Positions 1 through 64,000 of a stretch of 64,000 bases of DNA are shown here, piece by piece. The first letter of the stretch is position 1, and every line of letters begins with the position of its first letter. The stretch is from Massilia sp. W12. Lineage in GTDB: Bacteria; Pseudomonadota; Gammaproteobacteria; Burkholderiales; Burkholderiaceae_D. The notes beneath the pieces are model-generated. The model saw only the letters and a list, made by a program, of their open reading frames with translations. It was not told the origin of the DNA and searched no databases. The stretch spans positions 2,170,001-2,234,000 of the forward strand of contig NZ_CP147776.1 in NCBI RefSeq assembly GCF_037300705.1, read 5' to 3'. The position numbers and the translations under genes were made by a program.

Positions 1-120
1 GCGATGTGGCTGCTGTTCGCCGCCCTGGGCGCCGCCACCGCCGGCGCGCTGTGGCTGTTTGAACGCAGCTTGCGGCAGGAAGAAGCGCAGACGCAGCAGG
101 CGTGGCGGAAGGCGGCTTAG
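1..120 (+). CDS. C-terminal end of a membrane protein (partial)
   Basis: The first frame is open from the window edge to a TAG stop at 118-120 and gives 39 residues. They begin with a hydrophobic, Ala/Gly/Leu-rich segment of about 19 residues (starting AMWLLFAALGAA), followed by a charged tail (FERSLRQEEAQ...WRKAA). This looks like the last transmembrane helix and cytoplasmic tail of a multi-pass protein, for example an MFS or POT-type transporter, but the family cannot be fixed from so little. The start lies outside the window. It converges with the large gene that follows. Confidence 0.5.
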   Translation, partial: AMWLLFAALGAATAGALWLFERSLRQEEAQTQQAWRKAA

Positions 121-181
121 CGCGGCAAGGCCGGCGTTTGGCCACACCCCTCACAAGGCTGTTTGGCGCCGCGCGCCATTG

Positions 182-216
182 AAAAAAACGGGCAATCCCC
201 CTTCAAAGATTGCCCG
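182..216 (-). terminator. Rho-independent terminator of the Ig-repeat protein gene
   Basis: A perfect 9-bp stem (CGGGCAATC at 189-197 pairing with GATTGCCCG at 208-216) encloses a 10-nt loop. On the minus strand it is followed by seven Ts (182-188). It lies 36 bases beyond the stop of the minus-strand gene ending at 252. Confidence 0.85.
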
Positions 217-251
217 CAAGAGAAACCGCACTGCGCCTTTTGGCGCTTGCC

Positions 252-3200
252 TTAAGTCAGAAAATCCCAGCCGGTCGTGCCCAGTTTGTGATTTGTCATT
301 TCCTCGGCATTGATGAAGCCGTTGGCCACGCCCACCAGGTTCAATTTGCCGGTATCGAGCAAATCTGTCCAGTAAGCCAGGCCGCCGGCTTCGCCTTCCC
401 GCCCAAAGATGGCGCGGTACAGCACCGCCACGTCATGCGCTGACTGGCCAGTCATGGCAAAGCCGCGCGCTAAACCTTCGGCTGTGCCCATCATGCCCAG
501 CGCCAGCTCGCCCAGCGAGTGATTGGCGGCCTGCAAACCGCCCCAATAGCCAAAGCCGCCAACATCGGCCTGACGGCCCAGAATCGAGAGATACAGCCCG
601 GCCACTGTGTTGAGCTCGGCGCGGCTGCTGACGCTGCTGCCGGCGTCGGCAAACTGCAGGCTTTCCACATTCACCAGCTTCACCGTCTGATCCGGCGCAC
701 TCAGATTGCTCACCATCACATAGCCGTCGAATTGCTCAACTTTGTAATTCGCCTTGTTTTGTGAGAAGTAAGCCTTATCGCTGCCGGCGCCGCCGTGCAA
801 CATGGCTTGCTTGCCATCCTCCATGGTCGCGCTTGGCGCGCCATCCAGCGTGGCCAGCAATTGCGGCGTGATCAGGTCATTAAATTGCAAGCCGTCATCG
901 CCATTGCCGGAAAACACCTTGCTGCCGCTGTTGGGCACAATCGAGAAATGCTGTGACGCCGCGTCGCCGGTCAGAATCTGTCCGGCTTTATTGCTGCTGA
1001 CGTGAGCTGCGCCGACCACGGCGGCAAAATCGACTTCGTTTAAGGTGATTTTGCTGTCCGTGGGCAAATTGCGCACATCAATCACCAGCGCGGTGTGTTG
1101 TGCCGTATCGGAGCTGCCATTTAAGGTCAGGCTCTGGCTTGGCGGATTGGCGTTGGCTTGCATGGTCACGGTTTGCACCAGCAGCGGCACATTGGACGGC
1201 AGCAAATTCAGGAAGCTTTGCCCGTTGCCGGTCAAATGGGCCTGATCCGCCGGCGCATTGTTTGGCGTGGTGGCGATAATCGCGGCGATTAAATCTTCCA
1301 GCGAATTGCCGGCGGCTTTGCTTTCGCCGCCGCTGCTGCTTAAGCCAAATCCCAGCGGCACATGGGCGGACAGCAGCGGGCTGTCTTTTGAGCCGACCAG
1401 CGGAATATCCGCCAGCGCGCCATTGCCGGTGTCATCCACGCGGCTGGCGTCCACAATCGGAATTGTGACTTTTGTGCCGGCGCCGCCGCCGGGCAGGGGG
1501 CTTGGGTCGATGTTGACATCCACCCCGTCCACCTTGGTCGGCGGTTGCGCGGCGGCGTCAAACAGATAAGTGGCGCTGACAGGGGTGGCGTGTTGCGGAT
1601 CGCTCAGGCTCAGACTGAGCGAGGCGCTGCCCACCACGCTGGGGGTGAAGGTGGCCGCGGCCAGGGCGGCGTTGATTTGCGCTGCCGTGCCGCTTAATTG
1701 CACCCCGGCGCTATTCGGATCGGCGTCGGTAATATTCTCCAGGCGGCCATTGACGGCGACGATGCTCATGCTCAAGACATCGTTTTCCGCATCGCTGACG
1801 GCTAATTGTCCCAGTGTGCTGCTCTTGCCAAACATCGCCGCCTGACCTTTATCGCCCGGCAGGCCGCTGATTTGCGGGGCGTAATTGGTATCGACGGTGA
1901 TGCTTAAGGTTTGCGTCAGCACATTGCCGGCCAGATCGGTGACTTGCAGCCGCACGCTGTGTGAGCCGGCCCCGGCGCTGGCAGGATCTTTGATGTACAG
2001 CGCGCCATTGCTCAAGGTGAACAGGTCGTTGCCGCTATCGCCCACGCCGCTGGCGAATACATACACAAAGCTGTCATTTTTGGTGGAGTCGGTAGCGCTG
2101 AGATTGCCGACCAGGGAGTTTTTCGCCGCGCCGTCGCTGATCTTGCTGTTGGAAAGCGTAATCGCGCTCGGGCCGACCGGGTCAATGGTGATATTGAGCA
2201 GGGCGCCGGCGTCGCTGATATTGCCGGCCACATCATACTGGCGCGCCATGATGGTGTGCAAACCGGCGGTAAGCTGGCTGGATGTGATGCTCCAATTGCC
2301 GCTGCCATCCGCCGTGCCCGAGCCGAGTACTGTGCTGCCATCGCTGTCATACAGTTTCACCATGCTGTTGGGCATGGCTTTGCCATTGATCAGCGGGGTG
2401 GTGAAATTGGTCAGATTGTCGGCATTCCCGCTATCGCTGCCGAGGTCCAGTGTGGGCGCGCCCAAGGTGGCGGGCGGCGTGACGTCGATTTCCAGATCTA
2501 AGCCTTTGCTGACGCTTGAGACTGTGCCGGCTGGATTGCTTTGTTTCACGCTCAGGCTGTGTTTGCCTTCGGTCAGCTTGCTGCTGGTGATGCTCCAATT
2601 GCCGCTGCCATCCACCACTGTGCTGCCGAGTACGGTCACGCCATCGCTGTCATACAGATTGACAGTGTTGCCTTTTGTGCCCGTGCCTGTGATCAGCGGG
2701 GTTTGCACATTGGTCAGGGCGTCGTTTGGCACGCCGCTGTCGCTGCTCTTATCCAGATTCGGGGTGGCCGGGGTGGTGGGAATGCTGGTGTCAATCTCAA
2801 TGCTCAGCGCGCTGCTGACGGAGGAAACATTGCCGGCGCCATCGGTTTGCTTAACCGTCAAGCTGTGCGAACCGTCATTCAAGCTGCTGCTGGTGATGCT
2901 CCACTTGCCGGAACCATCTGCCGTGGTTGTGCCCAGCAGGGTCGAACCGTCGGTGTCATACAGTTTGACTGTGGCGTTGGCTTCCGATGTGCCGGTGATC
3001 ACCGGCGTATTCACATTTGTCAGGAAGTCGCCCGCTGTGCCGCTGTCGCTGGCTGGCGATAACACTGGCGTGGCCGGCGCATCCGGCGCGCTGGTGTCGA
3101 TCTGCGCCGATAAACTGCTGCTGGCTTTGGAGACATTGCCGGCGGCGTCGCTTTGTTTGACCGTGAGCGTATGCGCGCCATCGCTTAATTTGCTGCTGGT

Positions 3201-6200
3201 GATGCTCCAGTTGCCTGAGCCATCCGCCGTGGTCGTGCCCAGCACGGTGCTGCCATCTGTGTCGTACAGCGTGACAGTGGCGTTCGCTTCGCCTGTGCCG
3301 GTGAAGCTTGGCGTGTTGTTTTTGGTGAGCGCATCGCTCGACGAGAGGCCGGTATCTGTGCCCGCTGTCATCGAGGGCGCGGAAGGGGCGGACGGTGTGC
3401 TGCTGTCGATGGTCAGGCTCAAACCCTTACTTGCGGTGGAGACGGTGCCGGCGGGATTGCTTTGTTTGCTGGTGAGGGTGTGTGCGCCATCGGCTAAGCC
3501 GCTGGTGGTGATGCTCCAATTGCCCTTGCCATCCACTACGGCTGAGCCCAGCAAGGTGGAGCCGTCGGTGTCGTATAAGCTGACAATATTGCCAGCCACC
3601 CCTGTGCCGGTGATCACCGGGGTGGTGATATTGGTGATGTTGTCCGAGGCTGTGCCGCTGTCGCTGCCGGCATCCAATGCCGGCGTGCCGGTTATGCCGG
3701 GGATGCTGGTGTCAATATCCAGCGTCAGCGCGCTGCTGGCGCTGGAGACATTGCCAGCGGTATCGGTTTGTTTTACGGTCAGGCTGTGCGAGCCATCGCT
3801 TAAGGTCGAGCTGGTGATGCTCCATTTGCCGCTGCCGTCCGCCGTGGTCGTGCCCAGCAGGGTTGAGCCGTCGGTGTCATACAGTTTGACCGTGGCGTTG
3901 GCTTCCGATGTGCCGGTGATCACCGGCGTATTCACATTCGTCAGGAAGTCACCGCCTGTGCCGCTGTCGCTGGCCAGCGACAATTCCGGGGTGGCGGGCG
4001 CGGTCGGCGCGGTGGTGTCAATTTCCACCGCCAGGCTGCTGCCGGCTTTGCTGACGTTGCCAGCCGCGTCGCTCTGTTTGACGGTGAGGGTGTGCGAACC
4101 TTCGCTCATCTTGCTGCTGCTGATGCTCCATTTACCGCTGCCATCCGCCGTGGTCGTGCCCAGCACGGTGCTGCCATCTGTGTCGTACAGCGTGACTGTG
4201 GCGTTGGCTTCGCCTGTGCCGGTGAAGGTTGGCGTGGTGTTTTTGGTGATCGCGTCGCTCGACGAGACGCCGGAATCTGTGCCGGCGCTCATCGACGGTG
4301 CGGAAGGGGCGGATGGTGCGCTGCTGTCAATGGTCAGGGCAAAGCTCTTGCTGGCGCTGGAGGCCGTGCCGGCGGCATTGGTTTGCTTTACCGTCACGGT
4401 ATGCACACCATCCGCCAGGCTGCTGCTGGTAACGCTCCAATTGCCGCTGCCATCCACCACAGCCGTGCCCAGTACGGTCGAGCCGTCGGTGTCGTACAGG
4501 GTGATGGTGTCGCCCACGGCGCCCGTGCCGACCAGGGTGGGCGCGCTGATATTGGTGATGCCATCGCTCAGTGTGCCGCTGTCGCTGCCCGCATCCAATG
4601 CCGGTGTGCCGGGCGTGCCGGGGGTGCTGGTGTCAATATCCAGCGTCAGCGCGCTGCTGGCGCTGGAGACATTGCCGGCCAGATCGGTTTGTTTCACGGT
4701 CAGGCTGTGCGAGCCATCGCTTAAGGTCGAGCTGGTGATGCTCCATTTGCCCGAGCCGTCTGCCGTGGTCGTGCCCAGCAGGGTCGAGCCGTCGGTGTCG
4801 TACAGTTTAACCGTCGCATTCGCTTCCGATGTGCCGGTAATCACTGGCGTGCTGACATTGGTTAAGAAGTCGCCGCTGGTTCCGCTGTCGCTGCCGGGCG
4901 ACAAGACCGGGGTGGCCGGGGCGGAAGGCGCACTGGTGTCGATTTCCACTGCCAGGCTGCTGCTGGCTTTGCTGACATTGCCAGCTGCGTCGCTCTGTTT
5001 GACGGTGAGGGTGTGCGAACCTTCGCTCATTTTGCTGCTGGTGATGCTCCATTTACCGCTGCCATCCGCCGTGGTCGTGCCCAGCACGGTGCTGCCGTCT
5101 GTATCGTATAAGGTGACAGTGGCGTTGGCTTCGCCCGTGCCGGTAAAGACGGGTGTGGTGTTTTTCGTGATCGCATCACTGGATGAAACACCGCTGTCCG
5201 TTCCCGCTGTCATCGACGGTGTGGAGGTGGCGTTTGGCGCGGTGTGGTCAAAGGTGTAAGTTTCACCGCTGGTGTAGCCGCTCAGGATGGCATCGCTTGA
5301 GCCGTTTTTGATGCCGGTGCCGCTGGCGTTCAAGTCCAGGCGCAGGTCGCCATCGCCAGTCAGTGAGTCCACCGTGATGGTGTAAGTCGCGCCGCTGCCG
5401 GTCACATTTGAGACTGCGCCGCTGGCGTTGCCGCTTGGGGTGAGCGTAAAGTCGCTTGCGTCAACTCCTGTCACTGATTCGCTGAACGTGACGGTATAGT
5501 CAACCGAGGTCGCGCTGCCCGGGACGGTGCTGCTGGCGCTGCCGGCGCGCACAATTGACGTCACGCTCGGGCCGCTGGTGACTGTGATGGTGAAAATCTG
5601 AAATGCGCCATTGCCGGCCGCATCGGTTGCGCTCATGTAGATGTGGTATGAGCCTTTGCTTAAATTTTGCGCCGCCAGCAGATTTGAGCCGGACACCGTG
5701 AATTTGCCATTATCCGCATCAATCACCCCATTTCCCACTGCAAAGTCATAGGTGACGCTGGTGATATCGCTTGAATTCAGTGAGGCGATGGTGGCGCCAT
5801 TGGTCGCTTTGCTTTGTTCTATGGACGTGCTGCCCAGCTTGAAACTGGTCGGCCCCACTGTGTCCATGATGTAGGTGAAGTCACTGGAGGCTTTGGAGAC
5901 ATTGCCGGCAGCATCAGTTTGCTTTGTGGTCAGGGTGTGGCTGCCTTCCACCAGCGTGCTGCTGGTGATGCTCCATTTGCCTGCACCATCCACGGTGGCT
6001 GTGCCCAGCACGGTGGCGCCATCCGTGTCGTACAGGCTGACCTTGGCGCCGATTTCTCCTTTGCCGGTGATCACCGGTGTGCCGGAATTGCTGATGCCAT
6101 CGCCCAGCGTGCCGCTGTCGCTGCCAGCCGACACCGCCATCGAAGTCGGCGCATTGGCGGTGGTGTCGATATTCAAGGATAAACCGTTGCTCAGCGGCGA

Positions 6201-6800
6201 GGTGTTGGCCTTGCCATCGGTTTGCGTCGCTTTCAAGGTATGGCTGCCTTCGGACAGCACAGAACTGGTGATGCTCCATTTGCCGGAGCCATCGGCAGTA
6301 GTCGTGCCGAGCAAGGTGGAGCCATCAGTGTCATACAGTTTCACGGTGGCGTTGGCATCTGCCTTCCCGCTGACCAGTGGGGTGGTGTCATTGGTCTGAA
6401 AATCACCCAGTGTGCCGCTGTCGCTGCTTGAATCCAGCGTGGGGGTTGACGGCGCTGAGGGGCCGGGGCGGGGGATGGCGACCACAATCGAGTGTGAAAA
6501 ACTGGCGCTGTCGGCGCCATCTAGTCCCTGAATCGCATTCGCATCATTGCCGGCAGTCGGGTCAGTATAGACAAAATCAATGATGTCGCCCGGCAGCAGG
6601 GTTGTGTTGAGGGCGACGATAATGGTGCGGGCGGTGCTGTTAATGGTAACTCCGGTCACCGTGACATCGGTGCCATTGACCTGGACTTCAAGCGCGTTGA
6701 TTAATGGAGGATTGTCTTCGTCAAGATCTGCACTCATCAAGATCGTGAAAAAAGTTTCACCAATGTATCCGTCTGCGCTGGAATAGGTAGGTTGAGACAT
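252..6800 (-). CDS. Giant Ig-repeat surface protein with RTX-like and DUF4214-type C-terminus
   Basis: The ATG at 6800 is chosen because GGGAG lies just upstream and the protein then starts MSQPTYSSADG (2,182 residues). The open frame extends further upstream but without a good ribosome site. After an N-terminal domain resembling SwmB-like domains, there are 12 bacterial Ig-like modules of about 100 residues, each with LYDTDGST-x-LG and a G-x-W-S-I/V-T motif. A cadherin-like module sits between the second and third. Beyond the Ig array come a second cadherin-like module, an RTX-like stretch (GGAGSDKAYFSQNKANYKVEQ followed by VESLQFADAG) and a DUF4214-like tail (LYLSILGRQAD, YRAIFGREGEAGG). 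There is no Sec signal peptide. Proteins of this build are usually exported by type I secretion and act at the cell surface in adhesion or biofilm. Adhesion is inferred, not shown. It is a single-gene unit downstream of fliR. Confidence 0.8.
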   Translation of the reverse strand: MSQPTYSSADGYIGETFFTILMSADLDEDNPPLINALEVQVNGTDVTVTGVTINSTARTIIVALNTTLLPGDIIDFVYTDPTAGNDANAIQGLDGADSASFSHSIVVAIPRPGPSAPSTPTLDSSSDSGTLGDFQTNDTTPLVSGKADANATVKLYDTDGSTLLGTTTADGSGKWSITSSVLSEGSHTLKATQTDGKANTSPLSNGLSLNIDTTANAPTSMAVSAGSDSGTLGDGISNSGTPVITGKGEIGAKVSLYDTDGATVLGTATVDGAGKWSITSSTLVEGSHTLTTKQTDAAGNVSKASSDFTYIMDTVGPTSFKLGSTSIEQSKATNGATIASLNSSDITSVTYDFAVGNGVIDADNGKFTVSGSNLLAAQNLSKGSYHIYMSATDAAGNGAFQIFTITVTSGPSVTSIVRAGSASSTVPGSATSVDYTVTFSESVTGVDASDFTLTPSGNASGAVSNVTGSGATYTITVDSLTGDGDLRLDLNASGTGIKNGSSDAILSGYTSGETYTFDHTAPNATSTPSMTAGTDSGVSSSDAITKNTTPVFTGTGEANATVTLYDTDGSTVLGTTTADGSGKWSITSSKMSEGSHTLTVKQSDAAGNVSKASSSLAVEIDTSAPSAPATPVLSPGSDSGTSGDFLTNVSTPVITGTSEANATVKLYDTDGSTLLGTTTADGSGKWSITSSTLSDGSHSLTVKQTDLAGNVSSASSALTLDIDTSTPGTPGTPALDAGSDSGTLSDGITNISAPTLVGTGAVGDTITLYDTDGSTVLGTAVVDGSGNWSVTSSSLADGVHTVTVKQTNAAGTASSASKSFALTIDSSAPSAPSAPSMSAGTDSGVSSSDAITKNTTPTFTGTGEANATVTLYDTDGSTVLGTTTADGSGKWSISSSKMSEGSHTLTVKQSDAAGNVSKAGSSLAVEIDTTAPTAPATPELSLASDSGTGGDFLTNVNTPVITGTSEANATVKLYDTDGSTLLGTTTADGSGKWSITSSTLSDGSHSLTVKQTDTAGNVSSASSALTLDIDTSIPGITGTPALDAGSDSGTASDNITNITTPVITGTGVAGNIVSLYDTDGSTLLGSAVVDGKGNWSITTSGLADGAHTLTSKQSNPAGTVSTASKGLSLTIDSSTPSAPSAPSMTAGTDTGLSSSDALTKNNTPSFTGTGEANATVTLYDTDGSTVLGTTTADGSGNWSITSSKLSDGAHTLTVKQSDAAGNVSKASSSLSAQIDTSAPDAPATPVLSPASDSGTAGDFLTNVNTPVITGTSEANATVKLYDTDGSTLLGTTTADGSGKWSITSSSLNDGSHSLTVKQTDGAGNVSSVSSALSIEIDTSIPTTPATPNLDKSSDSGVPNDALTNVQTPLITGTGTKGNTVNLYDSDGVTVLGSTVVDGSGNWSITSSKLTEGKHSLSVKQSNPAGTVSSVSKGLDLEIDVTPPATLGAPTLDLGSDSGNADNLTNFTTPLINGKAMPNSMVKLYDSDGSTVLGSGTADGSGNWSITSSQLTAGLHTIMARQYDVAGNISDAGALLNITIDPVGPSAITLSNSKISDGAAKNSLVGNLSATDSTKNDSFVYVFASGVGDSGNDLFTLSNGALYIKDPASAGAGSHSVRLQVTDLAGNVLTQTLSITVDTNYAPQISGLPGDKGQAAMFGKSSTLGQLAVSDAENDVLSMSIVAVNGRLENITDADPNSAGVQLSGTAAQINAALAAATFTPSVVGSASLSLSLSDPQHATPVSATYLFDAAAQPPTKVDGVDVNIDPSPLPGGGAGTKVTIPIVDASRVDDTGNGALADIPLVGSKDSPLLSAHVPLGFGLSSSGGESKAAGNSLEDLIAAIIATTPNNAPADQAHLTGNGQSFLNLLPSNVPLLVQTVTMQANANPPSQSLTLNGSSDTAQHTALVIDVRNLPTDSKITLNEVDFAAVVGAAHVSSNKAGQILTGDAASQHFSIVPNSGSKVFSGNGDDGLQFNDLITPQLLATLDGAPSATMEDGKQAMLHGGAGSDKAYFSQNKANYKVEQFDGYVMVSNLSAPDQTVKLVNVESLQFADAGSSVSSRAELNTVAGLYLSILGRQADVGGFGYWGGLQAANHSLGELALGMMGTAEGLARGFAMTGQSAHDVAVLYRAIFGREGEAGGLAYWTDLLDTGKLNLVGVANGFINAEEMTNHKLGTTGWDFLT
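2480..5240 (-). repeat. Three-copy 921-bp super-repeat of Ig modules
   Basis: Within the Ig array the modules recur in the order A-B-C three times. A modules carry SSSDA-[IL]-TKN, B modules carry GDFLTNV, and C modules read PALDAGSDSG in the first two sets. The A-module landmark GAYGA occurs at 3340, 4261 and 5182, exactly 921 bp apart. The C-module landmark GTCAATATCC at 3711 and 4632 shows the same spacing. The boundaries given here are approximate. Confidence 0.85.
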
Positions 6801-6862
6801 CGCACGACTCCCGGTTAATTCAAAAAAATAAACCCAAAAAATGGCGCAAGGCATTTGCCTCC

Positions 6863-6878
6863 ATACTCAAGGGAGTAT
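6863..6878. promoter_or_regulatory. 16-bp palindrome upstream of the Ig-repeat gene
   Basis: ATACTCAAGGGAGTAT has perfect 6-bp arms around a 4-nt centre and lies 63 bases upstream of the ATG at 6800, inside the only intergenic region that can hold the promoter. It could be an operator for a dimeric regulator. No regulator is assigned. Confidence 0.3.
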
Positions 6879-6999
6879 AGACCCGGGTATTTGATAAGGT
6901 GAATTTTTTTTTTCGCAAAAAAATCCATTTCAGTCCACAAGAAAGGGACGTGTGTGCGGTTTTGCCGCGCTTGACGGGGACGTAGGCTGGGCGGCCTGT

Positions 7000-7842
7000 T
7001 TATGGCCGCGCAGCCGGCAGCGCCGGGGCCGGGGCCGGCGGGCGTGGCTCTCTTTGTTGCAGTTTGCGCGGGACTTCGCGCGCCTGCTCAAAGCCCTGGT
7101 TGAGCAGGGTTTGCAGCGGCATGCTCAAATACGGCAGGATCAGGGTCAGCATTAAAAAGCCTAAACCCAGGGTGAGCGGGAAGCCGATGCCAAAGATATT
7201 GAGCTGCGGCGCGGCGCGCGTCAAAATGCCTAAAGCGATATTCACCAGCAAGAGCGCACACAGAATCGGCAGCGCCAGTTGCAAACCGGCGGAAAACAGT
7301 TTCGCGCCCCAGTCCGCCAGCAGTTTGAAGCCATATGCTGAGACCGGCTGGTCTGAAATCGGCAGGGTGATAAAGGTCTCGACCACAATTTGTATCATCA
7401 GCAAATGGCCGTCGATGGCTAAAAAACTCAGGGTGGCCAGCAAGGCCAGAAATTGCGCAATGGCGGAGGAGCGTCCCTGCGACTGCGGATCAAAAAAGGT
7501 GGCGAAACCCAGGCCCATGGTCAAGCCTATGCTTTCACCCGCCATTTCCACGGCGGCAAACACGATGCGCATGGATAAACCGATGCCGATGCCGATCAGA
7601 AATTGCTGCGCCAGGATCAGCATGCCGTTGAGTGAGAGCGGATCTTTGATGCTGGCCGGCAGCGGCGGCAGCAGGGGGGCGATGAGCAGGGTCAGCGCCA
7701 GTCCCAGCAGCACCTTGGCGCGCGCCGGAAAGGTGCGGTTGCCCAGCACTGGAGAGGCGGTGATCATGCCCAGGATGCGCACCAGCGGCCAGAGCAGGGC
7801 GGCGATCCAGGCGTACCAATCCTGGCTGTTGATGCTGATCAT
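7000..7842 (-). CDS. fliR: Flagellar export apparatus protein FliR
   Basis: This is a 280-residue multi-pass inner-membrane protein of the flagellar type III export gate, close to the family's usual length of about 260. It begins MISINSQDWYAWIAALLWPLVRILGM and contains the characteristic FPARAKVLLGLALTLLIAP and ARLxM-like hydrophobic segments. The C-terminus has a Pro/Ala/Arg-rich tail (about 20 residues) that is not conserved in the family. FliR forms the export pore with FliP and FliQ. It is the last gene of the fliL-M-N-O-P-Q-R series and starts 9 bases after fliQ. Confidence 0.95.
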   Translation of the reverse strand: MISINSQDWYAWIAALLWPLVRILGMITASPVLGNRTFPARAKVLLGLALTLLIAPLLPPLPASIKDPLSLNGMLILAQQFLIGIGIGLSMRIVFAAVEMAGESIGLTMGLGFATFFDPQSQGRSSAIAQFLALLATLSFLAIDGHLLMIQIVVETFITLPISDQPVSAYGFKLLADWGAKLFSAGLQLALPILCALLLVNIALGILTRAAPQLNIFGIGFPLTLGLGFLMLTLILPYLSMPLQTLLNQGFEQAREVPRKLQQREPRPPAPAPALPAARP

Positions 7843-7851
7843 CTGCGCAAT

Positions 7852-8121
7852 CTATCCGATCAGGCCGGGAATGCCGGTAAATACCTTGCGCATATAGTCC
7901 AGCATGATAGTCAGCATCCAGGGACCGGCTAAGATCATCACCACGAAAATACCCACCAGCTTGGGGATGAAGGAGAGGGTGGCTTCATTGATCTGGGTGG
8001 CGGCCTGGAAGATACTGACTAAGAGGCCGATGAATAAGGCCGTCAACAGCATCGGGGCGCCGACCAGCAGCGTGACTTCCATTGCCTGTCGGCCCATTGC
8101 AACCACGGATTCCGGCGTCAT
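7852..8121 (-). CDS. fliQ: Flagellar export apparatus protein FliQ
   Basis: This 89-residue protein has two transmembrane helices, the standard FliQ size and shape (MTPESVVAMGRQAMEVTLLV..., then LVGIFVVMILAGPWML). It is a component of the FliPQR export gate at the flagellar base. A perfect AGGAGG stands 6 bases upstream of the ATG at 8121. It lies between fliP (10 bp away) and fliR (9 bp away), so co-translation is likely. Confidence 0.97.
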   Translation of the reverse strand: MTPESVVAMGRQAMEVTLLVGAPMLLTALFIGLLVSIFQAATQINEATLSFIPKLVGIFVVMILAGPWMLTIMLDYMRKVFTGIPGLIG

Positions 8122-8131
8122 TTTGCGCCTC

Positions 8132-8890
8132 CTAATAAAAACTCTGCGCCAGGGCGCCGATCAATAATTGCCAGCCATCCACCAGCACAAACAGCATGAG
8201 TTTGAATGGCAGCGAAATCACCGCCGGCGACATCATCATCATACCCATCGCCATCAAGACGCTGGCTACCACCATGTCAATGATTAAAAACGGGATGAAG
8301 ATGGCAAAGCCGATCTGGAACGCGGTCTTCAATTCACTGGTTAAAAATGCCGGCATCAACACTTTCAGCGGCACTTCTTCCGGCCCCTGTAATGAGGGCA
8401 CGCCAGCCAATTTGACAAACAGCGCCAGGTCGGCTTGGCGGGTTTGTTTGAGCATAAAGGTTTTCAGCGGGACCACGCCTTTTTCCAAGGCTTGTTGCAT
8501 AGTGATTTTGTCATCGGCCAGCGGTTTGTAGGCTTCGACATAGATTTTGTCCATTACCGGGCTCATCACAAACAAGGTCAGAAACAGTGAGAGGCCGATA
8601 ATCACCTGGTTGGGCGGGGCGCTTTGTGTGCCTAAGGCTTGCCGCAGCAGAGAAAGCACAATCACGATGCGCACAAAGCTGGTCATCATCAATAACACTG
8701 CCGGCAAAAACGACAGTGATGTCATGAACAGCAGGGTTTGCAGCGAGAGCGAATAGGTTTGCCCGCCGCCCGGCGCCGGCGTGCTGGTGAAGGCCGGCAA
8801 GCCGGCTTGCTGGGCCATGGCGGCGCCGCTGGCCAGCAAGCCGGCGCATAAGAATGGCACGGCGCAAAGGCGTAATTGCTTAGGCGTCAT
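8132..8890 (-). CDS. fliP: Flagellar export apparatus protein FliP
   Basis: This 252-residue FliP forms the core of the flagellar protein export pore. The ATG at 8890 is chosen because it gives a cleavable signal peptide ([19 protein letters not shown]...AMA), as usual for FliP; the longer frame adds a basic sequence without homology. Family motifs are [35 protein letters not shown] and the C-terminal [26 protein letters not shown]. The start overlaps the end of fliO by 11 bases. Confidence 0.95.
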
Positions 8891-9464
8891 GCTTTTTTTC
8901 CATGAACTGTTTGAGCCAATTGGCGAAATTCTTTTCCCCCGGCGGCAAATTGTCCGCCGGCGCACTTTGGCGCGGCAGGGTGGTCAGCATGCTGACGCGG
9001 CCAGGCGCTGCGCCGATCACAATCCATTGTTCACCCACTTCCAGCACCAGGACGCGTTCACGTCCGCCCAGACTGATGCCGCCGACGATACGCATATGCG
9101 GCCCGCCCTGGATGTGCTGCGGGCCGAAGCGGCGCAAGCCCCAGGCCAGCAGGCCCAGCAGGGCCAACACCACAATCAAAGAGGCGAAGATTTGCAGCAT
9201 GCCGGGGCCGGCGTATGCCGGGGCCGGTTCTTTGGCCGGGGGCGGCAGGGTGACTAAACGTGCGCTGTCATTGGCCGCGCCGGCTGGCGCAGCGGCGCTG
9301 GCGGCGGGCGGCGTGGCGCTGGCCTGACCGGCGCTGGCGGCAGCGGGCGGCGGGGCGCTGGCGGGGTTGGCGAATGCGCCATGTCCGGCCAGCAAAAAAC
9401 ACAGCGTCATGGCGCAACGCAAGCGGGGTGCAGAATGTGGGCGCATGAAAAAAAACCTGCTCAT
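8880..9464 (-). CDS. fliO: Flagellar biosynthesis protein FliO
   Basis: This 194-residue protein has an N-terminal signal-like segment, a long Ala/Pro linker, one transmembrane helix ([22 protein letters not shown]) and a cytoplasmic domain with the FliO-type stretch [28 protein letters not shown]. FliO helps assemble the FliP ring. Its ATG overlaps the fliN stop as ATGA at 9461-9464, indicating translational coupling. The gene is poorly conserved in general, and position supports the call as much as sequence does. Confidence 0.9.
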
Positions 9465-9892
9465 TTGTTGAGTTTGCGAATCCGCTCACTGGGTGTGATG
9501 ATATCGGTCAAGCGGATGCCGAAACGGTCATTCACCACCACCACCTCACCCTGGGCAATCAAGCAGCCATTCACCAGCACATCCATCGGTTCACCGGCCA
9601 GGCCATCCAATTCCACCACCGAGCCTTGCGCTAATTGCAGCAGGTTTTTAATGGCGATCTTGGTGCGCCCCAATTCCACGGTCAATTGCACCGGGATATC
9701 GAGAATGAATTCGATATCGTTTTGCGTTTCGGTTTTCGGGCCTGGCGCGGAAAAGTCTTTGAAAACAGCCGCTTGCGCCGCATTTTGCGCCGCCAGCGCG
9801 GCGGCGGCCTCGGCTTCCGCTTTGGCTTGCTCGGCAATCGCCGCGCCCCAATCGTCTTCAAGTGAGCTTTCGTCGAAACTGTTGTCGTCCAT
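9461..9892 (-). CDS. fliN: Flagellar motor switch protein FliN
   Basis: This 143-residue C-ring protein has an acidic, Ala-rich N-terminal half and a C-terminal SpoA (surface presentation of antigens) domain: ILDIPVQLTVELGRTKIAIKNLLQLAQGSVVELDGLAGEP, then NDRFGIRLTDIITPSERI. FliN binds FliM and FliH and takes part in rotation switching and export docking. AGGAG lies 7 bases before the ATG at 9892. It is separated from fliM by 17 bp. Confidence 0.96.
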   Translation of the reverse strand: MDDNSFDESSLEDDWGAAIAEQAKAEAEAAAALAAQNAAQAAVFKDFSAPGPKTETQNDIEFILDIPVQLTVELGRTKIAIKNLLQLAQGSVVELDGLAGEPMDVLVNGCLIAQGEVVVVNDRFGIRLTDIITPSERIRKLNK

Positions 9893-9909
9893 CGTACTGC
9901 TCCTGTTTG

Positions 9910-10971
9910 CTATTCATCATGCGGCCGGATATCCGGCTCACGGTCCATTTCAGTCAAATCCTGATGAATCCGCCGCACATCAGGTTTGCCATCGTGTTTA
10001 GAATCATTATTGGTGAGCAGTTTTTCCACTTTCAAGGCATATTGGCCATTGAATACCCCATACGTGCACTCCAGCACCGGCACGCCGTCCACCGTGGCTT
10101 CGATGAATTCGGGGATATTCAGGGAAATGATATCGCCCGGCTTGTAGTTCAAAATCTCAGCAAAACTTGACTTGGCGGTGCCCAGGGTGGCCACGATCTC
10201 CACTTCGGCGACCTGAATTTGCTGCGTCATCAAACGGATCCAGCGCTTATCCACTTCCAGCGCCTCGCCCTGCAGGCTGGAGGTGAGCGCGTCGCGGATC
10301 GGCTCAATCATGGAGTAGGGCATGCAGAAGTGAATCTGGCCGCTGACTGAGCCGAGTTCCACCGTGAAGGTGGACGCCACCACCACCTCATTCGGGGTGG
10401 CGATGTTGGCGAACTGGGTGTTCATTTCTGAACGGATATACTCAAACTCGACTGGAAACACCGGCTCCCAGGATTTGGTGTAAGCCTCAAACACAATATC
10501 GAGAATGCGCAAAATAATGCGCTGCTCGGTTTGGGTGAAGTCGCGCCCTTCGACCCGGGTATGAAAGCGGCCATCGCCGCCAAACAGATTGTCCACCAGC
10601 AAAAACACCAGGCCCGGATCAAACACCATCAAAGCAGTGCCGCGCAATGGCTTCATATGCACCAGATTGAGGTTGGTGGGCACCACCAGATTGCGGATGA
10701 ATTCGCTGTATTTGGACACGCGCACAGAGCCGACCGAGACTTCGGCGCTGCGGCGTAAAAAATTGAACAGGCCGACCCGCAGCAAACGGGCGAAACGCTC
10801 ATTGATGATTTCCAGCGTAGGCATACGCCCACGCACAATTCTTTCCTGGGTCGCGAGGTTATAGGTACGGATACCCGAGGATTCTTCCTGAACCTGGGTG
10901 TCGTCCTGATCCCCGTTGACGCCCTTTAAAAGGGCATCAACTTCTTCCTGGGAAAGAAAATTATCAGCCAT
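9910..10971 (-). CDS. fliM: Flagellar motor switch protein FliM
   Basis: This is the 353-residue C-ring protein that receives phospho-CheY. The ATG at 10971 is chosen because the protein then begins MADNFLSQEEVDALLKGV, the conserved CheY-binding peptide of FliM. The middle domain contains RPLRGTALMVFDPGLVFLLVDNLFGG, and the C-terminal SpoA domain runs from about residue 255. Length matches the family. It starts 4 bp after fliL ends. Confidence 0.97.
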   Translation of the reverse strand: MADNFLSQEEVDALLKGVNGDQDDTQVQEESSGIRTYNLATQERIVRGRMPTLEIINERFARLLRVGLFNFLRRSAEVSVGSVRVSKYSEFIRNLVVPTNLNLVHMKPLRGTALMVFDPGLVFLLVDNLFGGDGRFHTRVEGRDFTQTEQRIILRILDIVFEAYTKSWEPVFPVEFEYIRSEMNTQFANIATPNEVVVASTFTVELGSVSGQIHFCMPYSMIEPIRDALTSSLQGEALEVDKRWIRLMTQQIQVAEVEIVATLGTAKSSFAEILNYKPGDIISLNIPEFIEATVDGVPVLECTYGVFNGQYALKVEKLLTNNDSKHDGKPDVRRIHQDLTEMDREPDIRPHDE

Positions 10972-10975
10972 GGCC

Positions 10976-11500
10976 TTACTGGATGATGAAGGAAGTGAAG
11001 TACACGCCGAGCACGTTTTGTTGCGGGCCTTTTTCAATGAAAGGCTGATTCACTTGCTCGACGATTTCTTCCGAGAGCTTTTTCTTGCCCTCCGCAGTAT
11101 TGATCTCAGAGGCTTTTTTGCTCGACAGCAAGAGCAGCAAGCGGCTTCTGACCAGCGGCATATTGGCTTTGATCACATCCACCTGGGTTTGCCCGCCGAC
11201 TTGCAGGGTCAAGGTGGTTTGCAGATATTGATCGCCGGCTTCCGGCTGCAAATTGACCGTGAACGGTTCAATCGGCACAAACACCGGCGGCTCCACCTTG
11301 CCGCTTGGATGCGTCGCCGGGGCCGCATGCTGTGCGTTGGCGGGCGGTGCGTTGCTCTTGGTCAGGAAGAACACAATGCCACCGGTGGCGGCGCACATGA
11401 CAAGTGCGGCGATGATCAAAATCAACATCTTCTTCTTCGGGGCGGGGGCGGCTTCAGCCGCTGCAGCTGCTGCGCCCTTTGCCTTGGGATCTGCTTTCAC
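10976..11500 (-). CDS. fliL: Flagellar basal body-associated protein FliL
   Basis: This 174-residue single-pass inner-membrane protein has an Ala/Lys-rich cytoplasmic N-terminus, one transmembrane helix (MLILIIAALVMCAATGGIVFFL) and a periplasmic FliL domain (FVPIEPFTVNLQPEAGDQYLQTTLTLQV). FliL interacts with the stator and supports motor output. Translation probably starts at GTG 11500, with GGAGAGG just upstream. It heads the fliLMNOPQR transcript. The 218-bp gap to fliK holds a terminator and a palindrome. Confidence 0.93.
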   Translation of the reverse strand: MKADPKAKGAAAAAAEAAPAPKKKMLILIIAALVMCAATGGIVFFLTKSNAPPANAQHAAPATHPSGKVEPPVFVPIEPFTVNLQPEAGDQYLQTTLTLQVGGQTQVDVIKANMPLVRSRLLLLLSSKKASEINTAEGKKKLSEEIVEQVNQPFIEKGPQQNVLGVYFTSFIIQ

Positions 11501-11607
11501 TTGGCCTCTCCAATGCGTTGCGGTGTTCTTATTATGTCATTATCAGCAGTGCTGTCTCATCAGGATGCGGAGAAAAGAGGGGGAAAGCAGTGGTTTCTTG
11601 TGGTTTT

Positions 11608-11625
11608 CCTTGCCAGCTGGCAAGG
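11608..11625. promoter_or_regulatory. Perfect 18-bp palindrome between fliK and fliL
   Basis: CCTTGCCAGCTGGCAAGG reads identically on both strands. It lies 108 bases upstream of fliL and 39 bases beyond the fliK terminator, with no T-run after it on either strand. An operator for the fliL operon is possible; it could also be a chance hairpin. Confidence 0.3.
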
Positions 11626-11663
11626 CGGGGAGGAGTTGGGCTGGCTTGTGCGGAGATTCGGGG

Positions 11664-11693
11664 CGTAAAACTGCCGGCGCGCAGTGCGCCGGC
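11664..11693 (-). terminator. Terminator after fliK
   Basis: A perfect 8-bp GC stem (GCCGGCGC at 11673-11680 with GCGCCGGC at 11686-11693) and a 5-nt loop are followed on the minus strand by AGTTTTAC. It lies 25 bases past the fliK stop and separates fliF-K transcripts from fliL-R. The T-run is short. Confidence 0.65.
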
Positions 11694-11718
11694 TTGCGGT
11701 GTTTGAAAGCGGGATGCT

Positions 11719-13254
11719 TTAAGCGAAGGTGTCCACTTCGCCCAGCGCGCTGCGATTGGCGCGCGGCAGCGCGACTTCATGCGCCACGCCATCCTCGCCC
11801 GGCTTGAATGACTGGCCATCGTTGCGCGAGCCGCCTTGCTGCCTGGCCTGATCCTGTTGGCCGGATTGGGTTTGCTGCGGCAGACTGGTCGAGACGCTGG
11901 AGCTGGTCAGCGTGACCCCGGCTTCACTCATCATTTCACGCAATTTCGGCATCGCCGTTTCCAGCGCTTGCGTCACTTCCGGCTGACTGGCGGTGAATTC
12001 CACACTGGCCTGATCTTTATTGATGTTGAGCACCACTTTCAAGGGGCCCATATCGGGCGGATTCAAGGTCAGCTCGGCGCTTTGTTTGCCGCCTGTGCTC
12101 ATCCACACCAGTTTTTGTCCAACCGCCTCATCCCATCCCTCGCTGCCGACCTTGGGCGAGACCAATTCTTGTGCGGCGGCGCTGGCGACTTTAGGCGCCT
12201 GGCTTTCCATGCGCACTGGCGCGGCCCCTTGTTGCGGATTGATTTGCAGATTTTGCGCGCTGTTTTGCAGATCCGCCGCCGCACGCTGGCCGTGCTGGCT
12301 GGCGGCGGCCAGAATATCGCTCATTTTCGGCATGCCTTCATTCGTGCTCAATGCAGGCCGGGTGGCCGCCGATTGCTGTGGCGCCGCTTCCCCTTTTTCC
12401 ATTTCCAGCGGCAGGCTGAAGGCGGCTTTGCCGTCCTCAGACTTGGGCATGCCCTCGCGCACTTGCGGGCCTTCGCTGCGCGCCAGCGCCGCCGGCTTGA
12501 GCAGGCGCGCCGGGTCTTGCGCTTCCTTGGCTTGTTGCAAACTGTCATCAAATTGCTGCGCCTGCTGCAGCTTGCCGCTATCGGCCTTGGCCTCATCCTG
12601 CTGCAGCGCGCCTTCAAGTTGGCGCTGGGTTTGCTCCAAGGCCGGATCGGCGCGCTTGCCTTGCAAGCTGAGATCGACTTGCTGCTCGGCCCCGGCATCC
12701 TGGCTGACCTGGGTGTTGACTGTGCTTTGATTGAGGCTGGCGACCAGGGCCAGCATATCCGCCGGTATGCCGGCCAGGGCGGCGGCGTCTTGCGCTGCCT
12801 GATCCTGGCTGGCTGCATCCGCTTTTGTGCTGGCGCCGGCTTCTTCGCCGGCTTTTGCTGTTCCGTTCTGCGGATTGGTTTCGCCTTTGGCTACGGCGGC
12901 GGCTTCGCCTGCGTCAGCCGCCTGGGCTTTGTCCTCGACATTGTTTTGCGCCTGATTGGCGTTATTGTTTTGCGTGGCGGCCGGCTTGGCGGCTTGCGCT
13001 TTGTCGGCTTGCTGCTGTGGATTTTTCGGCGCGCTGTGCGGCGTCGCCTGCGGCGTTTTCATGCCCGTGGCGCCCAGCGCGCCGGTGAAGTTGCCCAGAT
13101 TGCCGGTTTGCAGATTGCTGCGCTCGCCCAGTTCGCGCGAAAGAATACGGTCAAATGAAAGCGGTAATTCACTGCTGCCGCTCTTATCGGTTTTCCGTTC
13201 GCTTTGCAGCGCATTGATGCCGGCGTTGGTTTGCTGGATGCTGGTGGTTTGCAT
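11719..13254 (-). CDS. fliK: Flagellar hook-length control protein FliK
   Basis: About 511 residues with the FliK layout: a long low-complexity Gln/Ala-rich N-terminal ruler region and a C-terminal Flg_hook domain (WDEAVGQKLVWMSTGGKQSAELTLNPPDMGPLKVVLNINKDQASVEFTASQPEVTQALETAMPKLREMM, about residues 370-440). It is secreted through the flagellar export system, where it measures hook length and switches substrate specificity. The ATG at 13254 is preferred because AGGGATGGG stands about 9 bases upstream; an ATG 4 codons earlier (13266) has its purines too close. fliJ ends 2 bp before that earlier start. Confidence 0.93.
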   Translation of the reverse strand: MQTTSIQQTNAGINALQSERKTDKSGSSELPLSFDRILSRELGERSNLQTGNLGNFTGALGATGMKTPQATPHSAPKNPQQQADKAQAAKPAATQNNNANQAQNNVEDKAQAADAGEAAAVAKGETNPQNGTAKAGEEAGASTKADAASQDQAAQDAAALAGIPADMLALVASLNQSTVNTQVSQDAGAEQQVDLSLQGKRADPALEQTQRQLEGALQQDEAKADSGKLQQAQQFDDSLQQAKEAQDPARLLKPAALARSEGPQVREGMPKSEDGKAAFSLPLEMEKGEAAPQQSAATRPALSTNEGMPKMSDILAAASQHGQRAAADLQNSAQNLQINPQQGAAPVRMESQAPKVASAAAQELVSPKVGSEGWDEAVGQKLVWMSTGGKQSAELTLNPPDMGPLKVVLNINKDQASVEFTASQPEVTQALETAMPKLREMMSEAGVTLTSSSVSTSLPQQTQSGQQDQARQQGGSRNDGQSFKPGEDGVAHEVALPRANRSALGEVDTFA

Positions 13255-13268
13255 GATATTGCCCATCC

Positions 13269-13709
13269 CTAACGTTGATCAAAGGCGCGCCGCGCCGCAA
13301 ATTCATCCATTGCGCGTTGATCGCGCTTGTTTTCTTTTTGCACAGCGCGCTGCAGCGCGCGCTTATGCAGGGTTTCGTATGACAGGCGCTTCTTTTCCTC
13401 TTCCTGCCAGGCTTTTTTTTCCGCCTCCAGGCGCCGCTCAGCCAGCCGGATCACATCTTTTTGCCCCTCAATCGCGTTATCCAGCTTTTGCATAAAGGCC
13501 AGATAATTGGTGTAAGCCTGACCGCTGATGCCGTTGGCCCCGCGCGCTTGCATCTTGGCCACATAGTCGTCGCGATAGCTGTGCAGCATCTCCAGCTTTT
13601 GCTGCGCTTGCTGCACCGCTGCCGTGGCCTGCCCCAGCCGTTTGACGGCGGCGTCGGTTTTTTGCTGCGCCAGCTCGATCAAGGTTTGCAGTTGTGAATT
13701 AGTGGCCAT
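13269..13709 (-). CDS. fliJ: Flagellar export chaperone FliJ
   Basis: This 146-residue, almost entirely alpha-helical and coiled-coil protein is rich in Gln, Lys and Glu (LIELAQQKTDAAVKRLGQATAAVQQAQQKLEMLHSYRDDY), as expected for FliJ. FliJ is the central stalk of the export ATPase and an escort for export chaperones. The ATG at 13709 (MATNSQLQTL) follows GGGGC; the frame extends 10 codons upstream without support. It lies between fliI and fliK. Confidence 0.92.
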   Translation of the reverse strand: MATNSQLQTLIELAQQKTDAAVKRLGQATAAVQQAQQKLEMLHSYRDDYVAKMQARGANGISGQAYTNYLAFMQKLDNAIEGQKDVIRLAERRLEAEKKAWQEEEKKRLSYETLHKRALQRAVQKENKRDQRAMDEFAARRAFDQR

Positions 13710-13778
13710 CGGTTTGCCCCGGGCTGGTATTGCGTCCATGTTGCGTGCTTATATTATAGGCAGCGCAGCAGCCTTCAA

Positions 13779-15248
13779 TCAGTTGAATAGCGAGGAGAGT
13801 TGCCCCAAGCTCTCCAATATGGGCACGCATTCGTGGATATCCTGCTGTAAAAACATCTCAATCTGGCCGCGCAATTTGATGGCTTGATCCAATACCGGGT
13901 CGCTGCCTGCGCTGTAGGCGCCGACGCTGATCAAATCGCGGCTGCGCTCATAACGTGAATACAGTTGCTTGAGTTTGCGCGCCAGCTGCTGATGCTCGGG
14001 GCTGGTGATCGAATGCATGGCGCGCGAAATCGATTGTTCGATATCAATCGCCGGGTAATGCCCGCTTTCGGCCAGCTGGCGATTCAAGACGATATGCCCG
14101 TCCAAAATCGCACGCGCAGAGTCGGCAATCGGGTCTTGCTGATCATCGCCTTCAGTCAGCACGGTGTAAAACGCGGTGATCGAACCGCCGCCATGGTTGG
14201 CGTTGCCGGCGCGCTCCACTAAGACCGGCAGCTTGGCGAACACCGAAGGCGGATAGCCCTTGGTGGCGGGCGGTTCGCCAATCGCCAGTGCAATCTCGCG
14301 CTGCGCCATGGCGTAGCGCGTGAGCGAATCCATGATCAGCAAAACATTCTTGCCCTCATCGCGGAAATATTCGGCAATTGCAGTGGCGTAGGCTGCGCCC
14401 TGTAAACGCATCAGCGGCGGACTGTCAGCCGGGGCCGCCACCACCACCGAGCGGCGCAAGCCTTCCTGGCCGAGAATCTGTTCAATGAATTCCTTGACTT
14501 CGCGGCCACGTTCGCCGATCAGGCCGACCACAATCACATCCGCCGTGGTGTAGCGCGCCATCATCCCAAGCAGCACGCTCTTACCCACGCCGGAGCCGGC
14601 GAACAAGCCCATGCGCTGGCCGCGTCCGACTGTCAGCATGGAATTGATGGCGCGCACGCCGACATCCAGAATCTCGCAAATCGGCGCGCGCTCTAAAGGA
14701 TTGATCACGCGCGCATTCAAAGCCGCGCTGTAGCGCGAGCGCACCGGGCCCAGCGTATCCAAAGGGCGGCCGGCGGCGTCCAGCACCCGTCCCAATAATT
14801 CCCAGCCCACCGGCAAATGGCGCGCGCGGTCAGTCGGGCGGCGGCGCGGGTGATCGACCTCGCCCGGCCTGGGTAAAATCTGCGCCCCTTCCACCGGATG
14901 AATCCTGGCCCCGGGCGAAACGCCTTCGACATCGCTTTGCGGCATTAAAAACAATTTCTCATTTTCAAAGCCGACCACTTCGGCTTCGATGCGCCCGCCG
15001 GGAATCTCCACGCTGCAGGCGGCGCCCAATGGCAAACGCAAGCCGACCGCCTCCATCACCAGCCCGGCCACGCGCGTCACCCGGCCTGTGATGTGCAGGC
15101 TTTGCGTGAGTTGCGTCAGCTGTGCGCAGTCGTCCAGATAATGACGCCACATCGGCGTCAAGCGTGAGGCCGGCAAATGCTGGCGCGCCGCGCTCGCCGG
15201 CAAGTCCTGCGCACGCAAGCTGTGCGGTATGGGGTGTTGGCCGCTCAT
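13779..15248 (-). CDS. fliI: Flagellar export ATPase FliI
   Basis: This 489-residue ATPase, related to the F1 beta subunit, energises flagellar type III export at the cytoplasmic face. It shows the Walker A motif GSGVGKS, the Walker B-type [18 protein letters not shown] and the ERGREVKEF motif. The N-terminus is about 30 residues longer than in enteric FliI. The ATG at 15248 overlaps the fliH stop as ATGA; the frame runs 3 codons further only through a TTG. Confidence 0.97.
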
Positions 15249-15934
15249 GCCAGCCAATCCCCGTCTTTACCCAGGGCGGCGGCAATCCTTTGCCAGCGCG
15301 TGGTGGCGCTGGCGTCAATTTGATTGCTGGGGGTGTCGATGCGGCAGCCGCCGCGCATGCACATCTCGTCTTCGATAATCAGCCAGCCGTTTTTTTCCAA
15401 TTCATCGCCCAGCTGAGCGTGAATCAGGGCGGCGTCATCCGGATGCAAAATCAAATGCGCCGGCATTTGCACTCCCGGCAGATATTGCACCGCTTCCTGA
15501 ATCACCGGCAACACCAGTTCCGGCTTGACCTGCAAGGCGGTCTTGAGCATGGCTTTGGCAATATCGAGCGCCAGATCCAGCAAATCATGTGCGATGTTTT
15601 GATCCGCCTGCGCAATGTGGCGGGTGAAATCCTGCGCCAATTGTTGCAAATAAGCGATTTCAGTTTCCGCGCGCACCCGGCCCTCATTCAAGCCGACCGC
15701 CATGCCTTCGGCGCGGCCTTCACGCAAGCCCTGATCCAGACCTTGCGCATGACCTTGTGCAAAGCCTTCTTGCAAAGCCAGTTCGCGGATGCGCGCGACT
15801 TCTTCCTTGCTTGGCATCGGCACGCGCGCTTTTTCCTCCGCCGCAATGCGCGCCAGCGTGCTTGGGCGGTTGTCGCCAAAGTTGTCGAATTGCCAGCGGC
15901 GGAAATTACCGCTTTTGTCAGACGGATCAGACAA
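15245..15934 (-). CDS. fliH: Flagellar export ATPase regulator FliH
   Basis: This 229-residue protein has the FliH signature of spaced Gly residues in a helix ([33 protein letters not shown], GxxxG repeats, about residues 50-85) and a C-terminal stator-like domain. FliH dimers bind FliI and FliN. The likely start is TTG at 15934, with AGGA 5 bases upstream inside the end of fliG; no ATG exists before residue 40. It overlaps fliG by 8 bases and fliI by 4. Confidence 0.93.
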
Positions 15935-16931
15935 AAGAATCCTCGCCCTTTCCGCCCAGGACTATCTGGCCTTCGTCGGCCAACCTGCGCACAATCTGCA
16001 AAATCTGTTTCTGTTGCGATTCCACTTCCGACAAGCGCACCGGGCCTTTCGATTCCAGATCTTCGCGCATCATTTCCGCCGCACGCTGCGACATATTCTT
16101 GAAGATCTTGTCGCGCAAATCCTGGTTCGCGCCTTTCAAGGCGATAATCAGCATGTCCGATTGCACTTCGCGCAACAGCAACTGGATGCCACGGTCGTCG
16201 ATGTCGATCAGGTTTTCAAACACAAACATCTCATCCATGATCTTCTGCGCCATGTCATTGTCATAGTTTTTGATGTTGTCCATCACCGATTGCTCGTTCT
16301 CACCGCTCATGAAGTTGAGAATCTCAGCCGCCGTGCGAATCCCGCCCATCGAGGATTTCTTGATGTTCTCATTGCCGGACAGCAGCTTGGTGAGCACGTC
16401 ATTGAGTTCGCGCAAGGCCGATGGCTGCACCCCGTCCAGGGTGGCGATACGCAACATGACGTCATTGCGCAAACGCTCGGTGAATTGCTGCAAAATTTCG
16501 CAGGCCTGATCGCGTTCCAAGTGCACCAAAATGGTGGCGATAATCTGCGGGTGCTCGTTTTTGATCAATTCGGCAACCGACGGCGCATCCATCCACTTCA
16601 AGCTCTCAATCCCGCTGGCGTCCTTACCGCCCAGAATGCGCGACAACAGCACGCTGGCCTTATCGTCGCCCAGCGCCTTGGTCAAGACCTGGCGGATGTA
16701 TTCATCGGAATCCAGGCCAACTGTCGAATTGAGTTCGGTTTGCGCAATAAAGCTCTCCAACACTTCCACCACCTGCTCATGCACGATGCCGCGCATCTTG
16801 GCCATTTCCGCGCCCAGCTTCAAGACTTCGCGCGGCGACAGATATTTCATGACCTCCGAGGCTTCAAATTCACCGATGGCCAGCATCAGAATCGCAGCCT
16901 TTTGCACCCCCGCTGCGTTGCTATCACTCAT
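15927..16931 (-). CDS. fliG: Flagellar motor switch protein FliG
   Basis: This 334-residue rotor protein couples the MS ring to the C ring and contacts the stator. It starts MSDSNAAGVQKAAILMLAIGE and carries the middle-domain EHPQ motif (NEHPQIIATILVHLERDQA) and the charged C-terminal motor helix (FVFENLIDIDDRGIQLLLREV). Full length for the family. Its ATG overlaps the end of fliF and its end overlaps fliH. Confidence 0.98.
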   Translation of the reverse strand: MSDSNAAGVQKAAILMLAIGEFEASEVMKYLSPREVLKLGAEMAKMRGIVHEQVVEVLESFIAQTELNSTVGLDSDEYIRQVLTKALGDDKASVLLSRILGGKDASGIESLKWMDAPSVAELIKNEHPQIIATILVHLERDQACEILQQFTERLRNDVMLRIATLDGVQPSALRELNDVLTKLLSGNENIKKSSMGGIRTAAEILNFMSGENEQSVMDNIKNYDNDMAQKIMDEMFVFENLIDIDDRGIQLLLREVQSDMLIIALKGANQDLRDKIFKNMSQRAAEMMREDLESKGPVRLSEVESQQKQILQIVRRLADEGQIVLGGKGEDSFV

Positions 16932-18639
16932 TTGTGCCCATCCATGTCTTGATCACGTTGGCGACAATTCGCGGCTCTTCCTTGGCCATATTCTTGGCCA
17001 TTTGCAAGTTTTCGCGATACCCCTGGTGCAGCTTGGCTTCCATTTCCTGCAAAGCGGTGCGCTGCTGCACATCTTCTTCAGTCTCTTCAGGCTCCGGTTC
17101 CGGCTCCGGTTCCGGCTCCGGTTCCGGCTCGGGCGGCGGCTTGGTGTATTCATCAAATTTGCGCATCAGGGGGCGGATCAAAGGCACCAGAATGCGGAAG
17201 AATAAATACGCACTGATCAATATCACCAGCGCCCATTTCAACGCCATGCTGGCCATGCTGATGTATTCCTGATTTTTCCACCAGGGAATCGGCTCCGGCA
17301 CCGGATCGGGCTTGTCCACGCCGTCAAACGGCGTGTTCGAGACGCTGATTTTGTCGTTGCGCTTTTCTGAATAACCGACCGTCTCGCGCACCAGCTTATT
17401 GATTTCTTCCATTTCCGCCGGGGTCAGCGGCTTGATGGTGACTTTGCCGTTTTTGTCCACGATGCGGCGGTAATTCACCACCACCGCCACCGACAGACGG
17501 CGCAATCCGCCCATGGCCTGTTGTGAATAGCGTACCGTTTTATCGACCTCAAAATTGGTGGTCAGATCTTTGCGCGAAGGCCCGGTGCTGGTATTGGTGG
17601 TGTTGACGCCTGTTGCGCCGGGCGGCTGCGTGACCGGGGCTGTGGCCGGTGTCGGCGGCTGATTGCTCAAAGCGCCCGGCACGCCGGCTGCAGGCCCGGT
17701 TCCGGGGCCGCTGGACTCGCTGCTTTGCTGGCTGCGCACGGCAGCCTTGTCCGGCGGCTGGTTCGGACGGAAGGTTTCGTCGGCCTGCTCAATTTGCGAA
17801 AAATCGACATCCGCAGTGGCCTCGGCGCGCACATTATTGGGGCCGACAATCGGCGTCAAAATCGACTCGATCTGTTTCACAATCGAGGCCTGCAGCGCTT
17901 GCACGTATTTGAGTTGATTCGGGTCCAGCACCTTGCCGTTTTTGCCATTGTCAGAGAGCAGGGCGCCGTTTTGATCGACCACCGTGACATTCGCCAGCGG
18001 CAGCTCGGGCACGCTGGAAGACACCAGATGCACGATGGCGTTGACCTGGGCGATATCGAGCGCGCGGCCCGGATGCAGATTCAGCAAGACCGAGGCGGTC
18101 GGTTTTTGCTGTTCGCGCACAAACACGCTCGGCTTGGGCAGCGCCAGATGCACGCGCGCCGATTGCACTTGCGCCAAAGACTGGATCGAACGGGCCAACT
18201 CGCCTTCAAGCGCGCGCTGGAAATTGACCTGCTCCAAAAACTGCGAGGTGCCCAGCTTTTGGTTTTCCATCAACTCAAAGCCGACATTGCCGCCCTTGGG
18301 CAAACCCTGCGAGGCCAAACGCAAACGCACATCATGCACATTCGCCGCCGGCACCAAGATGGCCGTACCGCCTTCAGCATATTTATAGGGAATATTCATC
18401 TGTTGCAAAGCTGCAACAATTGCGCCGCCATCGCGGTCATTGAAGTTGGCAAACAGGATTTTATATTCGGGTTGCTGGCTCCATAACCAGACCCCGGTGA
18501 GGATGGCCACCGCCGCCGCGCCAAAAATGGCAAGGAAGAAATTACGCCCGGTTGGCGTTTGCCAGAAGCCGCGCCGCTGCTCAGCGGCAGCCGCCGCCGC
18601 TTCCTGCGCTAAATCTGCTGTTTCTTCTGCTGCCGCCAT
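16924..18639 (-). CDS. fliF: Flagellar MS-ring protein FliF
   Basis: This 571-residue protein forms the MS ring in the inner membrane. It has an N-terminal transmembrane helix (about residues 30-50, FFLAIFGAAAVAILTGVWLW), ring-building domains (YKILFANFNDRDGGAIVAALQQMNIPYK, then RVHLALPKPSVFVREQQKPTASV), a second transmembrane helix near 465-485 and a cytoplasmic FliG-binding tail. An unusual Pro-Glu dipeptide tract (about 10 PE repeats, residues 500-520) precedes the tail. AGGAAAGC lies directly before the ATG. It heads the fliFGHIJK series. Confidence 0.97.
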   Translation of the reverse strand: MAAAEETADLAQEAAAAAAEQRRGFWQTPTGRNFFLAIFGAAAVAILTGVWLWSQQPEYKILFANFNDRDGGAIVAALQQMNIPYKYAEGGTAILVPAANVHDVRLRLASQGLPKGGNVGFELMENQKLGTSQFLEQVNFQRALEGELARSIQSLAQVQSARVHLALPKPSVFVREQQKPTASVLLNLHPGRALDIAQVNAIVHLVSSSVPELPLANVTVVDQNGALLSDNGKNGKVLDPNQLKYVQALQASIVKQIESILTPIVGPNNVRAEATADVDFSQIEQADETFRPNQPPDKAAVRSQQSSESSGPGTGPAAGVPGALSNQPPTPATAPVTQPPGATGVNTTNTSTGPSRKDLTTNFEVDKTVRYSQQAMGGLRRLSVAVVVNYRRIVDKNGKVTIKPLTPAEMEEINKLVRETVGYSEKRNDKISVSNTPFDGVDKPDPVPEPIPWWKNQEYISMASMALKWALVILISAYLFFRILVPLIRPLMRKFDEYTKPPPEPEPEPEPEPEPEPEETEEDVQQRTALQEMEAKLHQGYRENLQMAKNMAKEEPRIVANVIKTWMGTNE

Positions 18640-18881
18640 ATGCTTTCCTGCTGTGAATGATTGGTTTGCGCCAGGCTTTCACGCGCCCCCGGCATCATGC
18701 TTTTGCAGATTATGCCCGCACGCCACAAACCGCAATGCCCTGAAAAGCGGCCCCTTTGGCCGTGTGCTCACAGACTTGTGCGCGCCGCCGTGGCTTATTC
18801 TGTCATGGCTTGATCTTGTGTGCACGCCGCTGCGCAAGAAGATCGGCGCAGATGGCGGCCACTGCAGCAAAGGACGCAGCC
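18640..18881. promoter_or_regulatory. Divergent fliF / fliE regulatory region
   Basis: This 242-bp gap separates divergent fliF and fliE and must hold both promoters. I looked for sigma-54 sites (GG, 10 bases, GC with the usual neighbours) on both strands. The only similar stretch, GGCATCATGCTTTTGCA, has spacing 2 bases too long. No promoter is assigned. Confidence 0.4.
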
Positions 18882-19250
18882 ATGATCGGGGAGCCGAAAG
18901 TGAAAATCGGAGGATTGGGCGGGATCGATCCCGCACACGCGCAAAACCTGCTGTCGCAGCTCAAGGCGCAAGCCACGCCGCCATCGATGCGTGTGGCCAA
19001 GCCGGAAGTGGTGCAGGAAAGCACCAAGGTCAGTTTTTCAGATGCGCTCAAAGCGCAATTGGATCAGGTCGCCGCAGCGCAAACCAGGGCGCGCGAATTG
19101 ACCCAGGCGTTTTCCGCCGGCGACGAGAATGTCAGCCTGTCAGACGCCATGATCGCTTCGCAAAAAGCCGGGATTGCATTCCAGGGAACCGTGCAGGTGC
19201 GCAATAAATTGCTCACCGCGTATCAGGAAATCATGAATATGCAGGTGTGA
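18882..19250 (+). CDS. fliE: Flagellar hook-basal body protein FliE
   Basis: This 122-residue protein joins the MS ring to the proximal rod. The C-terminal half is typical: VSFSDALKAQLDQV...LTQAFSAGDENVSLSDAMIASQKAGIAFQGTVQVRNKLLTAYQEIMNMQV. The start at 18882 (MIGEPKVKIGG) is chosen for AAAGGA 7 bases upstream; an ATG 10 codons earlier (18852) is possible. It is the only plus-strand flagellar gene here and is closed by its own terminator. Confidence 0.95.
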   Translation: MIGEPKVKIGGLGGIDPAHAQNLLSQLKAQATPPSMRVAKPEVVQESTKVSFSDALKAQLDQVAAAQTRARELTQAFSAGDENVSLSDAMIASQKAGIAFQGTVQVRNKLLTAYQEIMNMQV

Positions 19251-19261
19251 TCGGCTTGTGC

Positions 19262-19285
19262 AAACGGGGCCGCAGCCCCGTTTTT
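19262..19285 (+). terminator. Terminator after fliE
   Basis: A 9-bp stem AAACGGGGC / GCCCCGTTT with a CGCA tetraloop runs directly into TTTTT at 19281-19285, 12 bases past the fliE stop. The ycgR stop codon on the other strand overlaps its T-run, so the hairpin may act weakly in both directions. Confidence 0.9.
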
Positions 19286-20039
19286 AAGCCAGACCGTTCA
19301 GACGGGCATTGCGTTCCCGTTCAAGTTTGGTGATGAATTTTTGCACCAGTGCGGACATTTGGCGCGACAGATTAACAAATTGACAGCCGATGCGGCGATT
19401 GACTTTGCCATTTAGTAATTTCTGCTCCATCGAACCGCGCACTTCCAGCGTCACCACCACTGTCCCCACATCTTTCAAATCAATGCGGCAGTTTTCATAA
19501 CGCCGGCCTATGGTGTTGTCGAGCACCATTTTTTCATCCGTGATGGCGATGCCGCCGCCGCTGATATCCGTGAGCGGGAAATTTTGCACCCCGCCCAATT
19601 CATCCGGCAACGTGATCACGCAACGCACCGGATTGGTGAGCGGCGTTTCGACCCGGTACAGATCACGCCTTTGCAAGCGGATCAGACTGTCAGGAATCGG
19701 AAACGACAGCGCCGGGCGGCCCGCATATTCAGCCTCATACACGCGGTCGCACCAGAACAGAATACGGATTTTGTCGAGCGTGGTTTCAAAGCCCAGCCTG
19801 CGTGCGGAAATGATGCGTTGATTTTGATCGCGGCTGACTGCGCAATCAATGATGACTTCCTCTTCATCCACGTCCACGTCAAGAATGGAAGTGACTGCGA
19901 CATCGGCTTCGCCATTGATCAGCAATCTCAGCAGCTGGTTTTTCTCACCGATCGATCGTAACAGAGCGATGATTTCGCGCCGGGATTGGATTTGATAGTT
20001 ATGCCAATTCTCGATATCGGATACGTGTTTATCTGGCAT
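19284..20039 (-). CDS. ycgR: Flagellar brake protein YcgR (PilZ, cyclic-di-GMP receptor)
   Basis: This 251-residue protein has an N-terminal YcgR domain and a C-terminal PilZ domain. The c-di-GMP-binding motifs are present: RRDLYRVE (RxxxR, about residues 127-131) and DISGGGIAI (D/NxSxxG). With c-di-GMP bound, YcgR slows or biases the motor by acting at the rotor-stator interface. It lies 34 bp downstream of the FlhB-like gene, probably as the last gene of the fliD-S-T series. This links motility to c-di-GMP within the locus. Confidence 0.93.
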   Translation of the reverse strand: MPDKHVSDIENWHNYQIQSRREIIALLRSIGEKNQLLRLLINGEADVAVTSILDVDVDEEEVIIDCAVSRDQNQRIISARRLGFETTLDKIRILFWCDRVYEAEYAGRPALSFPIPDSLIRLQRRDLYRVETPLTNPVRCVITLPDELGGVQNFPLTDISGGGIAITDEKMVLDNTIGRRYENCRIDLKDVGTVVVTLEVRGSMEQKLLNGKVNRRIGCQFVNLSRQMSALVQKFITKLERERNARLNGLA

Positions 20040-20073
20040 CTGTCAGTGTAGAAAAGTGTAATGGCGCTTTGTC

Positions 20074-20469
20074 TTATGGGCCGGTTTTCTCAGTTTCCGC
20101 CTGACGCGCTTGACGCAAATCTTCAGGCAGATCATCTGGCAGCGCAGGCGGCGCCGCCTCAATATAGCCGGGGGGCATCGCTGTCCCTTTGCTCTTGGCC
20201 TCTTCTATATGATATAGCCAGGCCAACAGTTCTGCAACCGCACGGTATAAGGCTGGTGGAATATGCTGGTCAAGCTCGACTTGCATCAATAAAGCCACCA
20301 ATTCGCGCGACTCATGCACAAACACCCCATGTTCGCGCGCCCGCGCAATGATTTGATCCGCCACCAGACCGCGTCCCTTGGCCACCACTTTAGGCGCGCT
20401 GGCCCCGGCCTGATACGCCAGGGCGGCGGCCGATTTGGGCGGCACGCGCGGCGCATTTTCATCGTTCAT
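20074..20469 (-). CDS. FlhB C-terminal-domain-like protein (EscU/YscU/FlhB family)
   Basis: This 131-residue soluble protein resembles only the cytoplasmic C-terminal domain of FlhB: KSAAALAYQAGASAPKVVAKGRGLVADQIIARAREHGVFVHESRELVALLMQVELDQHIPPALYRAVAELLAWLYHIE. The autocleavage motif NPTH is not seen; the equivalent region reads SAPKVVA. The membrane part is absent. Such short FlhB homologues (FlhX/FhlB-like) sit beside fliK-like genes in many proteobacteria and may substitute for the FlhB C-terminal domain in substrate switching. The role here is inferred. It overlaps the preceding fliK-like gene by 11 bases. Confidence 0.8.
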   Translation of the reverse strand: MNDENAPRVPPKSAAALAYQAGASAPKVVAKGRGLVADQIIARAREHGVFVHESRELVALLMQVELDQHIPPALYRAVAELLAWLYHIEEAKSKGTAMPPGYIEAAPPALPDDLPEDLRQARQAETEKTGP

Positions 20470-21736
20470 GCGTACTCACCGATAAAGAGTCGAGCGGCGA
20501 ACCGGCGGCGCCCAAGGCCTCAGCCAGCGCATCAGCATGCGCGCGCAATAAAGAGGCCACGCCTTCATCACCGGTCTGCACCTGAATATGCACGCGTTGC
20601 CCGAGTAAATGAATGTTGGCGGAAATCTGTCCCAGGCCGGGAAACGCAAAGCGCACCATGCTCTGCCAGCTTTCCAGCGGCGCGCCGCCCTGGCCGCCGG
20701 ATTGCTGCTGGCTGTCTTTGCGCACTTCCCATTCCATTTTTTGCCCCGGCCAGATTTCACCTTGCCAGCGCGCATTCTGTTGCTCAAGGCTGTGCAATTG
20801 CAGATTCACCAATTGCGCAAATTCCAGCCGGTTGGGATCCTGCTGCCCGATTTTGTCCGGGTTTTGCATTTGCGGCTCGGCCATCAAATCGCTCAAGGGG
20901 CGCTTGCCATCCACCCATTGCGCCACATGCGATTCATAAAACAGGCCGCTTTTATTGAGCGTATCGGCCAGGGCGGTGGCGACTTGCTGCGGCGGATTTT
21001 GCGGGTCCGCCACAATCGCACTTTTGCCTTGCAAAGCGCTGGGCGCGCCTTCGCGTTGCGCCGCCATTAAGAGTTGATTGATTAATTTTCCGGCCTGCGA
21101 AAACGAGGCATTGCTGGCGTGACGCGAGGGAGGAGGAGGGGCTTGCATATCCGCCAATAGCGCGCCATCTTTGTCAATCGCGCCTGTGCTGGCGCTTTCT
21201 TCACTGCGGCTGATATCAAATTCGGGGCGGTACATCGAACCGATTTGAGTGAATTTTTGCGCCAGACGGTTATTGGCAAGCGGCGCGCCAAATGCCAGTG
21301 CGGTTTGTTGTTGCGTGCTGTCCGGCGCATCTTCCGCGCTGGCTGGAGGGGATTGCGGCGTAGTGGGGCGCTTGTTTTCGACTTCTTCCTGCACCTCAGT
21401 CGAGAGCGCGACAATGGCGGCGGCGTTTTGCTGATTCGCCTCAGAACCCAGCACAAATGTCGGGCGCGGCTCAATGCTGACTAAGCGCATCGGCAATTTA
21501 TCGCCGGTCTTGGTTTCCGCCGGCAACTGCATGCGCGCGGAAGTCTCGCCAAACTTGACCATATAACTGCCATCGGTCAGGCGCGACATCACTTCGCCCA
21601 CTAACTGCTGCCCCAGCATGCGCTGCAAAGCGCGTTGATAGAGTTCTTCACGTGCATCATTGAGCGCGGTAACCGGGCGCGCAGGATCGACCGGCGCCAG
21701 CTGCCTGAGTCCTACTCCATCGCCGCCGGGCAACAT
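20459..21736 (-). CDS. Second FliK-like hook-length control domain protein
   Basis: About 425 residues. The C-terminal part resembles the Flg_hook domain (QSMVRFAFPGLGQISANIHLLGQRVHIQVQTGDEGVASLLRAHADALAEALGAAG), the middle is low complexity, and an N-terminal segment QLVGEVMSRLTDGSYMVKFGETSARMQLPAETKTGDKLPMRLVSI resembles a small beta domain. The ATG at 21736 has TGAGG 6 bases upstream; a TTG overlapping the fliT stop is the alternative. It is distinct from the main fliK at 11719 and is paired with the FlhB-like gene. The two together probably modulate export specificity. Confidence 0.75.
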   Translation of the reverse strand: MLPGGDGVGLRQLAPVDPARPVTALNDAREELYQRALQRMLGQQLVGEVMSRLTDGSYMVKFGETSARMQLPAETKTGDKLPMRLVSIEPRPTFVLGSEANQQNAAAIVALSTEVQEEVENKRPTTPQSPPASAEDAPDSTQQQTALAFGAPLANNRLAQKFTQIGSMYRPEFDISRSEESASTGAIDKDGALLADMQAPPPPSRHASNASFSQAGKLINQLLMAAQREGAPSALQGKSAIVADPQNPPQQVATALADTLNKSGLFYESHVAQWVDGKRPLSDLMAEPQMQNPDKIGQQDPNRLEFAQLVNLQLHSLEQQNARWQGEIWPGQKMEWEVRKDSQQQSGGQGGAPLESWQSMVRFAFPGLGQISANIHLLGQRVHIQVQTGDEGVASLLRAHADALAEALGAAGSPLDSLSVSTHER

Positions 21737-21744
21737 ATGCGGCC

Positions 21745-22071
21745 TCAACCGGTACGGTAGGCGTTAGTCAGCTTGCGCTCCATCCCGGTATGATTGATCA
21801 GGGAGGCCAGTTTGGCCATCCAGGGTTCGGTCAGATTCCGGATTTCGCGGTCATCCGCCAGTATTTTGTGAATGATCTGCACTTTGCGCGCACGCAAGGG
21901 GCCGCTCAAAGGCTCCGGCGGCTCGCCATTGCGCAAAGTCTGCACATGCGTGCTGCAGAGTTCTTCAAGTTGCGTCAATCTGTCCCATTCGCCGGCGCGC
22001 GCCGCCGCCAGCATCTTGCCGGTGATGTCCGACACCAATTCATATAAAGTAATGATTTCTTGGCTGTTCAT
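21745..22071 (-). CDS. fliT: Flagellar export chaperone FliT
   Basis: This 108-residue helical protein (MNSQEIITLYELVSDITGKMLAAARAGEWDRLTQLEELCSTHV, then KILADDREIRNLTEPWMAKLASLI) matches FliT in size, composition and position after fliS. FliT is the chaperone of the filament cap FliD. A GTG at 22080 that overlaps the fliS stop is an alternative start giving 111 residues. Confidence 0.85.
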   Translation of the reverse strand: MNSQEIITLYELVSDITGKMLAAARAGEWDRLTQLEELCSTHVQTLRNGEPPEPLSGPLRARKVQIIHKILADDREIRNLTEPWMAKLASLINHTGMERKLTNAYRTG

Positions 22072-22076
22072 GCTTA

Positions 22077-22556
22077 TCACGCGCTCGCATAAGGGTTGGA
22101 CCGTTGCTTGACGCCATCATACGGGGATGTCGCCACTTTAGCAGGTTCAGGCAGTTTTGCGTTGACTGAATCGCCGATTTGATCCCAGGCGGTTTTTAAC
22201 TCAGTCAACAGACGATGCACTTCTTCCAGGATTTCCGGCTGATTGCGCAAATTCGCCAGCAGTAAGCGATTGCCCATGTATTCATACAGCGAGTCCAGAC
22301 TCTGGGCAATCTCCTGGCCGGCTTTTTTGTCCAGCGAGGCGCGCAAACCGCTCTCGATAATCATCACCGCTTTGGAGATGGCTTGCCCTTTGGCGGGTAT
22401 ATTGCCGGCTTTCATATGCGCAATCGCCTGTGCGATTGCCACCATCGCCCCTTCATACAGCATGATCACGAGGCGATGCGGCGTGGCTGCCGCCACCCCC
22501 GTCTCTATGCCGATATTGGCGTATGCGTTGGCGCCTTGTTGTGCTGATCCGAACAT
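22077..22556 (-). CDS. fliS: Flagellin export chaperone FliS
   Basis: This 159-residue protein has the FliS fold signature: NAYANIGIETGVAAATPHRLVIMLYEGAMVAIAQAIAHM, then KAVMIIESGLRASLD, SLYEYMGNRLLLANLRNQPEILEEV and LKTAWDQI. FliS binds the C-terminus of flagellin in the cytoplasm and prevents early polymerisation. It is somewhat longer than usual because of a 30-residue C-terminal tail. It lies 29 bp downstream of fliD. Confidence 0.95.
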   Translation of the reverse strand: MFGSAQQGANAYANIGIETGVAAATPHRLVIMLYEGAMVAIAQAIAHMKAGNIPAKGQAISKAVMIIESGLRASLDKKAGQEIAQSLDSLYEYMGNRLLLANLRNQPEILEEVHRLLTELKTAWDQIGDSVNAKLPEPAKVATSPYDGVKQRSNPYASA

Positions 22557-22585
22557 CAGGCTTTCTCCCCAAAAAATAGCATCGC

Positions 22586-25258
22586 TTACTTGGTGTTGTT
22601 GGCAAGCGAAGCCAATTGCTGTTGCAAGTACTGACTGGTTGAATTCATACGGCTTAAAGTCACATCAAGCGCGGTGAATTGTTTGCGATAACGTTTTTCC
22701 GCATCACTCAAACGGTCATTTAAACGATCACGGGTTTTCTCCAGATCGGTGACGCTGGCTTTCAAACCGTCCGAGCCGTTGGCGATCAAACCTTTGTTGC
22801 CAAGATAACTGCTGGCCAGGGTATTGAGCTGGAACGCATAGCCTTGGGAGAAACTGATTGTGCCGCGCGCCCCGGTATTGCCGCCTGTGACTTCAATCTT
22901 CAAACCTTCTGCATCGGCCCCGACGCCGCCGGTCAAAAACTGACCCGAGCCGGTGGCGGCCACGCCGCCGATCGAACCAGCCACATCCGCGCCATCCGTG
23001 CTGGTGCTGCTGCCCAGCACTTCTTCGACCGTGCTGCCGGTCAGATTGGCGATGCTGATATTCGATACAGAACCGTACTTGCCCGACTTGATTTCCATCA
23101 AGCCGTCATCATTGATGCTGGCGCTGACTGATGCGCCGGAACTGCTGAAATTGCTCGCGCCATTGATTGCCGACTGCAGCAGCGAGGCCAAATCGCTTGC
23201 GCTGTATGTGCCAGCCGGAATCGCGACGCTGGCGATGGTGCTGGAACTTGAGGGCGATGTGCCGTTCAATGTCACGCTCCAGGCGGTGCCGCTGGCGATG
23301 GTGATGGATTCGCTGCGTAAATCCCGGCTGCCTTGCAGCTTGCCTTGCGTGGCCAGCGAAGTGATATCGACCGCATACGTGCCGGCCTTGGTTTTACCGC
23401 TCGAACTGGTGTAAGAAACCAGGCTGTCGCTGGCGTCGCCGATTGCCGCAAACAAGCCGATGATGTCTTCATAATTGCTGCTCATGGCTGAGCTGAGCTT
23501 GGCCGAATCCAGGGACAGGCTGCCATCTTTTTGGAAGGCGATGCCGATTTGCGACAGATTCGACAAACTCCCGCTCAAACCCGGAATTGCGGTCGATAAC
23601 TGCTTTTTGACCTGGGTCTGAATTAACTGCGCAGTCGAGTCGCCCAGCAGCGGGCCGGCTTTCTTGGTCGCCGGATCATAGGAAATCAGGCTTTTAACCG
23701 TGGTGTTGAACTCGTTATACGCTTTGACAAAGGCTTGCACCCCGCTTTTTACGCCGCCGGTATCGCGCGCCACGGTCAAATTGGAAGTCCCGGTCTTGCT
23801 CACCGTCAGACTGACCCCCTGAATCGCATCCGTCACGGTATTGCTGTTGCTGCTGACCTCAATGCCGTTGACTGTCAACTTCGTGCTTTGCGCGGCGGAA
23901 ATTTGATTCAATTTTTGCGTGCCGCCCGCGTCATAACTGAGCAAATCAGAAATTGTGGCGTCCGGGCTGCTGCCGCCAACATCGATTTTCAAGGTGGAAC
24001 TGGCCCCGCTCTTGGTCGAGGAAATCACCAGATGATAGGGATTGCTGCCGGAACCATCCGAAATAATCGAAGCAGAAACACCGATATTGGCCTTGTTGAT
24101 GGCGTCGCGGATACCCTGCAGTGAATTATTGCTTGAATCAATCGTCACCGTGCCAATGCTTTGATTCGCGTCGGCGGCAAAGCTGCTGCCGATATAGCTG
24201 CCGGCGGCGCCCGCGACCAGACCCGCCAGCGTGGCGTCATTGCCGGCCACCGTGATCGGCGTGGCGCTGCTGGACGCCAGCGTCACGCTGGCGGTGGTGG
24301 TGACTGTGGAGCCGCTGTTGGCGCTGCCGCTGTTGCCGATGCCGCCGGTGACTGTGCCCGAGATTGTTTCCGCCACCGTCAGATTTGCGCCCTCGGCGCT
24401 GAAAAATTGCAAGCTGCCGTCAGCGGCGTTGCCGCTGAAAGTGATATTCGCCGCCGCCAGCGCATTCGTGACGGCATTTGTGCCCGCCAGGGTGGCGTCC
24501 AGGCTGGCCGCTGTGACGCCGCTGCCGGCGCCCACGCCGCTGGCCTGGCTGGCGATTTCCACCCCGCCCACGCTCAGACTGTAAGTGCCGCTGCCGCTGG
24601 TGTCGATATCGCCGAATGTACTGGCCCCGCTGTTTCCAAACAGCGTCGCGCTGGTGGCGGTGGTGGAGGCGGTGGCGGTTACTCCGCTGGTGCTGGATTT
24701 TGCGTTAATCGCCGCCGCCAGCGCTTTCGCGCTCTTGGTGTTGCTGTCAGTACTGATGGCCACGCCGTTCAAACTCAAAGAACCGTCGGCAATGCCATTG
24801 CTGGCCACCGTGGCTGACAGATTGCTGCCAGCAATGCCAAACACACCGCCGGAAACTGTGCCGAAGCGGAAGGTGAGGGTGGTGCTGCCGCCGCCGCCAA
24901 TCGCCGCTGTTGTGCTGGCTTTGCCGGCGGTGGCCAGGGCTTGCGACTGCGCCATTTGTTTGACATTGATGGCGTAAGAGCCGGCCACTGCTTTACTGGT
25001 CGCGCTCGCGCTCAACACCGCGCTGTCGCTGGCGTTGGCGGAGACCGATTGATAGGTCGCCTGATTTGATAAACTGCTCAAGGAAGATTGCAGGCTGGTG
25101 ACGGCGCCGTTCAAGCTGCCAAGGGCGCTGATCTTGCCCTGCAAGGCGGTTTCCTTGGCATCGAGCTCTTTGAGGGGCTGAGCCTCGACCGCCATCAGCT
25201 TGGAAATCAAGCCGTTGATGTCGAGGCCGGAGCCAATGCCGGGGGAAGAAATGCCCAC
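22586..25258 (-). CDS. fliD: Flagellar filament cap FliD, unusually long
   Basis: This 890-residue protein has both FliD ends intact: GIGSGLDINGLISKLMAVEAQPLKELDAKE at the start, and a helical C-terminus (KASVTDLEKTRDRLNDRLSDAEKRYRKQFTALDVTLSRMNSTSQYLQQQLASL). Typical FliD is about 450-670 residues. The extra length is Ala/Ser/Thr/Gly-rich, with flagellin-IN-like pieces (SLSLNGVAISTDSNTKSAKALAAAINAKSS; SVGGVEI) around residues 130-340, and a second insertion around 600-780. Translation starts at GTG 25258, with AGGAG 6 bases upstream. A FliA-type promoter precedes it. Confidence 0.93.
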   Translation of the reverse strand: MGISSPGIGSGLDINGLISKLMAVEAQPLKELDAKETALQGKISALGSLNGAVTSLQSSLSSLSNQATYQSVSANASDSAVLSASATSKAVAGSYAINVKQMAQSQALATAGKASTTAAIGGGGSTTLTFRFGTVSGGVFGIAGSNLSATVASNGIADGSLSLNGVAISTDSNTKSAKALAAAINAKSSTSGVTATASTTATSATLFGNSGASTFGDIDTSGSGTYSLSVGGVEIASQASGVGAGSGVTAASLDATLAGTNAVTNALAAANITFSGNAADGSLQFFSAEGANLTVAETISGTVTGGIGNSGSANSGSTVTTTASVTLASSSATPITVAGNDATLAGLVAGAAGSYIGSSFAADANQSIGTVTIDSSNNSLQGIRDAINKANIGVSASIISDGSGSNPYHLVISSTKSGASSTLKIDVGGSSPDATISDLLSYDAGGTQKLNQISAAQSTKLTVNGIEVSSNSNTVTDAIQGVSLTVSKTGTSNLTVARDTGGVKSGVQAFVKAYNEFNTTVKSLISYDPATKKAGPLLGDSTAQLIQTQVKKQLSTAIPGLSGSLSNLSQIGIAFQKDGSLSLDSAKLSSAMSSNYEDIIGLFAAIGDASDSLVSYTSSSGKTKAGTYAVDITSLATQGKLQGSRDLRSESITIASGTAWSVTLNGTSPSSSSTIASVAIPAGTYSASDLASLLQSAINGASNFSSSGASVSASINDDGLMEIKSGKYGSVSNISIANLTGSTVEEVLGSSTSTDGADVAGSIGGVAATGSGQFLTGGVGADAEGLKIEVTGGNTGARGTISFSQGYAFQLNTLASSYLGNKGLIANGSDGLKASVTDLEKTRDRLNDRLSDAEKRYRKQFTALDVTLSRMNSTSQYLQQQLASLANNTK

Positions 25259-25295
25259 TTCAATCTCCTGTTTCAGAATGCTTCATTATTGTGGA

Positions 25296-25322
25296 TTATC
25301 GGCATTGGCAAACCTGACTTTA
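25296..25322 (-). promoter_or_regulatory. FliA (sigma-28) promoter of fliD
   Basis: On the minus strand it reads TAAAGTCA, 11 bases, GCCGATAA, against the consensus TAAAGTTT-N11-GCCGATAA. The -10 is perfect, the -35 differs at two bases and the spacing is exact. It ends 37 bases upstream of the GTG start. Confidence 0.88.
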
Positions 25323-25529
25323 GAGGGGAGAAAGCCTGCTTTTTCCTTTTCTTGACTGCTTTTTGCGTTATAGACGATTTATTGTGCAAAAGACAGAGTC
25401 AGGCCTCCGCCTGAGCGCTAAATGTGGAAAAAAGAGGTGAAAAGAGGAAAATCGGGCGTAAAGAAGCGCCTCTGCAGGCGCAAAGCATGCAGTCAAGGCG
25501 TTTGCCAACGCGAGCGCGTCAGGCGGAGT

Positions 25530-25946
25530 TCAGGCTTTTTGCTTAATCAATAAACCATGCACATTGTCCAAAGCCTTGGCGATTTCCAGTGCTTCATCAG
25601 AAGGAATCTGGCGTAATATTTCCTTGGTCTTGCGGTCCACCACCTTGATCACGGTGATGTTGGTGTCATCGTCAATTTTAAATTCAATATCCTGAGCCAG
25701 CGACTGCAACTGCTTATTGATATTTTTGACAGCCTCGTTCAACTTTTCCGGCGCAATCGCCGACTTGTTTTTTTCTACCGCCTTGTTGCTGTCAGCCGGG
25801 GTGGCGGCGTATTTTTCTTCCACCGCATTCGACGCATTGCTGGCAGCAGGCTGGGTTGTGGCCTGCGGCGGAGCGCCAGCGCGCTCATTGCGTTCGGCAT
25901 ACACCTGCCTCGGCTGAGCATTTGCGCCTATCGATTGGATATTCAT
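25530..25946 (-). CDS. flaG: FlaG family protein
   Basis: This 138-residue protein has a low-complexity N-terminal half and the conserved FlaG C-terminal domain: LNEAVKNINKQLQSLAQDIEFKIDDDTNITVIKVVDRKTKEILRQIPSDEALEIAKALD. FlaG proteins affect filament length or are co-expressed with flagellin in polar flagellar systems. AAGGA lies 9-10 bases before the ATG. It follows fliC at 131 bp and precedes fliD, the usual fliC-flaG-fliD order. The 271 bp between flaG and fliD hold the fliD promoter. Confidence 0.93.
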   Translation of the reverse strand: MNIQSIGANAQPRQVYAERNERAGAPPQATTQPAASNASNAVEEKYAATPADSNKAVEKNKSAIAPEKLNEAVKNINKQLQSLAQDIEFKIDDDTNITVIKVVDRKTKEILRQIPSDEALEIAKALDNVHGLLIKQKA

Positions 25947-25963
25947 GATCTACATCCTTCGCG

Positions 25964-25990
25964 AAAATTCCCCGGACGGAACCAGTCCGG
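25964..25990 (-). terminator. Possible attenuating hairpin between fliC and flaG
   Basis: A 6-bp stem CCGGAC / GTCCGG with a 7-nt loop is followed on the minus strand by GGAATTTTC. The T-run is short and offset from the stem. It may reduce read-through from the abundant fliC message into flaG; the evidence is weak. Confidence 0.35.
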
Positions 25991-26077
25991 CCAGGGAACC
26001 CTTCAACTTGAGTAATCCGCGTCTTTCGACGTTTATCCGGCGCCGCCGCCCAAGGCCGCGCCGCCGGTTTGCGCCGA

Positions 26078-27535
26078 TTAACCGCGCAACAGCGACAATA
26101 CGCCGTTGGGCAGAGAGTTGGCCTGCGCCAACATCGCTGTACCGGCCTGCTGCAGGATCTGGCCACGGGTCAGTTTTGCTGTTTCCGAGGCGAAGTCAGT
26201 ATCCTGAATCCGGCTGCGCGATGCAGACAGGTTTTCAGACGTGGTTTGCACACTCACAACCGCGCTTTCAAAACGTGATTGCAATGCGCCGTAGGTAGCG
26301 CGCTGGCCATTCACTGCCGCCAAACCGGAGTCCACAATCTTCAGTGCGGCTTGAGCGCCGGACACGGTTGAGACGTCAACCGTCGAGATCGTGTTGAGGG
26401 TGGCGGAAGCGCCGGTGAAGTCAGTTGCAGTAATCGTGCCGCCCACAGCAAAACCCTTGTCAGAATTCAAACGCACGTAACCGATCGAGGTGGTGGAGTT
26501 GGTCGCGCCGCCGGCCACGGTGTAAGCCGCGCCCTGATTCGTGCCATCCGCCGCCAGGTTTTGATTGTCAAACGAAGCGGTTGCGTTCGTGCTGTTATTC
26601 TGAATCGAGATGTTATTGCCGGTGGAGTTGGTCAGGATGATGCCGTTGCTGGCGTCATTGATCTTGGCCGACACGCCGGTTTTGGAAGAAGCGTCATTGA
26701 TCGCCGACACTGCAGCAGCCAGACCGCCGCTGGTGTTGGAGGTCACAGCAAAGGACACGTTGGCCGCAGTTGCGTTGTCCGAGGTGATCGCCAGAGAATA
26801 AGATTCACCTGCGGTGAAGCTCAACTGGGTTTTGGTTTCGGCGTCCGCTGTCACACCGGTCACTGCTGCATAGCCGTTTACAGTGGCGGCCACTGTTTTT
26901 GCAGTGTCCGAGGCTGTTACCGTCACAGACTGGGTGGACAAACCTTGAATGTCGAACGTGCCGGCAGTGTAAGCCACTGCAGCAGTATCGCCAGCCGCCA
27001 CGCCATTGGTGCGGTATTCATTATTGCCGTAGTTATTGGTGCGGAAGTTGGCGGTGGTGGCGGTAATGGTCTGGCCGGCATTCGCGCCGACTTGGAACTG
27101 CGCCGAACCAAAGCTGCCGTCGAGCAATTTGAGGCCGTTGAATTCCGAAGTTTGCGCAATACGGTCGGCTTCGTTCAAGAGCTGACCGACTTCAGCCTGG
27201 ATCGCTTTACGGTCGCCGGCTGAGTTCGTCGCATTCGCGGATTGCACCGCCAGTTCGCGCACACGCTGCAGAATGTCGCCGGTGGATTGCAACGAGCCTT
27301 CAGCAGTTTGCAGCAGCGAGATACCGTCGTTGGAATTGCGCTTGGCCTGATCCAGACCGCGGATTTGCGACGTGAAGCGTTCGGAAATCGCCAAGCCTGC
27401 AGCGTCGTCTTTTGCACTGTTAATACGCAAACCGGAAGACAGCCGTTGCAAAGAAGTGGACAGGGCCGATTGCGAGGTGTTGAGGTTGCGTTGTGCATTC
27501 AACGACGAGATATTGGTATTAATTACTGCAACCAT
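26078..27535 (-). CDS. fliC: Flagellin FliC
   Basis: This is a 485-residue filament subunit. The N-terminal D0/D1 region is canonical (INTNISSLNAQRNLNTSQSAL, LSSGLRINSAKDDAAGLAIS, RGLDQAKRNSNDGISLLQTAEG), and so is the C-terminus (FESAVVSVQTTSENLSASRSRIQDTDFASETAKLTRGQILQQAGTAMLAQANSLPNGVLSLLRG). The middle 170-400 is variable, Ala/Ser/Thr/Asn-rich and a candidate region for O-glycosylation. AAAGGAGAAATACC precedes the ATG. It is transcribed from the FliA-type promoter at 27722-27748 with a leader of about 180 nt. Confidence 0.97.
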   Translation of the reverse strand: MVAVINTNISSLNAQRNLNTSQSALSTSLQRLSSGLRINSAKDDAAGLAISERFTSQIRGLDQAKRNSNDGISLLQTAEGSLQSTGDILQRVRELAVQSANATNSAGDRKAIQAEVGQLLNEADRIAQTSEFNGLKLLDGSFGSAQFQVGANAGQTITATTANFRTNNYGNNEYRTNGVAAGDTAAVAYTAGTFDIQGLSTQSVTVTASDTAKTVAATVNGYAAVTGVTADAETKTQLSFTAGESYSLAITSDNATAANVSFAVTSNTSGGLAAAVSAINDASSKTGVSAKINDASNGIILTNSTGNNISIQNNSTNATASFDNQNLAADGTNQGAAYTVAGGATNSTTSIGYVRLNSDKGFAVGGTITATDFTGASATLNTISTVDVSTVSGAQAALKIVDSGLAAVNGQRATYGALQSRFESAVVSVQTTSENLSASRSRIQDTDFASETAKLTRGQILQQAGTAMLAQANSLPNGVLSLLRG

Positions 27536-27721
27536 GGTATTTCTCCTTTGATTGTCTTGCTATTGGCCTGCAGGCCAGCTTCGACCTTGGTCTGCCTCTG
27601 GCGCTTCGAGGCACTTAAACCGCAGTTGTACCGGGTATCGGATCGTCTTGTGAAAAATTGATAGCCGCCAGCAAAGAAAATTTTTTTATTCCGCTCTCAA
27701 GTCCTGCGCCTGATGCACGCT

Positions 27722-27748
27722 TAGACGGCGCATCCTGGCAAAACTTTA
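27722..27748 (-). promoter_or_regulatory. FliA (sigma-28) promoter of fliC
   Basis: On the minus strand it reads TAAAGTTT, 11 bases, GCCGTCTA. The -35 matches the consensus perfectly, the -10 matches GCCG then diverges (consensus GCCGATAA), and the spacing is exact. It implies a leader of about 180 nt before the fliC ATG. Confidence 0.85.
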
Positions 27749-27909
27749 GGGTTAAAAAAAGAAAAAAATGCGCGAAGGAGAGCGTTTTTTTTCGTTTTTT
27801 TTCTTCCTATTTATTAAATGCCTGCTAGCATTGTTTCCGTGAGGAAATTTTTATTCACGCCGCACAGCCTTTATCGGCACGCCAACAGTGGGAGTTGATG
27901 TGCCGGGAG

Positions 27910-27929
27910 TTGTGGAAATTTATCCACAA
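27910..27929. promoter_or_regulatory. 20-bp palindrome containing a DnaA-box sequence
   Basis: TTGTGGAAATTTATCCACAA has perfect 7-bp arms around an AT-only 6-nt centre, an operator-like shape. The right half contains TTATCCACA (27920-27928), identical to the DnaA box consensus, but it is a single copy. It stands between the fliC promoter and the right-pointing FliA-like promoter. Confidence 0.35.
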
Positions 27930-28003
27930 AGAAACGTGTCCCGGAATGCGGAAATAATTGTTAACAAGTGAGATTTTCATGCAAAACAATTTGCACTCCG
28001 GCC

Positions 28004-28030
28004 TAAAGTTCGCAAGAACACAGACGTTAA
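28004..28030 (+). promoter_or_regulatory. Candidate FliA (sigma-28) promoter of the octapeptide-repeat gene
   Basis: It reads TAAAGTTC, 11 bases, GACGTTAA: 7/8 in the -35 and 6/8 in the -10 against TAAAGTTT-N11-GCCGATAA, with exact spacing. It ends 146 bases upstream of the ATG at 28177 on the same strand. Confidence 0.55.
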
Positions 28031-28176
28031 GAAGGCAAGCGCAGTCTCGGCTGAAGTTGTGAAGGCAGCGGCAGCAAGAGTATTCGGTAGGGCGGTGAGC
28101 CGGGAAGTGAGTAAGGACCGTTTCCTGTAGCCCCTTGTTAAACGGGAACTATCTAGTAGTACCAAGGAGAAGAAAA

Positions 28177-31100
28177 ATGGCCTCAATCTTGGATGGGATG
28201 ACAACATCACAGATCGCCGAGCTGACCACCGCCCAGATCGCAGCTCTGGGTACGAGCGATTATGCAACGATGTCCACCAGTCAGGTCGGTGCACTGACCA
28301 CAACCCAGATCACAGCAATAAAAACAGCACAGATTGCGGCGCTTTCCAGCGCAGGGATTTCCGCGCTGACCACCTCGCACATTGATGTGCTCTCCACCAG
28401 TCAAGTGAATGCCTTCCGCACCAGCCAGCTGGCCAGCATGGGCACTTCGCAAGTGGTGGCGATCACAACCACCGATCTGGCCTCGATGCGGACATCGCAA
28501 ATCGTCGCCCTCGGCACAACCAATATCGCCGAACTGGGCACCTCGCAAATCAGCGCGCTGACCACCAGCCAGACAGCGAACCTGACCACAGGTCAAGTCA
28601 ACGCCCTGGGCACCACGCAAATTGAAGCGATGGATACGGCAGATGTGGCAGCCTTGCGCTCGGCGCAGGTGGCGGCGCTGGGAACCAGCGCCGTTTCCAC
28701 GTTTACCACCAGCCAATTCCAGGCATTGAGCACCAACGCTGTCGCGAATATGGGCACCAGCAATGTGGCGGCGCTGACCACCACACAGATTGACGCCATC
28801 CTGACCCGTCAATTAGCGGCCTTGACCACCGCCAGCGTGTCCAATCTCGGCACCTCACAATTAGTGGCCATCAACTCCGGCGCCATTGCCGCCTTGACCA
28901 CCGCACAATCCGCAGCCTTGGGTTCGACCCAGGTTGAAGCACTGACCACTGCCCAGATCGCAGCGATGGAAACTGCCGACATGGCAGCCGTGAATTCGAG
29001 CGGCATCGCCGCCCTGGGCACCAGCCAAATCGATGTCATGACCACGGCGCAGACAGCCAATCTGCGCACGGCGCAATTGACCGCCCTGGGCACCACGGCA
29101 ATCGCCGCAGTCACCACCTCCAATTTTATGGTGTTGGGCACCACGGCAATCGCCGCCCTGGGCACCAGCGCAGTCGCTGCGCTGACCACCTCGCAAATGG
29201 AAGTGATGAAGACATCGCAATTTGCTGCGATGCGGACTTCGCAAATCGTCGAATTGGGCACCAGTCAGTTTGCCGCAGTCGGCACATCAAATATCGCCGC
29301 GATACGCACGGCGCAGATTGCGGCGTTGGGCACAACAGTTGTTGAGAGTTTGTCAACGAGTCAAATAGCGGCGCTGACGACAGGTGCGATAGCGAGTATG
29401 GGAACATCCAATGCGGCGGCGCTTGGCACCACGCAAGTTGATGCATTACTCACCCGGCAGGTGGCTGCGTTTACGACGAGTCAGTTATCAAACCTGGGAA
29501 CTTCCGCTGTCGCCGCCATCACCACTGGCGGCATTGCCGCTTTCACGACTGCGCAGGCTGCCGCACTCACCACCTCCCAGGTGGAAGCGCTGACCACCTC
29601 GCAAGTCGGGGCGATGGAAACCGCCGATTTTGCTGCGCTGAACACATCCAATATCGCCGCGCTGACCACATCGCAGATTGATGTGCTGACCACGGCGCAA
29701 GTGGCGAATATGCGCACCTCGCAAGTGGTGGCGCTGGAAACCTCGGATCTGGTGGCGCTGTCCACTTCCAACGTGGCCGAAATCAGAACCACCGGCCTGG
29801 CGGCGATGGGCACCACGCAGGTGGTGGAATTGACCACCAGCCAGATTGCCGCTTTGCGCAGCTCGCAAGTGGCGGCGATGACCACTACCCAGGTGTCCTC
29901 GCTTGGCACCTCGCAAATGGCGGCGATGGAAACCACCGATGTGGCGGCCTTGCGCACCGCGCAAGTCGCCGCGCTCGGCTCTTCTGCAGTCGCCGCGCTT
30001 GACACCAGTCAAATCACGGCCTTCGGCTCCAGCAGCATCGCAGCCCTGTCCACCACCAGCGTGGCAGCCCTGGGCACGACTCAGATTGACTCGATGCTGA
30101 CGCGCCATGTGGCGGCCTTCACCACCTCGCAAATCACCTCGCTGGGCACCACGCAATTTACCGCGATTGGCACCACCGCGATCAGCGCCTTGCGCACAGC
30201 GCAAATCGCCGCCCTCGGCACCACGGTGGTCGAAGCGATGACTTCGAGCCAGTTTGGCGCACTGTCCACCAGCGGCCTGGCCGCGATGGGCACCAGTAAT
30301 GTGGCGGTGTTGGGCACCACGCAAGTGGATGCGATGACGACTGCGCAGGCAGCCGGCTTGCGCACCGCGCAAATCGCCGCGCTCGGCACCTCGGCGGTGC
30401 AGGGTTTGTCCACCTCCAATCTGAGCGCCTTGCGCAGCAGCCAGGTCGCCGCCTTGGGCACGACTGCGGTGGAAGCGTTGACTACCAGCCAGATCGGTTC
30501 GCTGCGCAGCTCGCACATCGCTGGCATGACCACCGGTCAGATCGCCGCCCTGGGCACTACGCAGTTGGTGGAAATCAACACATCCGGCATCGCCGCGCTG
30601 CGCACCGCGCAAGTGGCTGCGCTGGGCACCACGGCGGTCGAAGCGCTGACCACCACCCAGATTCAGGCGCTCACTACCGGGGCTATCGCAGCACTCGGCA
30701 CCAGCAATGTGGCGGCTTTGGGCACGACCCAGATCGATGCCTTGCTGACCCGTCAGGTGGCGGCTTTGACCACAGCTGAATTGAGCAACCTTGGCACCTC
30801 GGCAGTGGCGGCGATCCAAACCTCGGGTGTGGCAGCCTTGACCACTGCGCAGGCGGCAGCGCTGACCACCAGCCAGGTCGAAGCCTTGACCACCAGCCAG
30901 GTGATGGCGATGGAAACGGCAGACTTTGCCGCCCTGGGCACCTCGAATATCGCAGCCTTGGGCACCAGCCAGTACGATGTGCTGACCACGGCCCAGGTGG
31001 CGAATATGCGCAGCGCGCAAGTGGCGGCGTTGGAAACCTCGGATCTGGTGGCGATCTCCACCACGAATCTGGCGGAAATGCGCACCAGCAACCTGATTGT

Positions 31101-34100
31101 GCTGGGCACTACAGCCTTTGTCGAACTGACTACCAGCCAGATTGGCGGCCTGCGCAGCTCGCAAGTGGCGGCGCTGTCCACCACCCAGCTCAATGTGCTG
31201 ACCACCAGTCAGGCGGTGTCGATGGAAACCACCGATGTCGCGGCCTTGCGCTCGACGCAGGTGGCGGTGCTCGGATCTTCTGCCGTGGCGGCGTTTGACA
31301 CCAGTCAGATCACAGCCTTGACCACCAGCGCTGTGGCGGCCTTGTCCACGACCAGCGTCTCCGGTCTGGCCACCACCCAAATCGACGCCTTGCTGACGCG
31401 TCAGGTGGCGGCTTTCACCACCACCCAGTTGACGACCCTGGGCACGACGCAATTCGCCGCGATCGGCACCAGCGCCATCAACGCCTTGCGCACCGCGCAA
31501 ATCGCCGCCCTCGGCACCTCGGTGGTCGAAGCCATGACTTCCAGCCAGTTTGGCGCACTGTCCACCAGCGGCCTGGCTGCGATGGGCACCACCAATGTGT
31601 CGGTGTTGGGCACCACTCAGGTGGATGTCATGACGACGGCGCAGGCAGCCGGCTTGCGCACTGCGCAAATCGCCGCGCTCGGCACCTCGGCGGTTGAAGG
31701 CTTGTCCACCTCCAACTTGAGCGCCTTGCGCAGCAGCCAGATTGCGGCCTTGGGCACCACCGCCGTGACCGCGCTGACTTCCAGCCAGATCGGTTCCTTG
31801 CGCAGCTCGCACATCGCCGGCATGACCACGGGTCAGATTGCCGCCCTGGGCACTTCGCAGCTGGTGGAAATCAACACATCCGGCATCGCCGCAATGCGCA
31901 CCGCGCAAGTGGCGGCCTTGGGCACCACGGCGGTCGGAGCGCTGAGCACTACGCAGATCCAGGCGCTCACCACAGCAGCTATCGTGGCGCTGGGCACCAG
32001 CAATGTGGCGGCCCTGGGCACGACGCAAGTCGATGCCTTCCTGACCCGTCATGTGGCGGCGCTGACCACTGCGGCATTGAGCAATATGGGCACCTCGGCT
32101 GTGGCCGCAATCCAGACCTCGGGTGTGGCGGCCTTGACCACGGCGCAGGCAGCCGCGCTGACCACCAGCCAGGTTGAAGCCTTGACCACCAGCCAGGTGA
32201 TGGCGGTGGAAACGGCGGACTTCGCGGCCTTGGGCACATCAAATGTGGCGGCGCTGACCACCTCGCAAGTCGATGTGCTGACCACGGCGCAAGTGGCGAA
32301 TATGCGCACCGCTCAGGTGTTTGCGCTGGAAACCTCGGATCTGGTGGCGCTCTCCACGGCCAATGTGGCGGCGCTTACCACCGCCGGCATCGCGGCCATG
32401 AGCACCACGCAAGTGGTTGAATTGACCACCAGTCAAATCGAAGGTATGCGGACTTCGCAAGTGGCGGCCATGACCACCACCCAGGTTTCCTCACTGGGCA
32501 CCTCGCAGATTGCGGTGATGGAAACCAGTGATGTGGCGGCCTTGCGCACCGCGCAGATCGCAGCTCTGGGCACTTCGGCGGTCTCGACTCTGGGCACCAG
32601 TCAGATTCAAGCACTGGGCACCAGCGCCACGGCGGCGATCACCACCTCCGGTATTGAGTCGCTTGGCACGACGCAGATTGAAGCCTTGTTGACGCGTCAG
32701 GTGGCGGCCTTCACCACCAGCCAATTCACCGCGCTGGGCACCAGCCAGGTGGTGGCGATAAGTACGGCCTCGATTGCAGCGCTGCGCACCGCGCAAGTGG
32801 CGGCCCTGGGCACCTCGGCGATCGAAGCCCTGACCACCTCGCAAATCCAGGTGATGACCACCGCCGCCTTCGCTGCGATGAACACCTCGGGTGTGGCGAC
32901 GCTCGGTTCGACCCAGGTTGATTCGATGACCAGCGCGCAACTGGCCGGTCTGCGCACCGCGCAAGTGGCGGCGCTGACCACCACGGCGGTGGCGGCAATC
33001 GCCACCAGCAGCCTGGCGGCGATGAGCTCGACCCAGATCAATGCGCTGGGCACCACCGCCTTCGTCGAACTGACCACCAGTCAGATCGAAGCGCTGCGCA
33101 GCTCGCAAGTGGCGGCGCTGTCCACCACCGCGATTGCAGCCTTGACCACCAGTCAGGCGGTCGCGCTGGAAACCATCGACCTGTTGGCGATGCGCACCTC
33201 GCAGATTGTGGCGATTGGCACCTCGGCGCTGTCGAACTTCACGACCAGCCAGATCGCGGCGATGTCCACCCGCCAGGTGGAAGCGCTGACCACGACGCAG
33301 ATTGCAAATCTGACCACAACCCAGATTTCCTACCTGCAGATGGGTACGCCGGTGGTGCTGGATGTGAACGGCGACGGGGTCATGACCAGCAGCATCTCCT
33401 CCGGCGTGCAGTTCGATCTGTTCGGCTCCGGTCAGGCAGTCGCCACCGGCTGGGTGGATAAGAACGACGGCTTGCTGGCGATGGATCGGGATGGCGACGG
33501 CATGATCAGCAGCGGTACTGAGTTGTTCGGCTCGGCCACCACCCTGTCCAACGGTCAGAAAGCGCATGACGGTTATCAAGCCTTGCGCGATCTGGATCAG
33601 AACAAGGATGGCGTGATCGATAAGAATGACGCCGCCTTCGAAGATCTGCGCGTCTGGGTCGATGGCAACGGCGACGGCGTCAGCCAGGCTGGTGAAGTCA
33701 AGAGCCTGGAAGCGATGGGCATCGCCAAGATCAACACCCATGCCGATAAGGCAGCGGTGAAGAACAACGGCAACTGGGTGGGCTTGACCTCAAGCTACGA
33801 AACGGTTGACGGTAAGAGCCATGCCACCGCCGACGTCTGGTTCGTGGCCGACAAGAACGGCAAGGCTGACACCTTGCGCGATCAGGTCAGCAGTCTGGCG
33901 CAAGGCATCAGCGGCTTCCAGGAAGCGCTCAAGGCCGGCGACACCGCCAAGCTCAATCAATTGCTGCAAGGCAGTGAAGTGAGCAAGACCCTGGCGGCCA
34001 ACCAGCTCAGCGTGGCGCAAATGGTGGATCTGCTCAAGCAGTTCGATGCCGGCAAGTCGCATCAACATGCTGCGGTGGATCTGGGTAATAAACACGAGCT

Positions 34101-34143
34101 TGATAACCCGTTCGCCAAAGGCATCCTGGGTATCAAACACTAA
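28177..34143 (+). CDS. Giant octapeptide-repeat protein, likely type I secretion cargo
   Basis: This 1,988-residue protein starts at ATG 28177, with AAGGAG 8 bases upstream (MASILDG...). From residue 9 to 1720 it consists only of octapeptides of the type G/T/R-T-S/T-Q-I/V-x-A-L/M, 214 in a row without an insertion or deletion. The last 268 residues form a calcium-binding-like C-terminal domain: PVVLDVNGDGVMTSS, FDLFGSG, GWVDKNDGLLAMDRDGDG, GTELFGSAT, LDQNKDGVIDKNDAAFEDLRVWVDGNGDGVSQAGE. This domain is known from RTX/hemolysin-type secreted proteins. There is no Sec signal, and an HlyB/HlyD pair lies downstream, so secretion by that system is likely. The function is unknown. The fold of the repeats (beta-solenoid or short-helix solenoid) cannot be decided by eye. 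It is very rich in Ser and Thr, hence a possible glycosylation target of the nearby cluster. Confidence 0.85.
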   Translation: MASILDGMTTSQIAELTTAQIAALGTSDYATMSTSQVGALTTTQITAIKTAQIAALSSAGISALTTSHIDVLSTSQVNAFRTSQLASMGTSQVVAITTTDLASMRTSQIVALGTTNIAELGTSQISALTTSQTANLTTGQVNALGTTQIEAMDTADVAALRSAQVAALGTSAVSTFTTSQFQALSTNAVANMGTSNVAALTTTQIDAILTRQLAALTTASVSNLGTSQLVAINSGAIAALTTAQSAALGSTQVEALTTAQIAAMETADMAAVNSSGIAALGTSQIDVMTTAQTANLRTAQLTALGTTAIAAVTTSNFMVLGTTAIAALGTSAVAALTTSQMEVMKTSQFAAMRTSQIVELGTSQFAAVGTSNIAAIRTAQIAALGTTVVESLSTSQIAALTTGAIASMGTSNAAALGTTQVDALLTRQVAAFTTSQLSNLGTSAVAAITTGGIAAFTTAQAAALTTSQVEALTTSQVGAMETADFAALNTSNIAALTTSQIDVLTTAQVANMRTSQVVALETSDLVALSTSNVAEIRTTGLAAMGTTQVVELTTSQIAALRSSQVAAMTTTQVSSLGTSQMAAMETTDVAALRTAQVAALGSSAVAALDTSQITAFGSSSIAALSTTSVAALGTTQIDSMLTRHVAAFTTSQITSLGTTQFTAIGTTAISALRTAQIAALGTTVVEAMTSSQFGALSTSGLAAMGTSNVAVLGTTQVDAMTTAQAAGLRTAQIAALGTSAVQGLSTSNLSALRSSQVAALGTTAVEALTTSQIGSLRSSHIAGMTTGQIAALGTTQLVEINTSGIAALRTAQVAALGTTAVEALTTTQIQALTTGAIAALGTSNVAALGTTQIDALLTRQVAALTTAELSNLGTSAVAAIQTSGVAALTTAQAAALTTSQVEALTTSQVMAMETADFAALGTSNIAALGTSQYDVLTTAQVANMRSAQVAALETSDLVAISTTNLAEMRTSNLIVLGTTAFVELTTSQIGGLRSSQVAALSTTQLNVLTTSQAVSMETTDVAALRSTQVAVLGSSAVAAFDTSQITALTTSAVAALSTTSVSGLATTQIDALLTRQVAAFTTTQLTTLGTTQFAAIGTSAINALRTAQIAALGTSVVEAMTSSQFGALSTSGLAAMGTTNVSVLGTTQVDVMTTAQAAGLRTAQIAALGTSAVEGLSTSNLSALRSSQIAALGTTAVTALTSSQIGSLRSSHIAGMTTGQIAALGTSQLVEINTSGIAAMRTAQVAALGTTAVGALSTTQIQALTTAAIVALGTSNVAALGTTQVDAFLTRHVAALTTAALSNMGTSAVAAIQTSGVAALTTAQAAALTTSQVEALTTSQVMAVETADFAALGTSNVAALTTSQVDVLTTAQVANMRTAQVFALETSDLVALSTANVAALTTAGIAAMSTTQVVELTTSQIEGMRTSQVAAMTTTQVSSLGTSQIAVMETSDVAALRTAQIAALGTSAVSTLGTSQIQALGTSATAAITTSGIESLGTTQIEALLTRQVAAFTTSQFTALGTSQVVAISTASIAALRTAQVAALGTSAIEALTTSQIQVMTTAAFAAMNTSGVATLGSTQVDSMTSAQLAGLRTAQVAALTTTAVAAIATSSLAAMSSTQINALGTTAFVELTTSQIEALRSSQVAALSTTAIAALTTSQAVALETIDLLAMRTSQIVAIGTSALSNFTTSQIAAMSTRQVEALTTTQIANLTTTQISYLQMGTPVVLDVNGDGVMTSSISSGVQFDLFGSGQAVATGWVDKNDGLLAMDRDGDGMISSGTELFGSATTLSNGQKAHDGYQALRDLDQNKDGVIDKNDAAFEDLRVWVDGNGDGVSQAGEVKSLEAMGIAKINTHADKAAVKNNGNWVGLTSSYETVDGKSHATADVWFVADKNGKADTLRDQVSSLAQGISGFQEALKAGDTAKLNQLLQGSEVSKTLAANQLSVAQMVDLLKQFDAGKSHQHAAVDLGNKHELDNPFAKGILGIKH
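28201..33336 (+). repeat. 214 in-frame octapeptide repeats with 648-bp and 1,296-bp higher-order periods
   Basis: The region is 5,136 bp, exactly 214 x 24. The marker octad with LTR-[QH]-[LV]-AA occurs at 28801, 29449, 30097, 30745, 31393, 32041 and 32689, every interval exactly 648 bp (27 octads). Units starting at 30097 and 31393 are nearly identical. Units at 29449, 30745 and 32041 form a second class. So the array alternates with a 1,296-bp period. Confidence 0.95.
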
Positions 34144-34190
34144 GGCATAAAGCGGTGCGGCTGCCAGGCTTCGGGCAGCCGTGACGGGTT

Positions 34191-34225
34191 GGCGGCGCTG
34201 TGCAAGCAGCGCCGCCTTTTTCTTT
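34191..34225 (+). terminator. Terminator after the octapeptide-repeat gene
   Basis: A perfect 10-bp stem GGCGGCGCTG / CAGCGCCGCC with loop TGCAAG is followed by TTTTTCTTTT. It lies 48 bases after the stop, and a second, weaker hairpin (CGGCTGCC/GGCAGCCG) precedes it. The downstream secretion genes therefore need their own promoter or read-through. Confidence 0.95.
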
Positions 34226-34544
34226 TGGAGCCGTCAAAAACGCAGCGCCCGGCCTTGCTGCGCAGAAATACCATGCTTTGTCCCATGTATTCCCATCTTT
34301 GCAAGCTTCAAAGCCCGGCTACACTGGAGCCAGATGATGCTAATGTAGTAACAATGTTGTGCCGCGCATACACAGCCATGATTTGCTGGGAAATGCGGCA
34401 AACAGCGGCGTCAGCCATGGCATACTGCAGCAGCAGGGCTTTTTGCAGGTGGCAGCAAAATGGCGCAGAAAATGTGCAAGGGTAAGCTTAGGCAGGCAAA
34501 GACGCATAACAGATAATGGGATGCAGCGACCAGGACAAGCAAGC
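34226..34544 (+). other. Leader region of the type I secretion genes
   Basis: This 319-bp stretch between the terminator and the ATP-binding exporter gene contains no supported gene. A weak sigma-70-like pair, TTGCAA (34299) and TACACT (34320), has a short 15-bp spacer; no FliA-type site was found. Confidence 0.4.
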
Positions 34545-36689
34545 ATGCAAGAGAAATTTCCACATACCGTCGTGCAATGTCTGACAGCGGTGGCGCAGCA
34601 CCATGGCTTGCAAATCAATCCTGAACGATTGATTGATGACTATGCCTTGCGCGCCGAAGAGCCGCAAGACGCGTTGATCTTGCGCATGGCGGCTGATATC
34701 GGCTTGAAAGCCAGCGTCACCCATTTGAGCTGGCAAGGCTTGCTCTCGCAACAGGGCGTGTTTCCTTTTTTAGCGCGCTTGCAAAATCAGCGCGCCGTGA
34801 TTGTGGTAGGGGTGCGCGGCGAGGGGGAACAGGCCAAAGTTGCGCTGCTTGATCCGCTGGAAAACGATGCCGGCATTATTTTGCTCTCGGAAGAGCAATT
34901 TTCCACCCAATGGAAAGGGCAGGTCATCTTCTTAAAGCGCAAACACGCGCTGACCGATCCGAATCAACCGTTTTCCCTGCGTTGGTTCATCCCGGAAATC
35001 CTGAAACAAAAAGCCGCCTTCCGCGATATTGCCTTAGCCGCCATCGCCATGCACTTTCTGGCCCTCTCTTCGCCGGTATTTTTCCAGCTGGTGATTGATA
35101 AAGTGCTGGTGCACCAAAGCCTGTCCACCCTGACTGTGCTGGGCGTGGGCGTGATTTTGGCGCTGGCGTTTGACGCCGGTTTCAGCTTTTTGCGCCAGAT
35201 ACTGACCTTGGCCGCCACTAATAAGATAGACATCCGCATCACGCGCCGCACTTTTTCCCACTTGCTCTCGCTGCCGATTGATTATTTTGAAACCAATACC
35301 GCTGGCGTCATTACGCGCCACATGCAGCAGCTGGAAAAAATCCGTAATTTCCTCACCGGGCGCCTGTTTTTCACCGGCCTGGATTGCACCGCCTTGCTGA
35401 TTTTCTTACCGATTCTGTTCAGCTATTCCGTCAAGCTGGCCATGATTGTGCTGTTTTTCACCCTCATCATCAGCATCATTGTGGCGCTGATGGTGCCGCC
35501 GTTTCAGCGCCGCTTAAATGATTTGTACTCCGCCGAAGGGCGCCGTCAGGCCATGCTGGTGGAAACCATACACGGCATGCGCACTGTGAAAGCGCTGGCC
35601 TTGGAGCCGGCCCAGCGCCGCGTCTGGGATCAGCGTTCCGCCGAAGCGATTCAAATGCATTACCGGGTCGGCCAGATCTCGATTACCGGCAGCTCGATCA
35701 CCGATTTTTTAGGCAAATTGCTGCCGGTGGTGATCATCATCATCGGCGCGCAGGACGTTTTCGAGCAAAACCTGACTGTCGGCGCCTTGATCGCGTTCCA
35801 GATGATCTCCGGGCGCGTTGTCTCGCCGCTGTTGCAAATCGTCAGCCTGGTGAATGAATATCAGGAAACCGCCTTATCCGTGCGCATGCTGGGCGAAGTC
35901 ATGAACCGCGCGCCCGAAGGACGCGCCGGGGCAGGGGGCTTGCGCCCGCAATTACAAGGCGAAATCAGCTTTGATGAAGTGACCTTCCGCTATCCAGGCG
36001 CCGCCAACAGCGCGTTAAACCGCGCCAGCTTCACCATCGGCGCCGGGCAAGTGGTGGGGATTGTCGGCAGAAGCGGCTCCGGCAAAACCACCGTCACCAA
36101 ATTGATCCAGGGCTTGTACGGCGTGCAGGAAGGCATTGTGCGTTTTGACGGGGTGGATGCGCGCGAAATTGAGCTGTCCCATTTGCGGCGGCAGGTCGGC
36201 GTGGTGCTGCAGGAAAATTTCCTCTTCCGTGGCACGGTGCGGGAAAACATTTGCGCCGCCAAGCCTGACGCCACCTTTGAAGAAATTGTGGCCGCCGCGC
36301 AAGCTGCTGGCGCCGATGAATTCATCGAACGCCTGGCGCAAGGTTACGACACCTTGCTGGAAGAAAACGCCTCGAACCTGTCCGGTGGGCAAAAACAGCG
36401 CTTATCCATTGCGCGCTCCTTGCTGGCCAAGCCGAGAATCTTGATTTTGGACGAAGCCGCCAGCGCGCTCGACCCTGAAAGCGAAGCGATTTTTATCCGC
36501 AATCTGTCAAAAATCGCGATTGGCCGCACCGTCGTCATGATTTCGCACCGCTTATCGACCTTAGTCAATGCCGACCGCATCCTGGTCATGCAATATGGGC
36601 GCTTGATGGACAGTGGCCGGCATGAAGAATTATTGCAGCGTTGTCAAACCTACCAACAGCTATGGAACCAGCAAACAAGCCACCTGTGA
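34545..36689 (+). CDS. Type I secretion ABC exporter (HlyB/LapB-like)
   Basis: This 714-residue inner-membrane exporter has three parts. The N-terminal C39-peptidase-like domain (residues 5-130) has no catalytic Cys: the position before CLTAVAQHHG reads HTVVQ, so it should recognise rather than cleave cargo. Six transmembrane segments follow (about 160-430). The nucleotide-binding domain has Walker A GRSGSGKTT, signature LSGGQKQR, Walker B ILILDEAAS and the H-loop MISHRLST. The ATG at 34545 is chosen for AGGA about 9 bases upstream; an ATG 8 codons earlier is possible. It is the natural exporter for the repeat protein upstream and perhaps for the Ig-repeat protein. The outer-membrane TolC-type partner is not in the window. 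Confidence 0.92.
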   Translation: MQEKFPHTVVQCLTAVAQHHGLQINPERLIDDYALRAEEPQDALILRMAADIGLKASVTHLSWQGLLSQQGVFPFLARLQNQRAVIVVGVRGEGEQAKVALLDPLENDAGIILLSEEQFSTQWKGQVIFLKRKHALTDPNQPFSLRWFIPEILKQKAAFRDIALAAIAMHFLALSSPVFFQLVIDKVLVHQSLSTLTVLGVGVILALAFDAGFSFLRQILTLAATNKIDIRITRRTFSHLLSLPIDYFETNTAGVITRHMQQLEKIRNFLTGRLFFTGLDCTALLIFLPILFSYSVKLAMIVLFFTLIISIIVALMVPPFQRRLNDLYSAEGRRQAMLVETIHGMRTVKALALEPAQRRVWDQRSAEAIQMHYRVGQISITGSSITDFLGKLLPVVIIIIGAQDVFEQNLTVGALIAFQMISGRVVSPLLQIVSLVNEYQETALSVRMLGEVMNRAPEGRAGAGGLRPQLQGEISFDEVTFRYPGAANSALNRASFTIGAGQVVGIVGRSGSGKTTVTKLIQGLYGVQEGIVRFDGVDAREIELSHLRRQVGVVLQENFLFRGTVRENICAAKPDATFEEIVAAAQAAGADEFIERLAQGYDTLLEENASNLSGGQKQRLSIARSLLAKPRILILDEAASALDPESEAIFIRNLSKIAIGRTVVMISHRLSTLVNADRILVMQYGRLMDSGRHEELLQRCQTYQQLWNQQTSHL

Positions 36690-38014
36690 AGGCGCAGCGC
36701 AAGGATTCCCTGGCGGTGGAATTCCTGGCCGATGCCGACGAATTGGAGCGCACCCCGCTGCCGCGTATGGCGCGCTTAACCCTGCATCTGATGTTGCTGG
36801 CTTTTATCAGCTTCATTTTGTGGGCCAATTTCTCTGAAGTGGATCGGGTTGTGATCGCCAAGGGCAAGCTGGTCAATCCTGCCCCTAACATCATCGTCCA
36901 GCCCTTGGGCACTTCGATTATTCAAAGCATCGATGTGCGCGTCGGGCAGGTCGTGCGCAAAGGGGAAAAACTGGCGATGCTTGACGCCACCTTCACCCAG
37001 GCCAATGAAAGCCAGATCAAAAACCGCATCAAGAGCCTGGAAATTCAGCAGCGCACCTTGCGCAATGAGTTGGAAGGACTCGCTTTGCACGACGGCGGCA
37101 AAGACGCCGACGCCAATTTGCAAAACAATTTATCCAGCGAACGGCGCGCCAATCTCTCGGCCCAGCGCAAACGCCTGGAAGAAGGCAAGGCGCGCATCAG
37201 CGCCACCCAGGAAAGCAATAAACGCGAGCAAAGCGTACTGCAAGACCGCATGCGCGCGGCGCGCGAAATGGAAAGCATGCAAGAAAAACTGGTCGAGCAA
37301 AACTTCGGCGCCAAAGCGCAATTGCTGGCTGCGCGCGACAGACGCCTGGAAATCGAACGCGATTTGCTCACCGCGAAAAACCGCGAACAGGAATTAAAGC
37401 GCGATCTGGCCGCATTGGATGCCGAACTGTCCGCCTTGGAAAAAGGCTGGCGGCAAAAGCAAATGGAAGAGTTGCTGACCATCACGCGCGAGCGCGATGC
37501 GCTGGCCGAAGAGTTGCAAAAAGCGAATAAGCGCAGCCGCCTGGAAACCCTGTACGCACCGGCTGACGGCGTGGTGCTGGAAATCACCAAGCTTTCGCAA
37601 GGCTCGATCATCAAAGAAGCCGAACCCATGCTCACCATCGTGCCGCTGGGCGCTGAGATGGAAGCGGATATCCAGATTGATTCGGTGGATGTGGGCTATG
37701 TCAAACCGGGCGATAAAGTGCACGTCAAGCTCGACGCCTTTCCCTTCCAGCGCCATGGCATGCTGGATGGCGAAGTGCGCACCATCAGCGAAGACGCATT
37801 CCGCCGCGAAACCAATTCCGCGCCCGGCATGGAAGCGTATTACCAGACCAGGGTTGCGATGAAGCATTTGAAATTGAAAAACATGGGCCCGCGCACCCGG
37901 CTGTTGCCGGGCATGACCTTGAGTGCGGAAATAGTGGTAGGCAAACGTTCGGTGATGTCTTATTTGATCTGGCCCTTGACCAAGGCGCTGGATGAATCGA
38001 TCCGTGAGCCGTGA
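36662..38014 (+). CDS. Type I secretion membrane fusion protein (HlyD-like)
   Basis: This 450-residue adaptor bridges the ABC exporter and an outer-membrane channel. It has a short cytoplasmic N-terminus, one transmembrane helix (LTLHLMLLAFISFILWANF, about residues 42-60), a lipoyl-like segment (GKLVNPAPNIIVQPLGTSIIQSIDVRVGQVVRKGEKLAML), long coiled coils (about 110-290) and the C-terminal HlyD motif LYAPADGVVLEITKLSQGSIIKEAEPMLTIVPLG. Its ATG lies inside the end of the exporter gene (28-base overlap), so the two are translationally coupled. Confidence 0.92.
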   Translation: MEPANKPPVKAQRKDSLAVEFLADADELERTPLPRMARLTLHLMLLAFISFILWANFSEVDRVVIAKGKLVNPAPNIIVQPLGTSIIQSIDVRVGQVVRKGEKLAMLDATFTQANESQIKNRIKSLEIQQRTLRNELEGLALHDGGKDADANLQNNLSSERRANLSAQRKRLEEGKARISATQESNKREQSVLQDRMRAAREMESMQEKLVEQNFGAKAQLLAARDRRLEIERDLLTAKNREQELKRDLAALDAELSALEKGWRQKQMEELLTITRERDALAEELQKANKRSRLETLYAPADGVVLEITKLSQGSIIKEAEPMLTIVPLGAEMEADIQIDSVDVGYVKPGDKVHVKLDAFPFQRHGMLDGEVRTISEDAFRRETNSAPGMEAYYQTRVAMKHLKLKNMGPRTRLLPGMTLSAEIVVGKRSVMSYLIWPLTKALDESIREP

Positions 38015-38056
38015 GGCTTTTTGGCAGCAACCGTCATGCCTTCTGGCATGGCATGA

Positions 38057-39076
<1,020 letters not shown>

Positions 39077-39090
39077 GAGGAATCTGAATC

Positions 39091-39795
39091 ATGAAAATCG
39101 CCATCATCCCGGCGCGCGGCGGCAGCAAACGCATTCCGCGCAAAAACCTCAAAGAATTTTGCGGCAAGCCCATCATCGCGTATTCGATTGACGCGGCGCG
39201 CGCATCGGGCTTGTTTGATCATGTGATTGTCTCGACTGACGATGAGGAAATCGCCGCGCTGGCGCGTGCGCTGGGCGCAGAGACACCCTTTATGCGCCCG
39301 GCGGAATTGGCGAACGACCACGCCACCACCGTGCCGGTGATCCGGCATGCGCTGGAATGGGTGGCGCAACACATGGGGCCGGTTGAATACGGTTGCTGCA
39401 TTTACGCCACCGCCCCGTTTGTGCAGGCATCCGCCTTGCGCGCCGCGCATGACAAGCTGATCCAGAACAAAGTGACAGGCTATGTGTTTTCCGCCACCAC
39501 CTTCCCGTTCCCGATTCAGCGCGCCTTCAAGCTGCACGGCAATGGTTTGGTTGAGATGTTCCACCCGGAAAACTACAACACCCGCTCGCAGGATCTGGAA
39601 GAAGCCTATCAGGACGCCGGCCAATTTTACTGGGGCAGCATGGAAGCTTATATGAGCGGAAAAATCTTTTTCGCCACCGATTCCATGGCCCATGTGCTGC
39701 CGCGCTATATGGTGCAAGACATCGACACCCCGGAAGACTGGAAACGCGCCGAACTGATGTACCGCGTTTTGCAGCAAAATGGCGATTTGGCTTGA
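39091..39795 (+). CDS. pseF: Pseudaminic acid cytidylyltransferase, PseF type
   Basis: This 234-residue CMP-sugar synthetase activates a nonulosonic acid with CTP. Motifs are IPARGGSKRIPRKNLKEFCGKP at the N-terminus, VSTDDEEIA, and the PseF-typical FSATTFPFPIQRAFKL, RSQDLEEAYQDAGQFYWG and VQDIDTPEDWKRAELMY. GGAGG lies about 9 bases before the ATG. It is spaced 14 bp after pseB, so the two are likely co-transcribed. Confidence 0.9.
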   Translation: MKIAIIPARGGSKRIPRKNLKEFCGKPIIAYSIDAARASGLFDHVIVSTDDEEIAALARALGAETPFMRPAELANDHATTVPVIRHALEWVAQHMGPVEYGCCIYATAPFVQASALRAAHDKLIQNKVTGYVFSATTFPFPIQRAFKLHGNGLVEMFHPENYNTRSQDLEEAYQDAGQFYWGSMEAYMSGKIFFATDSMAHVLPRYMVQDIDTPEDWKRAELMYRVLQQNGDLA

Positions 39796-39813
39796 ACCAG
39801 TGAAGGGATGTGG

Positions 39814-40707
39814 ATGGAAAGGATTTTGATCACCGGCGCCAGCGGTTTATTGGGCAGCAGCCTGCTGCCGGCAATGCGCGCCGCCGGATGGGACGTGACA
39901 GGGCAGGGCCGTAAGGCCGGGACGCACGCCAACTACTGGCAAGGTGGACTGGACAGCCGCCAGGCGGTGCACGCCATGCTCGATGCGCTGCAACCGCAGG
40001 CTGTCATCAATCTGGCCGCGCTGACCAATGTCGATCTGTGCGAAGAACAACCGCAGCAAGCGTATGACTTGAATGTGCGCCTGGTGCAAGATTTGGCGTC
40101 CTGGCTGGCCCCGCGCGATGGCTATTTAGTGCACATCTCCAGCGACCAGGTGTATGACGGCAGCGTCTTGGGCGCGGCGGAAAGCGGCAGCACAGAAGCG
40201 CAATTGTTTTTGCAAAACACCTACGCCTTTTCCAAAGTGGCTTCCGAATTGGCGGCGCAAGCCTGTCACAGCGCCTGCCTGCGCAGTAATTTTTATGGCA
40301 AAAGCGCGTGTCCCGGACGCCCGAGTTTTTCGGATTGGATCATCAACAGCTTACGCCAGGGGCAGCAAATCAAGGTCTTTCAAGACGTCTGGTTTTCGCC
40401 CTTGTCCATCGCTAGCCTGTGCCGCCTGATTCCGCAAGTGCTGCAAGCGCGCTTGTGCGGCGTGTACAACCTGGGCAGCCGGGAAGGCATGAGCAAGGCC
40501 GATTTTGCCTTTGCGCTGGCGCAGGCGGCAGGTTTGCCAACTGAGGGATTGCAGCGCAGCGACAGCGCGCAAGCCGCCTTACGCGCCAAGCGGCCACGCG
40601 ATATGCGCATGGATTGCGGCAAACTGGAACAGGATTTACAGCAAGCCATGCCACGGCTGGCAGACGAAATCACACAATGCGGGAGAGAATATCGTGCAAC
40701 GCCCTGA
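39814..40707 (+). CDS. NAD(P)-dependent sugar epimerase/reductase (RfbD-like SDR)
   Basis: About 297 residues with an N-terminal Rossmann motif ITGASGLLGSSLL and the extended-SDR features of the dTDP-4-dehydrorhamnose reductase family: VINLAALTNVDLCEEQPQQAYDLNV, ISSDQVYDG, and a YAFSKVASE (YxxxK) active site. It probably reduces or epimerises an intermediate or builds a second sugar of the cluster; the exact substrate is unknown. The ATG at 39814 has AAGGG at a proper distance; the ATG at 39808 is too close to it. It is the third gene of the cluster. Confidence 0.75.
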   Translation: MERILITGASGLLGSSLLPAMRAAGWDVTGQGRKAGTHANYWQGGLDSRQAVHAMLDALQPQAVINLAALTNVDLCEEQPQQAYDLNVRLVQDLASWLAPRDGYLVHISSDQVYDGSVLGAAESGSTEAQLFLQNTYAFSKVASELAAQACHSACLRSNFYGKSACPGRPSFSDWIINSLRQGQQIKVFQDVWFSPLSIASLCRLIPQVLQARLCGVYNLGSREGMSKADFAFALAQAAGLPTEGLQRSDSAQAALRAKRPRDMRMDCGKLEQDLQQAMPRLADEITQCGREYRATP

Positions 40708-41773
40708 CACCGAACTCAATATTTCCGGCCGCCTGATCGGCGAAAACCACCCGACTTACTTCATCGCCGACATTGCCGCCAACCATGATGGCGACTTGGA
40801 GCGGGCCAAGGATTTGATCTATCAAGCCGCCGAAGCCGGCGCTGACGCCGCCAAATTCCAGCATTTCCAAGCCAAAACCATCGTCAGCGACCATGGTTTT
40901 AAAAGTCTGGGCGGACAGCAATCGCACCAGGCGAAATGGAAAAAGAGCGTGTTTGAAGTGTATCAGGACGCCAGTGTGCCGCTGCTGTGGACGCAAACCC
41001 TGAAAGAAACCTGCGACGCCGCCGGCATCACCTTTTTCACCAGTCCTTATGACAAGGCGCTGGTGGATCATATCGACCCCTATGTGCCGGCGTTTAAAAT
41101 CGGCTCCGGCGACATCACCTGGCTCGACATCATCACCCACATTGCAGCCAAGCAAAAACCCTACATCATCGCCAGCGGCGCCTCCAGCATGGATGAGGTG
41201 GACCGCGCAGTGCAAGCCGCGCTGGCGGTGAATACCCGGCTCGCGCTCTTGCAATGCAATACCAACTACACCGCCAGCCTGGAAAATTTCAAATACATCC
41301 AACTGAATGTCTTGAAATGCTATCGCATCATGTACCCGGAAATGGTGCTGGGCTTGAGCGACCACACCCTGGGCCACACCACTGTGCTGGGCGCTGTCGC
41401 CCTGGGCGCGCGCATTATTGAAAAACATTTCACCGACGACACCAAGCGCGAAGGGCCGGACCATGGTTTTTCGATGGACCCGCAAGCCTGGCGCGCCATG
41501 GTGGACGCCACGCGCGAACTGGAAAACGCGCTGGGCAATGGCATCAAACGGGTCGAAGAAAACGAAAAACAAACCGCGATATTGCAGCGCCGCGCAGTGC
41601 GCGTGACACGCGATCTGGCCGCCGGCAGCGTTCTGACGGCAGACGATGTGACAGTGTTGCGGCCCTGTCCCACCGGCGCAATCAGCGCGGCGGATGAACA
41701 AGCCGTGCCAGGCCGCACCCTGCGCCGCGAAGTCAAGGGCGGCGAACATTTGAGCTGGGGCGATTTGGCATGA
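40694..41773 (+). CDS. NeuB-family nonulosonic acid synthase
   Basis: About 359 residues from GTG 40694 (GGGAGAG upstream; the frame is open further left only through the preceding gene). The catalytic TIM-barrel carries FIADIAANHDGDLERAKDLIYQAAEAGADAAKFQHF, FFTSPYDKALVDHIDPYVPAFKIGSGDITWL, LLQCNTNYTAS, LGLSDHTLGH and IIEKHFT. A C-terminal SAF (antifreeze-like) domain follows (VTRDLAAGSVLTADDVTVLRP...GRTLRREVKGGEHL). The family condenses a six-carbon sugar with phosphoenolpyruvate. It differs clearly from classical PseI and NeuB at the N-terminus, so the product may be a less common nonulosonate. It overlaps the previous gene by 14 bases. Confidence 0.88.
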   Translation: MQRPDTELNISGRLIGENHPTYFIADIAANHDGDLERAKDLIYQAAEAGADAAKFQHFQAKTIVSDHGFKSLGGQQSHQAKWKKSVFEVYQDASVPLLWTQTLKETCDAAGITFFTSPYDKALVDHIDPYVPAFKIGSGDITWLDIITHIAAKQKPYIIASGASSMDEVDRAVQAALAVNTRLALLQCNTNYTASLENFKYIQLNVLKCYRIMYPEMVLGLSDHTLGHTTVLGAVALGARIIEKHFTDDTKREGPDHGFSMDPQAWRAMVDATRELENALGNGIKRVEENEKQTAILQRRAVRVTRDLAAGSVLTADDVTVLRPCPTGAISAADEQAVPGRTLRREVKGGEHLSWGDLA

Positions 41774-42468
41774 CGCAAAGCGGCGCTCAAGTCGTGGCGC
41801 AAGTCGCCATCATCATCCCGGCTTTGAATGAGGCCGCCACGATTGCCCAAGTGGTGCAAAAAGTGGCGGCCTATGGCCAGCCGATTGTGGTGAATGACGG
41901 TTCGCAAGACGCTACCGCAGAACTGGCGCGCAAGGCCGGCGCGATTGTGGTCAGCCATGCTGAAAATCGCGGCTACGACCGCGCCTTGGCCAGCGGTTTC
42001 GCGCAAGCCGCGCAGATGGGCTTTGCCTTTGCCATCACCATCGACGCCGACGGCCAGCACAACCCCGGCCAGCTGCGCGAATACATTCAGCTCTTGCAGC
42101 AAGGCCATGACCTGGTGCTGGGCGCGCGCGACCGCCTGCAGCGCTTCTCAGAATATGTGTTCGCCTGGGTCGGGCGGGCCGTGTGGCGCGTGCCGGATCC
42201 CTTGTGCGGCATGAAGGGCTACCACATGCGCCTGTACGCCGCATTGGGACACTTTGACAGCTTTGAATCGATCGGCACCGAATTGGCGATTCGCGCAGTG
42301 GCCAGCAAGGTGAACGTGGCGCATACCGCCGTCATCACGCGTGACAGACTGGACGCGCCGCGCTTTGCGCGCCGCTTGCGCGCCAATTTTAAAATTTTGC
42401 GCGCACTGGCGATTTTGCTCGGCCTGCAGCTGCGCGGCCGCTTAGCCATCAAGGAATTGACGCCATGA
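41770..42468 (+). CDS. GT2 family glycosyltransferase (dolichyl-phosphate mannose synthase-like)
   Basis: This 232-residue GT-A glycosyltransferase has VAIIIPALNEAATIAQVV, VVNDGSQDAT and the metal-binding DADGQHNP (DxD-type). No transmembrane helices are evident. Such single-domain GT2 enzymes transfer an activated sugar to a polyprenyl phosphate or to another acceptor. Here it may attach a sugar of the cluster to a protein or lipid. It is linked by ATGA overlaps to the genes on both sides (41770 and 42465). Confidence 0.82.
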   Translation: MTQSGAQVVAQVAIIIPALNEAATIAQVVQKVAAYGQPIVVNDGSQDATAELARKAGAIVVSHAENRGYDRALASGFAQAAQMGFAFAITIDADGQHNPGQLREYIQLLQQGHDLVLGARDRLQRFSEYVFAWVGRAVWRVPDPLCGMKGYHMRLYAALGHFDSFESIGTELAIRAVASKVNVAHTAVITRDRLDAPRFARRLRANFKILRALAILLGLQLRGRLAIKELTP

Positions 42469-43517
42469 TGACGGACGCAGAACCGGTGCGCGTGGCGATT
42501 ATCGGCTGCGGCCAGATCGGCGCCATGTGGGACAGCCCGCAATCCACGGCGCCGGCATTAACCCATGCCGCCGGCTTTTCCCGCATTCCCGGCGCGCAAT
42601 TGTGCGCGTTTTGCGATACAGATTTAGCGCGCGCGCAACAAGCCGCCGCGCGCTGGGGTGTGGCGCATGCTTATGACGACGTGGCGCAGATGCTGCAGCA
42701 ACAGCGCCCGCACATCGTCACGATTGCCGCCGCCACCCAGGCCAGAATGCGTATTTTGCAACCCTTGCTGGGGCAGGGCGTGCGCCTGCTGGTGCTGGAA
42801 AAACCGCTTGCCGCCACCCTGGAAGAATCGCAAGCCGTGGTGCACGCCTTGCAGCAGGCCGGACAAGCCGCACTGGTGAATTACTCGCGCAACTGGGACA
42901 GTGCATTGCAAACCCTGTTCGCCCACATCCGCGCCCGGCGCTGGGGCCAGATCCAGCGCTTGCAAGCCTGGTATGGCAAAGGCCTTTCCAACAATGGTTC
43001 GCACATGATTGATCTGGTCTGCCAACTGCTGCAAGCGCAGGTCGTGCGGGTGCGCGCAAGCTGCGCCCCGCTGCCGCCGGAAGAAGCGCAGTGGAGCGCC
43101 GGCGCCGGCCAGTCTGCCGATCTGGCGCTGGACTGCAGCCTGGAATATGGCGACGGCGCCCAGCAATGGCGGCTCGATATGCTGGCCACTGATCAGCGCG
43201 ACTTCACCTGTTTTGAGCTGCGCATCATCTTGCAGCAGGCCATCATCGACATCAGCCAGGGCGGGCGCGCCATCAGCCTGCGCGCAGTGCAAGATGATCC
43301 GCATTACGCCAATTACCGCATCCCCGGCCCGGCGCAGGAAATCGCCGGCAGCACACTCGACGCCATGCAAAACATGGCGCAGCAGGCGTTCGACTGGGTG
43401 CGCGGCAGCAGCGAAAAACTGGCATGCGCCCCTGAACAAGCCCTGCAGGTGGCGCACACCGTGCATGCGCTCAAGCGCAGCGCGGCGACCGAATCTGGCA
43501 ACTGGATTGCGCTGTGA
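42465..43517 (+). CDS. Gfo/Idh/MocA-family oxidoreductase
   Basis: This 350-residue protein has an N-terminal Rossmann fold (VAIIGCGQIGAMWD, residues 10-23) and the family motif region LVLEKPLAATLEESQAVV (EKP with the conserved Lys). The GFO_IDH_MocA C-terminal domain contains NNGSHMIDLVCQLL. It oxidises or reduces a sugar hydroxyl or keto group with NAD(P). In nucleotide-sugar clusters such enzymes often work just before a PLP aminotransferase, which is exactly the next gene here. Confidence 0.82.
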   Translation: MMTDAEPVRVAIIGCGQIGAMWDSPQSTAPALTHAAGFSRIPGAQLCAFCDTDLARAQQAAARWGVAHAYDDVAQMLQQQRPHIVTIAAATQARMRILQPLLGQGVRLLVLEKPLAATLEESQAVVHALQQAGQAALVNYSRNWDSALQTLFAHIRARRWGQIQRLQAWYGKGLSNNGSHMIDLVCQLLQAQVVRVRASCAPLPPEEAQWSAGAGQSADLALDCSLEYGDGAQQWRLDMLATDQRDFTCFELRIILQQAIIDISQGGRAISLRAVQDDPHYANYRIPGPAQEIAGSTLDAMQNMAQQAFDWVRGSSEKLACAPEQALQVAHTVHALKRSAATESGNWIAL

Positions 43518-43536
43518 GCGCAGAGAGGAAGAGCAA

Positions 43537-44838
43537 ATGAGCAAATTGGCAATCAATGGCGGCACGCCGGTGCGCGTGGCCCCGTTTCCGATGCGGCGCA
43601 CCATGGGGGAAGCCGAAAAACAGGCAGTCATGGCGGTGATGGACACGGACAAAATTTCCGGCTTCTTCGGCAGTCCCGGCGACCAATGGTTGGGCGGCGA
43701 ATATGTGCAAGCCTTCGAGCGCAAATGGGCCGAGGCGTATGGCTTTGCGCACGCCATCAGCGTCAATTCCTGGAGCACCGGCCTGATGACCGCGATTGGC
43801 GCGATTGGCATAGAGCCGGGCGATGAAGTCATCGTCTCGCCCTACACCATGTCGGCCTCGGCCACCTCGATATTGTTTTATGGCGGCATCCCGGTTTTCG
43901 CTGACATCGACCCGGATTCCTTCAATATCACAGCCGACACCATCGCCAAAGTGATCAGCCCGCGCACCAAGGCGATTATGGTGGTGCACATCTTCGGCCA
44001 GGCGGCGGACATGGATCCGATTCTGGCCTTGGCGCGCCAGCACGGCTTAAAAGTGATCGAAGACGCCGCGCAAGCGCCCGGCGTGCGCTACAAAGGGCGG
44101 CCAGTCGGCTGCTTAGGCGATATCGGCGGCTTTTCTCTGAATTACCACAAGCACATTCACACCGGCGAAGGCGGGGTCTTGGTGACGCAGGATGCGCAAC
44201 TGGCCAAACGCTGCCAACTGATCCGCAACCATGCCGAAAACCTGCTCGAATACACCGGCATGGAAGACATGTGCAATATGATAGGCAGCAATTACCGCTT
44301 AACCGAGATCCAGGCGGCGATTGGCAGCGCGCAACTGGATAAACTCGAAGGTTTATTGGCGCTGCGCCAGCGTTTAGCCGCGCATCTGAGCGCCGCCTTG
44401 CAAGGCTTGCCCGGCGTGACCCCGCCCAAAACAGATCCAAACTGCGGCCACGCCTATTATCTTTACCCGATCAAATATGACGCCGCCGTCACCGGCGTCT
44501 CGCGCGCCGACTTGGTGCGCGCCGTGAATGCCGAATTGCCGCACGCCGCGCACTGGGAGCAAACCGTGCTGGCGCAAGCCTATGTCAAGCCGCTCTATTT
44601 AGCCGCGCTGTACCAAAAGAAAATCGCGCTTGGCAGCAAAGGTTTTCCCTGGACGTTGCAGCCGGAGGTGGAGTACAACTACGCCAAAGGCAGCTGCCCG
44701 GTGGTGGAAAAAATGCATGAAGAGCAAATGATTTTCACCCCGATTGTGCGTGAACCGCTCACTGAGCGCGATATGGACGATGTGGCGGCGGCTTTTCATA
44801 AAGTGCTGCACAACCTGGACCAGATTCCACGCGCATAA
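43537..44838 (+). CDS. DegT/DnrJ/EryC1/StrS-family sugar aminotransferase
   Basis: This 433-residue PLP enzyme has GGTPVR near the N-terminus, SWSTGLMTAIGAIGIEPGDEVIVSPYT, VHIFGQAADMDPI, and IEDAAQAPG, followed by the Lys-containing FSLNYHKHIHTGEGGV (Schiff-base Lys). It transfers an amino group to a keto sugar. It is not a close match to the classical PseC start, so the amino position may differ from pseudaminate. The ATG at 43537 has GAGGAAGAG upstream; the frame to the left belongs to the preceding gene's shadow. It probably acts with the Gfo/Idh enzyme 19 bp upstream. Confidence 0.88.
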   Translation: MSKLAINGGTPVRVAPFPMRRTMGEAEKQAVMAVMDTDKISGFFGSPGDQWLGGEYVQAFERKWAEAYGFAHAISVNSWSTGLMTAIGAIGIEPGDEVIVSPYTMSASATSILFYGGIPVFADIDPDSFNITADTIAKVISPRTKAIMVVHIFGQAADMDPILALARQHGLKVIEDAAQAPGVRYKGRPVGCLGDIGGFSLNYHKHIHTGEGGVLVTQDAQLAKRCQLIRNHAENLLEYTGMEDMCNMIGSNYRLTEIQAAIGSAQLDKLEGLLALRQRLAAHLSAALQGLPGVTPPKTDPNCGHAYYLYPIKYDAAVTGVSRADLVRAVNAELPHAAHWEQTVLAQAYVKPLYLAALYQKKIALGSKGFPWTLQPEVEYNYAKGSCPVVEKMHEEQMIFTPIVREPLTERDMDDVAAAFHKVLHNLDQIPRA

Positions 44839-44867
44839 CACCGCAGCCTACCAGGAAAGGACGCGGC

Positions 44868-45869
44868 ATGGCCGACTTGCGCTGGCAAGAGTGTCTTGAT
44901 CCCGGCTACTGGGACAGCCTGGTGGCCGCTTCGCCGCAAGGCACGCTGTTTTCAAGCCATGCCTGGCTCAAGGCGCTGGGCTGCCGCTACCGTTGCTGGC
45001 TGGCGCTGGATGGCGCGCGCGCGCTTGGCATGATCGCCGCCTGTGAAAGCGAAAACGGCGAAGATTTGCGCCAAATGCCCTTCACCCCCTATCAGGGCTT
45101 GCTGTTCGCCGCGCCGCCTGAGCGCGCCGCGCCGCCGCTCTCACGGCAACAGGTGCAGCAGCAATTTTGCATTGCCGAATTCATGATCGAGCGCTTGTGC
45201 CAGACCTACAGAAATATTGATATGTCACTCTCCTGGCTGGCGCCGGATATACGGCCCCTGCTGTGGCACAATTTTCACAAGCCGCAACTCGGGCAATTCC
45301 GCCTGCAGCCGCGCTACACCGCCTTGCTGCATCTGCAAGACAGCGCGTATATGCAGGCGCAGGCGCGCGCCTGCCGCCGCCAGGAAAACCGCAAAGCCGC
45401 CGCCTTCAGCGTCGATTTTCACGCCAGCCTGGGCGATTTCATGGATTTATACACACAAACCTTTGCGCGCCAGGGCATTGCGCTGGCCCCGGCGGTGCGT
45501 GAAACGGTGGCGCGCTTGTGCCATGCGGCGCAAGCGGGCGGGTTTGGCTGCTTGTCGGCATGCCGGAGTCCGGCGCAAACCGGCTTGCAGGCAATCGCCT
45601 CCAGCACCCTGTTTGTGCATGATGAAAAGCGCGCCTACTACCTGTTTGCGGCGAACAATCCCGCGCTGCGCCACAGCGGCGGCGCGACCCGGCTCATCTT
45701 CGCCAATTTTGAACATGCGCGCCTGCGCGGTTTGCCTGAGGTGGATGTGGTTGGCGTCAACTCGCCAAAGCGCGGCGATTTCAAACTCAGCTTCAACCCC
45801 GCCTTAACCCTGTATTTTGACGCCCACCTGACCCCCGGTCAGCCGGACGAGGATAGAAAACAACTATGA
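44868..45869 (+). CDS. GNAT/FemAB-like acyltransferase
   Basis: This 333-residue protein resembles the GNAT_6/BioF2-like and FemAB group: an N-terminal WDSLVAASPQGTLFSSHAWLKAL with a PFTPYQGLLF loop, and a C-terminal domain with YYLFAANNPALRHSGGATRLIFANFEHARLRGLPEVDVVGVNSPKRGDFKLSFNPAL, a typical acyl-CoA-fold ending. It could be the N-acetyl or N-acyl transferase step of the sugar pathway, since no PseH is present. It starts after GGAAAGGA and overlaps the next gene by ATGA at 45866. Confidence 0.65.
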   Translation: MADLRWQECLDPGYWDSLVAASPQGTLFSSHAWLKALGCRYRCWLALDGARALGMIAACESENGEDLRQMPFTPYQGLLFAAPPERAAPPLSRQQVQQQFCIAEFMIERLCQTYRNIDMSLSWLAPDIRPLLWHNFHKPQLGQFRLQPRYTALLHLQDSAYMQAQARACRRQENRKAAAFSVDFHASLGDFMDLYTQTFARQGIALAPAVRETVARLCHAAQAGGFGCLSACRSPAQTGLQAIASSTLFVHDEKRAYYLFAANNPALRHSGGATRLIFANFEHARLRGLPEVDVVGVNSPKRGDFKLSFNPALTLYFDAHLTPGQPDEDRKQL

Positions 45870-46792
45870 CGCCCCCGAGCCTGCCCGCGCCCTTTGCGCA
45901 GATGGAAGAAATCGCCCTGGTGGCGCACGACGCCGGCGGCGCTGAAATATTATCCGCCCTGGCGCTGCAGCATGCCGAATATGCCTGGCGCATCTGCGCG
46001 CACGGCCCGGCGGCGGCGGTGTTTGCACGCAAGATGAAATTTCATCCCTTCACACTGGAAGCCGCCATGCATGGCGCGCAAGGCTTGCTGTGCGGCACCG
46101 GCTGGCATAGCGATCTGGAATGGCGCGCCATGCAAGCCGCGCAACAGGCCGGCATGCCCAGCGCGGCTTTTCTCGATCATTGGGTGAATTACCGCCAGCG
46201 CTTTACGCGCGAGGGGCAAACCGTGTGGCCAAGCCAGATCTGGGTCGGCGATGATGATGCGCACAGACTGGCGCAGGCCATGTTGCAGGCAGAGGGCGCG
46301 CAGCAGGTGGCGCTCAGCCTGTATCCGAATCCTTATTTTGCAGAAATCCGCGCCCAATTCGCCCGCCTCAAAAGCCAGGCCCCGCAAGCCTTTGCCGACA
46401 GCCCGCATTTGCTGTTTGTCAGCGAACCGCTGGCGGCGCTGGCCGAACGCGAATACGGCGACCCGCGCCACTGGGGTTACACCGAATTGGAAGCGCTGGA
46501 TTATCTGATCGAAAAACTGCCGGCCAACAGTCATGTGGTGATCCGCCCCCATCCCTCGGAAGCGGCGGATAAATTCGACGCCTATTTAAAACATCCGAAA
46601 TTGCATATTCATGTCGATAGCGCCACCCCGCTATACGTCCAAATCGCCGCCGCCCGCACGGTTTATGGTTGCAACAGCATGGCGCTGGTGGTGGCGCTGC
46701 TGGCGGAAAAGCCCGTGGTGTGTTGCATCCCGCCGGGGGGCAAGGGCAGGGTGTTGCCGCACAGGGAAATAGGCTTGTTGCAGTCTGATTAA
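45866..46792 (+). CDS. GT-B-fold glycosyltransferase or PseG-like protein of the sugar cluster
   Basis: This 308-residue protein has EIALVAHDAGGAEILSALAL at the N-terminus and a C-terminal half with LPANSHVVIRPHPSEAADKFDAYL and ATPLYVQIAAARTVYGCNSMALVVALLAEKPVVCCIPPGG. That RPHP plus C-terminal N-S-M-A-L-V arrangement resembles GT-B transferases and nucleotide-sugar hydrolases (NeuC, PseG, CDP-glycerol transferase-like). It could release UDP from the amino sugar before the NeuB step, or transfer the finished sugar. The family cannot be fixed by eye. It is the last gene of the cluster. Confidence 0.6.
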   Translation: MTPPSLPAPFAQMEEIALVAHDAGGAEILSALALQHAEYAWRICAHGPAAAVFARKMKFHPFTLEAAMHGAQGLLCGTGWHSDLEWRAMQAAQQAGMPSAAFLDHWVNYRQRFTREGQTVWPSQIWVGDDDAHRLAQAMLQAEGAQQVALSLYPNPYFAEIRAQFARLKSQAPQAFADSPHLLFVSEPLAALAEREYGDPRHWGYTELEALDYLIEKLPANSHVVIRPHPSEAADKFDAYLKHPKLHIHVDSATPLYVQIAAARTVYGCNSMALVVALLAEKPVVCCIPPGGKGRVLPHREIGLLQSD

Positions 46793-46801
46793 GGCCCGCT
46801 C

Positions 46802-46908
46802 CGCGCAACAGCCTGCGCAAGGAAAACCTGTGAGTTTGTGGTGGGAGCGGCTTCAGCCGCGAAAACCGGCTGCTGATATGGCGCGGCGCGTATTCGCGGC
46901 TAAAGCCG
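46802..46908. repeat. REP/BIME-type element, copy 1
   Basis: It contains GGAGCGGCTTCAGCCGCGAA and, in inverted orientation, TTCGCGGCTAAAGCCGCTCC, with a shared flank CGCGCAACAGCCTG...GTGAGTTTGTGGTGG. The GGAGCGGCTTTAGCCGCGAA core is a common REP sequence in beta- and gammaproteobacteria. A second copy starts exactly 189 bp downstream. Confidence 0.8.
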
Positions 46909-46990
46909 CTCCTACCGGTATTTTGTTAATTCACAGCTTGATCCGATGGTGGATTTTCGGGTGTGCGGATTGGTTGATTTTCCTGCGCTT

Positions 46991-47097
46991 CGCGCAACAG
47001 CCTGTGCAAGGAAAACCTGTGAGTTTGTGGTGGGAGCGGCTTTAGCCGCGAAAACCGGCGGCTGATATGGCGCGGCGCGTATTCGCGGCTAAAGCCG
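46991..47097. repeat. REP/BIME-type element, copy 2
   Basis: This is a near-identical direct repeat of the element 189 bp upstream, with the core GGAGCGGCTTTAGCCGCGAA followed by the inverted TTCGCGGCTAAAGCCG. The pair fills the gap between two convergent genes and probably forms strong hairpins that end transcription or protect RNA 3' ends. Confidence 0.8.
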
Positions 47098-47115
47098 ATC
47101 CGGTTTTTTTGCTAA

Positions 47116-50100
47116 TCACATACCCTTTTGCCGCTTTGCGCTCTCAGCAAAACCATAGCGGCATAATTCTTCAAAATTGCGGGGCAAAAGCGTATCTGCG
47201 CAATACGACAAGATTTCTGAAACATGCAGCGAGAAAAATTGCATCAGGCGGTATTGCTCGTAGTCTTTGGCGCCCATGATGGACGGGCCATGTTCACGCA
47301 GCAGAGCATCCATTTGCTCAAATTCTGTTTTCCAATAGATGGCGTATGGAGCGCGCTCTTTGAAACTGAAAATTTTCGCATCCGCCATCACATACACCCG
47401 CACCGCCTGCATAAATTGTGCCGGATCGTGCTGGGCCAGGCGCCAGATTTGCCATAATTCATACATGCAATTCGGTGATCTTAAATAGGCGTCCGATAAA
47501 ATCACAAACACCCTGTCCTGGTGCGTCAAGCGGTTCATGAATGTGCTCAGGCTGTCGCCCAGCTTGACATCGTCTTTGTCGCGCATGATCCGCATGCCTT
47601 GTTGCTGCGCTTGTTCGCACAGCTTGTCCACCATGTTTGTGCTTTGCTCTTCCCATTTATACGACACGGCATAGGTAATGCGGCTTTCATCCGGCGGCTC
47701 GGGGCCGAATTGGGGCTTTTCTGCGTGCTCAGACATGGTTTTTTCCTGTGGGCATTGTTTGAACTGGGCTTGATCGCGCCATTGCCAACGATCATGATCG
47801 AGCATCATCAAAAGTTTTTGCAGCAAACCCTTGGCGTCGCCGCGCTGGGTGCGCAAAATCAAACGGCCACTGAATGCGCCTGTGCTTTCTTGCACAATCA
47901 AGGCCTTGCTTCTGGATGCAAGCTCATACACGCAAACGCCATGGCGCCAATACAAGGCATGTTGGCCGGCTTGGCTGCCAATTTTGGCAATCAGGGTGCG
48001 CATCAAGCCAGGCTGCAGCAAATCATAGTCGAGAATGGATTCTGCAAAAGGCAAATCCGCATCCCATTCGCTGGCAAGTTGGGTGCTGATTTCGGCTCGT
48101 TCAGGCAGGAAATCCGGGGCAAGGTATTCCGCCTCGGATTGATGGCCGGTATTGCGAATGCAAAAAGCAATCCCGCAAGAACACATCATGCCAAGAAATA
48201 ATTTCTGCTCGCTGGCACTGAATTGTTGCCAAGCCCGCAAGGCCAAATCATTGCGGGTAAATCGGCCTTTGGCGTTTTTCAGCCATTGATAACATGTGTC
48301 ACGCTGGAATACGGTGTAAATCGCATCCAAGGCCCAGGCTTGGTCAAGGATGATGCTGTTATCAAACACGCCTGCCTGATAAAACACCAAGCCTGCATGG
48401 TGTAAATAATCCAGCAGCGCAGACGCGGCGCTGACATCGCCATGGCCTTGTGCGCACAATTCGGCAAATTGCGCCTGCGTCACCAGGCGGTGCTGTTTAT
48501 CTGCGCTGGCGCAGTTGTTATCCTGTTCGCGCCAGGCGCATAGCACATCCGCCACACGCTGCCAGCCATTGGGAATATGGGCAGGGTGTTGCGCCATTAA
48601 ATATACATGCGCTTCCTGCAAAGCCTCTTCCAATGCGCTGTGTTTGCGCTTGTTTTTACTGCTGTAGTGCAGGATTTCCAATTGTTTGAATTGCGCCAGC
48701 AGATGCGCCGGCGCCGGCAGCTGGGCGCGCTGTTGCTGCGCCGTTTCGCAACGCGTTTGCACAATCATCACCGGGCATTCGGCGCCGGCATTGCATAAAA
48801 CATAGCGCAACCAATATTCCAGCGTTTGATTATTATGACGCATGCCATATTGGTCGATATGTTCACCGCTTTCACAATCCGGCGACCAGACGATGAGAAA
48901 GGCGGCGCGATTGCGTAAAAACAGGGCATGGGTGCTGTGATAAATATCCTGGCCGCCAAAATCCCAGGCATGCCACGCACTGTCATCAGCTTGCAGGCGC
49001 TGGATTTGCACGCCATGGGTGGAGTCGGCGTTTTCATCAAAATCGATATCACGCAAGCGATTCAATAACTGGGTTTTGCCAACGCGACCATTGCCTAAAA
49101 TCATCAGCTTGGCGCTGCACAAGGGCTTGGCGCCGCTTTGCAAATCATGTAAATAAGCGCGCAGGCGCGGCAGGCAGTTGTCATCATGCCGATGTGACAG
49201 AATTTCGGCTGGCATGTCGGGGAGTTGGCTGTCTTCTGCAATAAGTTCTTCCAGTGCTGGAGAATGCAAAAAAGCTGCATCAGCTGTCTGCAAATGGCAG
49301 CCTGAGATATCCAATTTCCTAAGCTTAGGCAAGCAGGGCGGCAGGGAGGTGATTGCGGTGTAAGAGCAATCCAGCGCGTGCAAAGCCGTCAAAGCGGCAA
49401 GCGGTGCGAGATCGCTGACTTGGGTGCGATAGCAAGTCAGCGATTGCAAAGCCGTCAAAGCGGCAAGCGGCGCGAGATTGCTGACTTGGGTTTCATAGCA
49501 ACTCAGTACTTGTAAAGCCGTCAAAGCGGCAAGCGACGAGAGATCGCTGACTTCGGTGTTCCAGCAATTCAGCTCTTGCAAAGCCGTCAAAGTGGCAAGC
49601 GGCGCGAGATCGCTGATTTGGGTGCTGCTGCAATACAGCTTTTGCAAAGACTTCAAAGCTACAAGCGGCGCGAGATCGCAGACTTCGGTGTAAGAGCAAT
49701 TCAGCTCTTGCAAAGCCGTCAAAGCGGCAAGCGGCGCGAGATCGCTGACTTGGGTGCCGCCGCAATTCAGCTCTTGCAAAGCCGTCAAAGCGGCAAGCGG
49801 TGCGAGATCGCTGACTTTGGTGTAAGAGCAATTCAGCTCTTGCAAAGCCGTCAAAGCGGCAAGCGGCGTGAGATCGCTGACTTGAGTGGCTGAGAAATCC
49901 AGCGATTGCAAAGCCGTCAAAGCGGCAAGCGGCGCGAGATCGCTGGCTTCGGTTTCTGAGCAATCCAGCGATTGCAAAGCCGTCAAAGCGGCAAGCGGCG
50001 CGAGATCGCTGACTTGGGTGGCTGCGCAATTCAGCAATTGCAAAGCCGTCAAAGCGGCAAGCGGCGCGAGATCGCTGACTTGGGTGTGAGCGCAATCCAG

Positions 50101-50349
50101 CTCTTGCAAAGCCGTCAAAGCGGCAAGCGGCGTCAGATCGCTTATGCCACAAACTGAAACATCCAAGGCCCGCAGATGCCGCAAATCCCCCAATTCCGCC
50201 GGCAAAGCCTGCAGCGCGCTAAAAAACGACAAATCCAGCGCCCCGCTTTGCCGCATGGCTTCCTGCGCAATCAAGCCGCCCACCTCAGCGCGGCAGGCTT
50301 GCGCATCCAGCGCCTGCCGTCTTGCCCTTTCAGGATCATCCCACTCCAT
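47116..50349 (-). CDS. LRR-Roc-COR-TIR protein (bacterial Roco GTPase with TIR effector domain)
   Basis: This 1,077-residue protein has no signal peptide or transmembrane helix, so it is cytoplasmic. The ATG at 50349 has GGGGGA 4 bases upstream. Residues 72-335 are 12 in-register 22-residue LRRs of the internalin-like type (LAPLAALTALQxLxCxxTxVSD), with further degenerate ones on both sides. Next comes a Roc GTPase (P-loop GNGRVGKT, 419-426; switch DFGGQ, 463-467; VQTRCE as guanine motif), then a COR-like region (about 590-850). The C-terminal TIR domain starts near 887 with AVSYKW, has a BB-loop-like RDKDDVKLGDS, and carries SPNCMYELWQIW with the Glu expected for NAD cleavage. By analogy with TIR and NLR-like immune proteins, a ligand bound by the LRR may release TIR NADase activity through the GTPase. 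This is inference. It stands alone, divergent from the ABC genes. Confidence 0.88.
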   Translation of the reverse strand: MEWDDPERARRQALDAQACRAEVGGLIAQEAMRQSGALDLSFFSALQALPAELGDLRHLRALDVSVCGISDLTPLAALTALQELDCAHTQVSDLAPLAALTALQLLNCAATQVSDLAPLAALTALQSLDCSETEASDLAPLAALTALQSLDFSATQVSDLTPLAALTALQELNCSYTKVSDLAPLAALTALQELNCGGTQVSDLAPLAALTALQELNCSYTEVCDLAPLVALKSLQKLYCSSTQISDLAPLATLTALQELNCWNTEVSDLSSLAALTALQVLSCYETQVSNLAPLAALTALQSLTCYRTQVSDLAPLAALTALHALDCSYTAITSLPPCLPKLRKLDISGCHLQTADAAFLHSPALEELIAEDSQLPDMPAEILSHRHDDNCLPRLRAYLHDLQSGAKPLCSAKLMILGNGRVGKTQLLNRLRDIDFDENADSTHGVQIQRLQADDSAWHAWDFGGQDIYHSTHALFLRNRAAFLIVWSPDCESGEHIDQYGMRHNNQTLEYWLRYVLCNAGAECPVMIVQTRCETAQQQRAQLPAPAHLLAQFKQLEILHYSSKNKRKHSALEEALQEAHVYLMAQHPAHIPNGWQRVADVLCAWREQDNNCASADKQHRLVTQAQFAELCAQGHGDVSAASALLDYLHHAGLVFYQAGVFDNSIILDQAWALDAIYTVFQRDTCYQWLKNAKGRFTRNDLALRAWQQFSASEQKLFLGMMCSCGIAFCIRNTGHQSEAEYLAPDFLPERAEISTQLASEWDADLPFAESILDYDLLQPGLMRTLIAKIGSQAGQHALYWRHGVCVYELASRSKALIVQESTGAFSGRLILRTQRGDAKGLLQKLLMMLDHDRWQWRDQAQFKQCPQEKTMSEHAEKPQFGPEPPDESRITYAVSYKWEEQSTNMVDKLCEQAQQQGMRIMRDKDDVKLGDSLSTFMNRLTHQDRVFVILSDAYLRSPNCMYELWQIWRLAQHDPAQFMQAVRVYVMADAKIFSFKERAPYAIYWKTEFEQMDALLREHGPSIMGAKDYEQYRLMQFFSLHVSEILSYCADTLLPRNFEELCRYGFAESAKRQKGM
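49345..50136 (-). repeat. Twelve 66-bp leucine-rich-repeat units
   Basis: The 792-bp array has a strict 66-bp period. The half-unit GCAAAGCCGTCAAAGCGGCA is almost invariant between units. Differences concentrate in the codons for the x positions of LQxLxCxxTxVSD. One unit (about 49630-49670) has drifted more (LVALKSLQKL). Confidence 0.92.
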
Positions 50350-50447
50350 GCCATCCCCCCAATCCGCACACCAGGCCATGCTACCCGTTTTACCCCACAC
50401 TGTCATACAATCGCATATCCCAATTCCCCAACACATCCCGGCCCGCC

Positions 50448-52022
50448 ATGACCCGCCCAGCCAGTACCGCCAGTTCACCGCCGCGCCTGCAATTGCAAGG
50501 CATCAGCAAGCATTTCGGCGCGCTGGCGGCCAATAGTGAGATCGACTTCACCCTGGCCGCCGGCGAAATCCATGCCGTGCTGGGGGAAAACGGGGCCGGC
50601 AAATCCACCCTGATGAAAATCATCTACGGCGTGCAAAGCCCGGATGCGGGACGGATGTGGCGCAATGGCGCGCCCTATGCGCCAGCCACGCCGGCGGCGG
50701 CGCGCGCGGCCGGCATTGCCATGGTGTTTCAACATTTTTCCCTGTTTGAAGCCTTGAGCGTATTTGACAATATCGCCCTCGGTCTGCCGGCCGCTGCATG
50801 CAAAGACAAAGCCGCACTGGAAACACGCATCGCACAAAAAGCGGCGCGCTATGGTTTGACGGTCGAGCCGCAACGCCTGGTGCATACGCTCTCAGTCGGC
50901 CAGCGCCAGCAGGTGGAAATCCTGCGCGCGCTCTTGAGCGAGCCGCAAGTCTTGATTTTGGATGAACCAACTTCCGTGCTCACGCCGCAGGCGGTGCAGG
51001 CGCTGTTTGTCAGCTTGCGCCAATTGGCCGGGGATGGTTGCAGCATCGTGTATATCAGCCACAAGCTGGAAGAAATCCGCAGCCTGTGTTCGGCCTGTAC
51101 GGTGTTGCGCGGCGGGCGCGTGATTGCGCATTGCGATCCGCGCAGCCACAGCGCGCTGCAGTTGGCGGCCTTGATGACTGGCGATGTCATAACCGAAACT
51201 GACGCCGCACCCGCGCCAGCTCCGCCCCCCGCCAGCCAGACCACAGAGATCCGCCTGCAAGTGCGCGCCTTGAACCTGCAACCGACACACCCCGATGGCG
51301 TAGGCCTGCACGATATTCATCTGGATGCGCACAGCGGCGAGATTGTCGGCATCGCCGGCATTTCCGGCAATGGTCAGCAAGAATTGCTGGCCGCCTTAAG
51401 CGGCGAAGACCAGCGCGCTGCGCCGCAAATGATTTTGCTGCAGGGTCAGGCAGCCGGCGGCTGGGATGTGGCGGCGCGCCGCCGCAGCGGTTTGGCGTAT
51501 GCGCCGGAACAGCGCTTGGGACATGCCGGCGTGCCGGCCATGGCGCTCTGGCAAAATTTATTATTGGGACAGGAAGGGCGCGGCGGGCTGCCGCAAGCCG
51601 CAGCGCGCGCCCAGGCGGCGGAGCTGATGCGCGCCTGGCAGGTGAAGGCTGCCGGAGTCGAAGCAATCGCCGCCTCGCTGTCCGGCGGCAATTTGCAAAA
51701 ATTTTTACTCGCGCGTGAAGTGGCGCGGCGCCCGCGCGTGTTGCTGGTGGCGCAGCCGACCTGGGGTGTGGATGTGCATGCGGCGGCGCAATTGCATGCC
51801 GCGCTGCGCAGTTTGCGCGCGCAGGGCTGTGCGATTGTTTTGATTTCAGAGGAGTTGGAAGAATTGTTGCAGCTGTCTGACCGTTTGTATGTGATGGCGG
51901 GCGGGCGCTTGTCGCCCCCTTTACCGCGCGCCATGGCCAGTCCCACTGTGCTGGGCGCTTGGATGAGCGGGGACTGGCCTGCCGCCGCGCCGGCCCAGGC
52001 GCTGGCAGAGGAGGGCGCATGA
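50448..52022 (+). CDS. Nucleoside/simple-sugar type ABC importer, duplicated ATPase
   Basis: This 524-residue protein with two ATP-binding domains is of the group that serves BMP-family nucleoside importers and monosaccharide importers. The first domain is complete: Walker A GENGAGKST, LSVGQRQQVEIL, Walker B VLILDEPTS. The second is the usual degenerate one (GISGNGQQEL in place of Walker A; LSGGNLQKFLLAREVARRPRVLLVAQPTWGVDV). The ATG at 50448 has no good ribosome site but gives the expected N-terminus (LQLQGISKHFGALAANSEIDF). It is followed by two permease genes with ATGA overlaps. Confidence 0.88.
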   Translation: MTRPASTASSPPRLQLQGISKHFGALAANSEIDFTLAAGEIHAVLGENGAGKSTLMKIIYGVQSPDAGRMWRNGAPYAPATPAAARAAGIAMVFQHFSLFEALSVFDNIALGLPAAACKDKAALETRIAQKAARYGLTVEPQRLVHTLSVGQRQQVEILRALLSEPQVLILDEPTSVLTPQAVQALFVSLRQLAGDGCSIVYISHKLEEIRSLCSACTVLRGGRVIAHCDPRSHSALQLAALMTGDVITETDAAPAPAPPPASQTTEIRLQVRALNLQPTHPDGVGLHDIHLDAHSGEIVGIAGISGNGQQELLAALSGEDQRAAPQMILLQGQAAGGWDVAARRRSGLAYAPEQRLGHAGVPAMALWQNLLLGQEGRGGLPQAAARAQAAELMRAWQVKAAGVEAIAASLSGGNLQKFLLAREVARRPRVLLVAQPTWGVDVHAAAQLHAALRSLRAQGCAIVLISEELEELLQLSDRLYVMAGGRLSPPLPRAMASPTVLGAWMSGDWPAAAPAQALAEEGA

Positions 52023-53092
52023 TCGCTTTGCAATTACGCGCCAGCCCTTCCCCGCACTGGCGCTGGCTCTCGCCGCTGCTGGCGCTGGCGGTGACGGCGG
52101 CGGTCGGCGCCTTGCTCTTGTTCTTGCTCGGCAAGCCGGTGGCGCAGGGGTTGGCGGTATTTTTCTGGGAACCGCTGAAAAACCTGCGCGGGGTGGCCGA
52201 ATTGGGCTTGAAAATGGCTCCGCTCTTACTCTGCGCGCTCGGACTGTCCCTGTGTTTTCGGGCGAATGTGTTTAATATCGGGGCCGAAGGTCAGTTGCTG
52301 GCCGGGGCGATGACGGCAGCGGCCTTGGCCCTGCATTTGGATGGGCAGGGCTTGCCGTCTGCGCTGGCGCTGGCTTTGTCTCTGGCGGCTGGCATGGCGG
52401 GCGGCATGTTGTGGGCCGGCTTGACGGCTTTTTTACGCGACTGGGGCCGCGCGAATGAAATTTTAGTTTCCCTCATGCTGGTGTATGTGGCCCAGCTCTT
52501 GCTGGGCTGGCTAGTGAATGGCCCATTGCGCGATCCGGCAGGCTATAACTTCCCGCAATCGAAAATGCTGAGCGATGCGCTGTTATTGCCGGTGCTGGGC
52601 GGCTCCCGCTTGCATCCCGGCATCCTGTTTGCGCTGCTGGCGGCGATTCTGGTGTGGCTGGCCTTATTCAAGACTTGGCTGGGGTTTCGCTGGCAAGTCG
52701 GCGGACTGGCGCCGCAGGCGGCGAAGTTTGCCGGTTTTTCCGCGCGCGCCAGCTTGTGGCAGGTGATGTTGCTCAGCGGCGCCCTGGCCGGTTTGGCCGG
52801 CGCCTGTGAAGTGTTGGGGCCGGTGGGGCAATTGAATGCGGCGATTTCGCCCGGCTATGGTTTTTCCGCCATTATTGTGGCCTGGGTGGCGCGCTTGCAT
52901 CCGCTGGGTTGCGTGCTGGCTTCGGCCTTGCTGGCCCTGTTTTATCTGGGCGGCGAGTTGGCGCAATTGCGCCTCGGTCTGCCGAATGCGATCAGCGCAG
53001 TGTTTCAGGGCGTGCTGTTGTGCGCCTTGCTGGCTTGCGATTCTCTGATCCGCTATGAAATTGTGTGGCGCAGTCGCGTCAAGGGGGCATGA
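52019..53092 (+). CDS. ABC importer permease (YufP/BmpC type)
   Basis: This 357-residue multi-pass protein of the BPD_transp_2 family has the typical FRANVFNIGAEGQLLAGA motif (residues about 80-97), RDWGRANEILVSLMLVYVAQLL and a C-terminal SAIIVAWVARLHPLGCV. It forms the membrane channel with the next gene. Its ATG overlaps the ATPase stop (ATGA, 52019-52022). Confidence 0.9.
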   Translation: MIALQLRASPSPHWRWLSPLLALAVTAAVGALLLFLLGKPVAQGLAVFFWEPLKNLRGVAELGLKMAPLLLCALGLSLCFRANVFNIGAEGQLLAGAMTAAALALHLDGQGLPSALALALSLAAGMAGGMLWAGLTAFLRDWGRANEILVSLMLVYVAQLLLGWLVNGPLRDPAGYNFPQSKMLSDALLLPVLGGSRLHPGILFALLAAILVWLALFKTWLGFRWQVGGLAPQAAKFAGFSARASLWQVMLLSGALAGLAGACEVLGPVGQLNAAISPGYGFSAIIVAWVARLHPLGCVLASALLALFYLGGELAQLRLGLPNAISAVFQGVLLCALLACDSLIRYEIVWRSRVKGA

Positions 53093-54006
53093 TGGAAGTG
53101 TGGGCGCAACTCATCGCCAGCGCAATCAGCGCCGGCACGCCTTTATTATTGGCCGCCTGCGGTTTATTGATCAATGAAAAATGCGGCGTGGTGAATCTGG
53201 GCGCAGAGGGCATGATGGCCTTGGCTGCGGTGTGCGGCTTTGCGGTGGCCCTGGGCAGCGGTGCGCCGGGCCTGGGTTTGCTGGCCGCTGCGCTGGCCGG
53301 TATGGCTGGCGCGCTGCTGTTTGCCGCGCTCTGCCTGGGCTTGGGCGCCAATCAATATGCCTGCGGTTTGGCGCTGGCTTTGCTGGGCGGCGGCTTGGCT
53401 TCTTATCTGGGTTTGCCGTATGCCGGCGCGAGTTTGCGCAACAGTGCGCCCGGCATTCCCGGCTTATCTGAATTGCCGTTTCTCGGCCAAGCGCTGTTTT
53501 CACAGCACTGGCTGGCCTATTTTGCTCTCGCGCTGGCGGTGTTTTTACATTGGTTTTTCAAGCACAGCCGCGCCGGCCTGGTCTTGCGCGCGGTGGGCGA
53601 ATCGCCGCAGGCGGCGCATGCGCTGGGGTTTTCTGTGCAGCGCATGCGTTTGCTGGCCTTATTGGCCGGCGGCGCCTGCTGCGGTCTGGCGGGCGGCTTT
53701 CTGTCACTGGTGTATACCCCTTTGTGGGTGGATGGCATGGTGGCCGGACGCGGTTGGATCGCCTTGGCCTTGACCACCTTCGCCAGCTGGCGCCCGCTGC
53801 GCCTTTTGCTGGGGGCATGGTTGTTTGGCGGCGTCACCATTCTGGGCTTTCACGCGCAAGCGCAAGGGGTGCAGATAGCGTCCCAGTTTTTATCCATGCT
53901 GCCGTATCTGGCGGCGATTGCTGTGCTGGTGTTTATGTCCCGCCGGGGCAGCCAGGGGCGCGATATGCCGGCTGCAATGGGACAGAATTTTGAGAGCAGG
54001 GGGTAA
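53089..54006 (+). CDS. ABC importer permease (YufQ/BmpD type)
   Basis: This is the second permease, 305 residues, with GLLINEKCGVVNLGAEGMMALAAVCGFAVAL (the short permease version of the NIGAEG motif), GLVLRAVGESPQAAHALGFSVQRMR and GWIALALTTFASWRPL. It overlaps the first permease gene by ATGA. No BMP-type binding protein gene is next to it, so the solute is unknown; by family it should be a nucleoside or purine. Confidence 0.9.
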   Translation: MMEVWAQLIASAISAGTPLLLAACGLLINEKCGVVNLGAEGMMALAAVCGFAVALGSGAPGLGLLAAALAGMAGALLFAALCLGLGANQYACGLALALLGGGLASYLGLPYAGASLRNSAPGIPGLSELPFLGQALFSQHWLAYFALALAVFLHWFFKHSRAGLVLRAVGESPQAAHALGFSVQRMRLLALLAGGACCGLAGGFLSLVYTPLWVDGMVAGRGWIALALTTFASWRPLRLLLGAWLFGGVTILGFHAQAQGVQIASQFLSMLPYLAAIAVLVFMSRRGSQGRDMPAAMGQNFESRG

Positions 54007-54126
54007 ACCGTCTTGCCGCTTTGGAAAACAGGGTATACACTCACTCCGTATCGCTGGTAAGTATGAAGACGATGTACTATGTATCCGCCGGGGCTGCCGC
54101 CCCGCCTGACAACTTGGCAGGAGAGC

Positions 54127-55512
54127 ATGATGCAAGACGATGTCGATCAAACCGCGCACAAAGACGGCGCTTATCTGAAACACAGTCTGGGCGCTTGTGA
54201 CTGTGGCTTGAACCACAGTGCAGATGATTTACTCCAGTTCGCCGCTGCGCAAAACCCCGAACAAGCCATCATGCAGCAATTGCAGCAAGCGGCTTTCGTT
54301 CAAATGTTCCCCCAAGCCGATTTCCGCCGCCGCTTTTTACGCGCGCTGGGCGCTTCCACCGCGCTTTCGGCGCTCTCCACGGTGTTGCCGCTGCAAGCAT
54401 TCAGTGCTTTCGCCGCAACCGAGAAAGCCCCCGGCCCGCTGGAGAAAAAAAGCATCAATGTCGGCTTTTTACCGATCACCTGCGCCACGCCGCTGATTTT
54501 TGCCGAGCAACTGGGTTTGTTTGCGCGGCAGGGATTGGATGTGAAGCTGCAGAAAATCGCCGGGGTTTCTTTGATCCGCGACAAAATGATCAATGGCGAG
54601 CTGGATTTTTCGCAGCAAGTCATGCCGGTTGCTTTAACCATGAGTTCTGGCATGGGGGCGCCGGCGACGCCGGTGCGGATACTTTCGGTCTTGAATCAGA
54701 ATGGCAATTCGCTGGTGCTGGCCATGAAGCATAAGGACAACCGTGATCCGCGCAAATGGAAAGGCTTTAAATTCGCCGTGCCGTTTGAGTCTTCACAGCA
54801 GGCGGTGCAATTGCGCTATTACCTGGCGCGGCATGGCTTGGACCCGGATCGCGATGTCTCTTTCCGCATTGTGCCGCCCTCTGAATATGTGTCGAATTTG
54901 CGCACCGGCAATGTGGATGGTTTTCTGGGCGGCGAGCCGGGCGGCCAGCGCGCAGTGTATGAGGGCGCCGGCTTTATTCATATTCTTTCGCGCGATATCT
55001 GGAAGGGACATCCTTGCTGCTCGGTGACGGCGCTGGAGTCCTTCATCAAACAGCATCCGAATACGCACTTGGCGTTTTACCGCGCCGTGATCGGGGCCAG
55101 CCTGCATGTCTCCAAACCCGGCAGCCGGGTCGGGATGGCGAAAATTTTATCCGCGCCCAACTATATCAACCAACCCGAGCTGGTGATTGATCAAGTGCTG
55201 ACCGGCAAATTCGCCGATGGCTTGGGGCAGATCCGCAATGTGCCGGACCGCATCGAATTCCAGCCTTTCCCGCATTATTCTTCCGGCGTGTTTTTGCTGA
55301 GTGAATTGCGGCGCTGGAATTTGATCAAGCATGATCTGGATTATAAAAAGCTGGCGCAGGAAGTGATGCTGGCCACCGACGCCAAACGCCTGATGGAAGA
55401 CATGGGCACAGCTGCGCCCAAGCCTGCCTTTGGCAAGGAATATATTCTGGGCGATGAGTTCGACGCCAATAAGCCCGAAGACTATCTGAAGCGGCGCATG
55501 GGGCGCGCATGA
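54127..55512 (+). CDS. NrtA/SsuA-like ABC substrate-binding protein with Cys-x-Cys extension and Tat signal
   Basis: This 461-residue periplasmic binding protein of the nitrate/sulfonate/taurine group (NMT1-like) has INVGFLPITCATPLIFAEQLGLFARQGLDVKL, FSQQVMPVALTMSSGMGAPATPVRILSVLNQNGNSLV and GFLGGEPGGQRAVYEG. The ATG at 54127 has AGGAG about 5 bases upstream. This start places 60 residues with a GACDCGLNHS motif before a twin-arginine signal (FRRRFLRALGASTALSALS, ending near AFA). I recall similar CxCG-H extensions in related proteins, so the long start is favoured; a start at 54304 would give a plain Tat signal. The solute is uncertain (nitrate, cyanate or another small anion). Confidence 0.82.
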   Translation: MMQDDVDQTAHKDGAYLKHSLGACDCGLNHSADDLLQFAAAQNPEQAIMQQLQQAAFVQMFPQADFRRRFLRALGASTALSALSTVLPLQAFSAFAATEKAPGPLEKKSINVGFLPITCATPLIFAEQLGLFARQGLDVKLQKIAGVSLIRDKMINGELDFSQQVMPVALTMSSGMGAPATPVRILSVLNQNGNSLVLAMKHKDNRDPRKWKGFKFAVPFESSQQAVQLRYYLARHGLDPDRDVSFRIVPPSEYVSNLRTGNVDGFLGGEPGGQRAVYEGAGFIHILSRDIWKGHPCCSVTALESFIKQHPNTHLAFYRAVIGASLHVSKPGSRVGMAKILSAPNYINQPELVIDQVLTGKFADGLGQIRNVPDRIEFQPFPHYSSGVFLLSELRRWNLIKHDLDYKKLAQEVMLATDAKRLMEDMGTAAPKPAFGKEYILGDEFDANKPEDYLKRRMGRA

Positions 55513-56351
55513 AGCTCTTGCGCCGACATCCCTGGTTGTTGACGCTCTTGATTCTGGCCGGCTTGATTGCCTTGTGGCATTTTCTGACGGTGGCGCCAGC
55601 CCCGGCAGCGGCTGCGGTGGATGATGAGTACGCCCGCCTGGCCGGCGCGGCGGCGCAGGCCCAGCCTGCCGCCGCTTTGCCGACGCCGGCCCAGGTGTGG
55701 GTTCGCAGCGTGGATTTGCTCACGCATGCCTTTGATGAACGCGGCACCAATGATGTCGGCATCGGCTGGCATCTGTGGTATTCGATCAAGCGCGTCTTGA
55801 GCGGTTACGGGCTGGCCCTGGCAGTCGCCTTGCCGCTGGGTTTTTTGCTTGGCATGTCGCCACTCATGCAGCGCGCTTTAAACCCTTTTATCCAGGTCTT
55901 AAAGCCGGTTTCGCCCATGGCCTGGATGCCGCTTGCCTTGTACACCTTGAAGGACAGCGGGGCTTCGGCGATTTTCATTATTTTTATCTGTGCCTTATGG
56001 CCGATGCTGATCAATACCGCGTTTGGCGTGGCAGGCGTGCGGCGCGATTGGCTGAATGTGGCCAAGGTGCTGGATTTGCCGCTTGGACAGCGCATTTTGC
56101 ATATCATTTTCCCGGCGGCGGTGCCGATGATTTTGACCGGCATGCGGATCTCGATCGGCATCGCCTGGTTTGTGATTGTGGCCGCTGAAATGGTGGCGGG
56201 ACAGTCCGGCATTGGTTATTTCATTTGGAATGAGTGGAATAATTTGCAAATCGCCTCGATGATCACGGCCATCATCTTGATCGGTATGGTTGGCTTGCTG
56301 CTTGATGCCATCCTGGCGCAGTTGGGCCAGCGTTTATCCTTCAGGGAGTAG
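55509..56351 (+). CDS. NrtB/SsuC-like ABC permease
   Basis: This 280-residue BPD_transp_1 permease has an N-terminal helix (LLTLLILAGLIALWHFL), an Ala-rich periplasmic loop, and the family's EAA-type loop (GVAGVRRDWLNVAKVLDLPLGQRILHIIFPAAVPMILTGMRISIGIAW). It ends with GYFIWNEWNNLQIASMITAIILIGMVGLLLDAILAQL, as NrtB does. It is translationally coupled to the binding-protein gene by ATGA (55509-55512). Confidence 0.92.
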   Translation: MKLLRRHPWLLTLLILAGLIALWHFLTVAPAPAAAAVDDEYARLAGAAAQAQPAAALPTPAQVWVRSVDLLTHAFDERGTNDVGIGWHLWYSIKRVLSGYGLALAVALPLGFLLGMSPLMQRALNPFIQVLKPVSPMAWMPLALYTLKDSGASAIFIIFICALWPMLINTAFGVAGVRRDWLNVAKVLDLPLGQRILHIIFPAAVPMILTGMRISIGIAWFVIVAAEMVAGQSGIGYFIWNEWNNLQIASMITAIILIGMVGLLLDAILAQLGQRLSFRE

Positions 56352-56355
56352 CGTC

Positions 56356-57147
56356 ATGTCTTCTTCTTTGCATATTCGCGATGTTGACATGCGCTTTGAC
56401 ACATCGAGTGGGCCATACGAGGCTTTGCGCGGCGTGCAGCTTGATATCGAAGCTGGCGAATTTGTCTGTTTGATCGGCCACTCCGGTTGCGGTAAGAGCA
56501 CGCTGCTGAATTTGATTGCCGGCCTGTTGCGTCCCAGTGGCGGAGAATTGCGCTGTGATGATGATTTGATCACCGGCGCCGGGCCTGAGCGCGCTGTGGT
56601 GTTTCAACAGCATGCGCTGTTGCCCTGGATGAATTGCGCAGAAAATGTGATGTTGGGGGTCAAGCGCGTCTTCGGCAACAAAGAAAGTCCGGCCCAATTG
56701 ACGCAACGCGTCACGGCGGCGCTGGAAATGGTGCATCTGGCGCATGCGGCCAGGAAAATGCCGTATGAAATCTCGGGTGGTATGAAGCAGCGCGTCGGCA
56801 TTGCGCGCGCTTTGGCGATTGAGCCGCGCGTGCTGTTGATGGATGAGCCTTTCGGCGCCCTGGATGAGCTGACCCGCGCCGCGCTGCAGGATGAGGTGAT
56901 GCGCATTTCCGCTGAAATGAAGCCGACCGTGGTGATGGTCACGCATGATATTGACGAGGCGATATTGCTGTCAGACCGGATTGTGATGATGAGCAATGGC
57001 CCCAGCGCGCATGTGGCGGAAATTTTGCAGATAGCATTTCCGCGTCCGCGTGACAGGCTGGCGCTGGCGTCTGATGCGCAATACGCGGCTTATCGGCGTG
57101 CGATGATGGAGTTCTTGTATTTAAAACAAGTTAAGCATGTCGAGTAA
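56356..57147 (+). CDS. NrtD/SsuB-like ABC ATPase
   Basis: This 263-residue ATP-binding subunit has Walker A GHSGCGKST, VFQQHALLPWMNCAENV, signature ISGGMKQRVGIARALA, Walker B VLLMDEPFGALD and the His of VTHDIDEA. It starts at ATG 56356 with GGGAG upstream, 4 bp after the permease gene. It powers the NrtA/B-like importer. The C-terminus ends soon after the ATPase domain, so it is NrtD- rather than NrtC-like. Confidence 0.92.
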   Translation: MSSSLHIRDVDMRFDTSSGPYEALRGVQLDIEAGEFVCLIGHSGCGKSTLLNLIAGLLRPSGGELRCDDDLITGAGPERAVVFQQHALLPWMNCAENVMLGVKRVFGNKESPAQLTQRVTAALEMVHLAHAARKMPYEISGGMKQRVGIARALAIEPRVLLMDEPFGALDELTRAALQDEVMRISAEMKPTVVMVTHDIDEAILLSDRIVMMSNGPSAHVAEILQIAFPRPRDRLALASDAQYAAYRRAMMEFLYLKQVKHVE

Positions 57148-57273
57148 GTAAATGGGGGAGGGCGCGGCAGTTGGCGCCGGGAAAATCGCCCCGCAAGCGA
57201 TTTTTGCGGGAGCAAGAAATCTATCGGCGCACCCGGCGGCTGAGGCCGGATTCATAATAAAAAATCCAGGCAA

Positions 57274-57303
57274 CAAAAAACCCGGAAGACCGGTTCCGGG
57301 TTT
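57274..57303 (-). terminator. Terminator of tRNA-Pro
   Basis: A 9-bp stem AACCCGGAA / TTCCGGGTT with a 6-nt loop is followed on the minus strand by further Ts (complement of the A-run at 57275-57280). It lies about 75 bases after the tRNA 3' end. In the other direction only three Ts follow, so its effect on the ABC operon is weaker. Confidence 0.85.
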
Positions 57304-57377
57304 GCTGTGTCGCCTTTCACAGGCTGTGCATTCTCTGGTTTGAATGCGGCTCAATCATGTAAAAGCATTGAGTTTTT

Positions 57378-57454
<77 letters not shown>

Positions 57455-57465
57455 CCAAAGCAAAA

Positions 57466-57471
57466 ATTATA
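57466..57471 (-). promoter_or_regulatory. -10 box of tRNA-Pro
   Basis: TATAAT on the minus strand stands 11 bases upstream of the tRNA 5' end (57454). No clear -35 hexamer is found at 16-18 bp. Confidence 0.6.
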
Positions 57472-57683
57472 GCAGCGTTTTTTGAAAATCCGGATTTTGC
57501 GCATAAAAAAACTGTGCGCGCGGATGCTGCGACTTCGCACTTGGCGCTTTTGCCTAAGCCATCCGGCGTATTTACGCCTGTCACGGAGCATTTTAGGATA
57601 GCTGCGATTGAAGTCTGCGCAGCTGCGCGGACGTATGGATTTGGGCGGCGGGACAGACACATGCGGTCTGCATTCCTGCAGGC

Positions 57684-57720
57684 GCAAAAGGGGAGCGGCG
57701 TGCTCCCCTTTTGCATTTTT
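57684..57720 (+). terminator. Strong terminator hairpin with no gene in front
   Basis: A perfect 13-bp stem GCAAAAGGGGAGC / GCTCCCCTTTTGC with loop GGCGT is followed by ATTTTT on the plus strand. No plus-strand gene lies between the tRNA (minus) and this hairpin. It would end either a small RNA or read-through from the ABC operon. Confidence 0.8.
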
Positions 57721-57821
57721 GAATTTGCCTTTGTTGTCATGCTGCATATGTTATGACGGCGCTTGCTTATGCGCCTTGCATTTCCCGGCATGATGGATGG
57801 CGCGAAAACAATGAGGTAACG

Positions 57822-58616
57822 ATGGCGATTGAGCTGTTTAACAATGGAAAGCATCTGTGCTTGATGTTTTCCGATCTGGTGGAAGAAGACAATGGCGAAT
57901 CGGTGCAGTCGAATCAGTTTTTGATTGTGCAGGATGGCAATGGCATCTTGCTCGATCCGGGCGGGGTGCTGACCTACAATGAATTATTTGTCTCCATGGG
58001 GCGTTTTTTTCCACCCAAGCAATTGCGCTATGTGTTCGCCTCGCATGCCGATCCCGATATCATCGCCTCGCTGCCGCGCTGGCTGCAGGGTTCTGACACC
58101 AAGCTCTTGATTTCGCGCATCTGGTCGCGCTTTGTGCCGCATTTCTGTCCCCAGGGCAAAACCGAAGGGCGCATTATTCCGATTCCGGATGAGGGCACTT
58201 TGCTGCCGTTTGGCGACACCAATTTTGAAATTCTGCCGGCCCACTTCTTGCACTCGGAAGGCAATTTGCAATTTTACGATCCAGTTTCGCGCATCCTGTT
58301 TTCCGGCGATATGGGCGCCTCCATGATGCCGGCCAGCAAAGCCATGGACGCGGTGACAGAGCTGGGGCCGCACTTGCCGCATATGCGCGGCTTTCATGCG
58401 CGTTATATGGTCTCGAATAAAGTCTGCCGTTTCTGGGTGGAGATGGTCAGAAAACTCGACCCGGAATGGATTGTGCCGCAGCATGGCGCGCCGCTCAAAG
58501 GGCGCAAAGTGATTGCCGAATTTTTGCACTGGATTGAAAACCTTTCCTGCGGCGTGGATTTAATGTTGCAGGATCACTATCAAAGGCCGCAAAAAATCAG
58601 CATCAATCAACTCTGA
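57822..58616 (+). CDS. MBL-fold protein, ODP (diiron flavoprotein-like) type
   Basis: This 264-residue protein has the metallo-beta-lactamase fold as in the oxygen-sensing diiron group: NQFLIVQDGNGILLDPGGVLTYNELF, FASHADPDIIASLPRWL (in place of HxHxDH), a His in PAHFLHSEGNLQFYDPVSRILFSGDMGASMMP, and VPQHGAPLKG. The first metal motif is SHADPD rather than HxHxD, as in ODP-type proteins related to flavodiiron enzymes but without a flavodoxin domain. It may bind O2 or act as a redox sensor. GAGG precedes the ATG. Confidence 0.82.
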   Translation: MAIELFNNGKHLCLMFSDLVEEDNGESVQSNQFLIVQDGNGILLDPGGVLTYNELFVSMGRFFPPKQLRYVFASHADPDIIASLPRWLQGSDTKLLISRIWSRFVPHFCPQGKTEGRIIPIPDEGTLLPFGDTNFEILPAHFLHSEGNLQFYDPVSRILFSGDMGASMMPASKAMDAVTELGPHLPHMRGFHARYMVSNKVCRFWVEMVRKLDPEWIVPQHGAPLKGRKVIAEFLHWIENLSCGVDLMLQDHYQRPQKISINQL

Positions 58617-58684
58617 GCGCAGCAGGCAGGCGCGCGGCGGCGCTGGCGGCGCTAAAGCTTTGCGTATCCGGGCAAAAGCGGCGA

Positions 58685-58714
58685 GAATGCAGGTTTTCAC
58701 CTTTTCCTGCATTC
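58685..58714 (+). promoter_or_regulatory. Hairpin covering the translation start region of the M14 gene
   Basis: GAATGCAGG (58685-58693) pairs perfectly with CCTGCATTC (58706-58714). The right arm ends 4 bases before the ATG at 58719, where no Shine-Dalgarno sequence is seen. It may control translation, or be the terminator-like end of the preceding gene, although no T-run follows. Confidence 0.4.
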
Positions 58715-58718
58715 GCCC

Positions 58719-59855
58719 ATGATCAAGATCAGCCAGAATTTCGACGCCGGCGCCATCACCGTGCTGCAAGCCGACGCCTTTGACGATATCCAACTCGACA
58801 TCCGCAAAGACAGTCACGCCGATTTTGCGCAATGGTTTTACTTCCGCCTGCAAGGCGCGCGCGGCCAGGCTTGCCGCATCCGTTTCATGAATGCCGCGAA
58901 ATGCGCTTACCCGGATGGCTGGAAAGATTACCGCGTGTGCGCTTCTTACGACCGCCTCAATTGGTTCCGTGTGAATGACACCAGCTTCGACGGCCAGGTG
59001 CTGGAAGTGCGTCACACGCCCGAACATGACAGCGTGTATTACGCCTATTTCGAGCCTTATCCCTGGGAGCGCCATTTAAATCTGATTTCGCATATCGGCC
59101 ATATGCCGGGCGTGCGCGTGCTGGCGCTGGGCGACAGCGTGGAAGGGCGTGAAATCGATGCGCTGCAATTGGGCAATCCTGATGCGCGCCATAAAATCTG
59201 GGTGATTGCGCGTCAGCATCCGGGCGAAACCATGGCCGAGTGGTTTGTCGAAGGCATGTTGCAAGCCTTGACCGATGAATCCAATCCGCTGGGCCGCCAA
59301 TTGCTGGCCCATGCCTGCTGGTATGTTGTGCCGAATATGAATCCGGATGGCGCTGTGCGCGGCAATCTGCGCACCAATGCCGCCGGGGCCAATCTGAATC
59401 GCGAATGGATGACGCCGGACCCCTTGCGCAGCCCGGAAGTGCTGGCGGTCAAGCGCAAGATCGAAGAAACCGGGGTCGATATGTTTTTTGATATCCACGG
59501 CGATGAAGGCTTGCCTTACAACTTTGTGGCCGGCAGTGAAATGCTGGAAGGCTTCAGCGCGGAACAACTGGCGCAGCAAAATAAATTTGTCGCCGACTAC
59601 ATGCAAGCCAGCCCGGATTTCCAAAACCGCTATGGCTATGCGGCCGACAAATACAATCAGGACATGCTCAAGCTGGCGTCCAAATACATCGGCCATTATT
59701 ACAAATGCCTGTCCCTGACGCTGGAAATGCCGTTTAAAGACAATGCCGATTTGCCGGATGCGGTGGTGGGTTGGGATGGCGAGCGCAGCCGCCAGCTGGG
59801 CATCGCATTCCTGCAACCGGTCTGGCAGGCGCTGCAAGGTTTGATGGCTAAATGA
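58719..59855 (+). CDS. M14-family zinc carboxypeptidase (cytosolic carboxypeptidase-like)
   Basis: This 378-residue protein has an N-terminal beta domain typical of cytosolic carboxypeptidases (FAQWFYFRLQGARGQACRIRFMNAAKCAYPDGWKDYRVCASYDRLNWFRV) and an M14 peptidase domain. Zinc ligands are visible in ARQHPGETMAEWF (HxxE) and FDIHGDEGLPY (His); the substrate motif MNPDGAVRGNLRTNAAGANLNREW is present, and the catalytic Glu lies in LTLEMPFKDN. There is no signal peptide, so it is cytoplasmic. Homologues in bacteria are common but of unknown substrate; eukaryotic relatives trim glutamates from tubulin. Confidence 0.88.
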   Translation: MIKISQNFDAGAITVLQADAFDDIQLDIRKDSHADFAQWFYFRLQGARGQACRIRFMNAAKCAYPDGWKDYRVCASYDRLNWFRVNDTSFDGQVLEVRHTPEHDSVYYAYFEPYPWERHLNLISHIGHMPGVRVLALGDSVEGREIDALQLGNPDARHKIWVIARQHPGETMAEWFVEGMLQALTDESNPLGRQLLAHACWYVVPNMNPDGAVRGNLRTNAAGANLNREWMTPDPLRSPEVLAVKRKIEETGVDMFFDIHGDEGLPYNFVAGSEMLEGFSAEQLAQQNKFVADYMQASPDFQNRYGYAADKYNQDMLKLASKYIGHYYKCLSLTLEMPFKDNADLPDAVVGWDGERSRQLGIAFLQPVWQALQGLMAK

Positions 59856-59856
59856 T

Positions 59857-60351
59857 ATGAAACAGGAAATCGAACGTAAATTTCTGCTGCAGGGCGAAGG
59901 CTGGCGCGAGCTGGCCAAAGCGCCCGGCGCCACCACTTTATTGCGGCAAGGCTATCTCAGCACCGATCCTGAGCGGGTGGTGCGGGTGCGCATTGAGGGC
60001 GATGAGGCGTATTTGACCATCAAGGGTAAAAACGGCGGTGCGCAGGGTTTGGTGCGCGCTGAATGGGAATACCCGATTCCACTGGATGAGGCGCAGGATA
60101 TGTTGGATGCGCTGTGCAGCGGCGTACTGGAAAAGCGCCGCAGCCGCATTTTGTATCGCGGTTTTTGGTGGGAGGTGGATGAGTTTCTGGGGGCGAATGC
60201 GCCGCTGGTGCTGGCTGAAATCGAGTTGGACACGCCGGGCCAGGCGTTTGACAAGCCGGAATGGATAGGGGCCGAAGTCAGCCAGGATATGCGCTATATG
60301 AATTCAAATCTGGCGCGGCAGCCGTATTCGACTTGGGCCAAGCCGGCCTGA
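59857..60351 (+). CDS. CYTH-domain protein (inorganic triphosphatase-like)
   Basis: This 164-residue protein carries the CYTH signature EIERKFLL (ExExK, residues 4-8), RQGYLSTDPERVVRVRI, AYLTIKGKNGG, EWEYPIPLDEAQDML, KRRSRILYRGFWWEVDEF and LAEIELDTPGQAF. The charged residues line a tunnel that binds triphosphate and metal. Short stand-alone CYTH proteins of this size hydrolyse inorganic triphosphate or are of unknown role. The ATG follows the M14 stop by 1 base, so the two are co-translated. Confidence 0.9.
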   Translation: MKQEIERKFLLQGEGWRELAKAPGATTLLRQGYLSTDPERVVRVRIEGDEAYLTIKGKNGGAQGLVRAEWEYPIPLDEAQDMLDALCSGVLEKRRSRILYRGFWWEVDEFLGANAPLVLAEIELDTPGQAFDKPEWIGAEVSQDMRYMNSNLARQPYSTWAKPA

Positions 60352-60357
60352 AGCGGC

Positions 60358-63240
60358 TCAGGCCGGCGGCAGCGGCGTCACCAGCGGCAATTCCAGCACG
60401 AAGCAGGCCCCGGCTCCCGGCGTGCTGTGCGCGCTGATTGTGCCATGCAAGAGCGAGGTGACAATCGTGTGGCTGATCGATAAACCCAGTCCGGTGCCGC
60501 CCTGGCCCATTTTGGTGGTGAAAAAAGGGTCGAAGATTTGCCGCAAATTGGCTTCTGAAATACCGTGGCCATTATCTGAAAAGCGCACTTCGACCCGCTC
60601 CGGGGCCAGCCGGCGCGCGCTCAAGTGCATCTGCCCGCCCGCCTGGTTGTGCGCGCCGCCGCTGCGCCCGTCAAAAGCATGCAGCAGCGCGTTATTGATG
60701 AAATTCGTGATCACCTGGCCAAACGGCCCGGGATAGCTCTCCAGCCAGATATCGGCTTCAATTTCAGTGTGAATCTGATGTCCGCTGACCCTGATTTGAT
60801 TCATCATGGTGGAGACGATCTCATGGCAGGTTTGCGCCAGTTCAAAGCGGCGGCGCTGCGCGGTGGTGCGATCCACCGCGACTTGCTTGAAGCTGCTGAC
60901 CAGATCGGCCGCCGCGCTCAGACCGCGCATCAAGACTGCGGTGGTGTCATCGACATCGCTGATGTAATGCTGTAAATCGCTGCGCGCGATGCCCGGGCCG
61001 CTGACTTTTTTATTGAATTCCTGTGATTTTTCAATCAAGGCGCTGGTCATCATCAGGCAATTGCCCAGCGGCGTATTCAATTCATGCGCCACCCCCGCCA
61101 CCATTGAGCCTAGCGCAGCCAGCTTTTCTTGCGCCACCAAATGATTTTGCGCCTGCTGCAGCTGGCGATAGGCGCGCGCATTGTCCAGCGCAATCGCGCC
61201 ATACGCGCACAGGGTGCGGAAAATCAGCCGTTCGCGTTCGCCATAAGCGTGGCGCGGCATGGCTTGAATACTCATCACGCCCAGCACCTGCTCACCGATC
61301 ATCAAGGGCGCAAACAGGGCGGTTTGCGTGACCAGTGAGCCGGGAATCAAATTCGGGGTGGCGTCATCCGGGCCGTAATCGCGCAAAATTTCACAGCGTT
61401 CGCGAAAGCAGCGCGCCGAATCTGCGCTCGGGTTGTCAATTTGCACGCCAAACGCCGCCAGCACGCGCCCGTTTTCGCGGCTGTAAGCCGGCACCAGGCG
61501 CTGTCCGTCGTCAGCCAAAAGCAAAATGATGAAGGTGGTCACATCCAGCAAGCCATGCACATGGCGGTCGAGTGCGGTAAACACCACCGAGATATCCAGT
61601 TCTGAGGTGATTTCCTGGCCGATTTTGGATAAGCGCTCCAGGGTGTCAGCGTTTTTTTGCAAAGCATGTGCGCGTTTGGCTTCGATTTGTGCGATTTGCT
61701 GATGGTGCAGCGCTTCCGCGCGCGCTTTTTCACTTTCGGCGCGCGCTTGCATGGTTTGATGCTGGATTTGCATCGCAATCGCGCGCTGCGTCGCTTCGCG
61801 GTTATGGGTTTTTTCGCGTGCGCTGGAGGCTTCTTCGGCCAGCCGCCAGGCTTGTTCAAATTCGCCTTGCGCGGCATGCGCCTTGGCCAGTTGCGACAGC
61901 AGCACATGGCTGACGGTAAAGCCTTCAATCTGCACCGCCAGATTGCGCGCGCACAGCAGATAATGGACTTGCGGGCTGGGGCCGCACATGGCGGCGGGGG
62001 GCGGCAGGCAGGGCGCCGCCGGATGTTGTTGCGCGTCGCTCTGGTGGATTTCCGCCAGCACACAGCAGGCGTCAATCTGGCGGTAGGTGTCGCCCATGGC
62101 GCGCGCCAATTCCAGCGAATCATGGGCATGCCGCCAGGCGACTTCTATCTGTCCCAATTGGGCCAGCGCATGGGCCTGGCCGCGCCGCGCGGAAATCTGA
62201 AAATCGGCATGTTTGAGCGCATCGGCGCGCTCTTGCAATTGGCGGAAACTCTCCAGCGCGCCGGCCCAATCCTGCTGATTTAAATACAATTCGGCCTGAC
62301 AGGTCAGGGCGTTGGCATAATTGCGCGAAGTACTGACATGACGCAACACCGCCAGCGCGTCTTTGAGTAAATCCTGGGCCGCTTCCAGCCGGCCCAGACG
62401 GCGCATGGTTTCCGCGCATTGCAACTGGCACAGCGCGATGCTGCTGGGCCACTGGCGCTCTTGCGCTAAGGCCAGGGCGCGTTGCATCCATTCCAAGGCG
62501 CCCTGATGTTCATTCAAACAGTTAAACGCATCGCCGATATTGGTGGCGGCGGTGATGGCGCGCTTGATCTGCCCGGTGGCCAGCGCTGCGTCATAGGTTT
62601 CGATCCAGCGGCAGGCGGCTTGACCGAAATCGCTGCGCATTGCGGCGGCTATGCCGTGCATATCCGCAATCCAGGTGCGCAAGGCCAGCGGCAAATCGGC
62701 CCGGCCCGGGGCCGGCAGGCGCGGCAGCCAATATTCGCTGGCGCTTTGCGCATTGCACATCAAGGCTTCCGTGGCTAAGGCGCATTGGATGATTTGCAAA
62801 CGCGTGCAGTCATTCGCGGCGGCGGCAAGTTCAACGGCCTTTTTGCGCTGCGCTTCGCGCAAATGCGCATCGCCCTGATCCAGCGCAATATTCGAGAGCA
62901 GCCAATGGCTGTCGATCTGGCCGGTGAGATCATCCTGTTGCTGATAGTCTTGCAGTGCGAGGTGGGCTTGGGTATGCGCGCTGCGCGCATCGCCGCTGAG
63001 CCACAGCGCTTCGGCGCGGATCAGGCGGATGCGCGGGGCCAGCTTGGGATCGGCCTCCAACACCCGGCTTTCCTGTTCCGCCAGTTGCAATAGTTGCAAT
63101 GCTTGCTGGGTATCGCTTTGCCGCTGCAGCCAAGCCAGTTCAACCCGGGTTTGCGCTAATTGCAGCAGCGTCAATTGAAAGGCGTCCGCCAGTCTGGCTT
63201 GCAGGCTGGCGCGCGCTTCTTCCGGGGCAAACATGTCCAT
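60358..63240 (-). CDS. Soluble sensor histidine kinase with TPR-like and GAF domains
   Basis: About 960 residues from ATG 63240 (AGGAG 9 bases upstream). Residues 1-550 are helical TPR-like repeats (for example LLQLAEQESRVLEADPKLAPRIRLIRAEALWLSGDARSAHTQAHLAL). A coiled coil (about 500-550) is followed by a GAF domain (ISVVFTALDRHVHGLLDVTTFIILLL...VMSIQAMPRHAYGERERLIFRTLCAYGAIALDNA). The kinase core has the phospho-acceptor His in MVAGVAHELNTPLGN (near 716), N box NFINNALLHAF, G1 FSDNGHGIS and G2 GTGLGLSI. No transmembrane helix is seen, so it senses a cytoplasmic signal. No response regulator gene is adjacent. It is convergent with the CYTH gene. Confidence 0.9.
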   Translation of the reverse strand: MDMFAPEEARASLQARLADAFQLTLLQLAQTRVELAWLQRQSDTQQALQLLQLAEQESRVLEADPKLAPRIRLIRAEALWLSGDARSAHTQAHLALQDYQQQDDLTGQIDSHWLLSNIALDQGDAHLREAQRKKAVELAAAANDCTRLQIIQCALATEALMCNAQSASEYWLPRLPAPGRADLPLALRTWIADMHGIAAAMRSDFGQAACRWIETYDAALATGQIKRAITAATNIGDAFNCLNEHQGALEWMQRALALAQERQWPSSIALCQLQCAETMRRLGRLEAAQDLLKDALAVLRHVSTSRNYANALTCQAELYLNQQDWAGALESFRQLQERADALKHADFQISARRGQAHALAQLGQIEVAWRHAHDSLELARAMGDTYRQIDACCVLAEIHQSDAQQHPAAPCLPPPAAMCGPSPQVHYLLCARNLAVQIEGFTVSHVLLSQLAKAHAAQGEFEQAWRLAEEASSAREKTHNREATQRAIAMQIQHQTMQARAESEKARAEALHHQQIAQIEAKRAHALQKNADTLERLSKIGQEITSELDISVVFTALDRHVHGLLDVTTFIILLLADDGQRLVPAYSRENGRVLAAFGVQIDNPSADSARCFRERCEILRDYGPDDATPNLIPGSLVTQTALFAPLMIGEQVLGVMSIQAMPRHAYGERERLIFRTLCAYGAIALDNARAYRQLQQAQNHLVAQEKLAALGSMVAGVAHELNTPLGNCLMMTSALIEKSQEFNKKVSGPGIARSDLQHYISDVDDTTAVLMRGLSAAADLVSSFKQVAVDRTTAQRRRFELAQTCHEIVSTMMNQIRVSGHQIHTEIEADIWLESYPGPFGQVITNFINNALLHAFDGRSGGAHNQAGGQMHLSARRLAPERVEVRFSDNGHGISEANLRQIFDPFFTTKMGQGGTGLGLSISHTIVTSLLHGTISAHSTPGAGACFVLELPLVTPLPPA

Positions 63241-63408
63241 GATCAGCGACTCCTGGGGCCGCGCGGGCAGGTGAGCGACAGGGCGGCGGCAGCGCCGCAT
63301 GTTTCGCCTCTGCCGCACAATATGCGGGCGGCTATCGTGGTTGAGCTGAGCCTAATGCTACCGTAAATCAATCTGAGCGGACAGCACTTCTTTGCAGCCG
63401 CGAAAGCC

Positions 63409-64000
63409 TCAGCACACAGCTTGCGCCAAGCCCTGTTCCAGATCGCGCCACAAGTCATGCATGTCTTCCAGCCCGATATACAGGCGCACCAGGGCGGGAG
63501 AAACGCCAAAATCAGCTTGCGCATTCGGCGCCGCGCCCTGCAGTGCGACCTGGGCCGGCAGGGCCAGACTTTCGTGACCGCCCCACGACACGCCGCGCTT
63601 AAACAGGCGCAAGGCATTGCAAAAGCGCAGCGGATCGTATGCCGCATCGAGTTCAATTGAAAACAGGCTGGAAAAACCGTGCAGATATTGATTGCCCGGC
63701 CCGCATTGCCAGGCCGGGTGCAAGATGCGCCGCACCGCTGCATGACTGGCCAGTTTTTCCATCAAGGCTTCGGCGCAGGCCCATTGCGCGCGCAGGCGCA
63801 CATCCAGCGTGCGCATGCCGCGCAGCAGCAACCAGGCTTCCCACGGCGCCAGCTTGGCCCCGAGATAGGGATAGCTCAAGGCATTTAAAGCCGCGATGCG
63901 CGCTTTGCTGCCGGCCACCACCCCGGCCACGGTATCGCTATGCCCGCCAATATATTTGGAGGCTGAATGCAACACCAGATCAATCCCCAGGGCCAACGGC
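63409..64000 (-). CDS. Cys/Met metabolism PLP-dependent enzyme (MetC/MetB-like), partial
   Basis: The frame runs to the window edge; about 197 C-terminal residues are present. The PLP-binding Lys lies in LHSASKYIGGHSD, followed by GVVAG and the family's LLLRGMRTLDVRL. The C-terminal domain has FSIELDAAYDPLRFCNALRLFKRGVSWGGHESLALP and RLYIGLEDMHDLWRDLEQGL. Family members are cystathionine beta-lyase, gamma-synthase and methionine gamma-lyase. The loop VSWGGHESL favours cystathionine beta-lyase (MetC-like). The start lies outside the window. Confidence 0.9.
   Translation of the reverse strand, partial: PLALGIDLVLHSASKYIGGHSDTVAGVVAGSKARIAALNALSYPYLGAKLAPWEAWLLLRGMRTLDVRLRAQWACAEALMEKLASHAAVRRILHPAWQCGPGNQYLHGFSSLFSIELDAAYDPLRFCNALRLFKRGVSWGGHESLALPAQVALQGAAPNAQADFGVSPALVRLYIGLEDMHDLWRDLEQGLAQAVC

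Follow-up and report, generated by a model that had tools for sequence, protein, structure and literature searches.

Divergent from the flagellin gene fliC of Massilia sp. W12 lies a gene for a giant octapeptide-repeat protein, which raises the question of which sigma factor transcribes this gene and what its product would do for a flagellated cell. We analysed the whole 64,000-nucleotide stretch that contains both genes (the window), together with related loci from other genomes; the promoter site, its conservation, the protein family, the secretion genes and the fold prediction were computed. A preliminary description of the window had proposed that a FliA (sigma-28) promoter drives the repeat gene and places it in the late flagellar regulon. 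The reading that we favour, and regard as rather probable, is that the giant protein is transcribed by FliA, is exported by the adjoining ABC/HlyD type I secretion system (T1SS) and probably serves as an adhesin of swimming cells.

A sigma-28-type site upstream of the repeat gene

Direct reading located TAAAGTTC and, 11 bases further on, GACGTTAA, both in the same orientation as the repeat gene (Table 1). As the preliminary description had stated, this site agrees with the sigma-28 consensus TAAAGTTT-N11-GCCGATAA at 13 of 16 positions; its TAAA and GCCGATAA-like elements, read as eight-base elements, stand 11 bases apart in the correct direction. From the end of the site to the ATG of the gene there are 146 bases, and AAGGAG occurs shortly 5' of this ATG. 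The divergent orientation relative to fliC, from which 641 bp separate the repeat gene, and the similar quality of the fliC site were also as described.

Table 1. Positions of the main features in window coordinates.
Feature	Position	Strand	Basis
Sigma-28 type site before fliD, 14/16, 37 bases 5' of fliD	25296..25322	-	consensus scan; fliD by Pfam
fliC (flagellin), divergent from repeat gene	26078..27535	-	Pfam
Sigma-28 type site of fliC, 13/16	27722..27748	-	consensus scan
-35 element, sigma-28 (FliA) type, TAAAGTTC	28004..28011	+	sequence; conserved before related genes
-10 element, GACGTTAA, 11 bases past -35 element	28023..28030	+	sequence
Promoter-to-ATG region, putative untranslated leader of ~140 bases	28031..28176	+	sequence; putative transcript start
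Giant ALTTAQ octapeptide-repeat protein, 1,988 residues	28177..34143	+	PF20080, 1026.1 bits, 64 stretches
Non-repeat C-terminal region, from ~residue 1724	33346..34140	+	sequence
ABC transporter with C39-like domain (type I secretion)	34545..36689	+	Pfam; start by eye
HlyD-type membrane fusion protein	36641..38014	+	Pfam

The window contains three sites with at most three mismatches against 0.10 expected, and three were reached in none of 100 shuffles. The 6.14-Mb genome contains 34 matches at the same threshold and a backwards-pattern control gave 92, and therefore a lone 13/16 match is weak evidence by itself. Chance sites, as reckoned from the genome counts, are estimated at 0.0008 to 0.002 per 300-bp upstream region on one strand. 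Because a single site is weak in the context of a whole genome, independent support was needed.

The consensus does work in Massilia sp. W12: its sole perfect match in the genome ends ~48 bases 5' of a frame identified by eye as flgM, and flhD/flhC are preceded by three sites of 14/16. Nine genome sites have at most two mismatches, and five of these precede flagellar genes (flgM, three before flhDC, and fliD), with the names flgM and flhDC assigned by eye; the other four precede unannotated frames. The genome also encodes FliA (C1:1488614; TIGR02479, 275.7 bits, above the cut-off). A narrower pattern, TAAAGTNN-N11-GMCGWTAM, had just six exact matches genome-wide (flgM, three before flhDC, fliD and the repeat gene); it was designed with the repeat-gene site in view and so provides no independent evidence. 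With GCCG replacing GMCG, the repeat-gene site is one mismatch off, as are two other places in the list.

Comparison with E. coli was based on a FliA matrix built from 12 training sites, hand-picked among the entries examined in the ChIP-seq table of PMC4183435, all of them promoters of known flagellar or FliA-affected genes. The window site scored 15.0 bits and the training sites 14.8-26.7 bits, so the former falls near the bottom of the range of ChIP-mapped E. coli FliA promoters. These promoters, of which the abstract of PMC4183435 counts 52 sites, have the same two elements and spacing as the window site. According to the same source, the -10 element of E. coli fliC is GACGATAA, which shares with the window site a GAC where most have GCC (PMC4183435). 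Unlike the gene set considered here, the E. coli FliA targets in the examined part of the table included no giant secreted repeat protein (PMC4183435).

Elsewhere in the genome (G000:C1:1730699-1730961, L075), three tandem sigma-28-like sites of 14/16 each are packed into 263 bp, and frames recognised by eye as flhD and flhC follow a few hundred bases downstream. Their arrangement suggests possible FliA feedback on the flagellar master regulator.

Recurrence of the site before ALTTAQ genes

The name octapeptide-repeat gene proved right: the product belongs to Pfam family PF20080 (ALTTAQ_rpt), with a score of 1026.1 bits against a curated cut-off of 26.4. The preliminary description had also proposed looking for the site upstream of orthologues. 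We took ALTTAQ genes from named genome contigs and from genomes belonging to the family and order, and searched the 300 bp 5' of 42 start codons for sites. Left out were genes whose start was off the contig or unsure (L010, L012, L014, L020, L055, L059, L110 and the second frames of L062 and L067) and the duplicates L022 (like L019) and L117 (same contig as L009). The start of L109 was set one codon late, with its site shifted by 3 bases. A PF20080 search at an overly strict threshold (0/97) served only to choose genomes by candidate counts. The class sample at E 1e-20 yielded 1 of 369 and the genus sample 1 of 2, in both cases the genome of Massilia sp. W12 itself, and an ALTTAQ search of viral contigs yielded none.

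At a spacing of 11, sites of at least 11/16 were found before 24 of the 42 genes, with 17 reaching at least 12, 11 at least 13 and 5 at least 14, although the genes are not fully independent (L061 and L062 share a genus, and some genomes contribute several genes). At the same four thresholds, the means were 4.1, 0.55, 0.04 and 0 for shuffled upstream regions and 4.1, 0.5, 0.05 and 0 for 200 permuted consensus words. The reverse strand gave 6, 1, 0 and 0, and the maxima over eleven other spacings (6 to 17) were 12, 4, 1 and 1. Examples are a Gallionella MAG (L009, 15/16), a Nitrosomonadales MAG (L011, 14/16), L066 (14/16), and L056 and L061 (13/16 each). Among 150 other genes of the same loci, 16 reached at least 11/16 and 7 at least 12/16, and the only two at 13 were both flagellins.

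An unbiased dyad search of the 42 regions (pairs of 4-base words, spacers of 0-20) ranked TAAA-N15-GCCG first; this is the sigma-28 core, and it was present in 10 of the 42 regions against 0.66 expected. Scoring with the E. coli FliA matrix showed 19 of the 42 regions at 10 bits or more, compared with a mean of 0.78 (at most 3) in shuffles and 0 on the reverse strand. In pairwise comparison of 15 examples, the two boxes were on average 76% and 71% identical and the spacer and flanks 26-28%, with the identity of the boxes inflated because the examples were picked for having or nearly having a site. Because the spacer and flanks are only 26-28% identical, recent common descent is not enough to account for the sites. 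Since the site is conserved before related genes, and with FliA encoded in the genome, the proposed FliA promoter and a place for the repeat gene in the late flagellar regulon gained support at the sequence level.

The site recurred before many ALTTAQ genes and not before all. No site of at least 11/16 was found in the 300 bp upstream of 18 of the 42 genes, among them L068, L057, L060, L063, L107 and L112. Four of the 18 stand second in a tandem pair (L015 9238, L018 13604, L053 12936 and L064 9397) and may ride on the promoter of the first gene. For the first ALTTAQ gene of L064 the site in the 300 bp was poor, and a 13/16 site lies ~396 bases before its start. Two Pseudomonas plasmid loci had 13/16 each, and six alphaproteobacterial plasmid loci (two near-identical) had nothing above 9/16; the plasmid locus L121, in which no ATG was found, was left out of this scoring. 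FliA control thus appears to be a feature of many ALTTAQ genes, frequent and not universal. The L068 gene is a second, larger ALTTAQ gene of the Massilia genome (G000:C1:1554108-1561127), with a best score of 9/16 in the 300 bp.

The repeat protein and its neighbours

The repeats begin at approximately residue 8, a start shared by relatives. AlphaFold2, run with a 19-row alignment on residues 1-320, gave 40 short helices, one per octapeptide, with a mean pLDDT of 93.2, and the protein is accordingly predicted to be a long alpha-helical screw with one short helix per eight residues. The C-terminal region was modelled at low to middling confidence; it has DxNGDG-like segments of calcium-binding look (by eye) and matched no Pfam family at E 0.001. 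A profile of ALTTAQ N-termini matched PDB 9zem, 'HeliScrew4' (E 3.3e-26), which has the same eight-residue period by this profile match, but is short (120 residues) and by its name perhaps a designed protein; a literature search found no paper naming it. Neither Foldseek nor VIA-align returned a close natural solved structure: the best matches were mesothelin (E 1.4e-4, TM 0.33) in the former and Z 8.6 with an rmsd of 11.2 in the latter, a level common for repeats. HeliScrew4 was not among the structure matches listed, perhaps because the entry postdates that structure library.

The plasmid records examined name the relatives only as heme utilization, ice nucleation or hypothetical protein. 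Ice-nucleation repeats are generally regarded as beta-solenoids. The label ice-nucleation protein, carried by a Cereibacter relative, was rejected, as the repeats are predicted to be helical.

The repeat gene is followed by genes for an ABC transporter with a C39-like domain and an HlyD-type protein, a neighbourhood as expected for a T1SS substrate. The open frame of the ABC gene runs from 34359, and comparison with the L062 relative placed its start at 34545. By eye, the catalytic Cys and His of the C39-like domain were not seen. Relatives of this transporter at 66-77% identity stand by ALTTAQ genes in 6 of 56 loci (L015, L055, L059, L062, L064 and L066). In loci with such a transporter or a flagellin, the first ALTTAQ gene had a best site of 14 in L066, 13 in the window and L056, 12 in L062, 11 in L064 and L015, and 10 in L018 and L070; L055 and L059, with starts off the contig, have no score. 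In G057, one contig (L056) breaks off within an ALTTAQ gene that diverges from fliC, and another (L055/L054) ends inside an ALTTAQ gene followed by ABC, HlyD and, further on, pse-like sugar genes. The two contigs may meet there, giving a layout much as in the window.

The window itself has a sugar-biosynthesis run 3' of the secretion genes (38075-44838, +), whose members we take, by eye, to be genes for pseudaminic or a related acid (pseB, pseF, pseI and pseC-like). These genes perhaps serve flagellin glycosylation.

Proposed transcription, export and role of the protein

FliA is freed when FlgM is exported after hook completion. From the observations above we infer that FliA-RNA polymerase would then transcribe late flagellar genes such as fliC and fliD and, from the site at 28004-28030, the ALTTAQ gene, and that read-through from the repeat gene would reach the secretion genes. 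The adjoining ABC/HlyD proteins would export the product. Once outside, it would most likely serve swimming cells as an adhesin, either surface-bound or extracellular. By this account, swimming cells probably make the giant protein together with their flagella. Co-regulation and the neighbouring genes are also what would speak for the roles suggested in the preliminary description, at the filament or in a swim-to-attach switch.

If the promoter is real, the product could also be a companion of the flagellum that decorates or surrounds the filament and is no general adhesin, which we consider unlikely. Such a role would fit the putative FliA control and the position divergent from fliC, seen in the window and also in L066 (order fliC, fliC, ALTTAQ, ABC, HlyD) and L056, as well as the flagellin homologues in 5 of 56 ALTTAQ loci (L015, L018, L056, L066 and, weakly, L070). 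However, the other 51 loci have no flagellin homologue in the fetched stretch, many of these stretches being short or cut by a contig end, and export by the adjoining T1SS would not place the protein in the flagellar channel.

It is very improbable that the match arose by chance and that a housekeeping sigma-70 promoter or another factor transcribes the gene. A sigma-70-like site of 9/12 is present at 27961-27990, the genome holds many chance matches of 13/16 quality, and 18 of the 42 related genes are without a site of 11/16; against this, the sigma-70 scan expects 0.5 such sites by chance, and conservation of the sigma-28 site emerged from the consensus scan, the unbiased dyad search, the E. 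coli matrix and the box-versus-flank identity alike. A LapA/FrhA-type adhesin, which an N-terminal retention module would keep at the outer membrane until LapG, a protease, releases it, is scarcely credible and was rejected: giant repeats, a C39-like ABC transporter and calcium-binding-like C-terminal segments (by eye) would suit it, but the genome gave no match to PF06035 (Peptidase_C93, the LapG family; positive in 1 of 14 control genomes), and the conserved start, with repeats from ~residue 8 and octapeptide helices predicted throughout residues 1-320, leaves no room for the module.

A FliA-transcribed adhesin exported by its neighbouring T1SS has a counterpart in FrhA, the flagellum-regulated hemagglutinin and RTX adhesin of Vibrio cholerae, the repeats of which are not known to be of the ALTTAQ kind. 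Adhesin is also the likeliest role for the ALTTAQ protein, judging by this analogy. FrhA is likewise a giant repeat protein thought to be exported by a T1SS; its N-terminus carries a retention domain and it contains a LapG site, whereas the ALTTAQ protein enters its repeats at once and no LapG was found. In V. cholerae O395, lack of FliA lowers the expression of frhA, which belongs to class 4 of the flagellar hierarchy, and in another strain frhA rose in late stationary phase when FlrA was lost (PMC6890996).

FliA-dependent giant T1SS adhesins are already known in kind, as FrhA shows. For PF20080, no regulator or function was found in the material searched, and a literature search that covered few subscription papers returned no report of its genes recurring behind sigma-28 promoters, no account of the family and no paper with the string ALTTAQ. 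The present analysis supplies the family with a predicted fold, a candidate regulator, a likely route of secretion and a possible modifying enzyme, from which a function can for the first time be proposed and tested. Many such bacteria may accordingly express a giant extracellular protein besides the filament from their late flagellar regulon, which bears on the surface attachment of swimming cells.

The possible modifying enzyme is a family 41 glycosyltransferase (GT41, OGT/SPINDLY type). Matches to it by tblastn with six queries occurred in 24 of 56 ALTTAQ loci, a count that includes six self-matches and several loci sharing a genome or contig, and 6 of 10 neighbouring proteins tested were GT41 by Pfam. 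The window has no GT41 gene, and the Massilia genome has one elsewhere (C1:2720813). Because the ALTTAQ repeats are rich in Thr, cytoplasmic O-glycosylation of the repeats before export is a fair guess. We tentatively raise the possibility that the ALTTAQ proteins of betaproteobacteria and some pseudomonads form a flagellum-companion class: very long alpha-helical screws that would be transcribed by FliA with flagellin, O-glycosylated by a neighbouring GT41 in the cytoplasm of many lineages, exported by a T1SS, and active at or around the filament or as adhesins carried by swimming cells. O-GlcNAc-transferase-like GT41 genes lie near ALTTAQ genes in, among others, L009, L011, L064, L065, L067 and L111.

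Two other large proteins are encoded in the window. Directly after fliR, a gene at 252-6854 (-) encodes a 2,200-residue protein with bacterial Ig-like domains, a SWM_repeat ('putative flagellar system-associated repeat') and a C-terminal DUF4214; no sigma-28 site with at most three mismatches precedes it. The gene at 47116-50478 (-) encodes a bacterial Roco-like protein of 1,120 residues with leucine-rich repeats and Roc, COR-A and TIR domains.
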